Positions 1-46,564 of a stretch of 46,564 nt of DNA are shown here, piece by piece (position 1 is the stretch's first letter; each line of letters starts with the position of its first letter). Below the pieces are notes generated by a model, which did no database searches, was not told the DNA's origin, and was given only the letters and a program-made list of their open reading frames with translations. The position numbers and the translations under genes were made by a program. Source of the DNA: Anaerococcus sp. AGMB09787 (GTDB lineage Bacteria > Bacillota > Clostridia > Tissierellales > Peptoniphilaceae). The stretch spans positions 1-46,564 of the forward strand of contig NZ_JAKZEY010000006.1 in NCBI RefSeq assembly GCF_022808955.1, in the 5' to 3' direction.

Positions 1-91
1 TATTTTCCTATAAATATTTATATATTATTTAATTTATTTTGTAGGTGTCAATGTAAGGATTATTCATCTCTTTTTTGATTCAGGTAAATTT

Positions 92-120
92 TTGACATAT
101 AATTTCCTATGCAATATAAT
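92..120 (+). promoter_or_regulatory. Sigma-A-type promoter for the surface protein gene
   Basis: TTGACA at 92-97 and TATAAT at 115-120 are both perfect consensus hexamers with a 17-nt spacer. They lie about 30 bp upstream of the first gene. An AGGAG ribosome-binding site follows at 138-142. The 90 bp before the promoter hold no recognisable gene. Confidence 0.85.
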
Positions 121-148
121 TAAATTAAATATAAGTTAGGAGATTGTA

Positions 149-1609
149 ATGAAAAAAAGTAAAAAATTAATATTTATTTTAGCCCTATTTATGACTATAA
201 CAGGTCCATTAGCTACAAGGGTTTTGGCTGAGGAGGAAGGCACAGATACTGGTGTAAATCAAGAATTAAATATAGACGAAGATAAGAAAGATACTAATGA
301 AGAAGTTAAGAAGAGCGAGTTAACCCTTGAAGAGCTTGATAGTATGGATAAGAAGTTAAGGGAGAATAGGGTATATCTTATAGCTACAGATAGCGAGATA
401 AAGACCTATGAGGATGCCTTGGCTGCCTTAAAATCAGCTCTAGACCAAGGGAGAGAAGCTAACACAGAAGAGCTAAGGGCAAATCTTGAGAAGGCTAAGG
501 GAGATCTAGGCTATACTACCTACAAGGGTCTACACCTTAGAAGCAAGATAAGGGAAGATCTTGTTCATCTTTCTAAGATAGATACAAATGAAGACTATAC
601 TAGCTTAAAGGATGAAGCAGATAAGGCTGTGGCTAACCACAATACTAGTATAGATGTTTTAAGGAGTCTATCAGATAGGCTAGATGCTATACTCACAAAT
701 GAGGACCTAGGAGAGCTTACTGATGAAGATTTAAGAGATTTAGAAGTTAAGAGGGGCTATCCTGATGATTTGTTGAATTTTAATAATGGTAATATGGACA
801 AGGAAGAATCCTTCCTCATAGCTAGGGTTTTCTTGGAGGAAGTGCCTAGTATAAAGGAATCTGAAAGATATGCTGCCTTGTCTGCTAAGGATAAGCAAGC
901 CCTTGATCTAAAGATTGGTGAAGTTAAGGATGCCTATGATGCTAAGAGCGATTATGTGATGGATGTTTTAAATGAAGCATATAAATTAAGCGATAGTATT
1001 CTTAAGAAGAATAAAGCTAATGAAAAGGCAACCGCAGATCCATCAAAAGATGACCAAAAGGAAGATCCTAGTAAGGAAGAAGACCAAACCAAGGAAGACG
1101 AAGAATTTGACAAGGCATCTAAGGAGCTTGCTAAGAAGATAGATGAGGCTACAAGTGATAAGATATCTACGGATAGTCTTGATAAGTTGAAGCTAGACTA
1201 CAAGGCTAAGTTAAGCGATCTTCTAGTAGCTGAAGGTGTGAAGCTTGAGGACTTAAAGAATTTAGAGAAGGAATTTGACTTAAAGCTTAATCCTAGGGTT
1301 AATGTAAATATGTCTCAAACAGAGGTGAGTGATTCCAAGGAAGATGGCAAAGACCAAGCTGAGAAAAAAGAAGATAAGCAACAAGAGTCTAATAAAGAAA
1401 ATAAAAATAAGACTATTCAAAAGAAAAAACTAGTCAAAGTTGACAAGAAGAAGGATAATAATACAAAAGACACTAAATTAAAAAAGGGTAAGGGTCAATC
1501 TAAGGATGTCAAGACAGGTGTAAGAAGAATCCTACCTGTAGTAGGAACTGTAGCTGTAGTGGCTGTTGTAGTTTTGATTTTCTTATCTAGGAAGAATAAA
1601 AATAAGTAG
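149..1609 (+). CDS. Secreted, membrane- or wall-anchored acidic surface protein
   Basis: This 486-residue protein has an N-terminal signal peptide: KKSKK, a hydrophobic core, and likely cleavage after VLA at about residue 27. A long charged, mostly helical body rich in Lys, Glu and Asp follows. Residues about 300-330 and 390-455 are low-complexity stretches dominated by Lys, Asp and Glu. The C-terminus is VKTG, a hydrophobic segment of about 20 residues, then the basic tail RKNKNK. That layout resembles a cell-wall sorting signal, but no true LPXTG is present, so plain membrane anchoring is equally possible. It has its own consensus promoter and AGGAG site. The lipoprotein gene begins 10 nt after its stop, so the two are probably co-transcribed. 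The body is not recognised as a known family and no enzymatic function is assigned. Confidence 0.8.
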   Translation: MKKSKKLIFILALFMTITGPLATRVLAEEEGTDTGVNQELNIDEDKKDTNEEVKKSELTLEELDSMDKKLRENRVYLIATDSEIKTYEDALAALKSALDQGREANTEELRANLEKAKGDLGYTTYKGLHLRSKIREDLVHLSKIDTNEDYTSLKDEADKAVANHNTSIDVLRSLSDRLDAILTNEDLGELTDEDLRDLEVKRGYPDDLLNFNNGNMDKEESFLIARVFLEEVPSIKESERYAALSAKDKQALDLKIGEVKDAYDAKSDYVMDVLNEAYKLSDSILKKNKANEKATADPSKDDQKEDPSKEEDQTKEDEEFDKASKELAKKIDEATSDKISTDSLDKLKLDYKAKLSDLLVAEGVKLEDLKNLEKEFDLKLNPRVNVNMSQTEVSDSKEDGKDQAEKKEDKQQESNKENKNKTIQKKKLVKVDKKKDNNTKDTKLKKGKGQSKDVKTGVRRILPVVGTVAVVAVVVLIFLSRKNKNK

Positions 1610-1619
1610 GGGGATATAG

Positions 1620-2099
1620 ATGAAGTTAAATAGAAAATTCGTGCCTGTACTTCTTATGGCATTAACACTTACAGCTTGTAATAATATGCCTGGCAATACT
1701 AACAATGAAGAGGCTGCTCCTAACTCTACAGAGGTCACAGAATCTGTAGAAAAAGAAGAAGGCAAGGATGCTAATAAAGCTTCAAGTGAAAAAGCTAAGG
1801 ACCAAGCATCTACTGAATCATCAACAGAGGATCAAGCAGAAGAAGCTTCTAGTCAAGCAGACACTACATCAAGTGAAGAAGAAGCTACATCTGATGAGGA
1901 TCTAGATAGTCAAAGTGACAAGGAAGCCTTAGAACAAGCTATCTTTGATAATAGGGTTCAAGCTAGGGCAGCAGAGATCTTGTTAGAAGAATCTCCATCT
2001 ACTATAGAAGCTATAGCTAGTGACCTAGAGGAATTGGTTAGTGAATCTCAAACTTTAGTAGAAGAAGGAAGGGTTTTATTAGATTCACTAGAAAATTAG
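1620..2099 (+). CDS. Small acidic lipoprotein
   Basis: This 159-residue predicted lipoprotein has a basic N-terminus, a short hydrophobic core and the lipobox LTAC, so Cys20 should be lipidated and exposed outside the membrane. Residues about 25-100 are a Ser/Glu/Thr/Asp/Ala-rich low-complexity linker. The last 55 residues look like an amphipathic helical module (EQAIFDNRVQARAAEILLEE and onward). The start follows the surface protein stop by 10 nt, with GGGGA as ribosome-binding site. A terminator hairpin directly after the gene closes this two-gene unit. The partner and function are unknown; the pairing suggests an envelope role with the upstream protein. Confidence 0.75.
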   Translation: MKLNRKFVPVLLMALTLTACNNMPGNTNNEEAAPNSTEVTESVEKEEGKDANKASSEKAKDQASTESSTEDQAEEASSQADTTSSEEEATSDEDLDSQSDKEALEQAIFDNRVQARAAEILLEESPSTIEAIASDLEELVSESQTLVEEGRVLLDSLEN

Positions 2100-2111
2100 T
2101 TGAGGATTAGG

Positions 2112-2142
2112 ACAGGCAGGGCTTATGGCTTTGCCTGTTTTA
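2112..2142 (+). terminator. Rho-independent terminator after the lipoprotein gene
   Basis: An 11-bp stem, ACAGGCAGGGC (2112-2122) with GCTTTGCCTGT (2128-2138), contains two G-U pairs and a 5-nt loop, and is followed by a short T-run. It separates the surface-protein pair from the nfeD-floA unit. Confidence 0.75.
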
Positions 2143-2210
2143 TGATACAATCTTTTAGTCTTATTGATTTTTTAGAGATTTTATATGATAATTATAGTAA
2201 AGGAGAGATT

Positions 2211-2834
2211 ATGATAGGCTATGAATTTTTGCTAAGTATAGTGTTTATCCTGGCACTTGTGTCTCTTATATCAGTCCTTTTTTCTGAAAAGAAGTTGATC
2301 TTTGGAATCCTTGCCATAGGTCTAATGGCTGGCTTTTATTTCTTAAGTCAAAGGTTTGATACGGTAGAGGCCATCCCTCTTTTAGCCTTTATTATGGGGA
2401 TTACCCTAATAAGCCTCGAGGTCTATATACCATCCTTTGGTCTTATAGGGATTAGTGGATTTATTATAGGTGGCTATGGACTATTTAAGATACTTGATGC
2501 AGGTGGGGATACTATTAGCTTGATGGTGCTAGCTGGTATAACTATTGTGGCAACGGAAATTGTTTATGTAAGGAGTGGTTTTAGGATGAATATTTTTGAT
2601 AAGCAAATTCTTAATGATCCTAATTCTTCTGAGAGAGGGTTTAATTCTAAGGAGGACTTTTCTTCCTTGGTAGGCAAGGTTGGGGTAGCGAATACTGCCC
2701 TCAGACCATCAGGTCGTGTCGAGATAGAGGAAGATTATTATGATGCCCTAAGCCGAAGTGAATTTATCAAGAAGGGCTCAAGTATCGAAGTTGTTGGAGT
2801 CAAGGATAGAAATATTATTGTAAAGGAGATATAA
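2211..2834 (+). CDS. NfeD-like membrane protein
   Basis: This 207-residue protein has four or five hydrophobic segments in residues 1-125, then a cytosolic stretch and a C-terminal OB-fold-like NfeD domain (SLVGKVGVANTALRPSGRVE through VGVKDRNIIVKEI). NfeD proteins are partners of flotillin or stomatin membrane scaffolds and are often co-transcribed with them. Here floA starts directly after this stop, as in the yqeZ-yqfA region of Bacillus. The reading frame stays open upstream to a TTG at 2100, but that would put the terminator hairpin inside the gene. The ATG at 2211 has an AAAGGAGA ribosome-binding site at good distance, so it was chosen. Confidence 0.85.
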   Translation: MIGYEFLLSIVFILALVSLISVLFSEKKLIFGILAIGLMAGFYFLSQRFDTVEAIPLLAFIMGITLISLEVYIPSFGLIGISGFIIGGYGLFKILDAGGDTISLMVLAGITIVATEIVYVRSGFRMNIFDKQILNDPNSSERGFNSKEDFSSLVGKVGVANTALRPSGRVEIEEDYYDALSRSEFIKKGSSIEVVGVKDRNIIVKEI

Positions 2835-3782
2835 ATGGGAAAATATTTTGTTGCTGGACTAGTTGTTGTTTTTTTGATAGTGTTTTTTACTATGGTGCCT
2901 ATAGGCCTTTGGGTTACTGCAAAGTTTTCTGGGGTCAATATATCTATGGCATCCTTGGTTGCGATGAGGTTTAGGAGACTTTCTCCATCAAAGATTGTAA
3001 ATGCCATGATTAAGTCCCACCAGGCTGGTCTTGATATTTCAAATAATAACCTAGAGTCTCACTACCTATCAGGTGGAGATATCAACCAAGTGGTAGATGC
3101 TCTTATAGCAGCTGAGAGGGCAAATATTGACTTATCTTTTGAACAAGCTGCAGCCATTGACCTTGCTGGTCGTAATGTATTTGAGGCTGTCCAAGTTTCT
3201 GTAACCCCTAAGGTTATCAATACCCCAGTTATAGCTGCCGTTGCCAAGAATGGTATCGAGGTCAAGGTAATAGCCAAGGTAACAGTAAGGGCCAACATCG
3301 AAAGACTTGTCGGTGGTGCAGGAGAAGAAACCATCATAGCTAGGGTCGGAGAGGGTATCGTAACTACTGTTGGTTCATCAGAATCTCATTCAGAAGTCTT
3401 GGAAAATCCAGATAATATCTCAGAAACTGTTCTTAGCAAGGGACTTGATTCTGGAACAGCCTTCGAGATCCTATCTATAGATATAGCTGATGTCGACGTA
3501 GGTAGAAATGTCGGGGCAGAACTACAAAGAGATCAAGCAGAAGCTGACAAGAACATAGCTCAAGCCAAGGCAGAAGAGAGGAGGGCTCAAGCCATAGCCT
3601 TAGAACAAGAAAATAGAGCAAAGGTAGTAGAGGCAGAATCAAGAATCCCTATAGCCATAGCCAAGGCCTTCGAAGAGGGCAATCTCGGTATTATGGACTA
3701 CTATAATATGGAAAACATTAAGAGTGATACCAAGATGCGTGAGTCTATATCAGGAGATATAGGGGATGATATAGATGGCTAA
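2835..3782 (+). CDS. floA: Flotillin-like protein FloA
   Basis: This 315-residue protein matches the FloA/YqfA family in length and layout. It has an N-terminal hydrophobic membrane hairpin (residues about 5-30), an SPFH/PHB-like domain (for example [20 protein letters not shown]), and a long Ala/Glu/Gln-rich coiled coil at about 225-285 ([20 protein letters not shown]). FloA organises functional membrane microdomains and forms oligomeric assemblies at the cytosolic face of the membrane. The start follows the nfeD stop with no gap, and AAGGAG at the end of nfeD serves as ribosome-binding site. The downstream gene overlaps its last 8 nt, which implies translational coupling. Confidence 0.93.
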
Positions 3783-4215
3783 GAAAAAGTATAAGGATAA
3801 GAAGGTTCCCAAATTTGACCAGTGGATCAAGACAGCCTATGAAAAGCTAGAAGAATTTGCAGCAGAATTAGAAGAAGAGGAAGAAGGTCAAAAGTCAAAG
3901 AAAGTAGAAGCCAAGTACCTAGAAAAACTTCCCAAATACGGCAAAAAGCTAAAGAAAGCCAAGGATATTGGCCAAGACAAGAAGGTAGAAGATAGAAAGA
4001 AAGTAGCTCAGGAGAGAGCCTTTGATTTTAACAAAAATGGAGATTTTGAGGGAGATCTCACTAGAAGTATCGAGCACAAGGTAAAGGATGAGGCTGAGCG
4101 TAATATAAGGAAACTTAACAAGCAGGGCAGGGCTTTGAAGAAAATTGGACTTAAACGTGCCTTTGTGTATGCAGAGATTTTGGATAAGCCCCTTGCTTTG
4201 AGGAAGAGAAAATAG
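3775..4215 (+). CDS. Lysine-rich hypothetical protein coupled to floA
   Basis: This 146-residue protein is very basic, with many KK and KxxK clusters, one acidic block at about residues 33-42 (EEEEEGQK) and no hydrophobic segment. It is therefore probably cytosolic and possibly binds nucleic acid, ribosomes or membrane phospholipid. No known family is recognised. It overlaps the end of floA by 8 nt and sits between floA and phoH, where Bacillus carries yqfB, yqfC and yqfD, but it does not look like any of those. Codon use matches its neighbours, so it appears native to the cluster. Confidence 0.8.
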
Positions 4216-4234
4216 AAGCCATAGGAGGGTTTGT

Positions 4235-5248
4235 ATTAGAGATTTAATAGAGATAGAAAATCAAGACACCATCATGACCTTGTTTGGTAGTTTTGATAAG
4301 AATAGGAAGTATATAGAAGATAGGTTCGGGGTCAAGATTAACCTCCTAGATGAAAATATTGAGGTCAGGGGAGAAAAGGCCAACCAGACTCTAGCCACCA
4401 AGCTTATTAAGGAGCTTGTTATAGAGATTGAGAAGAATAAGGACCTAGATTTTCAGAAGATAAAATACTTTGCTGATATGCTAGAGAGGGAAAATAAGGA
4501 AGTGGTCAAGGCCATGATAGGTGAGAGCATAGTAACCAGGGCTGATGGTAAGCCAATCAAGGCCAAAACTCTGGGTCAAAGGGCCTACATTGACAAGATT
4601 CTTGCTAATGACATAGTCTTTGGTATAGGACCTGCCGGTACTGGTAAGACCTATCTAGCAGTAGCCATGGCAGTCAGGGCCTTCAAGAACAACGAAGTAG
4701 ATAGGATTATCCTAACAAGACCTGCAGTAGAGGCTGGAGAGAGCCTGGGATTTTTGCCAGGAGACCTCCAAGACAAGGTAGATCCCTACCTAAGGCCCCT
4801 CTATGATGGACTTTTTGAAATCCTGGGAGTGGATACCTACCAAAACCTCCTAGAAAAGGGTCTAATTGAAGTAGCACCCCTTGCCTATATGAGGGGTAGG
4901 ACACTCGACTCATCCTTTGTAATCCTAGATGAGGCTCAAAACACAACCCATGAGCAGATGAAGATGTTTTTGACCAGGATAGGCTTTGGCTCCAAGGCCA
5001 TTATTACAGGAGATAAGACCCAAATCGACCTACCTAGGGGCAAGAATTCTGGTATCAAGTCTGCTGAATATATACTTAGAGATGTAGAGGGCATAGCATT
5101 CCAAGACTTCTCATCCATAGATGTAGTAAGACACCCCTTAGTCCAAAGGATTATCGATGCCTACGACAAGGAAGATGAGAAAAGGACTAAGCTAAGAGAT
5201 GAAAAGTCCAAGAAGGAAAACGACCATGAATCTGTTGATAAGGAATGA
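4235..5248 (+). CDS. phoH: PhoH-family P-loop ATPase, probable ATT start
   Basis: PhoH-like ATPases (YbeZ group) are P-loop NTPases that work near YbeY in RNA metabolism. The Walker A motif is GPAGTGKT, the Walker B region is FVILDEAQNTT, and the segment ITGDKTQIDLP is typical of the family. The first ATG is at 4274, but the family's conserved N-terminus continues upstream in frame: IEIENQDTI sits directly before MTLFGSFD. There is no in-frame ATG, GTG or TTG there. A strong AGGAGGG at 4223-4229 sits 5 nt before an in-frame ATT at 4235, so an ATT start giving 337 residues is proposed; the ATG start would give 324. It is followed by ybeY with overlap. The family assignment is sure and the start is not. 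Confidence 0.9.
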   Translation: MRDLIEIENQDTIMTLFGSFDKNRKYIEDRFGVKINLLDENIEVRGEKANQTLATKLIKELVIEIEKNKDLDFQKIKYFADMLERENKEVVKAMIGESIVTRADGKPIKAKTLGQRAYIDKILANDIVFGIGPAGTGKTYLAVAMAVRAFKNNEVDRIILTRPAVEAGESLGFLPGDLQDKVDPYLRPLYDGLFEILGVDTYQNLLEKGLIEVAPLAYMRGRTLDSSFVILDEAQNTTHEQMKMFLTRIGFGSKAIITGDKTQIDLPRGKNSGIKSAEYILRDVEGIAFQDFSSIDVVRHPLVQRIIDAYDKEDEKRTKLRDEKSKKENDHESVDKE

Positions 5249-6593
5249 AACAAGCGAAGAAATAAATTTTGATGAGGACTTAGAAGCCGTAGTGAGGGAA
5301 GTCCTCCTTAGCGAGGGGTTAGACCTTGACTATGAGATATCTATTAGCTTTGTAGGTAGGGATAAAATCCATGAACTAAATAGAAACTATAGGGGAGTAG
5401 ATAGGCCAACTGATGTCCTATCTTTTCCTTTAGATGATGAATTTATTTTAGAAGGTCAAAATCCTATGCTAGGGGATATTGTAATCTGCATGGATGTGGC
5501 AAGAGACCAGGCGAAAGAATATGGCCATTCTCTAAGGAGAGAGGTCATGTATCTCACCTGCCATTCTACCCTCCACCTACTAGGCTATGACCACATAGAA
5601 GAAGATGAAAAGAAAGAAATGCGTGCCAGGGAAAAGGAAGTAATGAAGAGGCTTGGAGTTTTCAAAAATGACTCAGACTATGATGACTTCCCTAGTGGGT
5701 ATGGCCATGATGTGGATAAGGATGAGCTAGGTATCGAGGATGAAACTTCCTTTGATGAAGAGAAGAAAAATTTTGATATAGAACAAATTAGGGCAGACCT
5801 TAAGGAAGAAATCAAGGAAGAGCTAAGGAAAGAGTACAAGAGGGAAGATAAGTCCTATGATAAGATTTACAACAAGGAGGAGCTTTCCAGTGGACAGAAA
5901 TTCCTCAAGGGCTTTGACTATGCCTACGAGGGTCTAGTTTATGCTATAAACCACGAAAAGAATATGAAGTTTCACTTCTTGGCAGCAGCCCTAGTTATCC
6001 TCGCGAGTCTATTTTTTAATATATCTAGGCTAGAGATGATGTTTTTGGTCTTTTCCATATCGGCAGTTATTGCCTTCGAGCTAATTAATACTGCCATAGA
6101 ATATGCAGTTGACCTAGCAAGTGGGGGCAGGTGGCTTAGCCTTGCCAAGGCAGCCAAGGATGTATCGGCAGCTGCGACCTTTATCACAGCCCTCAATGCA
6201 GTTTTTGTGGCCTACCTGGTATTTTTTGACAAATTTTCAAACTTCTACAATTCTGTTATTATAAGGATAGGCAAGAGGCCTTCCCACCTGGCCCTCATTA
6301 CCATTTCATTAATCATTATTATAACTATCTTAATCAAGGGGATTTTTTATGAAGGCCATGGGACAGCCTTTAGGGGTGGATTTGTGAGTGGACATACCTC
6401 TGTAGCATCAGGCCTTGCCACTATTGGGATACTACTCACTGACAATAACCTTATAGTGGGTGTTATGATATTACTAGCCCTTATTGTGGCAGAATCAAGA
6501 TATGAGGCAAATATACATTCAGTTAAGGAGATAATTAGGGGAGCTATCCTGGGAATTGGTATGGCTCTTGCAATATTTGGGATATTTTCATGA
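5226..6593 (+). CDS. ybeY: Fusion of YbeY, diacylglycerol/undecaprenol kinase and a PAP2-like domain
   Basis: This 455-residue protein has three regions. Residues 1-145 are YbeY, the rRNA-maturation endoribonuclease, with the zinc motif HSTLHLLGYDH at 113-123. Residues 145-220 are an acidic, charged linker. Residues 220-335 form a DgkA-type integral-membrane lipid kinase with three hydrophobic helices and the core FELINTAIEYAVDLAS; Gram-positive members phosphorylate undecaprenol. Residues 340-455 have four hydrophobic segments and PAP2-like signatures: FVSGHTS at 386-392, and SR, five residues, H at 424-431. In Bacillus ybeY and dgkA are separate neighbouring genes. The start at 5226 matches YbeY N-termini and overlaps phoH; an upstream in-frame ATG at 5199 would add nine residues. 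The PAP2 part lacks the usual Pro before SGH and has Glu where Asp is expected. Confidence 0.9.
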   Translation: MNLLIRNETSEEINFDEDLEAVVREVLLSEGLDLDYEISISFVGRDKIHELNRNYRGVDRPTDVLSFPLDDEFILEGQNPMLGDIVICMDVARDQAKEYGHSLRREVMYLTCHSTLHLLGYDHIEEDEKKEMRAREKEVMKRLGVFKNDSDYDDFPSGYGHDVDKDELGIEDETSFDEEKKNFDIEQIRADLKEEIKEELRKEYKREDKSYDKIYNKEELSSGQKFLKGFDYAYEGLVYAINHEKNMKFHFLAAALVILASLFFNISRLEMMFLVFSISAVIAFELINTAIEYAVDLASGGRWLSLAKAAKDVSAAATFITALNAVFVAYLVFFDKFSNFYNSVIIRIGKRPSHLALITISLIIIITILIKGIFYEGHGTAFRGGFVSGHTSVASGLATIGILLTDNNLIVGVMILLALIVAESRYEANIHSVKEIIRGAILGIGMALAIFGIFS

Positions 6594-6988
6594 TAGATTT
6601 AAAAGAATTAATAAGACAAACAATAGCAAACAAGGAAAATGCTTATGCACCTTATTCACACTTTAGGGTTAGCGTAAGCCTAGTTACAAAATCAGGCAAG
6701 GTTTACAAGGGGGTCAATATCGAAAATGCCTCCTTCTCACCAACTATTTGTGGGGAAAGATCTGCCATAGCATCAGCAGTTTCTGATGGAGAAAAGGACT
6801 TTGATATCATAATTATAGCTGGCGATAGCGACTACACCTATCCATGTGGAGTATGTAGGCAGGTAATGGCAGAGTTTTTTGATGAGGATACTAAGATTAT
6901 TATTGCCAAGAGTGAAGACGACTACAAGTTCTATAGCCTAGCTGACCTCTTGCCATATGGATTTGGAAAGGATGACCTTCATGTTTAA
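6590..6988 (+). CDS. cdd: Cytidine deaminase
   Basis: This 132-residue enzyme is of the usual length for the homotetrameric zinc cytidine deaminases that convert cytidine or deoxycytidine to uridine or deoxyuridine in pyrimidine salvage. The zinc and catalytic motifs are complete: CGERSA (Cys54, proton-shuttling Glu56) and PCGVCRQ (Cys86, Cys89). The substrate loop NIENASFSPTICGE is typical. The start overlaps the preceding fusion gene by 4 nt, and era overlaps its last codons. The order with dgkA and era is the same as in Bacillus. Confidence 0.96.
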   Translation: MIDLKELIRQTIANKENAYAPYSHFRVSVSLVTKSGKVYKGVNIENASFSPTICGERSAIASAVSDGEKDFDIIIIAGDSDYTYPCGVCRQVMAEFFDEDTKIIIAKSEDDYKFYSLADLLPYGFGKDDLHV

Positions 6989-7862
6989 GTCAGGTTTTGT
7001 ATCAGTAGTAGGAAGGGCCAATGTCGGTAAGTCTACCCTAATGGAAAAGATTATAGGGGAGAAGGTCTCTATCATATCCAACAAGGCCCAAACAACTAGG
7101 GATAAGATTCAGATTATCTACAATGACGAAGAAAGTCAGATAATCTTTATCGATACACCTGGAATACAGACCCCAAGAAACAAGCTCCAAGAACAACTCC
7201 TCACTTTCTCAGAAGAATCTCTAGGAGAAAGCGACATAGTTACCTTTGTGGTTGATAATTCCTTGGAGATAGGAAGGATTGATAAGGAAATCCTAGCCAT
7301 GCTAGAAAATGTAAGAAGGCCCAAAATTTTACTCATCAATAAGTCCGACCTTATGACAGATGAAGAGCTAAGCGAGATAAGGGCTAAGTTTAGGGAATAT
7401 GATTTTGAGAGGATTATTCCAATATCTGCCTTAGAGGGGAGAAATATTGATATATATATAGAAAGTATAAAGGACCTCTTGGAAGAAGGGCCAGCCTTCT
7501 ATGATAGGGATATGATAACTGATAAGACCGAGAGGTTTGTAGTAGGGGAGATAGTAAGAGAGAAGGCCCTCCGTAACCTATCCGAAGAAGTCCCTCATGG
7601 CATAGCTGTAAGGATTGATGACTTCAAGGAAAGGACCAACAAGGATTTGATAGACATAAGGGCTACCATCATAGTCGAGAGAGAATCCCACAAGGAGATA
7701 GTCATAGGGAAAAAAGGCTCTATGATAAAGAAAATCGGCATGGAAGCCAGAGCTGATATAGAAAACTTCCTAGGGACTAAGGTCAATCTTAAACTCTGGG
7801 TTAAGGTCGAAAAGAACTGGAGGAAGAAGGAAAAATTGGTGAAACGCTTTGGTTACAAATGA
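6981..7862 (+). CDS. era: GTPase Era
   Basis: Era is a 16S rRNA-binding GTPase needed for 30S maturation. This 293-residue copy has G1 GRANVGKST, G3 DTPG, G4 NKSD, and a C-terminal KH domain with VIGKKGSMIKKIG that contacts the 3' end of 16S rRNA. The frame is open to an ATG at 6957, but the family N-terminus (FKSGFVSVVGRANVGKST) fits the ATG at 6981. AAGGAT lies just before that start, which overlaps cdd by 8 nt. YbeY in the same operon acts in the same maturation pathway. Confidence 0.95.
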   Translation: MFKSGFVSVVGRANVGKSTLMEKIIGEKVSIISNKAQTTRDKIQIIYNDEESQIIFIDTPGIQTPRNKLQEQLLTFSEESLGESDIVTFVVDNSLEIGRIDKEILAMLENVRRPKILLINKSDLMTDEELSEIRAKFREYDFERIIPISALEGRNIDIYIESIKDLLEEGPAFYDRDMITDKTERFVVGEIVREKALRNLSEEVPHGIAVRIDDFKERTNKDLIDIRATIIVERESHKEIVIGKKGSMIKKIGMEARADIENFLGTKVNLKLWVKVEKNWRKKEKLVKRFGYK

Positions 7863-8622
7863 GCTAAATGATATAACGGGATTTGTCCTAAGGGAATTTG
7901 CCTATAAGGAAACCAGCAAGATTATAGAAGTCTTTACTGATAAGATTGGTAGGATCTCTATAATTGCCAAGGGTGTCCTAAAGAAAAATTCTCAGAACCT
8001 AGCCATTACCAATAGGTTTATGAAGGTCAATTACTCCCTCTATAAGTCTGGTAAGGACTTCTATGGGATAAGGGAAGGTAGTGTCATCGAATCTTACAAA
8101 CAATCCCAGCGAAAATTTGATATAATATTATATAAATCGGCAATCTGTGATTTACTCCTAAAAACTATAGATGAGGACCAAGTTGATGAAGTCTATAACT
8201 TGCTTGATAAGGCTTTTGACGCCTTTGAAGAGGCAGATGATGGGCAGATAAATATCTATCTTGGATTTTTGATAAAATATTTATCCTTCTCTGGCTTTAA
8301 GCCAAACTTTTATCCAAGGGCTATAAGAGGTAAAATCATAGGAGATGGAAGATTTTATTTTTCAATAGAGGAAGCCTCACTCGTGAGGTCAGATGACAAG
8401 GTAGAAGACAAGGTCTACCTAAGTCATGAAGATCTTAATTATTTTTTGGGCCTTTTGTATACGCCATCAGATAAGCTAGCTGATCTAAGACAATCACCAG
8501 GCTATCAGAAGGTGGGGAGGCTTATAATAGATTATTGCTTAAGTAAGCTTGACCTAAAGAAGTTTTCTTCTATGGATTGGGTTTACAAACAATTAAGCGA
8601 AAGGAATACAAATGTACTTTGA
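7849..8622 (+). CDS. recO: DNA repair protein RecO
   Basis: This 257-residue protein matches RecO, which loads RecA onto SSB-coated single-stranded DNA with RecR. The N-terminal OB-fold is recognisable ([19 protein letters not shown], then a G-R-I-S-I-I-A-K-G strand), and the helical C-terminal part is of normal length. The only plausible start is a TTG at 7849, because an in-frame TGA lies at 7840-7842. This places the start inside the last 14 nt of era, with a weak ribosome-binding site, so expression is probably coupled to era. The position between era and glyQ is conserved in Firmicutes. Confidence 0.9.
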
Positions 8623-9493
8623 AGATTTAATTTTTAAATTAGAAGATTTTTGGAAGAGTAAGGGATGTTCAGTACTCCTACCCTATGATATAGAAAAGGG
8701 AGCAGGAACTATGAACCCTCATACCTTTCTAAGAGCCCTAGGCCCAGAGCCTTGGAGAGTTTGCTATGTAGAACCATCTAGACGTCCTGCTGATGGTAGG
8801 TATGGAGATAACCCAAATAGGCTCTACCAACACCACCAAATGCAAATTCTTCTAAAACCAACTCCAGATAATATCCAAGAGTTATACCTAGAATGTCTAG
8901 AAACTATTGGTATCAATCCACGTGAACATGACATAAGGTTTGTAGAAGACAACTGGGAATCACCAACTATGGGTGCTTGGGGATTAGGCTGGGAAGTCTG
9001 GCTTGATGGAATGGAAATTACTCAGTTTACATATTTCCAACAAGTAGGAGGTATAAACTGTGAGATCGAATCTGGTGAGATTACCATAGGTCTTGAGAGA
9101 ATATTTATGTATATCGAAGATGTTGACAATGTCTACGATATAAGGTGGAGTGAGGACCTAATGTATAGGGACCTCTTCTTGAGGGCTGAGTACGAAAACT
9201 CCAAGTATTCTTTTGAGGATGCAGACAACGACCTATTATTTAAATTATTTGATATTTATGAAAGTGAGGCCAATAGGCTAATAGACCTAGACTTGATATT
9301 GCCAGCCTATGATAATGTCCTCAAGTCATCCCATACCTTCAACCTCTTAGATGCCAAGGGAGCTATATCAGTTTCCGAGAGAGCCCACTTCATAAGAAGG
9401 GTTAGAGAAGTGTCATCTAAAGTTGCAGCAAAATTTATTGAGCAAAGAAAAGAGCTTGACTACCCTCTTTTAAGAAAGGATCAAGATGAGTAA
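8612..9493 (+). CDS. glyQ: Glycine-tRNA ligase alpha subunit
   Basis: This 293-residue catalytic alpha chain of the bacterial alpha2-beta2 glycyl-tRNA synthetase is a class II enzyme that forms glycyl-adenylate. Family landmarks are clear: [37 protein letters not shown], and [19 protein letters not shown]. The length is normal. The start overlaps recO by 11 nt and the end overlaps glyS by 8 nt, so the two subunits are translationally coupled. No T-box precedes it, unlike many Firmicute glyQS operons; the genes are read through from era and recO. Confidence 0.97.
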
Positions 9494-11543
9494 TTACTTG
9501 TTAGAAATTGGCGTAGAGGAGATACCTGCAGCCTATGTCAAGGGAACCAAAATACAATTAGAAGATAAATTTAGAAAATTAGTTAAAGAAAACAACCTAG
9601 AAGTGGGAGCTATAGAGGTAGAATCTACTCCTAGGAGATATGCAATCTTGCTAAGGGATATAGTAGCTGATACTAGCGAAAAAACTGTATCAGTCAAGGG
9701 ACCTTCTGTAAAAATCGCCTACGATGCAGATGGCAATGCCCAAAAACCCCTCCTTGGATTCTTGAAGGGTCAAGGGGCAAGCATTGATGATGTTATCATC
9801 CGTGAAGTCAAGGGAGTTGACTATATCTTTGTAGAAAAGAAGGAAGTTTCTAAACCTCTTAGCGAAATCCTTAGGGAAAATGTCTACGATATAGTCAAAT
9901 CTATCACCTTCCCAAGGTCTATGAGATGGGCAGGTAAGTCCATTAGATGGGCTAGACCTATAAGATGGTTTGTCTCCCTCCTAGACGATGAAGTCCTAGA
10001 ATTTGATGCTGAAGGAATAGAAGTATCCAATGTGACCAAGGGTCACAGGGTTCTAGGATCAAGCCACCTAGTGATTGACAAAATCGAAAATTATGAAAAG
10101 CTCCTCAAGGAAAATTATGTAATCCTAAGATATAAGGATAGGAAGGACATCATTGTTAAGGGCCTCAATAGACTATCTAGCGAAGTTGGTGGAGAGTATC
10201 TCGAAGATGAGGACCTCCTTGATGAAGTTATAAATATAGTAGAATACCCTACAGTCCTCCTAGGTGATATTAACAAGGACTATTTGTCTTTACCTAAGGA
10301 AGTAATCACAACTCCAATGAAGGACCACCAAAGGTATTTCCCTATTATAGATGAGAACAAGAACCTTATGCCTTACTTCCTCTTGGTAAGAAATGGAGAC
10401 TTGGAATTTGGAGATGTGGTTGTAACTGGTAACAAGAAGGTCTTGGTAGCAAGACTAGAAGATGCCAAGTTCTTCTACGAAAAAGACCTCCAAAAGCCTC
10501 TAGAAGCTTATGTAGATGACCTCGACAAACTAACTTTCTTCGAAGGTCTTGGCACTATGAAGCAAAAAACTGAGAGACTAGTTGAGTTAGCTCAAAGATA
10601 TATGGAAAGTCTATCAGCTGCAGATGATATGAAGGAGCCAGTTAAACGAGCTGCCTACCTAGCTAAGGCTGACCTAGTTACCAATATGGTAGTAGAATTT
10701 ACAGAACTCCAAGGAATTATGGGTTCGATTTATGCCCTAGAATCAGGGGAAGAGCAAAGGGTGGCTACAGCTATTAGGGAATCCTATATGCCAAGATCTG
10801 CCAATGACGAACTTCCTTCAACTATGACAGGCATTATCCTATCCATAGCTGACAAGATGGACACCATAGCAGGCCTATATGCTATCGAAAAATATGTAAC
10901 AGGAAGTCAAGACCCTAACGGTTTGAGGAGGGCTTGCTTGGGTATAATAAATATCTTTATAGAAAATTCTATAGATGCGGACCTCAAGAAACTTGCTAAT
11001 GACGCCCTCTTGGCCTATACAGAAAAGAACGAACTATCCTTTGACTACGAAGTCACCATGGATAAGATCCTAGGCTTCTTCGAAGACAGACTAAAGCATA
11101 AGCTAATTGATGATGGCTATAGGTATGATGTGGTAAATGCAGTTCTAAAACTTGATAGCACCAATATCCTAAGAGCCTACAAGAAGGTCAAGGCCCTAGA
11201 TAAGTTCCTAGAAGAAGATGAAGACCTAATCTCCTACTTCATAAGGATAGTAAACCTAGCCTATGACTCGGCAGATGCAATTGACGAAGACCTCTTCGAG
11301 ACAGACCTAGAGAAAGACTTCTATGAGACTATCAAAAATCTAGTAGAATTTAGTAAGTCAAATACCGACTATGCTAATGAACTATTAAGCCTAAAAGCAA
11401 CAGCAGAGCTTGGTAACAAGTACCTAGATGAAACTATGATCAATGTAGAAGATAGTAGACTAAGAAACAACAGGACTACCATGCTAAACATCCTAGCCCA
11501 AAGGATAAATAACATCTTCGATGTGAAAGAGATAGTAAGATAG
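9486..11543 (+). CDS. glyS: Glycine-tRNA ligase beta subunit
   Basis: This 685-residue beta subunit binds tRNA-Gly and is required with GlyQ. Recognisable stretches are [14 protein letters not shown] at the N-terminus, [46 protein letters not shown], and the HD-like and anticodon-binding C-terminal parts ([17 protein letters not shown]). The length is usual. The start overlaps glyQ by 8 nt, and the next gene begins 2 nt after its stop. Confidence 0.97.
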
Positions 11544-11545
11544 AT

Positions 11546-12376
11546 ATGAATGATTTAACAATAGCTATAATAAGCGATTCAACTGGAGAAACAGCCCTCA
11601 ACTACATGAAGTCAGTCGTAAGCCAATTCCCTGACCTAGAGATTAATGTCATAAGAAAGTCTGACATTAAGGAAAATAAGGAAATTGACGAATTGATAGA
11701 GACCCTACCAGCTGGATCCCTTATTATAGAAACCATAGCAGACAAAAAATTTTCCGATTATCTAGAAGCTAGGGCCAGCGAAAACCAAATCGAAGTTTTG
11801 GACATTCTAAACATAGGCATCAAAAAGATCGAAGAGATTACTGGCCACAAGGCCCTAAGGGAAGTAGGCCTTATTAGGACCCTATCAGAAGACTACTTCC
11901 ATATGATCGAGGCCATAGAATTTGCTATCAAATACGATGATGGCAAGGATCCTAGGGGATTTCCTCTATCAGATATAGTCCTAGTTGGAGTATCTAGGAC
12001 TTCCAAAACCCCTACTACCATGAACCTAGCTACCAAGAACTTCAAGGTATCCAACCTACCCCTAGTCCCAGAGATTAGACTTCCCCAAGAGATCTTCGAA
12101 GTCGATCCTAGGAGGATAATAGGACTTGTAATAGATCCGGACAAACTATCATCTATCAGAGAAGTAAGGTCCAAGGTCCTAGGATTGGGAGATGACTCAG
12201 CATATTTTGATGATGAGAGAATAAAACAAGAACTCGAATATGCCAAGGAAGTCTTCAAGGACCTTGACTGCAAGGTAATAGACGTAACCGAGAATACAAT
12301 CGATCAAACTGCAACAGAGATAGTCCAATACTACTTTGAAAACTTCCCCGATGAAAGATCATCACACCTATCATAA
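11546..12376 (+). CDS. PPDK/PEP synthase regulatory kinase-phosphorylase (DUF299 family)
   Basis: This 276-residue protein belongs to the bifunctional serine/threonine kinase and phosphorylase family that controls pyruvate phosphate dikinase or PEP synthase by reversible phosphorylation (YqfL in Bacillus, PpsR in E. coli). Family marks are ISDSTGETA near the N-terminus, the P-loop-like VGVSRTSKTPT, and the C-terminal IDQTATEIVQ. Following glyS is the Bacillus-like order. No ppdK gene lies in this window, so the substrate enzyme must be elsewhere. Confidence 0.9.
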   Translation: MNDLTIAIISDSTGETALNYMKSVVSQFPDLEINVIRKSDIKENKEIDELIETLPAGSLIIETIADKKFSDYLEARASENQIEVLDILNIGIKKIEEITGHKALREVGLIRTLSEDYFHMIEAIEFAIKYDDGKDPRGFPLSDIVLVGVSRTSKTPTTMNLATKNFKVSNLPLVPEIRLPQEIFEVDPRRIIGLVIDPDKLSSIREVRSKVLGLGDDSAYFDDERIKQELEYAKEVFKDLDCKVIDVTENTIDQTATEIVQYYFENFPDERSSHLS

Positions 12377-12385
12377 GGAGGGACA

Positions 12386-13918
12386 ATGAAAAAAAATAAA
12401 ATTATAGTACTGAACTTCGGTGGTCAATACGACCAACTTATAGTAAGAAGAGTCAGAGAAATGGGTGTATACGCAGAACTACTGGACTGCACTACACCAG
12501 TTGGAGAAATGGAGCTAGAAAACACAGCAGGCCTTATCCTAACAGGAGGTCCACAAAGCGTAAATGACGAAAACAGCCTAAGCGCAGACGATGCCATCTT
12601 TGACCTAGGACTACCTATACTAGGAATTTGCTATGGACTCCAATACATAAACCATAGATTTGGTGGAAGTATCGAAACACCAGATAAGGGAGAATATGGA
12701 AAAACTCCCCTTAATGTAGATAGCTCATCTGAGCTCTTCCAAGGCATCCCAGAAGAATCAATCATCTGGATGAACCACAGGGACAGGATCAAAGACCTAG
12801 CTGATGGTTTTAGTACCATAGCCCACACAGCCAATGCGCCAGTAGCGGCCATTGAAAACCCAGACAAAGAAATCTATGCAGTCCAATTCCACCCAGAAGT
12901 AGTCCACAGCCAATATGGCCAACAAATCCTAGAAAACTTCGTCCTAAAGATTACCAAGGCAGAAAAAGACTGGTCTATGGAAGACTTTGCCCAAGAAAAA
13001 ATTAGCCAAATCAAAGAAAAATATGAGGGCGAAAAAATGATTTGTGGCCTATCAGGAGGAGTTGACTCAACGGTTGCAGCAACCCTAGTATCAAGAGCCA
13101 TAGGAGACAAACTCCAATGCATCTTCGTTGACCATGGCCTCCTTAGAAAAGACGAAGCAAACTCAGTAATGGAAACCTACAAACAACTAGGACTAAATGT
13201 CAAACTAGTTGACAAATCAGAAGAATTCCTTGACTTACTAAAGGGAGTAACAGACCCAGAAGAAAAAAGAAAAATCATAGGCAACCACTTCGTAGAAGTC
13301 TTCGAAGAAGAAGCCAAAAAAATCGGTGGCGCCAAATACCTAGTCCAAGGTACCATCTACCCTGACGTAATAGAATCAGGCAAGGACAAGGCATCAGTCA
13401 TCAAGTCCCACCACAACGTAGGGGGACTACCAGAAAACATGGACTTCGTTGGCCTAGTAGAACCCCTTAGAGAACTATTCAAAGACGAAGTAAGAAAAGT
13501 AGGAAGCTCACTAGGAATCCCTGAAGACATGGTCCAAAGACAACCCTTCCCAGGACCAGGACTTGGTATCAGAGTTATAGGAGAAGTCACAGAAGACAAA
13601 CTAAGAATAGTAAGAGAAACTGACGCTATCCTAAGAGAAGAAATTAAAAACTACGGCCTAAACAGAGACATCTGGCAATACTTCACAGTATGGACTCCAA
13701 TCAAAACAGTAGGAGTCAAGGGAGATAAAAGATCCTACGACAACGTAATAGCCATCCGTGCAGTAACCTCAATAGACGCCATGACAGTAGAAGCAGCTGA
13801 ACTCCCATACGACCTCCTCCAAACCCTCTCATCCAGAATGATAAACGAAGTAGAAGGAGTAGGAAGAGTAGTATACGACATAACCAGCAAACCACCAGGA
13901 ACTATTGAGTGGGAATAA
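12386..13918 (+). CDS. guaA: GMP synthase (glutamine-hydrolysing)
   Basis: This 510-residue enzyme makes GMP from XMP, glutamine and ATP. The class I glutamine amidotransferase domain (residues about 1-195) has the nucleophile motif LGICYGLQY and the triad HPEV. The ATP pyrophosphatase domain has GLSGGVDSTV, and the C-terminal dimerisation domain ends in PPGTIEWE. A GGAGGG ribosome-binding site precedes the ATG, 9 nt after the upstream gene. The last codons are the left boundary of a genomic island: they and the sequence after them recur at 33434. Since the 3' end of this gene is a known island integration target, the current last few codons were probably supplied by the incoming element without changing the protein. 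Confidence 0.97.
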   Translation: MKKNKIIVLNFGGQYDQLIVRRVREMGVYAELLDCTTPVGEMELENTAGLILTGGPQSVNDENSLSADDAIFDLGLPILGICYGLQYINHRFGGSIETPDKGEYGKTPLNVDSSSELFQGIPEESIIWMNHRDRIKDLADGFSTIAHTANAPVAAIENPDKEIYAVQFHPEVVHSQYGQQILENFVLKITKAEKDWSMEDFAQEKISQIKEKYEGEKMICGLSGGVDSTVAATLVSRAIGDKLQCIFVDHGLLRKDEANSVMETYKQLGLNVKLVDKSEEFLDLLKGVTDPEEKRKIIGNHFVEVFEEEAKKIGGAKYLVQGTIYPDVIESGKDKASVIKSHHNVGGLPENMDFVGLVEPLRELFKDEVRKVGSSLGIPEDMVQRQPFPGPGLGIRVIGEVTEDKLRIVRETDAILREEIKNYGLNRDIWQYFTVWTPIKTVGVKGDKRSYDNVIAIRAVTSIDAMTVEAAELPYDLLQTLSSRMINEVEGVGRVVYDITSKPPGTIEWE

Positions 13919-14090
13919 TCGCAAAATTTTCTAAAATGGTTTAATTACAAGCTATAGAGAGGATAAAAAATGGCTACTGCTACTCAAATGGTACTGGAAG
14001 TAAAAAAGAATAAATTGAATAATAGTTCCAAATGGTTTGCATGAGGACAAAAATTAGACCGTAGTTTGAAGCTGCGGCCTTATTTTTTAG
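13897..14090 (+). repeat. Left copy of the guaA-end direct repeat (candidate attL) with terminator
   Basis: The 34 bp at 13897-13930, covering the guaA stop codon, match 33434-33467 at 32 positions. Similarity continues at lower identity to about 14080. The best-kept later parts are TACTCAAATGGT, AATAATAGTTCCA and TTAGACCGTAG. This is what site-specific integration at the guaA 3' end leaves behind. Inside the repeat a stem AGACCGTAG (14056-14064) with CTGCGGCCT (14072-14080), one mismatch and a T-rich tail is the guaA terminator. Confidence 0.75.
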
Positions 14091-14113
14091 AATTACAATA
14101 ATAATAAATAAAG

Positions 14114-14140
14114 AAAATCCAGCCCTAGCGGCTGGATTTT
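14114..14140. terminator. Strong bidirectional terminator
   Basis: A perfect 11-bp stem, AAAATCCAGCC (14114-14124) with GGCTGGATTTT (14130-14140), has a 5-nt loop and A/T tracts on both sides. It can stop transcription from guaA and also from the minus-strand DUF3800 fragment. Confidence 0.85.
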
Positions 14141-14259
14141 AAAATGCTTATTTACCAATTGCTTATTAGTGACGCCAACACATGACGCTTACCTAGATAA
14201 CGGCACATATATAAGACTTACTGTTGGTACTATTATGATATCACTAATTCTATCTATTG

Positions 14260-14686
14260 TCAATACTCAGGAGGAAATACAAAAATAAATTTTAATATAT
14301 CGTTATCTTTTAATAATTGAATTTCATCATTATAAGCACCTGTAAGTAAGTGTGAATAGAATAGGTTAGAAAAAACATCAGCCACTTGTATAAATTTATT
14401 GTTAGAGGAATCGAAATAATTAACAGTAAATTTACCTCTTGTGGTACCACCTAAAGCTAATTCTGTGTTGAGATAATTTTCTAAAAAGTGCTTGGTTTCA
14501 GTTTTTTCATTTCTTTCATCGAGTTGGAGATAGAAATCCTCTTGTTCAAGAAAATTGTTCTTTATAAGATATTGTAATGCCAAGCACATCACGTAGTTAA
14601 ATACTCTTGCAGTATTTTTACAAAAATCATCTGATAATTTGCAGTTTTTAATTCGAATGTAATAAATTTCAAAATGTTTTTTCTTA
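14260..14686 (-). pseudogene. C-terminal fragment of a DUF3800 protein, truncated at an IS30 end
   Basis: Read on the minus strand, the frame runs without interruption from the IS30 end at 14686 to the stop at 14260. It gives about 140 residues, including HFEIYYIRIKNCKLSDDFCK, a VFNYV element, QLDERNEKTETK and YFDSSNNKFIQVADVFSN. These are the C-terminal features of DUF3800, an RNase H-like family common in mobile and defence regions. No N-terminal half with the usual acidic motif is convincing on the other side of the insertion element, so the gene looks truncated and dead. The internal ATG at 14592 is not a natural start for the family. Confidence 0.65.
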
Positions 14687-15736
14687 GATAAGTTGTAAAA
14701 TTAAATGCGACACTATAATCGAATATAAAACTCATACTAACTTCGTGTAAAATGTTAATAACGACAAAAACACACACGGAGGTTAATATGAGTTTTAAAC
14801 ATCTTACCATAAATGAGAGAAATAAGATAGAGGTACTAAGTAAAGAGGGCTATTCTTCTATAAGAATAGCAAAAATTTTAGGTTTTCATCACTCCACAAT
14901 ATCTAGAGAATTAAAAAGGTGTGATAATGATTATGAAGCTGTCTATGCCCAAAAAGATAAGATTGAAAAATCATCATCTAAAGGCAGAAAGGCAAAAGCT
15001 GATAACAATATCATAAAATCCATATCTGAAAAACTCCATAAGAAGTGCTCTCCTGAGCAAATAGAAAACACTATATGTAAAGATGTAGTCTGTTTTAAAA
15101 CAATATATAATTGGATTTACTCAGCAATTATAGACTTTGATATTTCTAAGCTAAGAAGAAAAGGAAAATCAAGGAAAGTCAAAGAAACAAGAGGTAAGTT
15201 TAATATTGGTAAATCAATAAACAAAAGAGCTAAAGAAGTTAATAAAAGGAATACTTTTGATCATTGGGAATTAGATACAGTTGTGTCATCCAGCGCTAAA
15301 AGTAAAGCTTGCCTAGCAACGTTTGTAGAAAGAAAAACTAGATTTTACCTAGCCTTACCTATGTAAAAATTCTATGCTAAAAGCAATTGATAAACTAATT
15401 AAATCTTTAACATTAGAAGCTTTAAAGACTTTCACATCTGATAGAGGTAAAGAATTTGCTTGTTATGAAGATGTTGAAAAACAAGGGATAAATTTTTATT
15501 TTGCTGATGCATATTCAGCATGGCAAAGAGGCAGTAATGAAAATTCTAATGGTTTGTTAAGAGAATATTATCCTAAGAAGACAGATTTATCTAAAATATC
15601 TATTAATGAGTTGATTAAAAACTTAATGGAGCTTAATACCAGACCTAGAAAATGTCTAGAATATAAAACTCCATTTGATTTATTTATGCACGAACTTAGT
15701 TTGGTTTAGGTGTCGTAATATTATTTGCAATTCATC
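14687..15736 (+). mobile_element. IS30-family insertion sequence, about 1.05 kb
   Basis: Imperfect terminal inverted repeats of 27 bp are seen at 14687-14713 and 15710-15736. They share GTGTCG at the inner side and CAA and ATC towards the outer end, with 18 of 27 positions matching. Between them is a single IS30-type transposase gene broken by a frameshift. The left end abuts a truncated DUF3800 gene. A target-site duplication could not be recognised with confidence. Confidence 0.7.
14788..15709 (+). pseudogene. IS30-family transposase, frameshifted
   Basis: The N-terminal HTH part (LTINERNKIEVLSKEGYSS, then HHSTISRELKR) and the DDE catalytic core are all present. The first Asp is in HWELDTVVSS, the second in FTSDRGKEFA, and the Glu in AWQRGSNENSNGLLREYY. 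The frame stops at TAA 15364-15366 after LALPM and resumes in the +1 frame with KNSMLKAIDKLI. Removing a single T at 15364 would restore one 306-residue protein. ATG 14788 follows GGAGG; the in-frame ATG at 14752 is upstream of any ribosome-binding site. As written the enzyme should be inactive. Confidence 0.8.
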
Positions 15737-15813
15737 ATTTACATAAAATTTATAATATAAGAAAAAATAATAATTCTCCATGTATTATAAAAATAACGCA
15801 AAATTTCAAAGTA

Positions 15814-15822
15814 TGTTATACT
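15814..15822 (+). promoter_or_regulatory. Extended -10 promoter before dut
   Basis: TG, one base, then TATACT at 15817-15822 forms an extended -10 element about 80 bp upstream of the dUTPase start. No good -35 box is visible. The 190 bp between the IS end and the dut start hold nothing else that is clearly a gene. Confidence 0.45.
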
Positions 15823-15901
15823 ATATAGTAAATAAAAATATGCAGATTAAAAGATTTTTATAAATCGTCTGCAATAAAAATTTTAAAATTATGGGGTTAT
15901 T

Positions 15902-16327
15902 ATGAAAATGAAAATGATGACGGAAAAATTCAAGCCAACTTATGCAACTGAAGGCAGTGCAGGTTTTGATTTATATTGCAATAATCCAGAGCCAGTAACT
16001 GTTGGTCCAAATGAAGTTGTAAAAATTCCTACAGGTATAAGAGTTTCAATTCCTAAAGGATATTTTGGGGCAGTATATCCTAGGTCTTCTACGGGAATTA
16101 AGCATAGAATTACACTTGCAAATACTACTGGTATAATAGACTCTGATTATAGGGGAGATATACAAATCTTTTTTGTAAACAATTCTAACAAAGACTATAC
16201 AATACATAATGGCGATAGACTTGCTCAAATGGTTATTCAATCATATGTTAGAGTTGATATTGAAATCGTAGATAGACTTGATGAAACCGAAATAGGAGAA
16301 GGTGGTATAGGTTCTACGGGAAGATAA
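15902..16327 (+). CDS. dut: dUTP diphosphatase (trimeric dUTPase)
   Basis: This 141-residue enzyme hydrolyses dUTP to dUMP and keeps uracil out of DNA. All five trimeric dUTPase motifs are visible: GSAGFDLY, PRSSTGIK, GIIDSDYRGDI, GDRLAQMVI, and the C-terminal arm GGIGSTGR. The gene is AT-rich, stands alone between an insertion sequence and a transporter, and lies inside the island. It may be a phage- or element-derived copy rather than the housekeeping one. Confidence 0.92.
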   Translation: MKMKMMTEKFKPTYATEGSAGFDLYCNNPEPVTVGPNEVVKIPTGIRVSIPKGYFGAVYPRSSTGIKHRITLANTTGIIDSDYRGDIQIFFVNNSNKDYTIHNGDRLAQMVIQSYVRVDIEIVDRLDETEIGEGGIGSTGR

Positions 16328-16380
16328 ATATTATAGAATATTTTAGATAAAGATAACACTAGAAAATATTAATAAATATC

Positions 16381-16427
16381 TAGTAAATTTTTTAATAAAA
16401 TAGTATAATATATTTTATTAAATTTAC
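16381..16427 (+). promoter_or_regulatory. Long inverted repeat centred on a -10 box upstream of the transporter
   Basis: The left arm at 16381-16400 begins AGTAAATTT and ends AATAAAAT. The right arm at 16411-16427 is ATTTTATTAAATTTACT. They pair over 17 positions, with three extra T in the left arm. The 10-bp centre holds TATAAT at 16403-16408, and GGAG at 16428 starts right after the dyad. A dimeric repressor bound here would cover the promoter. Confidence 0.5.
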
Positions 16428-16438
16428 TGGAGTTTTGT

Positions 16439-17542
16439 ATGAAGAATATAACAAACATATTTAAGAATAATCCCGTTTTTACTACCAGCTTTATTTTAGC
16501 TGGTATTTCAATTTTATTTGGAAATTTAAATTTAGAATTTATAAAATTTAACATAATATTCACACTTTTTGGAATGATGCTAGTTTTAATTTATTTTGAA
16601 AATTCTATGATATTAAATAAGTTAGCTACATTATTTATAGTAAAATCAAAAAATACAAGGAATATGGTTCAAAAAGTTTTGATATTTTCATTTATAAGTT
16701 CATTTTTCTTATCAAATGATGTGACAGTACTTACCATACTTCCTATTTACCTTAAAATGATATCAATGATTGACAATTTTAAAGGTAGAATTGTAGGAGC
16801 TGCACTTATACCCGTAGCTTCAAATATGGGAGGAATATTTTTTCCATTTAGTAATCCACAAAATTTGATTATATTTGACTCATTTGAAATAGGATTATTA
16901 GATTTTATTTCTGTAACTGGTCCAATAATGGTACTAGGTTTTGTTTTGATAATTTTAATGACATTTGCATTTGTTGAAAAAAAGAAAACAAAATTGAAAG
17001 AAAAACATTATGAAATAGATAAGAGTTTAGTACTACAAGGTTCAATAGGACTTACACTTATGATACTTTGTGTATTTTCTATACTTCCCGTATATTCTGT
17101 AGTTGTAATAATCTCAATATATACACTACTTAGATATAGTAAATTCTTCAAATCAGTTGATTATACATTGTTACTCACATTTGTATTTTTCTTTATTATT
17201 GTAAATAACATAAGTAGCATAAAAATAGTTAAAGATTTTATAGAAAATAATCTTTCCACTGCAAAAAGTACTATGATTGGGTCAATTACATTAAGTCAAG
17301 TAATGTCTAATGTACCAACTACTATACTGATGATACCATATATAAGTTCACCAAAAGCACTACTTTTTGGTGTGAATATAGGTGGACTTGGAACAATACT
17401 TGCATCACTAACTAACTTAATTGGTTTTGATTTATTTGCTCAAAAAATGCCATATTCAAAAAATAAATTTTTATTATTTTTTACAATAGCTAATTTTGCT
17501 ATGATATTGATATTTGTATTTGTCTTTATATGGTTTGTGTGA
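16439..17542 (+). CDS. Ion-transporter-superfamily permease (ArsB/NhaD/SLC13-like)
   Basis: This 367-residue polytopic membrane protein has about ten hydrophobic helices and two inverted-repeat signature regions. One is SNDVTVLTILPI with SNMGGIFFPFSNPQNLI; the other is LSQVMSNVPTTILMIPY with NIGGLGTILASLTNLIGF. This layout is typical of ArsB/NhaD and citrate/SLC13-like carriers, whose paired N-P loops bind substrate and cation. The substrate cannot be read from the sequence. The length is short for the family (usually 400-450). The ATG at 16439 follows GGAG. The next gene starts 27 nt after its stop with its own ribosome-binding site. Confidence 0.75.
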   Translation: MKNITNIFKNNPVFTTSFILAGISILFGNLNLEFIKFNIIFTLFGMMLVLIYFENSMILNKLATLFIVKSKNTRNMVQKVLIFSFISSFFLSNDVTVLTILPIYLKMISMIDNFKGRIVGAALIPVASNMGGIFFPFSNPQNLIIFDSFEIGLLDFISVTGPIMVLGFVLIILMTFAFVEKKKTKLKEKHYEIDKSLVLQGSIGLTLMILCVFSILPVYSVVVIISIYTLLRYSKFFKSVDYTLLLTFVFFFIIVNNISSIKIVKDFIENNLSTAKSTMIGSITLSQVMSNVPTTILMIPYISSPKALLFGVNIGGLGTILASLTNLIGFDLFAQKMPYSKNKFLLFFTIANFAMILIFVFVFIWFV

Positions 17543-17568
17543 TACAACAAAATAAAAAGGAGTTTATA

Positions 17569-18375
17569 ATGAGTTTTAAATATAAATTGGTAGATTCTAA
17601 TTTGTTATATACAGATATAACAGATGAAAAATTTAAAAATATAAAAGAAAAAAATGATTATCAGATGTGGAAAAATGATTTTACACTTATTCAAATACTT
17701 GTAATAAGTGAAGAAGATGATGTGTTTGAACTTGAAGTTGAACAAATAAAAGACTTTGAATTTGAAATATATAATTTTAAGAAAAATTTAGCATATATTG
17801 GAAAAACTTTTGAACCGATTGAACTTTATACAAAAGAAAATAGAACAATTGCTACAGATTTATTATTAAAAGAAAATAAAATTAAACTATCAAGAGGAGA
17901 AACTAATTCATTTATTATTTCAGTAAAAACTAACAAGGAAATATCTCCTACAAAACATCAAATACATTTCAAATTAAATTCTCTGAATAATAGAAATGAA
18001 AAATTTGAAAATAAATTTACGATAGAAGTTAAAGATAAAAAAGTAGAGAAGTTGCAAAGTTTTGATTTACAACTATGGCAATATCCATATTCGGTTTCAG
18101 AATATTATGGATTAAAACCTTTTTCAGAAGAACATATTGATATATTAAAAAATCATCTATCTATTTATAAAAAACTAGGCGCAGATGCTATAGTTGCATC
18201 TATATGTGAAGATGCTTGGGATGGTCAAACTTATAGTAAAAATGAAATCCATTATCCATCAATGATTAAATGGTCAATGAATAATGGAAAAATGAACTAT
18301 TCATACGAAGATTTTGATAAGTGGATAAAATTAAATGAAGAAATAAGTTTCAATTCCAGTAAAACTATATTATGA
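17569..18375 (+). pseudogene. N-terminal part of a DUF4091-type glycoside hydrolase-like protein, truncated
   Basis: The ATG at 17569 follows AAAAGGAG; the open frame back to 17530 lies inside the transporter gene. The product has a beta-rich N-terminal half, then a segment like DUF4091/TIM-barrel proteins: FDLQLWQYPYSVSEYYGLKP, SICEDAWDGQTY and PSMIKWSMNNGKMNYSYEDF. Full-length relatives are about twice as long. Here the frame leaves the family after KWIKLNEEI and stops at TGA 18373-18375. An open stretch in another frame (about 18347-18496, with KNLLPEEWKKENQLEIDTAN) looks like the 3' end of a different gene, so a deletion joined two genes. The truncated product is unlikely to be an active enzyme. 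Confidence 0.6.
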
Positions 18376-18496
18376 AAAGAAAACAGAAAACGAAACTGAC
18401 TTTATAGAAGTTGACAAGAATTTATTGCCAGAAGAATGGAAAAAAGAAAATCAATTAGAAATAGATACTGCAAATCAAGTAAAGATACAAATGTAA

Positions 18497-18706
18497 CTTT
18501 GTAACCTATAACCTACCGTTATAAATCTTCTTAAATTAGGATTACATAAATTAATGGCTTGATAATATGGGGTTGTCACAGACTCTTAAAACAAGCTCGC
18601 CTAATTTTGGAAGTTTTTATTTTATAAGTTACAGTTACACTTATTAATTCCTATTTATAAAATTATGGGAAATTAAATTAAAGACTTGTTAGTAGTAGCA
18701 AGCACA
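18497..18706. other. Intergenic stretch without a recognisable gene
   Basis: About 210 AT-rich bases between the broken DUF4091 gene and the oriT-like dyad. No ORF, tRNA or strong hairpin is visible. It is probably decayed sequence between two former elements. Confidence 0.4.
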
Positions 18707-18730
18707 GTAAGTGAGTACCCACTTACGAAA
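18707..18730 (+). other. Candidate origin of transfer (oriT-like dyad)
   Basis: GTAAGTG (18707-18713) and CACTTAC (18720-18726) form a 7-bp inverted repeat around AGTACC, followed by GAAA. Its shape, TAAGTG, a short spacer, CCC, then CTTACG, resembles the nick region of MOBP-type plasmids such as pC221/pSK41 (TAAGTGCGCCCTTACG). It lies about 100 bp upstream of a mobC-like gene, the usual place for an oriT. This is resemblance only; no relaxase gene remains nearby. Confidence 0.4.
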
Positions 18731-18832
18731 AAATCAAAAAATCAATAGCTTATAAGGCTATATAATTTTACTATTTTTACCTTGTTAGGGAGAACACTAA
18801 GACCCCAAAAGATAATTGCTAAGGAGAAATAT

Positions 18833-19096
18833 ATGGATAATAGAACAAGAAAAAATCAACTTAAAATATATTTAACAGATGAAGAAAAAGAAATTTATAT
18901 TGTAGACCTAGAACCATTTAGAGATCTCCAATGGCTACTTTCAAATGCAACAAATAACATAAACCAGATTGCAAAAGCAACTAATACAACGGGTGTTATT
19001 TATAAGAAAGACATTGATTATATTAGAGAAAAAATAGAAAAATTGGCAAAAGAAATATGGCAGATCCACTCCCTGTTATTAAACAGAACTAAATAG
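18833..19096 (+). CDS. MobC-like relaxosome protein with internal shortening
   Basis: This 87-residue protein is similar to MobC mobilisation accessory proteins. The start RKNQLKIYLTDEEKE matches the usual ribbon-helix-helix opening. The second half, DLEPFRDLQWLLSNATNNIN followed by QIAKATNTTG, is the conserved C-terminal signature. Normal MobC proteins have about 25-30 more residues between these parts, so an in-frame internal deletion is likely. The ATG at 18833 has AAGGAG before it; the in-frame start at 18782 has none. No relaxase (mobA) follows, so this is a remnant of a mobilisable element. Confidence 0.65.
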   Translation: MDNRTRKNQLKIYLTDEEKEIYIVDLEPFRDLQWLLSNATNNINQIAKATNTTGVIYKKDIDYIREKIEKLAKEIWQIHSLLLNRTK

Positions 19097-19143
19097 AATT
19101 ACTTCCTTAAAATATCTTAGACCTGTAAGAAGTTTTAAAAACA

Positions 19144-19152
19144 TGATATAAT
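19144..19152 (+). promoter_or_regulatory. Extended -10 promoter for the Xre/restriction-modification operon
   Basis: TG, one base, then TATAAT at 19147-19152 forms an extended -10 element without a convincing -35. It lies 50 bp upstream of the small regulator gene, and a GGGAGAG ribosome-binding site follows. Confidence 0.5.
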
Positions 19153-19200
19153 ATATTCAAATGAAATACCGATTTTTAAAATAATAAGGGAGAGAAATCT

Positions 19201-19416
19201 ATGCAAAACTTTGGAAAGATTATTTTTAAGATAGACCAAGTTTTAGAAGAAAAAAATATAAGTAAAAATAAATTAGAAAAAGAAGCAAACCTACAAAGGA
19301 CACAACTTAATTCTTATTGTAATAATAAAGTTAAAAGGATAGATTTAGAAACTATAGCAAAGATTTGCTATGTGCTAGAATGTGATATTAATGACATAGT
19401 TGAATATTGTAGGTGA
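19201..19416 (+). CDS. Small Xre-family HTH regulator, possible R-M controller
   Basis: This 71-residue single-domain Cro/C1-type helix-turn-helix protein has scaffold pieces KNKLEKEANLQRTQLNSYCN and LETIAKICYVLECDINDIVE. It ends 6 nt before the methyltransferase gene and shares its promoter. Its size and place match controller (C) proteins that delay endonuclease expression when a restriction-modification system enters a new host. Many similar Xre proteins are not controllers, so that role is an inference. The start has a GGGAGAG site 6-12 nt upstream. Confidence 0.8.
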   Translation: MQNFGKIIFKIDQVLEEKNISKNKLEKEANLQRTQLNSYCNNKVKRIDLETIAKICYVLECDINDIVEYCR

Positions 19417-19422
19417 TTAATT

Positions 19423-20466
19423 ATGTATAAATCAATAGACTTATTCGCTGGAATAGGTGGAATTAGGCTTGGTTTTGATCAAGCGTTTGGTAATGATATA
19501 GAAACAGTTTTTGTATCTGAATGGGATAAGAAAGCTCAAGAAACATATATAGCTAATTTTGGAGAAAAACCTAAAATTTATGGAGATATAACAAAAATCA
19601 ATGAAATTGACATACCTATCCATGATATTTTATTAGCTGGATTTCCTTGTCAAGCATTTTCCCTAGCTGGTCAAAAAAAAGGTTTTGAAGATACCAGAGG
19701 TACTTTATTTTTTGATGTCGCTAGAATAGTGGAATTTCATAAACCTAAAGTTCTTTTTTGTGAAAATGTAAAAAATTTGGTTAATCATGACAGAGGTAAA
19801 ACATTTAAAATTATTAAAAAAACATTAAATGATTTGGGTTACAGAGTTTTTTATAAAGTTATTAATAGCAAAGATTTTGGAGTTCCACAAAATAGAGAAA
19901 GAATATATATAGTTGCATTTAGGGAAGATATATCCCCTAATAAATTTATATTCCCAGAAAAAACTGACGATACTAAAGTTATAGCTGATATTATGGAAGA
20001 AAAAGAGACTTCTCCTAAATATTATTTATCTGATGTTTATCTGGAATCTTTAAGGAAACATAAGCAAAGACACCAAGCAAAGGGAAATGGTTTTGGATAT
20101 GAAATCAGAGATGTAAATTCTATTGCTGGAGCTATTGTATGTGGAGGAATGGGAAGAGAAAGAAATTTAATAATCGATAGAAGATTAACTGATTTTACTC
20201 CTGTAACTCATATAAAAGGAAAAATAAATAGAGAATATATTAGGAAAATGACACCAAGGGAGTGGGCAAGACTACAAGGTTTCCCAGATGATTTTAAATT
20301 AGTTGTTGCTGATACTCACCTTTATAAACAATTCGGAAATTCTGTAACTGTTCCAGTTATAAAGGCAATAGCAGAAAATATTAAAAAACAATTAGAAGGC
20401 GATGTAATTGAAGATGTATTTCAAGATAAAGAATATTATGAGCAATTAGAGTTTGCTTGGAGGTAG
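19423..20466 (+). CDS. DNA (cytosine-5) methyltransferase of an HpaII-type system
   Basis: This 347-residue C5 methyltransferase has ordered motifs: I DLFAGIGGIRLGFD, IV GFPCQAFSLAGQKKGFEDTR (nucleophile Cys76), VI ENVKNL, VIII QNRERIYIV, IX and the target recognition region with RKMTPREWARLQGFPDDFK, and X KQFGNSVTVPVI. The gene is followed after 3 nt by an HpaII-like endonuclease, so the predicted target is CCGG, modified to protect host DNA. AT-rich codon use is unlike the flanking chromosome and fits horizontal transfer. Confidence 0.94.
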   Translation: MYKSIDLFAGIGGIRLGFDQAFGNDIETVFVSEWDKKAQETYIANFGEKPKIYGDITKINEIDIPIHDILLAGFPCQAFSLAGQKKGFEDTRGTLFFDVARIVEFHKPKVLFCENVKNLVNHDRGKTFKIIKKTLNDLGYRVFYKVINSKDFGVPQNRERIYIVAFREDISPNKFIFPEKTDDTKVIADIMEEKETSPKYYLSDVYLESLRKHKQRHQAKGNGFGYEIRDVNSIAGAIVCGGMGRERNLIIDRRLTDFTPVTHIKGKINREYIRKMTPREWARLQGFPDDFKLVVADTHLYKQFGNSVTVPVIKAIAENIKKQLEGDVIEDVFQDKEYYEQLEFAWR

Positions 20467-20469
20467 AAA

Positions 20470-21552
20470 GTGATAAGTGGAAACAAGGGAGAATGGTCTG
20501 AAATATATGTTTTATTTAAGCTATTAGCTGATGGAAAAATATATGCCGCTGATAGTGAGTTAAATAAACTACATGATATTTATTTTCCTATAATAAAGAT
20601 TATTAGAGAAGAAATATCTGGAGAATTAAAAGAATATACAACAGGCAAACTAATAGATATTTATATTAATGGTAAAAAAATAAAATCAGTTGATAAAAGT
20701 GAGTTTGAAAAGGAATCAGCACAACTACTAGAAGAAATTTGTAATGCAAAGGGATCTTCATTTCAAATAGAAAAAACTGAAAACTTTATGAAAGGAATAT
20801 CCTGTTATAAATTATCTGCACCTGCAAGAGATAAAAGTGATATTACTATGAAAATAGTTGATATAAATACAGGATATTCTCCAATAGTTGGATTTTCAAT
20901 TAAATCAGAATTAGGTTCTTCGCCCACTTTATTAAATGCAGGAAAAACAACAAATTTTATTTATAAAATTATTCATAATAATCCCTTATTGGTGAAAGAA
21001 ACTAATGAAATATACAAAGTATCAAAAAGAAAAAAACATACTGATGTTAGGGGAAGAATTAAAAGAATAATTGAAGAGAACGGACAACTCGAATATATCG
21101 GTATGCAAAATCAAACTTTTTCAGATAATTTAGTGCTGATTGATAGCTCAATGGATAATATTATTGCAGAAACTATTTTATATTTTTATAGGGATGGGGT
21201 TAGTAATTGCATAGATATGGTAAAGAAGCTGGAAGTTGAAAATCCAATGAATTATGGAAATGTTAATGCCTATAGGTATAAATTTAAAAAGTTTTTAACA
21301 GCAGTGGCGCTAGGTATGAAACCAGCAACAATTTGGGATGGTATTGATGAAGCTAATGGTGGATATATAATTGTGACAAAACAAGGGGATGTATTAGCAT
21401 ATCATATTTATAATCGAAATTATTTTGAAGAATATCTGCTTAAAAATACAAAATATGAAACAGCATCTACATCAAGACATGATTTTGGAAAAGTTTATAG
21501 TGAGGGTGGTGGAGATTTTATTAAGTTAAATCTTCAAATTAGGTTTAGATAG
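20470..21552 (+). CDS. HpaII-family type II restriction endonuclease
   Basis: This 360-residue protein resembles R.HpaII in length and N-terminus (ISGNKGEWSEIYVLFKLLAD). HpaII enzymes cut CCGG. A possible PD-(D/E)xK-like centre is Asp124 with FSIKSE at 142-147. The family's C-terminal region, with HDFGKVY and FIKLNLQIRF, is present. The start is a GTG 3 nt after the methyltransferase stop, with GGAGG inside the end of that gene, so translation should be coupled. No frameshift is seen and the system looks intact. Confidence 0.88.
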   Translation: MISGNKGEWSEIYVLFKLLADGKIYAADSELNKLHDIYFPIIKIIREEISGELKEYTTGKLIDIYINGKKIKSVDKSEFEKESAQLLEEICNAKGSSFQIEKTENFMKGISCYKLSAPARDKSDITMKIVDINTGYSPIVGFSIKSELGSSPTLLNAGKTTNFIYKIIHNNPLLVKETNEIYKVSKRKKHTDVRGRIKRIIEENGQLEYIGMQNQTFSDNLVLIDSSMDNIIAETILYFYRDGVSNCIDMVKKLEVENPMNYGNVNAYRYKFKKFLTAVALGMKPATIWDGIDEANGGYIIVTKQGDVLAYHIYNRNYFEEYLLKNTKYETASTSRHDFGKVYSEGGGDFIKLNLQIRFR

Positions 21553-21581
21553 CAGTTGATTTTATTTTAGAGGATGAATAT

Positions 21582-22610
21582 ATGATTAAGATAACAAAAT
21601 ATAATACTGATGTAGTAAAAGAAATAAGAATGTGTGCGTTAGAAAAACGACTCAATATATTAATAGGATCAGGCTGCTCTTCGGAAGCGATGCCACTTAT
21701 GTCAAAATATAGTGATATTGATTTGAAAGATAGAAATGAAAAGATGATTAAAGATATTATCCATCTTAGCAAAATATCAATTTTTAAATCTAAATTTTTA
21801 ACGAAACATAAGAGCCTGGATATAGTAGAAAAAATAATTTATACACAAAATTCATATAAAAATTTTATTTACTCTATAATAAATATACTTAATCTTTCTA
21901 ACTCTAGACAAGTTCCAAGGACAACTAATATTTTTACAACTAATTATGATTTGTTTATAGAAAATGCTGTTAATAATTTACAGAGTCACAGTAGATTCGT
22001 TTTTAATGATGGTGCTAGTGGTTATTTCGAAAGAATTCTTAATTCAAGTAATTATAATCAAGTAGTTGCATATAAAGGAATAAACGATAATTATATCATG
22101 GAGATACCGTCAATAAATTTGATAAAATCTCATGGATCAGTTAATTGGAAACGTGAAGGTGATAAGGTCATAGTATCTAATATGGTTTATGATAATCCCA
22201 TGATTGTTCCTCCAACTGGATATGAAGAACAAGAAACTTTTATTAATAACTACTTTCATGATATGCTTAGAATATTTCAAATAGAACTAGATAAACCACA
22301 AAGTGTTTTAATAATTGTTGGATTTTCTTTTCAAGATAAACATATAGCCAAAATGGTTAAAAGAGCCCTACGAAATAGAGAGCTGATAGTTTATATATTT
22401 GTTTACGAAGGTGATGGAAAAAATATAATTGATAATTTAGAAGTAACAGATATACCACCAAATTTAAAATTAATACTGACAGATAATATATTTTCTACGG
22501 AATATATTAAATCAGAAAATGATATTAAATTAACTTTAGATAATCTGTCAGAATTATTATCTAATCCCGATATTCAAATAAATATTGAAGATGAAAAGGA
22601 TGAGAATTAA
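21582..22610 (+). CDS. SIR2-like NADase/nuclease subunit of a SIR2-HerA defence pair
   Basis: This 342-residue protein has a Sir2-like Rossmann core: LIGSGCSS at 27-34 (the NAD-binding glycine loop), TTNYD at 119-123 and SHGS at 183-186 (catalytic-type His184), then IIVGFSFQDKHI. SIR2 proteins next to HerA ATPases form large complexes that stop phage by nuclease and/or NAD-depleting activity. Here herA begins at the base after this stop, a strict two-gene unit. The start at 21582 has GAGGATG upstream. The C-terminal about 60 residues are an acidic helical tail ending EDEKDEN, possibly a contact surface. The gene sits immediately downstream of the HpaII system. Confidence 0.85.
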   Translation: MIKITKYNTDVVKEIRMCALEKRLNILIGSGCSSEAMPLMSKYSDIDLKDRNEKMIKDIIHLSKISIFKSKFLTKHKSLDIVEKIIYTQNSYKNFIYSIINILNLSNSRQVPRTTNIFTTNYDLFIENAVNNLQSHSRFVFNDGASGYFERILNSSNYNQVVAYKGINDNYIMEIPSINLIKSHGSVNWKREGDKVIVSNMVYDNPMIVPPTGYEEQETFINNYFHDMLRIFQIELDKPQSVLIIVGFSFQDKHIAKMVKRALRNRELIVYIFVYEGDGKNIIDNLEVTDIPPNLKLILTDNIFSTEYIKSENDIKLTLDNLSELLSNPDIQINIEDEKDEN

Positions 22611-24455
22611 ATGGAAAGTAGTAAGGGAAAATTATTAGGTGTAATAGTTGGAGTAGAAGGTGATGAGGCAGAAGTAGCTATGTATAGCATGTCTAATGAT
22701 ACTACTTTCTTATGGGATGGAGATATTTTAATAGGTCCCAAAATAGGTGCTCTTTTAACTATATATCAAGATGATATAAAAATAATTGCAAGTGTATCGA
22801 AAGAAAAAGTAATGGACAATAAAAATACTGTTAATAGCATAGAGTTTGACAATAGATATAGTAAAGATTCTATTAATAGAATTCTTTTACTAAAAGTAAA
22901 AGGTATAATTGAAAATAAACAATTCTTAGTGACCAGCAAATATGTTCCTATGATAGGAAACGAGGTATCAATAACGAGTAAATATGATTTAAATACTGTG
23001 TATGGATTAAGTATCGAAGAACCTTACATAAATATAGGAAGATCAATTTTAGAAGACATGCCTATAAAATTATCAATAAATAAATTTTTTGCATCTCATA
23101 TTGGTATATTCGGTAATACAGGAAGTGGAAAATCTAATACATTACATAAGCTTTATCTTGAATTATTTAGGACTGATTATATGAATTTTATTTCAAGAAA
23201 ATCAAAGTTTTTTGTAATAGATTTTAATGGTGAGTATTCATCAGAGAATATGTTTGGTGTTGATGAAGAAAATAGGAGGATTTTTGATATAAATACAAGG
23301 ATTGGGATGGATAAGAAGTTCCCAGTTACTAAAGAGTATTTATTTGACCCAGATGTATTAGCACTTTTATTTGATGCGCGTCCTGCAACACAAGTACCTT
23401 TCTTAAGAACTTCAATTAATATTTATAAAAAAGATATAAAAGATGAATCGGATTTTGCGAAAATGGAAATTGGGTTATTAATAAAAATATTGGAGACTTT
23501 TAGAACGAGTGGCATAGAAGCTGTTAATAATTGGGTAGATGCATGTGAGAAGACTACTGTTGATAAAAATTTATTGAGTGGATTAAAAAGTTTTCAAAGT
23601 AGGTTAGACTATGGAAATGCTAAATTTGAGAGTGAGAATGGGCGAATATTAATTTCAAATAATAAATTAACTGAGTTTGGAAAAGAGTATTTTAAGATAG
23701 AAGAGTTGGAAGAAGGATTACAACAATTTTATGGAAATTCAAACTTTTTAACGAGATTAAGGTCATTTTTAGAATTTCAAAAAGTTTATGTAACCTCATG
23801 GAAGTCGACTAATATTGAATATATTAATCCTCTATTCAAAAGAATAGAGTCTGCATTTAACGCTTTGGATAAGGTGATTATAGTAAAAGATAATATAAAT
23901 GATGAGTTTAAAACTTTAAATATTATTTCTCTATTAAATGCAAATGTAGAAATAACTAGATTAATACCAATGCTATTATCAAAAATGATTTATGATCAGC
24001 ATAAGTACATCCAAAATAATAAAAAAAGAGAAAATACAGTACATTTAATAATTGATGAAGCACATAATATATTAAATGATTCTATAAAAAACTTGGGTGA
24101 TGATTGGCAAGACTATCGACTATCCATTTTTGAAGAAATAATAAAAGAGGGACGAAAATTTGGATTTTTCGTAACTATAGCTAGTCAAAGACCTGCTGAT
24201 ATATCACAAACCATCACTTCTCAATTGCATAATTTTTTTATTCATAGGTTAGTAAACGAAAAAGACTTAAGGATGCTAGAAAATACTATGCCTACTCTTG
24301 ATAAAAGTTCTTATAAAAAGATTCCTATGTTAGGAAAAGGAGAAGCTGTAATAACGGGAAATGCACTAAGTATACCATTGTTTATAAAAGTTGATAAAGA
24401 GGAGACTATAAGACCCAATAGTGATGACATAATACTTACAGACATATGGAAATAA
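22611..24455 (+). CDS. HerA-like hexameric ATPase of the SIR2-HerA pair
   Basis: This 614-residue ATPase of the HerA/FtsK (DUF87) type has an N-terminal beta-barrel (HAS-barrel-like) over about 1-150. Walker A is GNTGSGKSN at 168-176, Walker B is HLIIDEAHNI at about 480, and TIASQRPADIS is a sensor/arginine region. HerA ATPases form hexameric rings that pump or unwind DNA, and in defence pairs they assemble with the SIR2 partner. The ATG directly follows the sir2 TAA, with AAAGGATGAG in the end of sir2 as ribosome-binding site. No nurA is nearby, which argues for defence rather than the archaeal end-resection complex. Confidence 0.88.
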   Translation: MESSKGKLLGVIVGVEGDEAEVAMYSMSNDTTFLWDGDILIGPKIGALLTIYQDDIKIIASVSKEKVMDNKNTVNSIEFDNRYSKDSINRILLLKVKGIIENKQFLVTSKYVPMIGNEVSITSKYDLNTVYGLSIEEPYINIGRSILEDMPIKLSINKFFASHIGIFGNTGSGKSNTLHKLYLELFRTDYMNFISRKSKFFVIDFNGEYSSENMFGVDEENRRIFDINTRIGMDKKFPVTKEYLFDPDVLALLFDARPATQVPFLRTSINIYKKDIKDESDFAKMEIGLLIKILETFRTSGIEAVNNWVDACEKTTVDKNLLSGLKSFQSRLDYGNAKFESENGRILISNNKLTEFGKEYFKIEELEEGLQQFYGNSNFLTRLRSFLEFQKVYVTSWKSTNIEYINPLFKRIESAFNALDKVIIVKDNINDEFKTLNIISLLNANVEITRLIPMLLSKMIYDQHKYIQNNKKRENTVHLIIDEAHNILNDSIKNLGDDWQDYRLSIFEEIIKEGRKFGFFVTIASQRPADISQTITSQLHNFFIHRLVNEKDLRMLENTMPTLDKSSYKKIPMLGKGEAVITGNALSIPLFIKVDKEETIRPNSDDIILTDIWK

Positions 24456-24469
24456 ATAATTATAATTTT

Positions 24470-24602
24470 TTCTGCACTCGGACTTGGGTTGGACTAAGAA
24501 TCTGATAATTTCCTATAACTAGGTGGATTTAGTGATTCAAGAAAAATTATAATGTAGTATTTTGAATGGTTTTGTAAAAATCGGAAATTTGAAAAGTAAG
24601 AA
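24470..24602 (+). repeat. Intergenic repeat, copy A
   Basis: About 135 bp directly after herA. It aligns with copy C at 26375-26522, sharing GACTA, AATCTGA, TCCTATAA, TGGATTT, TAGTATTTTGAATGGTTT and the ATCGGA to TTTG-AAAAG block; identity is roughly three quarters by eye. It is not coding and has no obvious terminal inverted repeats. Confidence 0.65.
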
Positions 24603-24625
24603 CTGCAAAAGATATACTTTGCTTT

Positions 24626-24727
24626 ATGTATTTACTTAATGACATGCATGTAATCGCACATCTTGGTAATATTAGAGAAGAATTGAACAAATGGTGTGAT
24701 GAAATAAAGAATGAGTATTTTTTATAA
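24626..24727 (+). CDS. 33-residue ORF between repeats A and B, possible gene remnant
   Basis: The short frame opens MYLLNDMHVIAHLGNIREEL and ends KWCDEIKNEYFL. It has protein-like composition but no clear ribosome-binding site. It may be the 3' scrap of a gene deleted by recombination between repeats, or chance. No family is recognised. Confidence 0.25.
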   Translation: MYLLNDMHVIAHLGNIREELNKWCDEIKNEYFL

Positions 24728-24730
24728 AAT

Positions 24731-24868
24731 TCTGGAACTGGAACTGGGAAAATTTTTCAAAAATACACTTAAATGGAATGAATTTTCTATCACGAGATAA
24801 ACTGAAAACCTGTATTTTGGATGTTTTTGAATACAGCGAACATTATAAAAAGAAAGAGGGAGTAGGAC
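24731..24868 (+). repeat. Intergenic repeat, copy B
   Basis: A more diverged copy. CTGGAACTGGAACTGGGA matches the G-rich start of copy C (CTGGTACTGGGACTGGGA). The end, with TGTATTTTGGATG-TTTT, AGCGAAC and AAGAAAGAGGGAGTAGGA, matches the end of copy C. It lies 85 bp upstream of the second SIR2 gene. Confidence 0.5.
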
Positions 24869-24952
24869 TAGTAAATAGAAGAAAGTTAGTAAAAAATTAT
24901 TACTAGTATTTTTATAAAATTGATGTAAATGAAGAGAATAGGAGGATAAAGT

Positions 24953-26308
24953 TTGAATGTGTATGAACCTTGTGAATGTATGATTTGTAAAAATAATAAA
25001 AATTTTGATATGCCTGAAGAGATTATTGAGTCCGTTTTGAAAAACAATTTAGTTCTTTTTTGTGGTACAGGTATAAGCACAGAGTCAAAATCTGTTTTCC
25101 CTGAATCATTTTACACAAGTGTTTTACGTGAAATAGAAGAAAAGACAAATAATAAAGTTGATTTAGAAACCAGTTTTTCTATGCTAATGAGTTTATATAT
25201 TGATACATTTCCCAATGGTCGTAGGAAATTGCTAAATAAAATCAAAGAAAAATTTGATTTCATAGATTCTTTTCCTCAATTATTAAAAGCAGCTACTAGT
25301 TTTCATAGAGAAGTTGCTGCAAATCCTTTCATTGAAACGATAATTACAACAAATTGGGATACATATTTTGAAGATTATTGTGATTGTACTCCCGTAATTA
25401 ATGATACTGATGTTACTTTGTGGAATGTATTTAAAAAAAGAGTATTTAAAATACATGGATCAATTAATAATGTTGGGTCAATAGTAGCTACCGAAAAGGA
25501 TTATGAGGAATCGTATAGTAGACTCTCTAGCGAATTAATAGGAGATAGGCTAAAAACTATTCTGGCAAGTAGTACTGTTGTCTTTATTGGTTTTTCCTTT
25601 GGAGATGAGGATCTTAATAGGTTGTTAGATATATTATCCGAAAAGATGGGGGATTTTAGCAATCAATTTTATTTAGTCACAATTGATGAAAAATGGAAAG
25701 TAAATGTAGACTCAAGAGTAATCCCAATTATTACTGATGGAACATATTTTATTCACCAATTAAACAATATATTAATAGCAGAAGGGCGACTTGTTTCAAG
25801 TGATATTTATGATTATGCAGAAGAGCTTTTGTATTTCATTAAAAAAGAGCATGTAAAGCTTTTTGAATCAAATACTTATCGAGACGAGATTAAAGATTTT
25901 CCTGAATTACTATTATCAATAGCTTATCAAGATGCATTTATTCATGCTTTAGAGAGATGTGTTGCGCATAGAAGTGATGGAGAATATTTGATTCCTGGTT
26001 ACTTTCAGCCTAAAATTCAATCATACGAGAGTTATTATGAAAAGCGTATATCAGAAGAAAATTACGATCAAGCGTTCTATAATATGGGATATTGTGATGG
26101 TTTGCTATCGCTATTATTATTTGTTAACAATCCAGAAGAAGCAAAGATACCTCCATTATTTATATATGAAGAGAACTACTTTGAAACAAAAGATGATCTT
26201 TTTAAATATATATCAGAGAATAGAAATAAAAAACACTTTGAATATTGTTCAGAAAAAGTACAAAACATGAATGATTTAGTTCCTCATTTTATGCCTTGGT
26301 TTATTTAA
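24953..26308 (+). CDS. Stand-alone SIR2-domain protein with unknown C-terminal domain
   Basis: This 451-residue protein has a SIR2-like core at about 30-290: FCGTGIS at 36-42, TTNWD at 132-136, HGS at 168-170 (catalytic-type His168) and FIGFSFGDEDLNRLLD at 211 onward. The N-terminus carries a C-x-C-x2-C cluster (Cys7, Cys9, Cys12), which could bind metal. Residues about 290-451 form a mostly helical, Tyr/Phe-rich domain that matches nothing recognised; it may be a sensor or effector partner. The start is a TTG at 24953 preceded by GGAGG at 7-nt distance; no better ATG lies near. Single-gene SIR2 proteins often act as abortive-infection NADases. It is flanked by copies of the 135-bp repeat. 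Confidence 0.75.
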   Translation: MNVYEPCECMICKNNKNFDMPEEIIESVLKNNLVLFCGTGISTESKSVFPESFYTSVLREIEEKTNNKVDLETSFSMLMSLYIDTFPNGRRKLLNKIKEKFDFIDSFPQLLKAATSFHREVAANPFIETIITTNWDTYFEDYCDCTPVINDTDVTLWNVFKKRVFKIHGSINNVGSIVATEKDYEESYSRLSSELIGDRLKTILASSTVVFIGFSFGDEDLNRLLDILSEKMGDFSNQFYLVTIDEKWKVNVDSRVIPIITDGTYFIHQLNNILIAEGRLVSSDIYDYAEELLYFIKKEHVKLFESNTYRDEIKDFPELLLSIAYQDAFIHALERCVAHRSDGEYLIPGYFQPKIQSYESYYEKRISEENYDQAFYNMGYCDGLLSLLLFVNNPEEAKIPPLFIYEENYFETKDDLFKYISENRNKKHFEYCSEKVQNMNDLVPHFMPWFI

Positions 26309-26374
26309 CTGAAGATCATTTCAGTCATTCCATTCACATCTAAAGGGTATTGTTGGCATATTAGTGGGGTAAGA

Positions 26375-26522
26375 ATTTTCCCTGGTACTGGGACTGGGAC
26401 GGGACTAAAAATCTGAAAACGTCCTATAATTATATGGATTTGGTGATACTCTAAAAAATAGAGCCTAGTATTTTGAATGGTTTGGGATATATCGGACGTT
26501 TGGAAAAGAAGAATGGGAGTAG
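26375..26522 (+). repeat. Intergenic repeat, copy C
   Basis: The best-preserved copy, downstream of the second SIR2 gene and in the same orientation as A and B. It starts with the G-rich run CTGGTACTGGGACTGGGA, continues through TCCTATAATTATATGGATTT and TAGTATTTTGAATGG, and ends GAAGAATGGGAGTAG. Confidence 0.65.
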
Positions 26523-26596
26523 TTAAGTAGGCTTTAAAGTCTTATAAATATCCATTTTACAACTTCTATGCTTCTAAATTTAATTATTGTATATTA

Positions 26597-26632
26597 AAAA
26601 CGCTAATCGGTTTATAGACTGGCTAGCGTTTT
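26597..26632. terminator. Bidirectional hairpin terminator after the defence block
   Basis: AAAACGCTA (26597-26605) pairs perfectly with TAGCGTTTT (26624-26632) around an 18-nt loop, with A and T tracts outside. It separates the SIR2 cassette from the ilv genes. The remaining 26633-26791 hold no gene that can be supported. Confidence 0.7.
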
Positions 26633-26791
26633 AATTTGTCCACTTTATGGAGTTGGGCTAATGAAAGAGAACGAAACATTAAATCATTTACTATTAACTG
26701 ACAGTTTTAGTCAGATTTTTAGTTTAACTTTTTGGACTCAGTTCATTTGTATATAGAGGATTTTTTATTACAAAGAAAGTTATATATTTTT

Positions 26792-27870
<1,079 letters not shown>

Positions 27871-27880
27871 AGAGGATATT

Positions 27881-29536
27881 ATGAAAAAAGAAAATGTAGT
27901 AGAAGGAGTTAAAAACGCTCCTCATCGTAGCTTATTTCACGCTTTAGGTCTTACAGAAGAAGAACAAAATAGACCTCTTATAGGAATAGTAAGTTCCTAC
28001 AATGAAATTGTTCCTGGGCATATGAATATAGATAAAATAGTAGAAGCAGTTAAATTAGGAGTAGCTATGGCCGGAGGAACACCAATAGTTTTTCCAGCCA
28101 TAGCGGTTTGCGATGGAATTGCTATGGGACATATAGGTATGAAATATTCCTTGGTTACTCGTGATTTAATAGCTGATTCTACTGAAGCTATGGCCTTGGC
28201 ACATGGTTTCGATGGACTTGTTATGGTTCCTAATTGTGATAAAAATGTACCTGGTCTCTTGATGGCAGCGGCTAGAGTTAATATACCTAGTGTATTTGTA
28301 AGTGGTGGACCTATGCTTGCTGGAAGGGTTGATGGAAAGAAAACAAGTCTATCAAGTATGTTTGAAGCAGTAGGATCCTATAATGCTGGTAAAATTACTT
28401 ACGAAAAACTAGATGAATTTGAAAAAAAAGCATGCCCAACTTGTGGATCTTGTAGTGGAATGTATACAGCAAACTCTATGAATTGTTTAACAGAAGTTCT
28501 AGGTATGGGTTTAAAGGGTAATGGTACAATTCCTGCTGTATATTCTAGAAGGATAGAGCTTGCTAAACATGCTGGTATGGCCGTTATGGATATGGTCGAA
28601 AAAAATATTTGTCCTAGAGATATCATAACAAAAGAATCTTTGATCAATGCCCTAACTGTCGATATGGCTTTGGGATGCTCTACAAATACTATGTTACATC
28701 TGCCAGCTATTGCACATGAATGTGGTATAGATTTGAACTTAGATATAGCAAATGAAATAAGCAAAAAAACACCTAACCTTTGTCACTTAGCACCTTCTGG
28801 ACATGCATATATGGAAGATCTTGAAGAAGCTGGTGGAATATATGCTGTTATGAATGAACTTTCAAAAAAGGATTTAATAAATAAATCTTGTATTACAGTA
28901 ACTGGAAAAACAGTAGGGGAAAATATTGCATCTTGTAAAAATCTTAACACTAATATAATAAGACCTATTGACAATCCTTATAGTCAAACAGGTGGCATAG
29001 CAGTACTAAAAGGAAACTTAGCTAGTGAAGGTTCGGTTGTTAAACGTGCAGCAGTTGATGAAAAAATGCTTGTTCACCAAGGACCTGCTCGTGTCTTTGA
29101 CTGCGAAGAGGATGCCCAAGAAGCTATTAATGCTGGAAAGATAAATAAAGGTGATGTTGTTGTAATAAGATATGAGGGCCCAAAGGGTGGTCCTGGTATG
29201 CGTGAGATGCTAAATCCTACATCTTCCATAATGGGAATGGGATTAGGAGATAGTGTAGCTCTTATAACAGACGGAAGATTTAGTGGAGCTACTCGTGGAG
29301 CTTGCGTGGGACATATAACACCAGAAGCTGCAGCAGGTGGTTTGATAGGACTTGTAGAAGAGGGCGACATAATTAGTATAAATATTAAAGAGAACAAAAT
29401 TGAACTTAAAGTAGATGAAGAAATAATTAATGAAAGAAAGAAGAATTTTGTTCCAAAAGAAAAGGAACTTAGTGGTTATCTAAAAAGATATGCTAAATTG
29501 GTATCTGGTGGTGCATCAGGGGCAATCTTGAATTAA
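27881..29536 (+). CDS. ilvD: Dihydroxy-acid dehydratase
   Basis: This 551-residue Fe-S enzyme makes the 2-oxo acids of the branched-chain pathway. Cluster and active-site motifs are present: [31 protein letters not shown], and [10 protein letters not shown]. The C-terminal domain contains [20 protein letters not shown]. The length is normal. It sits between ilvC and an AAA ATPase gene whose ATG follows 1 nt after this stop, so the three genes are one transcription unit. Confidence 0.96.
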
Positions 29537-29537
29537 A

Positions 29538-30704
29538 ATGAATGATTTAAAAATAAAATTAGAAAATATTTGTATATTCAGAGATATATTAAATGATGAC
29601 GTTATAAAAAGTCTTATAAAATATTTAGAAGCACCAAGTACAAGCTCATATACAGAATTTGTAAGCAAATTATATAATACTTCATTGGGAGACTTGGGTA
29701 AACATATAGAAAATATTTGTAATAAGAGCGAAAATATATATGTAAAATCTTTAGCCTCAGGTGAAAGCATACCTATATTTATGAAAGACTGCTTATGTTG
29801 GGAATTAGATCTTTTAAAAGAATTAGCAGACCTAAATAAAAAAGAACTTTTGAAATTAATTGATTTCGAGGGCTTTCTCCCTGACTTCCAAAGTAAAAAG
29901 ACTAATATAAAAGATAATTATATAGATAGATGTAAAAATATAAGTAAATATGGATATGGCATATATGCTAATAATAGAATGTTTTGTATAGATGAAAACA
30001 ACAAGATAGTTCCAGTATTAAATCCAGATAAAATAGAACTTACAGATCTTATCGGATATGAAAGAGAAAGAAATATTATAATAAATAATACAAAGGCTTT
30101 ACTGAAAAACAAACCAGCATCCAATATTCTTCTTACAGGAGATTCTGGAACAGGTAAATCTTCTACTGTAAAGGCTGTGGCAAACTTCCTATGGGAAGAT
30201 GGATTAAGAATAATAGAAGTTAGAAAAGATCAACTTAATTCTATACCTAAAATTTTAGGAGATTTATCAAACAATCCTCTTAAATTTATATTGTTTATTG
30301 ATGATTTGTCATTTTTTAAAGATGATGATAGCTTTAATATTCTTAAAGCTGTGCTTGAAGGATCTCTTAATGGAAAATCTAAAAATGTAGTAATCTATGC
30401 TACAAGTAATAGAAGGCACATTATAAAAGAAAACTTTTCAGATAGGCAAGGGGATGATATTCATATAAATGATACTATCGAGGAGCTTGTTTCACTTTCA
30501 CAAAGATTTGGAATACAAGTGAATTTTTCAAAACCTAATAAAAAAACATATATAGATATAGTTAATTATTTAGTCGAAAAATCTAAGATTGATATGCCTA
30601 AGGATGAACTCAATCTTTTAGCAGAAAGATTTGCTTTGGAAAGAGGGTCAAGATCTCCTAGAATAGCAAGACAATTTGTTGATACATTACTTGCAAGTCA
30701 ATGA
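29538..30704 (+). CDS. AAA ATPase of the DUF815 type
   Basis: This 388-residue protein has a helical N-terminal half and a P-loop ATPase domain at about 170-388: Walker A LTGDSGTGKSS, Walker B FILFIDDLSF, a sensor region VVIYATSNRRH, and a C-terminal helical lid. This matches the DUF815 group of ATP-binding proteins, whose role is unknown. The gene starts 1 nt after ilvD and ends 44 nt before the ilvB promoter, so it is locked inside the ilv block. It could be a chaperone-like factor for an ilv enzyme or a passenger. No strong ribosome-binding site is visible, so translation may depend on ilvD. Confidence 0.8.
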   Translation: MNDLKIKLENICIFRDILNDDVIKSLIKYLEAPSTSSYTEFVSKLYNTSLGDLGKHIENICNKSENIYVKSLASGESIPIFMKDCLCWELDLLKELADLNKKELLKLIDFEGFLPDFQSKKTNIKDNYIDRCKNISKYGYGIYANNRMFCIDENNKIVPVLNPDKIELTDLIGYERERNIIINNTKALLKNKPASNILLTGDSGTGKSSTVKAVANFLWEDGLRIIEVRKDQLNSIPKILGDLSNNPLKFILFIDDLSFFKDDDSFNILKAVLEGSLNGKSKNVVIYATSNRRHIIKENFSDRQGDDIHINDTIEELVSLSQRFGIQVNFSKPNKKTYIDIVNYLVEKSKIDMPKDELNLLAERFALERGSRSPRIARQFVDTLLASQ

Positions 30705-30747
30705 TTAATACCATTAGAATTTAAATGTAAGTATAATAAAAAATAGC

Positions 30748-30776
30748 TTGACATTTATTTTCAAATGTATTATTAT
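30748..30776 (+). promoter_or_regulatory. Promoter of the T-box-ilvBN unit
   Basis: TTGACA at 30748-30753 and TATTAT at 30771-30776 are separated by 17 nt. They lie just upstream of the T-box leader. Confidence 0.8.
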
Positions 30777-30780
30777 GTAT

Positions 30781-31043
30781 ATAAAATTATAAATTATAAA
30801 ATAATAGAAAAAACTAGTAGGACTTATTAGGATTTAAGAGAGTAGACGATTGGTGAAAGTCTATATCCTATATGTGTTGAATATCATTTTTCTCATGTAA
30901 ATCTGAAATAATAGTAAGATTTGCCGCTATGGTAGGCGTTATCTAGAACCGGCATTTAATTGATGCTTGAGAGCTTATTATAATAAGAAAAAAAGGTGGT
31001 AACGCGGTAAATTCGTCCTTTGTCGAAAGACAAAGGATTTTTT
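30781..31043 (+). ncRNA. T-box leader, probably isoleucine-responsive, with terminator
   Basis: The T-box core GGTGGTAACGCGG is at 30995-31007. It is followed by the terminator TCCTTTGTC (31016-31024) with GACAAAGGA (31029-31037), a GAAA loop and six T. Stem I sequence lies at about 30825-30960, with GAATATCA in the likely specifier loop giving ATC (Ile) at 30883-30885. A CTC triplet nearby at 30892 is a less well placed alternative. Uncharged tRNA-Ile would favour the antiterminator and expression of ilvBN. The specifier call needs folding; the T-box itself is sure. Confidence 0.92.
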
Positions 31044-31124
31044 AATATAAAAATGCAAAAATTTATGGAAATAAAAAAGAATTATATTATCAATGTATAG
31101 TATTAAATTATAGGAGAATAATTT

Positions 31125-32786
31125 ATGAAGATGAAGGGTGCAGAAATAATAATAAATACACTTATAGATGAAGGAGTTGATACAATATTTGGATATCCTG
31201 GAGGATCAGTAATTCAACTTTTTGATTGTTTGTATGACTACAAGGATAAAATCAGATTAATAAGAACAAGTCACGAGCAAGGAGCAACCCATGCTGCAGA
31301 TGGATATGCAAGATCAAGCGGAAAAGCAGGAGTAGTTGTAGCTACATCTGGTCCTGGAGCTACAAATACCGTTACAGGACTTGCTACAGCATTTATGGAT
31401 TCAATTCCTTTAGTATGTATAACTGGAAATGCAAGTAGAAAATTAATTGGCAAAGACTCTTTTCAAGAAATTGATGTAATGGATTTAACTATGCCTATAA
31501 CTAAACATAATTTTATGGTTAGAGATGTAAATGATCTACAAGATACCGTAAGACGTGCTTTTATGATTGCAAATACTGGAAGAAAAGGGCCAGTATTAAT
31601 AGATATACCATCTGATCTTATGGGAGATTTTGCAGAATACTATAAAAAAGAAAACTTAGAAGAAGACAAAGATTTATCTATTAATGAAGAAGAAATTAAG
31701 AAAATTGCAAAATGTATAAATTCTTCAAAAAGACCTATTATATATTCTGGAGGTGGAGTAACTGCTTCGGATAGCTTTATGGAACTAAGAAAACTTATTA
31801 ATATATCTAACATACCTGCTTGTAACACTATTATGGGAATCGGTGTATTAGGTTATGAAGATGATTTAAATTTAGGTATGCTTGGTATGCATGGTAAATA
31901 TTCTACTAACAGTGCAATTAAAGAGTGTGATTTACTTATAGCTTGTGGAGTTAGATTTTCTGATAGGGTAGCTCTAAATACAAAAAAATTCGCACCAAAT
32001 GCAAAAATAATCCACATAGATATAGATAAATCTGAGATTGATAAAAATATACACGCTAATTATAAGCTAGTAGGAGATATAAAAATCGTATTAAATAAAC
32101 TTCTTCCATATATAAAGAAAAGAGATAGAAAAGACTGGATAAGTAGAATAAATGAATTAAGAAAAGGAGATTACCTACCAGAAGATTCCAAAGACAAATT
32201 AAATCCTAATCAAGTCATTAAATACATATCAAAAAAGTTGGGTGAAAATTTAATATTTGTAACCGATGTTGGACAACATCAAATGTGGACAGCTCAGTAT
32301 TGTGGAAGAACAAAACCAAGATCATTTCTTACAAGCGGAGGTTTAGGAACTATGGGATTTGGTTATGGTGCTGCCATAGGAGCTAAAATAGCAAACCCAA
32401 ATCGAAATGTAGTTTTAATAACTGGAGATGGTTCCTTCAATATGAACTTTAATGAAATAATCACAGCAGTAAATAACAATATAAAAATAATAACAGTTGT
32501 TATGAATAATTCTAGCCTTGGAATGGTTAGACAATGGCAACATTTGCTTTACAATGATAGATTTTCTGCAACTAAAATTAAAAGCAGTCTAAACTACGTT
32601 AAACTTGCAGAAGCAATGGGAGCAAATGGATTTTCCTGTAAAACCTATGATGAATTTAAAAATTCATTTGAAAAATCATTAACTATGGAAGGACCATCAG
32701 TAATAGAAGTAAAAATAGATGAAAATGAACTAGTTCTACCTATGATACCAGCGGGTGGAACAGTAGATGATGTAATAATGGAGTAA
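31125..32786 (+). CDS. ilvB: Acetolactate synthase large subunit
   Basis: This 553-residue ThDP-dependent acetohydroxyacid synthase catalytic subunit carries out the first common step for valine, leucine and isoleucine. Motifs are VDTIFGYPGGSV, SHEQGATHAADGYARSSGKA (the ThDP Glu), SGPGATN, and the ThDP-Mg motif GDGSFNMNFNEIITAVNNN. FAD-binding and C-terminal regions are complete. An AGGAG site precedes the ATG, about 80 nt after the T-box terminator. ilvN follows after 3 nt. Confidence 0.96.
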   Translation: MKMKGAEIIINTLIDEGVDTIFGYPGGSVIQLFDCLYDYKDKIRLIRTSHEQGATHAADGYARSSGKAGVVVATSGPGATNTVTGLATAFMDSIPLVCITGNASRKLIGKDSFQEIDVMDLTMPITKHNFMVRDVNDLQDTVRRAFMIANTGRKGPVLIDIPSDLMGDFAEYYKKENLEEDKDLSINEEEIKKIAKCINSSKRPIIYSGGGVTASDSFMELRKLINISNIPACNTIMGIGVLGYEDDLNLGMLGMHGKYSTNSAIKECDLLIACGVRFSDRVALNTKKFAPNAKIIHIDIDKSEIDKNIHANYKLVGDIKIVLNKLLPYIKKRDRKDWISRINELRKGDYLPEDSKDKLNPNQVIKYISKKLGENLIFVTDVGQHQMWTAQYCGRTKPRSFLTSGGLGTMGFGYGAAIGAKIANPNRNVVLITGDGSFNMNFNEIITAVNNNIKIITVVMNNSSLGMVRQWQHLLYNDRFSATKIKSSLNYVKLAEAMGANGFSCKTYDEFKNSFEKSLTMEGPSVIEVKIDENELVLPMIPAGGTVDDVIME

Positions 32787-32789
32787 AAT

Positions 32790-33269
32790 ATGAAAAAAAT
32801 TAGTACAATTAATATATTAGTTGAAAATAATGCAGGAATATTAACTAGAATTTCTTCTATATTCTCAAGAAGAGGCTTTAATATTGAAAGCATAAATGCA
32901 GCTGTGAGTGGAGGAGGAAACAAAACAAGAATAATAGCTACAATTTCAGAAGAAGAGGATGTTATTAGGCAAGTAGTAAATCAGATAGAAAAACTTGAAG
33001 ATGTAATAAATCTTGAAATTATGGGAAATGAGAATTTCATATCACGAGAAATGCTAATAGTAAGACTAGAAGTTAGAAATGAAGACTATTTAGAGCTAAA
33101 TGCCCTTACTAATTTATATAATGCAAATATTATAGACTATTCATCTGAAGACTTGTACTTAGAACTTACAGGAGATAGAAAAAAACTAAATGACTTCCTA
33201 AAAATAATTTCAAAATATAAAATAAAAGATTTTACAAGAACAGGAATAACAGGAATAAAGAAAAAATAA
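32790..33269 (+). CDS. ilvN: Acetolactate synthase small regulatory subunit
   Basis: This 159-residue subunit has an N-terminal ACT domain (ILVENNAGILTRISSIFSRR, GFNIESI) that usually binds valine for feedback inhibition, and a C-terminal ALS_ss domain. The length is typical. It is coupled to ilvB (3-nt gap). A 7-bp hairpin (TTCTCTT with AAGAGAA) lies about 20 bp after the stop, but without a T-run. No leuABCD, ilvA or ilvE is in this window, so the island supplies only the shared core of the pathway. Confidence 0.93.
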   Translation: MKKISTINILVENNAGILTRISSIFSRRGFNIESINAAVSGGGNKTRIIATISEEEDVIRQVVNQIEKLEDVINLEIMGNENFISREMLIVRLEVRNEDYLELNALTNLYNANIIDYSSEDLYLELTGDRKKLNDFLKIISKYKIKDFTRTGITGIKKK

Positions 33270-33433
33270 ACCTAGATAAGTTCTATAATTTTCAATTCTC
33301 TTATAAAGAGAAGATATAATAAATAGGAAAAATAAAAACTAAATAGATAAAAAGAAATTTGTATAAGAGCAGTCAAATAAAGTCAAAGATCCTGTTAATA
33401 TGTATTAAGAATAGTAGAAACAACCAAACAATA

Positions 33434-33617
33434 AGGAATTATTGAGTGAGAATAATCGCAAAATTTTGTGAAATGTCTCAGTATTAATCTAGAAAATATA
33501 TACAAGTTACTTTTACTCAAATGGTTCTCATAGAAAAATATAATAAACTAAATAATAGTTCCAGGTGGTTTACATTTGGACAAAAAATTAGACCGTAGTC
33601 TTAGCCTGCGGTCTTTT
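33434..33617 (+). repeat. Right copy of the guaA-end direct repeat (candidate attR) with terminator
   Basis: 33434-33467 matches the guaA 3' end (13897-13930) at 32 of 34 positions, including GAATAATCGCAAAATTTT. Similarity continues to the hairpin AGACCGTAG (33590-33598) with CTGCGGTCT (33606-33614) and T-run. The two mismatches in the core would change a TGGGAA to TGAGAA if read as guaA. This copy should be the remains of the original chromosomal guaA end and its terminator. Confidence 0.75.
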
Positions 33618-33647
33618 CGAGTTTAGATAAAAAAATTTGCGGAACTA

Positions 33648-33973
33648 TTAATTTTTCTTGCAAAATAAGTTAGCTATAAATTGAGCTATTATTGAATTTA
33701 TTCCGTACAATAATCTATAAATAGATGCACTCTCGTTGTAATAGATAAATATGGTAGGAACAAAAATATCAATATAATGAAAATTGAAAAGAACCAATTA
33801 AATGAATTCTTGATTCAATAAGCAATTGATATTATAAGACAAATTATTGGAATCACAATAAATAGAATCAATATAGCACTGCCAGTATCTTGAATAAGTA
33901 AAGGCAACATATAAAATTCAAAAAATATTATAAGCCAATAAAGTAATATTTTTATGATTTTTCTATATCTAAT
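33648..33973 (-). pseudogene. Decayed small membrane protein gene
   Basis: On the minus strand, codons after a GGGAG site at 33976-33980 read IRYRKIIKILLYWLIIFFEF, then SAILILFIVIPIICLIISIA. A TGA stop then interrupts at 33815-33817, followed by IKNSFNWFFSIFIILIF. A frameshift is needed next to continue with VPTIFIYYNESASIYRLLYG and a C-terminal hydrophobic piece ending CKKN. The family was a small protein of three or four membrane segments, recognised only as a generic Firmicute membrane protein. The start codon position holds ATT. At least two lesions make it a pseudogene. Confidence 0.6.
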
Positions 33974-34139
33974 ATCTCCCTAACTCAAACTTTCCTAGTA
34001 ATAAGCATACAATTATTTCCTTTTTATGTGCAGTAATCTTTCTTTATGTGTTCTATTATAAATCTTGATTTTTTTAGGAAAGAGGAACTTCTAACATTAT
34101 AACTTTTTGTTAATTATTTCATTTTTATAAAGTTTTTTA

Positions 34140-34566
34140 TTACTCAAACATCTCCAGGTAGTCCCCATACCCTTCTTCTTCCATTTTATCCTTTGGGACA
34201 AATCTTAGGCTAGCGCCGTTTATGCAGTATCTTAGGCCGCCTTTTTCTTTTGGACCGTCTGTGAAGACGTGGCCTAGGTGGCTGTCGGCTTGTTTGCTTC
34301 TTACTTCCATTCTGATCATGCCGTGGGACTTGTCTAGTTTTTCTTCTAGGACATCTCCTATTGGCCTTGTGAATGATGGCCAGCCACAGCCTGCATCGTA
34401 CTTGTCCCTTGATGAGAAGAGAGCTTCTCCACTTACTATGTCAACATATATTCCTTCTTCATAGAAGTTATCGTATTCGGAAGAAAATGGCCTCTCGGTT
34501 GCGTTTTCTTGGGTAACACGATAGGATATATCGCTTAATTTTTTTTAATTTTTCTTCTTTATTCAT
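34140..34566 (-). pseudogene. msrB: Peptide methionine-(R)-S-oxide reductase, frameshifted in an A8 tract
   Basis: The minus-strand ATG at 34564-34566 follows GAGGTG. The frame reads MNKEEKLKK and then shifts at a run of eight A (T at 34539-34546 on the + strand). In the other frame the full MsrB sequence follows: [57 protein letters not shown] (catalytic Cys), and [14 protein letters not shown]. One A fewer would give an intact protein of about 141 residues. The enzyme repairs oxidised methionine. The body is perfectly conserved, so the lesion is recent, a phase-variable switch, or a sequencing error. Confidence 0.85.
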
Positions 34567-34722
34567 AATTCACCTCATTTTATTTATAACCATTTTTACT
34601 TTATTAAAACTTAGTTAAGGATATCTTTGATTTTTGGAGAAGAGGTATGACAGTTAATGATTAAAAATTCAGGTTTTTAATTATTTTTCAAGAGTTTTTT
34701 TATTATCAAAGTAAAATTGGCA

Positions 34723-34750
34723 TTGAAATCACAAAAATTTGTGATATAAT
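34723..34750 (+). promoter_or_regulatory. Promoter of the aro operon with an embedded palindrome
   Basis: TTGAAA at 34723-34728 and TATAAT at 34745-34750 have a 16-nt spacer. The spacer is filled by the inverted repeat ATCACAAAAATTTGTGAT (34728-34745; 8-bp arms, AA centre), which a dimeric repressor could use as operator. Transcription would start near 34757, just ahead of the leader peptide. Confidence 0.75.
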
Positions 34751-34770
34751 TACAAGCAAAGGAGATAAAG

Positions 34771-34863
34771 ATGTTCTTAAGTATTAATTTTAAAAATGCA
34801 TACTTTTATTATTACTTTACTAGCATATTTAGTAAGGCTATTTCTGGTGTGCAAAATACTTAA
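34771..34863 (+). CDS. Phe/Tyr-rich leader peptide of the aro operon
   Basis: This 30-residue ORF starts at an ATG with AAAGGAG 6 nt upstream. Nine of 30 residues are Phe or Tyr, including the run YFYYYF at positions 11-16 (codons 34801-34818). The TAA at 34861 is 20 nt before a terminator hairpin, and aroF starts 101 nt after the TAA. This is the organisation of a ribosome-mediated attenuator for aromatic amino acid synthesis: ribosomes short of charged tRNA-Tyr or tRNA-Phe would stall in the run and prevent terminator formation. No family match is claimed; the case rests on composition, ribosome-binding site, promoter and position. Confidence 0.8.
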   Translation: MFLSINFKNAYFYYYFTSIFSKAISGVQNT

Positions 34864-34913
34864 AGAATTTATCTTTTAGTTTTAGCTTCCTGGATTAGCC
34901 AGGGAGCTTTTTT
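34815..34913 (+). promoter_or_regulatory. Attenuator: alternative hairpins and intrinsic terminator
   Basis: The terminator is AGCTTCCTGG (34884-34893) with CCAGGGAGCT (34899-34908), one G-U pair, loop ATTAG, then six T. A possible pause hairpin is CTTTACT (34815-34821) with AGTAAGG (34831-34837). Possible antiterminator pairings are TTTCTGG (34841-34847) with CCAGGGA (34899-34905), which would take the 3' arm of the terminator, or GGCTA (34836-34840) with TAGCC (34896-34900). These segments lie downstream of the YFYYYF codons and inside the leader ORF. Confidence 0.7.
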
Positions 34914-34964
34914 ATTACCATTGAACTTTAGCGGTTAAAAGCGATAAATTATTTAGGAGGATTT

Positions 34965-35975
34965 ATGATTGTTAAGTTAAGAAAAGATGTAAGTGAAGAA
35001 AGTTTATCTAAGTTTATTAAGACTATCAAGGATTTGGGGCTTAGCCCATCTGATTTGTCTTCTGGCAATAGTGAGAAGTTGATAGGTCTAATAGGGGATA
35101 CTGCCAAGTTAGATATTAATAATTTTAGGAAGATTGATATTGTAGAGGATGTTATTAGGATTCAAGAGCCATACAAGAAGGCTAATAGGAAGTTCCATCC
35201 AGAGGACACTGTGGTTGAGCTTGCTAATGGTGTAAAGATTGGTGGGGGTAATTTTCAAATTATGGCAGGACCATGTTCTGTCGAGAATGAAGAGCAGATA
35301 ATAGAAGTTGCGAAAGCTGTAAAGGAGGCAGGAGCTACAATCCTAAGGGGAGGAGCCTTCAAGCCAAGGACTTCGCCATATTCTTTCCAAGGTCTTGGTA
35401 AAGAGGGAATAGATTTGTTGTTGAAAGCAAAGAAAGCCACAGGCCTACCTATAGTAACTGAGATTATGGAGATTAGCCAACTTAAATATTTTGAAGATGT
35501 TGATATGCTCCAAGTCGGCGCAAGGAATATGCAAAATTTTGACTTGCTAAAGGCAGTAGGTGCTACGGACAAGCCAGTTCTTCTTAAGAGGGGACTTTCT
35601 GCAACTTATGAAGAATTGCTCATGAGTGCCGAGTACATTATGGCAAGTGGCAATTCCAATGTAGTTTTATGTGAGAGAGGGATAAGAACTTTTGAAACAG
35701 AAACAAGGAATACCTTGGATATTACTGCTATACCTTACCTCAAGGAAAAAACCCACTTGCCAGTTATAATCGACCCTTCCCATGCTGCAGGAGCTGCCAA
35801 GTTTGTTAGACCACTTTCCCTAGCAGGAGTAGGGGCAGGGGCAGATGGCCTCATGATTGAAGTCCACAATGACCCATCCAAGGCCCTAAGTGATGGCCCT
35901 CAAGCTTTAAGACCTCAAGAATTTGATGAGGTAGCCAGAAAGGTATTTTCCCTAAGAAAGGCTATGGAGGCTTAG
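34965..35975 (+). CDS. aroF: 3-deoxy-7-phosphoheptulonate synthase, type I-beta
   Basis: This 336-residue enzyme joins PEP and erythrose 4-phosphate in the first step of the shikimate pathway. Residues 1-75 form a ferredoxin-like regulatory domain, the part that gives Tyr/Phe feedback inhibition in Thermotoga-type enzymes. The barrel carries IMAGPCSVENEEQI, LRGGAFKPRTSPYSFQGLG, QVGARNMQNF, KRGLSAT and IIDPSHAAG. It is the first gene after the Phe/Tyr attenuator, with TTAGGAGG before the ATG. tyrA starts at the base after the stop. Both enzyme feedback and attenuation would therefore respond to the end products. Confidence 0.95.
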   Translation: MIVKLRKDVSEESLSKFIKTIKDLGLSPSDLSSGNSEKLIGLIGDTAKLDINNFRKIDIVEDVIRIQEPYKKANRKFHPEDTVVELANGVKIGGGNFQIMAGPCSVENEEQIIEVAKAVKEAGATILRGGAFKPRTSPYSFQGLGKEGIDLLLKAKKATGLPIVTEIMEISQLKYFEDVDMLQVGARNMQNFDLLKAVGATDKPVLLKRGLSATYEELLMSAEYIMASGNSNVVLCERGIRTFETETRNTLDITAIPYLKEKTHLPVIIDPSHAAGAAKFVRPLSLAGVGAGADGLMIEVHNDPSKALSDGPQALRPQEFDEVARKVFSLRKAMEA

Positions 35976-36797
35976 GTGAAAATCGGGATTATTGGCCTGG
36001 GCCTTATGGGTGGATCCTTTGCCAAGGCTATCAAGAAATACACATCCCATGAAGTCTATGGCTACGACATTATGGAAAGGTCTCTAGGTCAAGCTGTAAG
36101 GCAAAAGGCCATAGATGGGGTCCTAGATCTAGACGACCTTGCTAAGATGGACCTTACAATCCTTGCCATGACTCCTACTAAGGTCCTTAACTTTGTAGAA
36201 GATAATAGGCAATTAAGTAATTATGTTATGGACCTATGTGGTATAAAAAGAGTCATCTCTCCTAGGCTATGTGATTTGGCCAGGGAAAATAATTTTACCT
36301 ACATAGGAGCCCACCCCATGGCAGGGAGGGAAGTTGGTGGATTTGAAAATAGCTGTGAGGACTTGTATAGGGGGAGATATATTATCATTATAAGGCATGG
36401 GGACCTTCCTAAGTGGATTATAGGCATGCTTAATGGTATAGGACTAAAGATACAGTATTCTACTGATGATACCCAAGATAGGATCATAGCCTACACTTCC
36501 CAGCTCTGCCACATAGCATCCAATGCCCTAGTGAAAACTCCCACCAGCCTAGACCATGAGGGTTATTCAGCTGATAGCCTATTAGATTTAACCAGGGTTG
36601 CCACCATAAATGAAGAGATGTGGACAGAATTATTCTTTGCCAACAAGGACTACCTCCTAGAGGAACTTACAAATTATATTATCCAACTCAAAAAATACCA
36701 AGATGTCCTAGTAAGGGATGATGAGGAAGGGATGAGAGAGTTACTTAAGGAAGGTAAGGATATTAAGGCAAAGATGTATCCTAGAAAGAGTAAATAA
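35976..36797 (+). CDS. tyrA: Prephenate dehydrogenase (TyrA)
   Basis: This 273-residue monofunctional TyrA converts prephenate (or arogenate) towards tyrosine with NAD(P). It has the Rossmann motif IGIIGLGLMGGSFAKAIKK, an MDLCGIK segment and the active-site stretch GAHPMAGREVGG, where the His is catalytic in the family. There is no chorismate mutase or ACT domain. The start is a GTG immediately after the aroF stop, with GGAGG in the last aroF codons. aroB follows 1 nt after the stop. Confidence 0.92.
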   Translation: MKIGIIGLGLMGGSFAKAIKKYTSHEVYGYDIMERSLGQAVRQKAIDGVLDLDDLAKMDLTILAMTPTKVLNFVEDNRQLSNYVMDLCGIKRVISPRLCDLARENNFTYIGAHPMAGREVGGFENSCEDLYRGRYIIIIRHGDLPKWIIGMLNGIGLKIQYSTDDTQDRIIAYTSQLCHIASNALVKTPTSLDHEGYSADSLLDLTRVATINEEMWTELFFANKDYLLEELTNYIIQLKKYQDVLVRDDEEGMRELLKEGKDIKAKMYPRKSK

Positions 36798-36798
36798 A

Positions 36799-37860
36799 AT
36801 GAAAGAAATATTAGTAAAGGTATCTAAGCCATACAAGATTTATATAGACCATGGTGTAATTGACAAAATATCAGACCTTGTCGGAGTAGATAGGTCAAGG
36901 CGATTTGTAGTTTTGACCGATAAGAATGTAGATAGCTTATACTTTGAGACTTTAGCAAAAGCTTTATCAAAAACAAAATCAGATATTTTTAAATTTGTCA
37001 TCGAGCCAGGAGAAGATTCTAAGTCTTTTGACAACTTGATTAGCCTCTTAGAATTTATGGCAGATAAGGATATTAATTCCAAGGATGTACTCATAGCCTT
37101 TGGGGGAGGAGTTGTTGGAGATTTGGGAGGCTTTGCTGCAGCTATCTACAGGCGAGGGATAGACTATATCCAAGTCCCTACCACTCTCCTTGCCCAAGTC
37201 GACTCATCAGTAGGGGGTAAAACTGCTATCAACTTAAGTAGGGCGAAAAACATGGTAGGCTCCTTTAACCAACCGAGGGCAGTATTTTGTGATAGGCAAT
37301 TTCTCCATACCCTAGCAGATGATGAATTTGCTTGTGGGATGGGGGAAGTTATCAAGTATGGGATTTTGTTTGATAGGGACTTATTCCTTAAGCTTATGGA
37401 TAGGGGAAGGCTAGACGAGAACTTGGAGCCTATCATTGCTAGGTGTATAAGTTTAAAGAGAGATATAGTCGAAGAAGACGAGTTTGACACTGGCAAGCGT
37501 CAACTACTAAACCTAGGTCATAGCCTAGCCCATTCTATCGAGGTCATCTCAAATCACACCATAAAGCATGGAAAAGCCGTAGCAATAGGAATCTATACAG
37601 TAGCTTTGGGATGTGCTAAGAGTGGCTTACTTCCTAGTGGGGACCTAGAATTAATAAAAGAAGTTATCCAAACCCATAACCTACCCTTTAAGCTTCCTTA
37701 CAAGCTATCAGATATGATGGAGATTATAAGAAAAGATAAGAAAAGAAGGGGAGATTATATAAATGAGATTCTCATTAGAAAGATAGGAGATACTTACTTA
37801 GAACAATTTGACTTTGATGGGTTAGAAGAATTTTTTAAAAATGGAGTAAGTCATGCTTAA
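36799..37860 (+). CDS. aroB: 3-dehydroquinate synthase
   Basis: This 353-residue NAD- and metal-dependent enzyme makes the first carbocycle of the pathway. Motifs are EPGEDSKSFDN, AFGGGVVGDLGGFAAA, RGIDYIQVPTTLLAQVDSSV, GGKTAINL, and the metal ligand region LLNLGHSLAHSIE with IKHGKAVAIG. The length is typical. The start is 1 nt after tyrA, and aroA overlaps its end by 8 nt. Confidence 0.96.
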   Translation: MKEILVKVSKPYKIYIDHGVIDKISDLVGVDRSRRFVVLTDKNVDSLYFETLAKALSKTKSDIFKFVIEPGEDSKSFDNLISLLEFMADKDINSKDVLIAFGGGVVGDLGGFAAAIYRRGIDYIQVPTTLLAQVDSSVGGKTAINLSRAKNMVGSFNQPRAVFCDRQFLHTLADDEFACGMGEVIKYGILFDRDLFLKLMDRGRLDENLEPIIARCISLKRDIVEEDEFDTGKRQLLNLGHSLAHSIEVISNHTIKHGKAVAIGIYTVALGCAKSGLLPSGDLELIKEVIQTHNLPFKLPYKLSDMMEIIRKDKKRRGDYINEILIRKIGDTYLEQFDFDGLEEFFKNGVSHA

Positions 37861-39100
37861 AGTTAGACCATCGACTATAAAAGGAGAAGTTCAGTCTATA
37901 TCCTCCAAATCATACGTCCATAGGGCATTAATTTGTGCAAGTCTTGCAGAAGGTAAGTCAAAGATTTTCTTTAACAAATCATCGCTTGATATAGAGGCAA
38001 CCATATCCTGCCTGAGAGAGCTTGGAGCAGATATTATAGCTGGAGAAGATTTTCTTGAAGTAAGTCCCATCAAAAACCGTCATGCTATACCAAGGCTTGA
38101 TTGTAAGGAATCTGGATCTACCCTTAGATTTCTCCTGCCACTCGCTTCTTCCTTATATAACAAGTGCTATTTTATGGGAGAAGGGAGACTTCCTGATAGG
38201 CCTATCAAGGACTTGGTGGATATAATGAAGGCAAACAAGGTTATATTTTCGGCTAGTAAACTCCCCTTCATGACAGAAAATAAATTTGACTTTTCATATG
38301 CCAAGATTAGGGCTGATATTAGCTCCCAATATATAAGTGGGCTACTCTTTGCAGGTCTAAGTCTTGATCACCTAAGTGAGATAGTACCTACTGGCAAGCT
38401 TGTTTCTAAGTCCTACCTTGAGCTTACTATGGATATGATAAAGAAGTTTTCGGGCGATGTAGTCTATGAAGATGATAGATTTAAGGTCTATCCGACTATA
38501 CTCCAAGGTCTAGACTATAGAGCTGAGGGAGATTGGTCCAATGCTAGCTTCTTCTTGGTGGCTGGAGCCTTAAATAAGGAAGTCCTTGTCAAGGGATTAA
38601 ATCCTAAGAGCCTCCAAGGGGATAGGGCAATAATTGATATCCTCAAGGACTATGGGGCAAGGCTAGAGATAAGGGACGAATACATAAGGGTAGGGGCAGG
38701 AGAGAGAAATAATCTCATCATAGATATTAACGAGATACCAGATATGTTGCCAGCCCTATCTATTCTAGCTTCGGGAGCTGACGGTGGCAAGTCTACATTC
38801 TACAATGCAAAAAGGCTTAGGATCAAGGAAAGTGACAGGCTATTCGCCACCTGTCAACTAATTAATAACCTAGGGGGCAGGGCTATAGAAAAAGAAGATT
38901 CCCTAGAAGTTTATGGGACAGGTGGCCTTAGGGGAGGAAGGGTTGATTCCCACAATGACCACAGAATAGCCATGGCTGCTGTTATTGGTTCACTTATAGC
39001 TAAAAAGCCAATCGAGATAAAAAATCATAGGGCAGTTAACAAATCTTACCCAGATTTTTATGAGGACTTTGTAAGAATAGGAGGACAAATTGACATCTAG
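37853..39100 (+). CDS. aroA: 3-phosphoshikimate 1-carboxyvinyltransferase (EPSP synthase)
   Basis: This 415-residue enzyme transfers enolpyruvyl from PEP to shikimate 3-phosphate. The Lys/Ser start SSKSYVHRALICASLAEG, the segment SGSTLRFLLPLASSL, the region QYISGLLFAGLSL, KESDRL, and NDHRIAMAAVIGSL are all in order. The first glycine-rich loop lacks the NGT of plant and E. coli enzymes, as expected from a Gram-positive class II type. It overlaps aroB by 8 nt and aroC by 11 nt. Confidence 0.95.
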   Translation: MLKVRPSTIKGEVQSISSKSYVHRALICASLAEGKSKIFFNKSSLDIEATISCLRELGADIIAGEDFLEVSPIKNRHAIPRLDCKESGSTLRFLLPLASSLYNKCYFMGEGRLPDRPIKDLVDIMKANKVIFSASKLPFMTENKFDFSYAKIRADISSQYISGLLFAGLSLDHLSEIVPTGKLVSKSYLELTMDMIKKFSGDVVYEDDRFKVYPTILQGLDYRAEGDWSNASFFLVAGALNKEVLVKGLNPKSLQGDRAIIDILKDYGARLEIRDEYIRVGAGERNNLIIDINEIPDMLPALSILASGADGGKSTFYNAKRLRIKESDRLFATCQLINNLGGRAIEKEDSLEVYGTGGLRGGRVDSHNDHRIAMAAVIGSLIAKKPIEIKNHRAVNKSYPDFYEDFVRIGGQIDI

Positions 39101-40181
39101 TTTCGGTCAAAAACTAAAAATTACCATATTTGGACACTCCCATGGCAATGCTATCGGTCTTGTAGCTGATGGCTTTCCGTTGGGAACAAAGATCGATATG
39201 GACAAATTAAATGAATTTATGAAGAGAAGGGCGCCAGGATCAAGTAAATATACTACAAGGAGAAGGGAAGACGACCAGGTAGAATTTATAGCAGGAGTAG
39301 AAGGAGACAGAATAGTGGCAAATACAATATGTGCCATTATCAAAAATAAAGACACTATATCAAGCGACTATGAATCCTTTAGGGACATCCCTAGGCCATC
39401 CCACGCAGACTATGTATCCAATATCAAATACCAGGGCCTTCTCGATATGAGGGGGTCTGGTCCCTTTTCTGCCCGTCTTACAGCACCTTTGTGCATAGGT
39501 GGGGCCATAGCCCTACAGATCCTAGAAGAAAGAGGAATAGAAGTCAGATCTCATTTAAAGCAAGTCGGGGGAATACATGATGTAGGAATCGACTATGTAA
39601 ATCCAGACATGGAAGGACTAAGCTCTTGTAGGCAAAAGGCCATACCTGTGATAGACCCTGATGCAGAAGAGAAAATCAAAAGCTTGTTGGAAGAAGTAAA
39701 AGCTAACCAAGACTCTGTAGGTGGGGAGGTAGAATGCGTAGTAACTGGCCTTCCTGTAGGTCTAGGCGAGCCCAACTACAAGTCTTTCGAATCCCAAATA
39801 GCCTCCCTTGTCTATGCAGTGCCTGGTAGTAGAGCTATCTCCTTTGGTAGGGGGTTCGAAGCAGCGACTATGCTAGGCTCAGACCACAACGATGAATTCC
39901 AAATCCTTGATGGGAAGGTTGTAACCAAGACTAACAATGCAGGAGGACTTGTAGGAGGGATAACAAATGGCATGCCCCTTATCTTTAGTGTAGTTATGAA
40001 GCCTACTGCATCTATTTCTAAGGAACAATCTTCTATTTCCATGAGGGATATGAAGGAAGCAAAGCTTAGGATAAGGGGTAGGCACGATCCCTGCATAGCT
40101 CTAAGGGCCCTACCTATAATGGAAGCCCTAGCAGCCCTAGTAATTTTAGATTTTATGGAGATAAGTAATGGAAAGTTTTAG
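39090..40181 (+). CDS. aroC: Chorismate synthase
   Basis: This 363-residue FMN-dependent enzyme makes chorismate from EPSP. Signatures are SSFGQKLKITIFGHSHGNAI, RRAPGSSKYTTRR, SGPFSARLTAPLCIGGAIAL, GGEVECVVTGLPVG and TNNAGGLVGGITNGMPL. The start is a TTG at 39090 with AGGAGG 5 nt upstream, which gives the usual MTSSFG N-terminus; it overlaps aroA. The C-terminus overlaps the pheA start by 14 nt. Confidence 0.96.
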   Translation: MTSSFGQKLKITIFGHSHGNAIGLVADGFPLGTKIDMDKLNEFMKRRAPGSSKYTTRRREDDQVEFIAGVEGDRIVANTICAIIKNKDTISSDYESFRDIPRPSHADYVSNIKYQGLLDMRGSGPFSARLTAPLCIGGAIALQILEERGIEVRSHLKQVGGIHDVGIDYVNPDMEGLSSCRQKAIPVIDPDAEEKIKSLLEEVKANQDSVGGEVECVVTGLPVGLGEPNYKSFESQIASLVYAVPGSRAISFGRGFEAATMLGSDHNDEFQILDGKVVTKTNNAGGLVGGITNGMPLIFSVVMKPTASISKEQSSISMRDMKEAKLRIRGRHDPCIALRALPIMEALAALVILDFMEISNGKF

Positions 40182-41295
40182 AAGAAAAATAGATGCCATT
40201 GACGATAAAATAGCTGATCTTTTTGCCAAAAGATTAGAACTTTCTAGACAAATTGGTAAAGAAAAACAAAAAAACGCCCAAAATATTAACGATTATAATA
40301 GAGAAAAAGCTATAATAGCAAGGCTTGCCAAGGAATTTCCAGAGGATAAGGATATACTAAACAGACTCTATCAAACTATATTTTCCATATCAAAGAGCCT
40401 CCAAAGAGATTTAACTAGGACTTGTGATTATGAAGATTTCTTATTGCAATCATTGTCAAATACCGACTTCACCTCTGCTACCAAGGCAAAGGTTGGAGTC
40501 CAAGGCAGCGAGGGGTCCTATGGCTATCTTGCTGCCAAAGAAATTTTTGCAAATCCATCTATCAATTATTATGAGTCCTTTGAAGATATTTTTGCAAGTG
40601 TAAATAAGGGAGAGTGTGAATTTGGGGTCTTGCCCATAGAAAATTCCATCTATGGAGAAGTAAATGAAGTCTATGATTTGCTAGATAAAAATAATTCCTA
40701 TATAGTAGCTGATTTTAAACTTGAAATAAACCACTACCTCCTAGGTAAAGAATCTTCCAACATCTCTGAAATAAAAGAAGTCTTATCCCACTACCAGGCC
40801 CTAGGTCAATGTAGGGATTATTTGTCAAAAATTCCTAATATCAAAATCACAAGCTCCCAAAACACAGCCTTAGCTGCCAAATACTTAGCTCTTAGCGAGA
40901 GGGATGACCTAGCCTGTATAGGGTCTAAGGAATGTGCTGACCTCTATGGGCTAAAGATCTTAGATGAAAATATCCAAAATAACCAGGCCAACTATACAAG
41001 GTTTATAGTCATTAAAAAAGACATGGAAGTCTACAAGGATGCGAGGATTATATCAATTATAATAGAAGTTGCCAACAAGCCAGGAGCTTTATTTGACCTT
41101 ATAGGTAAATTTGCAGCTCTAGGGCTAAACCTAATTAGAATCGAATCAAGACCAATAGCTGGTAGCAAGTTTGACTTTAGATTTTACTTGAACTTTGAGG
41201 GGAATATCAAGGATAACAAGACTAGAAAGCTCCTAAGCGAGCTTCATAATTCTAATGAATACTTTTCCTTCTTGGGAAATTATGTGGAGGTATAA
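40168..41295 (+). CDS. pheA: Bifunctional chorismate mutase-prephenate dehydratase
   Basis: This 375-residue P-protein has three parts. Residues 1-85 are an AroQ-class chorismate mutase (FRRKIDAIDDKIADLFAKRL), 110-290 a prephenate dehydratase (KVGVQGSEGSYGYLAAKEIF, FGVLPIENSIYGEV, NYTRFIVI), and 295-375 an ACT domain (VANKPGALFDLIGKFAALGL, then ESRP) that senses phenylalanine. It supplies the only chorismate mutase in this operon, so tyrA also depends on its product prephenate. The start overlaps aroC and the next gene begins immediately after its stop. Confidence 0.95.
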   Translation: MESFRRKIDAIDDKIADLFAKRLELSRQIGKEKQKNAQNINDYNREKAIIARLAKEFPEDKDILNRLYQTIFSISKSLQRDLTRTCDYEDFLLQSLSNTDFTSATKAKVGVQGSEGSYGYLAAKEIFANPSINYYESFEDIFASVNKGECEFGVLPIENSIYGEVNEVYDLLDKNNSYIVADFKLEINHYLLGKESSNISEIKEVLSHYQALGQCRDYLSKIPNIKITSSQNTALAAKYLALSERDDLACIGSKECADLYGLKILDENIQNNQANYTRFIVIKKDMEVYKDARIISIIIEVANKPGALFDLIGKFAALGLNLIRIESRPIAGSKFDFRFYLNFEGNIKDNKTRKLLSELHNSNEYFSFLGNYVEV

Positions 41296-42513
41296 ATGAA
41301 ATTTGGTTTATTGGGCAAGGACCTACCCCATTCTTTTTCAAAAACAATTCATGAGCAAATAGCAGATTATGCCTACGACCTTTACGAAAAAAACATCGAG
41401 GACCTAGAAGACTTTATAAAATCAGATATAAGTGGCTTTAATGTAACAATTCCCTATAAGGAAGAAGTTATTAAATATCTTGATTATCTAAGTCCTAGGG
41501 CAAAAAGAATAGGGGCAGTCAATACTATAATCAAGAGAGACGGGAAGATATTGGGCTACAATACTGACTATTTTGGCTTTGATTACCTCCTACAGTCCCT
41601 AGGTGAAAATTTTACAAGAGCCATAATTCTAGGTGATGGAGCAACCTCAAAGACAATAGGTATAGTATTAGCTGATAAAAAAATATCCTATGTCAAATTA
41701 TCAAGGAAAAAATCTCCATACTATGCCGACCTGGACAAATTCAATGATGCAGACCTTCTCATAAATGCGACCCCTGTGGGTATGTATCCAAATAATGGTA
41801 AGTCTTTAATTGATTTAGACAAACTCCCTAAACTAAAAGCAGTAGTAGATGTAATCTACAATCCCTATATAACAGAAATCTTATTTGAAGCGAGAGATAG
41901 GAAAATTAAATATGCAAATGGTCTAAAAATGCTAATTGGCCAGGCCCTAGAAGCTTCATCAATCTTTCAAAATAAGGACTTAGATTATAAAATGATTGAA
42001 GAAATCGAGGCCAATATTCTAAAAAATCGCAACATAGTCCTAATCGGCATGCCAGGATCTGGCAAAAGCTCTATAGGTAGCAAGCTTTCTGAAAAAACTG
42101 GTAAAAATTTTGTCGACACTGATGCTGAGATAGAAAAAATTGCTAATATGCCTATAAGTGAAATCTTTGAAAAATGTGGTGAGGAGAAATTTAGAGACCT
42201 TGAGAAGTCTATAATAAATAAAGTAGGCAAGGAGACCAACCAAATCATAGCCACTGGTGGTGGAGTAGTAAAGGATCCTGCAAATTTTAGACCTCTCAAG
42301 CAAAATTCTTTAATATATTTCATCAAAAGAAACTTGTCTGATCTTGACCGTGAGGGTAGACCCTTATCCACAAATTATAGAGCAATCGAGGGTATTTGGC
42401 AAGAAAGAAAAGACTTCTACCAACTATTTTCAGATAAGAAAATACCAAATATCAGCATTGATCAAAGCGTAGAATTGATAATAGGAGATTTTTATGAAAA
42501 TACTTTTAATTAA
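41296..42513 (+). CDS. aroE: Fused shikimate dehydrogenase-shikimate kinase
   Basis: This 405-residue protein has two domains. Residues 1-235 are AroE: FGLLGKDLPHSFSKTIHEQI, SGFNVTIPYKEEVI (catalytic Lys) and IGAVNTI, with GYNTDYFGF. Residues 240-405 are AroK: NIVLIGMPGSGKSSIGSKLS with Walker A, VDTDAEIEK, and ATGGGVV. Together they turn 3-dehydroshikimate into shikimate 3-phosphate, two consecutive steps (NADPH then ATP). The adenine-binding glycine loop of AroE reads GDGATSK rather than the more usual GAGGA-like motif. aroQ starts inside the last 20 nt. Confidence 0.93.
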   Translation: MKFGLLGKDLPHSFSKTIHEQIADYAYDLYEKNIEDLEDFIKSDISGFNVTIPYKEEVIKYLDYLSPRAKRIGAVNTIIKRDGKILGYNTDYFGFDYLLQSLGENFTRAIILGDGATSKTIGIVLADKKISYVKLSRKKSPYYADLDKFNDADLLINATPVGMYPNNGKSLIDLDKLPKLKAVVDVIYNPYITEILFEARDRKIKYANGLKMLIGQALEASSIFQNKDLDYKMIEEIEANILKNRNIVLIGMPGSGKSSIGSKLSEKTGKNFVDTDAEIEKIANMPISEIFEKCGEEKFRDLEKSIINKVGKETNQIIATGGGVVKDPANFRPLKQNSLIYFIKRNLSDLDREGRPLSTNYRAIEGIWQERKDFYQLFSDKKIPNISIDQSVELIIGDFYENTFN

Positions 42514-42925
42514 TGGACCAAATATAAATATGCTCGGTATCAGAGAAAAAGATTTATATGGCAAAAAAGACTACAAGCACCTCTTGGAAACAGTAGAATC
42601 TTATTGCAAAAAATTAGATATAGACCTAGAGACCTTCCAGTCCAACCACGAGGGAGCTATAGTGGATAAGATTCAAGAAGCTTACCAGAAATTTGACGGC
42701 ATAATAATAAATCCAGCAGCCTATACTCACACATCTATTGCAATATTAGATGCTTTGAAAGCAGTAGACCTACCTACTGTCGAAGTTCATATCACAGATA
42801 TAGACCAAAGAGAAGACTTTAGAAAAATATCCTATGTGTCCTTATTTGCTGAAAAAACTATCAAGGACAATGGTATAGAGGGATACTTGGAAGCTATTGA
42901 CTATCTTTTAGCTAAGAATATATAA
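42494..42925 (+). CDS. aroQ: 3-dehydroquinate dehydratase, type II
   Basis: This 143-residue small dodecameric-type enzyme makes 3-dehydroshikimate. Signatures are LLINGPNINMLGIRE, FQSNHEGAIVDKIQEAY, IINPAAYTHTSIAILDAL and VEVHITDIDQRE, with the catalytic Tyr and His in place. The length is typical. It overlaps the aroE-aroK gene by 20 nt and closes the tightly packed operon, which now covers all seven steps to chorismate. Confidence 0.95.
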   Translation: MKILLINGPNINMLGIREKDLYGKKDYKHLLETVESYCKKLDIDLETFQSNHEGAIVDKIQEAYQKFDGIIINPAAYTHTSIAILDALKAVDLPTVEVHITDIDQREDFRKISYVSLFAEKTIKDNGIEGYLEAIDYLLAKNI

Positions 42926-42993
42926 TAACTATAAAAGTACTAATCTATTACATATCTATAAATACCAAATAATATTTAGAAAAGGAGTTAATC

Positions 42994-44217
42994 ATGACAA
43001 TGACAATAAAATCAGCTACTTGGTCCAACGAGCCTGACCTTGCTTTTGATATGAAGAGAAAGGCAGAAGAAGCCTGCAAAATTTATGGTGATGATCAGGT
43101 GATTAATTCAGTTCTAGGAACCTTGGCTGATGATGAGGGAAGAATAATAGCCTTTCCTTCAGTATATAAGGCCTTAGACGAACTTAGTAAGGGGGAGATA
43201 GCAAGTTATGCTCCCATAGAAGGAGATAGAGAATACTTAGATAAGCTTATTGATATACTCTTTGATGACTATAAACCAGATGCCTATATAAGAGCAGTAT
43301 CAAGTCCTGGGGGAACTGGAGCAATAAGGTCTGCCTTGTGGAGCTATGTAGATAAGGGTGATCCTGTCCTATGTCACAACTATTGTTGGGGAGTATATAA
43401 AACCATGTGTCAAGAATTCTGCAGGGACTTTAGAACCTATGAATTTTTTAATGAGGACTTTTCCTTCAATATAGATGACTTGGCAGCAAGGCTTGATGAG
43501 GCATTAAGTGATAGGGATAGGACTGCCATAATAATCAATTCCCCTGCCAACAATCCAACGGGCTATTCCCTTAGTGATAGGGAGTGGGACCTAGTAATCG
43601 ACCTCCTAAAGGATAGGGCAAGGGATAAGGACAAAAAACTAACCCTCCTGGTAGATGTGGCCTACCTAGAGTATGCTGGCGATGGAAAAAGCCAAAGGGA
43701 ATTTTTCACAAAATTTACTAATCTTCCAGAAAATATTATGGTTGTAGTGTGCTTTTCTATGTCCAAGGCCTACACTGCCTATGGGATGAGGTGTGGGGCA
43801 GCTGTTGGAATTTCATCAAGCCAAAAGGCAATCGAGGACTTTGAGAATTCCTTTACCCACACAGCTAGGGCAAATTGGTCAAATGTAAACCACGCCCCAC
43901 AAAAAATCTTGGTAAAGCTTAGCCAAGGACAGGATTTAGAGGCATACAAAAAAGACCTGGAAGAAGCCAAGGATCTACTAACTAAAAGGGCAGAGGTCTT
44001 CATAAGGGAAGCTAGGCAAAATAATATCAGAACTATTCCCTACTTCGGAGGTTTCTTCGCCTTTATACCTACAGATAGGGCCTTTGAAATATCTGATAAA
44101 TTAGAAAAAGACCACATCTTTGTCTTGCCTCAATCCAAGGGACTAAGAATCGCCCTATGTAGGACTCCAGCGAGACTTATACCAGACCTCGTCCAAGGCA
44201 TAAAAAAATACCTCTAA
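42994..44217 (+). CDS. Class I aminotransferase, aspartate/aromatic type
   Basis: This 407-residue PLP enzyme of the aspartate/tyrosine aminotransferase group has the PLP-anchoring segment VCFSMSKAYTAYGMRCG (Lys in SMSK), SSPGGTGAIRSALWSYVD for cofactor phosphate, INSPANNPTGYSLSD and a C-terminal Arg region KGLRIALCRTPARL. After the aro operon its likely job is the last step to Tyr and Phe, although aspartate is also possible. It has its own AAAGGAG site 68 nt after aroQ. There is no terminator between them, so it may be read from the aro promoter. A clear terminator follows it. Confidence 0.85.
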   Translation: MTMTIKSATWSNEPDLAFDMKRKAEEACKIYGDDQVINSVLGTLADDEGRIIAFPSVYKALDELSKGEIASYAPIEGDREYLDKLIDILFDDYKPDAYIRAVSSPGGTGAIRSALWSYVDKGDPVLCHNYCWGVYKTMCQEFCRDFRTYEFFNEDFSFNIDDLAARLDEALSDRDRTAIIINSPANNPTGYSLSDREWDLVIDLLKDRARDKDKKLTLLVDVAYLEYAGDGKSQREFFTKFTNLPENIMVVVCFSMSKAYTAYGMRCGAAVGISSSQKAIEDFENSFTHTARANWSNVNHAPQKILVKLSQGQDLEAYKKDLEEAKDLLTKRAEVFIREARQNNIRTIPYFGGFFAFIPTDRAFEISDKLEKDHIFVLPQSKGLRIALCRTPARLIPDLVQGIKKYL

Positions 44218-44224
44218 AAATTTC

Positions 44225-44263
44225 GGAAACTAAGGACTAGTTAATAATCCTGGTTTCCTTTTT
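44225..44263 (+). terminator. Terminator after the aminotransferase
   Basis: GGAAAC (44225-44230) pairs with GTTTCC (44253-44258) and an inner AGGA with TCCT (44233-44236, 44248-44251), then five T. It ends the aromatic block before the heat-shock operon. Confidence 0.8.
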
Positions 44264-44334
44264 AATTGCAAATCCTCCAAGCCTTATAAAAATATTATTT
44301 CTATGACCTAGCAAAACTTTCTTTAATATAAGAC

Positions 44335-44364
44335 TTGAAATATTTTTTGACCTTGGTATATTAT
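44335..44364 (+). promoter_or_regulatory. Promoter of groESL
   Basis: TTGAAA at 44335-44340 and TATTAT at 44359-44364 have an 18-nt spacer (TATATT at 44357 with 16 nt is an alternative). The start site would fall at the CIRCE element. Confidence 0.6.
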
Positions 44365-44372
44365 AAATGTGG

Positions 44373-44399
44373 TTAGCACTTAGATGTGATGAGTGCTAA
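44373..44399 (+). promoter_or_regulatory. CIRCE operator (HrcA binding site)
   Basis: TTAGCACTT (44373-44381), a 9-nt spacer and GAGTGCTAA (44391-44399) match the CIRCE consensus with a single deviation in the left arm (T for C). HrcA repression of groESL, relieved on heat shock, is therefore predicted. hrcA itself is not in the window. Confidence 0.95.
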
Positions 44400-44421
44400 G
44401 AAAAATATAAAGGAGATAAAT

Positions 44422-46330
<1,909 letters not shown>

Positions 46331-46344
46331 AACAAAACACACAG

Positions 46345-46373
46345 CCTTCCCTAAACAATAGGGGAGGTTTTTT
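46345..46373 (+). terminator. Terminator after groEL
   Basis: CCTTCCCT (46345-46352) pairs with AGGGGAGG (46360-46367) with one G-U pair and a 7-nt loop, followed by six T. Confidence 0.85.
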
Positions 46374-46523
46374 AATTGAAAATTTATCAAAAAAATACAA
46401 AATAACTAGATAAAAGAAAAAAACAAAATAAAGCTTAAAATTACTAAATAAGAAAAACAATGTTAAAATAAAAAATATATCAAATAGCTATAATAAAAAA
46501 AAACAAGAAAATATAGAAAAAAC

Positions 46524-46552
46524 TTGACAAAAAAAACCAAAGGATGTATACT
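46524..46552 (+). promoter_or_regulatory. Promoter for the gene beyond the window
   Basis: TTGACA at 46524-46529 and TATACT at 46547-46552 with a 17-nt spacer form a near-consensus promoter 12 bp before the window ends. The AT-rich 46374-46523 shows no gene. Confidence 0.75.
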
Positions 46553-46564
46553 CTAAAAGTCAGC

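Follow-up and report, generated by a model that had tools for sequence, protein, structure and literature searches.

In Escherichia coli, the pheL-pheA and trpL-trp operons are preceded by leader peptides rich in the residue that is regulated, and the leader RNA can form 1:2, 2:3 and 3:4 pairings. In the Firmicutes, the textbook account has aromatic amino acid synthesis controlled by T-box, TRAP or a repressor. The transcript encoding the AroR peptide of the actinobacterium Corynebacterium glutamicum is reportedly leaderless. Attenuation by pheL and trpL is also described in PMC11802643, and the aroR leader of aroF in C. glutamicum (Neshat et al. 2014) is mentioned in PMC11802643, PMC4046766 and PMC3890552; attenuation has been reported under Phe limitation, with a response to Phe but not to Tyr (PMC11802643). 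The leader of aroF in Anaerococcus sp. AGMB09787, analysed here within a window of 46,564 nt (the whole stretch of DNA examined), resembles AroR in that an aromatic leader peptide, with F-Y-F in AroR, precedes a DAHP synthase gene. It differs in having a clear Shine-Dalgarno sequence (SD) and nine Phe/Tyr residues. With pheL and trpL it shares the logic of the mechanism; unlike them, it has the first step, the common pathway and both branches behind one leader.

Comparative surveys have brought further candidates. The legend of Fig. 6b in PMC6429828, which we take to be Stav et al. 2019, lists two uORF candidates that encode Phe and Tyr and adjoin shikimate genes, from an analysis whose five genomes include Clostridium novyi and Thermovirga lienii; as described, they may well belong to the same family as the leaders reported here. 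The uORFC-13-1 motif (Brewer et al. 2021, PMC8632094) likewise combines a Phe uORF, with at least one Phe codon, and a terminator, always upstream of aroF, and has another base-paired substructure supported by comparison, but its 24 sequences come only from Acholeplasma and environmental DNA. For aroF of E. coli and Shewanella, an attenuator sensing Tyr-tRNA has been proposed (Camakaris 1980, cited in PMC2659441 and PMC8632094); attenuation of aroF is common to both cases, but these are Proteobacteria and a proposal only. Ribosome-mediated attenuators of the Firmicutes, with other amino acids and other genes, include the Leu-rich peptide of ilv-leu in Staphylococcus aureus (Kaiser et al. 2018, PMC5794164) and the His leaders of hisZ and hisS in bacilli (Naville and Gautheret 2010, PMC2965389). 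A later survey of 50 genomes gives eight uORF candidates, and the accessible part of its main text has no mention of aroF. All of these comparisons are made by description, from the accessible portions of the sources.

With pheL, AroR and the Phe/Tyr uORFs beside shikimate genes, this kind of attenuator is already known. In the literature searched, figures and supplements apart, no account was found of its breadth, of the covarying helix described below or of its presence in Anaerococcus. Earlier comparative work on attenuation, said to be that of Vitreschak in 2004, may hold more. So may the comparative study of Lopatovskaya 2010, as it is cited.

The aroF leader and the operon behind it

A predicted promoter lies on the forward strand at 34723-34750, where a consensus scan matches 11 of 12 positions (-35 TTGAAA, a 16-nt spacer, and -10 TATAAT preceded by TG). 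It is followed by the strong SD AAGGAG (about 34759-34764, read from the sequence) and by an ORF of 30 codons plus TAA (34771-34863; ATG at 34771, TAA at 34861-34863), which encodes MFLSINFKNAYFYYYFTSIFSKAISGVQNT. Nine of its 30 residues are Phe or Tyr, and the conserved run YFYYYF (codons 11-16, 34801-34818) is the proposed stall site. An intrinsic terminator (34884-34913; a 10-bp stem, 34884-34893/34899-34908, and then a T run) stands between this ORF and aroF. All of these elements had been described in an earlier note on this DNA and were confirmed. The whole leader folds at -45.6 kcal/mol (z -4.97), which none of 200 shuffles equals, and the minimum free energy (MFE) structure of the free leader contains a 9-bp hairpin, 34815-34823 with 34829-34837, that encodes F-T-xxx-S-K-A. 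Four of the features looked for in an attenuator, namely an ORF with a ribosome-binding site, a run of Phe/Tyr codons, a terminator and a protector or pause helix (1:2) overlapping the control codons, are present in AGMB09787.

On the same strand follow aroF (3-deoxy-7-phosphoheptulonate (DAHP) synthase, 34965-35975; NF006421, E 1.6e-145, over cut-off), tyrA (prephenate dehydrogenase, 35976-36797; NF006307, E 3.6e-42, below the model cut-off), aroB (3-dehydroquinate synthase, 36799-37860; TIGR01357, over cut-off), aroA (EPSP synthase, 37853-39100; TIGR01356, over cut-off), aroC (chorismate synthase, 39090-40181; NF003793, over cut-off), a pheA-type chorismate mutase/prephenate dehydratase gene (40168-41295; NF007910, E 3.9e-65, below cut-off), an aroE-aroK fusion (shikimate dehydrogenase and shikimate kinase, 41296-42513; NF001319 at residues 3-245 and NF010553 at residues 245-401, both below cut-off) and aroQ (type II 3-dehydroquinate dehydratase, 42494-42925; NF003805 and TIGR01088, over cut-off). 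These eight genes are tightly packed. An aminotransferase gene (42994-44217, forward strand; best match NF006388, hypothetical, then NF006719, aromatic amino acid transaminase, E 1.2e-31, both below cut-off) lies 68 nt further on, and its membership of the operon is less sure because of this gap and of a promoter-like site (42897-42926) that the promoter scan places over the end of aroQ. Going by the profile-based gene names, four of the nine (aminotransferase counted) taken from models below their cut-off, the operon products are chorismate and the precursors of Phe and Tyr. The genome comprises 2.0 Mb in 53 contigs and is 98% complete.

Elsewhere in the window, two copies of SpR18_sRNA, an Rfam family whose name refers to Streptococcus, score 93 bits (13944-14075) and 88 bits (33477-33609), and each follows a gene end; they are the only matches in the genome, and none was found in 14 control genomes. 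A defence-like island (19423-26308) holds a type II methyltransferase with a restriction enzyme, a pair of SIR2 and HerA, and a second SIR2 protein weakly like PDC-S25/ThsA.

Conservation and breadth of aromatic leaders

Among 31 Anaerococcus genomes, AroF was matched in 14, at 15 places, ten of which, AGMB09787 included, hold orthologues of its aroF (64-100% identity). Each of the ten is preceded by a homologous leader of 29-33 codons with a GGAG-type SD, the aromatic run and the terminator, and the sole indel between the ORFs of AGMB09787 and its nearest relative (G019) is one whole codon, which leaves the frame intact. Homologous leaders that lacked the run or carried frameshifts had been named beforehand as evidence against an attenuator; the genus contains none among these loci. 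The five remaining copies (L012-L016), from five genomes, are a different paralogue, 55-58% identical over part of the length, and no aromatic leader was found before the frame start in any of them, that of L015 being a start that was not located. The upstream 420 nt are nearly identical, by eye, among L012, L013 and L016, which suggests recent transfer.

Beyond the genus, the 350 nt upstream of aroF were scanned for ORFs of 10-60 codons that follow an SD and have five or more aromatic residues among eight. Such a leader stands before 42 of 79 aroF genes in a named collection, 25 of 38 in an order-wide sample and 24 of 79 in a phylum-wide sample, as against 0.6, 0.45 and 1.1 in dinucleotide shuffles and none on the reverse strand in any of the three, which places the arrangement beyond chance. 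As a control, the region upstream of groES in the same order held no such ORF in 39 cases (40 fetched). The named sample consists of the best 80 loci among the matches listed, 79 of them with enough upstream DNA. For the order 40 regions were taken, 38 long enough, and for the phylum 80 (among the matches listed, near repeats thinned by hand), 79 long enough; both come from the top of the full-length matches listed, one per genome, with partial matches dropped. The samples overlap slightly: two leaders from the named collection occur again in the order-wide and phylum-wide samples, and a further two belong to the genus. The fractions should not be read as averages for the phylum, since the phylum leaders mostly stand before the aroF genes most similar to that of AGMB09787. 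The view that such control is unusual for low-GC Gram-positives finds no support, as the same arrangement precedes about one third to two thirds of the sampled aroF genes, in samples that lean toward genes like that of AGMB09787.

Carriers include Veillonella parvula, Miniphocaeibacter massiliensis, a Fretibacterium and a Flexilinea contig, the last two being metagenome assemblies in which misplacement of a contig is possible. We take Fretibacterium to belong to the Synergistota and Flexilinea to the Chloroflexota. In a plasmid collection, the best five of 113 records with a match were read. Subdoligranulum variabile and Ilyobacter polytropus have a leader with an SD and, by eye, a terminator; the leader of I. 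polytropus (Fusobacteriota), MASQNLTNWYFYYYFRN, is absent from the gene table of its record. Since ORFs of 20-50 codons are often left out of gene tables, aromatic leaders readily escape notice. Treponema saccharophilum adds, weakly, a record from the Spirochaetota, with an aromatic ORF that has no SD match and that an annotated hypothetical protein overlaps in another frame. The records of Acetoanaerobium and Collinsella showed no leader before aroF, and none was recognisable before aroF of Finegoldia magna (L058) or a Synergistaceae contig (L089). Rfam, run on 20 leaderless or weak loci of the named sample, returned nothing at the gathering threshold.

Folding of the leader RNA and the proposed switch

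Nine of the ten genus loci (two peptides identical) and the 42, 25 and 24 sampled leaders were pooled into 100, or 82 after removal of near-duplicates. A terminator follows 80 of the 82, at a median of 35 nt past the leader stop, compared with 1.1 of 82 in shuffled downstream DNA. Shuffles of synonymous codons that keep the peptide show selection on RNA folding in the leaders, with a mean z of -0.91, values below -1 in 37 of 82 and above +1 in three, and -2.08 in AGMB09787. Distant leaders share the motif F-[TAI]-xxx-[GS]-[KR]-[AV] near the C-terminus; its loose form, a small-residue/Lys-or-Arg tripeptide three to eight residues past an aromatic, is found in 50 of the 82. In 34 of these 50, pairing between the codons extends to 7 or 8 of the 8 positions, which in a few may be a chance effect of A and U runs; 24 of the 34 have a three-codon loop, mostly as RCUUURYY ... 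RRYARRGY.

For these 24 leaders, with the best placement taken for each, 94.8% of the cells of the helix are paired and three pairs have changes on both sides. This percentage is inflated because the rows were chosen for pairing, and the changes on both sides and the slid controls weigh more. Cells with double changes number 18, against a shuffled mean of 6.3 (0 of 500 shuffles), and the covariation is 0.357, against 0.232 when shuffled (0 of 500) and no more than 0.174 in the slid controls; taken by itself, the count of doubly changed pairs did not go beyond the shuffles (102 of 500). In AGMB09787 the covarying helix is the hairpin at 34815-34837, in register with the codons, so that the pause hairpin drawn in the earlier note is borne out by the free-leader MFE and by covariation alike. 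A covariance model of 79 positions (R1) mainly recovers its training members. Fifteen of 120 genomes of the family gave a hit, 13 of them before aroF (E up to 0.001), from ten training genomes and three new ones (G004, G027 and G017); the two weak hits (E 0.02 and 0.05) had no aroF among the surrounding large ORFs, and the training genome G003, which may not have been drawn, was not among the hits. In the phylum 8 of 398 genomes were hit, AGMB09787 and six more before aroF, with three new (G389, G376 and G486), and one weak hit elsewhere; the training genome G624 was not recovered. The model therefore has some specificity and little added reach.

Relatives preserve the ORF with its aromatic run, the pause hairpin and the terminator, all in the same order. 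On this comparative evidence, we consider it highly likely that the leader attenuates transcription in the ribosome-mediated manner of trp and phe, sensing the charging of Phe- and Tyr-tRNA. With both tRNAs ample, the ribosome would pass the aromatic codons, reach the stop codon at 34861 and cover region 2; the terminator (34884-34908) would then form, and transcription would end before aroF. With Phe- or Tyr-tRNA uncharged, the ribosome would stall within codons 11-16 and cover the 5' arm of the hairpin (34815-34823), thereby freeing region 2 (about 34829-34860) to pair with the start of the terminator, and the resulting antiterminator would let transcription run into aroF and the genes of the Phe and Tyr branches. 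Without translation, the leader is expected to fold into one long hairpin and the terminator to form.

Other explanations account for parts of these observations. Since AT-rich DNA yields some Phe/Tyr-rich ORFs, a chance ORF next to the terminator of the upstream gene, without any regulation, might be supposed; the shuffles, the reverse strand, groES and the terminator control all speak against this, the conservation at ten of ten genus loci refutes it, and we give it a very slight probability. A T-box or another direct tRNA sensor would be at home in a genome with 19 T-box matches, nine of them over cut-off, but at 34600-34970 the T-box model (RF00230) gave no match even at E 10, which largely refutes the idea and leaves its probability next to negligible. 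The strong fold of the whole leader and the covarying helix would also be expected of a riboswitch or a protein-binding leader in which the ORF is incidental. This seems very improbable, given that the ORF keeps its frame, SD and aromatic run and changes in length by whole codons, and that the Rfam scan of the AGMB09787 leader, curated leader models included, found nothing above cut-off. None of its ten weak hits (E 0.29 to 9.2) was named as a peptide leader, as we take the Rfam model Phe_leader to be.

The remaining explanation retains the peptide and changes its role. In peptide-sensing arrest, of which TnaC is the model, the nascent leader peptide would bind free Phe or Tyr in the ribosome tunnel and stall, and the recurrence of the C-terminal motif in distant leaders is what such a role would predict. 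However, the motif coincides codon for codon with the covarying helix, which explains its conservation, and 32 of the 82 leaders, for example MNKYFAYYYFAYYFVDHI, lack even the loose tripeptide. The property they have in common is their aromatic codons, although the leaders were selected for these. Peptide sensing thus appears unlikely, and attenuation through the charging of tRNA is the reading that we retain.

For that reading, the pairing that competes with the terminator is the point at which the earlier note had to be revised: a leader-peptide attenuator of the shikimate operon stands, whereas the specific competing pairing it drew (34841-34847 with 34899-34905) falls, together with the supposed rarity. 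By eye, that pairing can be drawn solely in AGMB09787 and G019; it was set aside, as UUUAUCA mismatches the terminator 3' arm in the other eight genus sequences. A better candidate for the antiterminator (2:3), weak in AGMB09787, may be AGGCUA at 34835-34840 with UAGCUU at 34883-34888, the latter overlapping the terminator 5' arm. It appears in the genus consensus fold (-2.8 kcal/mol) and is kept or nearly kept in the genus, and no covariation support was found for this pairing. In AGMB09787 its energy is -7.5 to -7.9 kcal/mol, that of the terminator -16.8, and it is the MFE solely when the ribosome stalls at codons 14-16; a stall at codons 12-13 favours another hairpin, which leaves the terminator arm free. 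When the transcript includes the 3' arm, the MFE is the terminator wherever the stall was placed.

The wider leader set was folded as the transcript up to the end of the terminator 5' arm, with ribosome-covered RNA removed. Mean sequestration of this arm is 0.59 in the stalled case, 0.41 in the free leader and 0.27 with the ribosome at the stop; shuffling the spacer lowers the stalled mean to 0.47. Stalling raises sequestration by more than 0.1 over the free leader in 51 of 80 leaders and leaves it lower in nine, and the stalled value exceeds the shuffled mean in 60 of 80, with at most one tenth of the shuffles reaching it in 30. When spacers were swapped among 49 loci (at least four of eight aromatic, close relatives included), pairing with the own arm came to -474.8 kcal/mol, against -370 (sd 14.6) when permuted (0 of 2000), a result partly confounded by base composition; the sequestration and longest-complement tests, unlike this one, use composition-keeping shuffles. 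The longest Watson-Crick complement between spacer and arm is at least 6 nt in 14 of 80 leaders against 6.3 when shuffled, a modest excess, and in V. parvula SKV38 eight nucleotides that complement the terminator arm perfectly overlap the 3' side of the pause helix. As a set, the leaders fit an antiterminator exclusive with both the 1:2 helix and the terminator. In AGMB09787 the signal is weak and does not reach significance on its own: sequestration is 0.55 with a stalled ribosome, 0.37 in the free leader and 0.39 on shuffling, and 20% of the shuffles reach the stalled value. The two further genus leaders examined show no gain on stalling (L004, 0.59 against 0.73 free; L006, 0.55 against 0.53), and L018 and L019 have no excess complementarity to their own terminator arm.

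Terminator 5' arms with GCAG occur in 18 of 80 leaders (e.g. L017, L028, L045 and L061), where 5.1 are expected by shuffling, and a UUUGCUGC-like sequence is seen by eye in several spacers. Together they are perhaps a conserved antiterminator core in part of the leader family.

Inheritance and sensing of the aromatic supply

On a tree of 91 AroF proteins (a quick, short search in which 33 of 88 inner branches are open), the presence of a leader takes 20 changes, compared with 29.9 for shuffled labels (minimum 24; 90 labelled rows, n=300), or 27.8 (minimum 21) with two genus rows kept. Among 44 leader bearers, the helix type, labelled by hand, takes 7 changes against 13.7 (minimum 9). Both counts lie below the shuffles; thus, leaders tend to travel with aroF, with many gains or losses. 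Anaerococcus shares the motif and the helix with its family, with Veillonella, with other Clostridia and with Fretibacterium, and the Flexilinea contig has both with a four-codon loop. A common origin of the helix-type leaders is likely from these comparisons. As to whether one ancestral aromatic attenuator was inherited with this type of aroF, rather than invented many times independently, we hold the chances to be even.

The residues of the leader may track what the cell makes, with Trp codons chiefly where trpA is present. No trpA was found in the AGMB09787 genome, at its 98% completeness, and its leader has no Trp codon. Counting Trp anywhere in the leader peptide, a Trp codon is found in 14 of 26 genomes with trpA over cut-off and in 3 of 33 without (p 0.0003); read the other way, trpA is present in 14 of 17 against 12 of 42 of the same 59 leader-bearing genomes. 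The association is seen at genus level (p 0.024) and not at family level (p 0.26). In AGMB09787, the T-box match before pheS scores 84.6 bits, short of the cut-off of 93, and the one before tyrS a weak 25.8 bits, so that the supply of Phe, and perhaps that of Tyr, is probably sensed in two ways in one cell.

Within the window, a T-box leader (30801-31023, 110.9 bits) stands directly before an ORF that by eye resembles ilvB; set beside the aroF leader, this would give two operons of one stretch two different tRNA-sensing systems. Elsewhere in the genome (L111, C52), a sub-cut-off T-box (81.5 bits) precedes a small membrane-like protein that has no NCBIfam hit and resembles a vitamin/tryptophan transporter, an identity that would be in keeping with the lack of trpA.

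In a genome where nine T-boxes pass the cut-off, control of the shikimate operon appears to fall to a translated leader, and leaders of this kind precede between half and two thirds of those sampled aroF genes that are nearer to the one in AGMB09787. A short aromatic ORF with a terminator before aroF is offered as a rule for annotation, and the leaders are a candidate new RNA family, unmatched by the copy of Rfam used. They also form a natural series, in which codon content can be compared with the end products of the pathway in each genome. Should the single ancestry be true, this would be among the most widely kept leader-peptide regulators. For Anaerococcus sp. AGMB09787, the leader is very probably a supply gauge, through which the genes of the shikimate operon are switched on when Phe or Tyr runs short.
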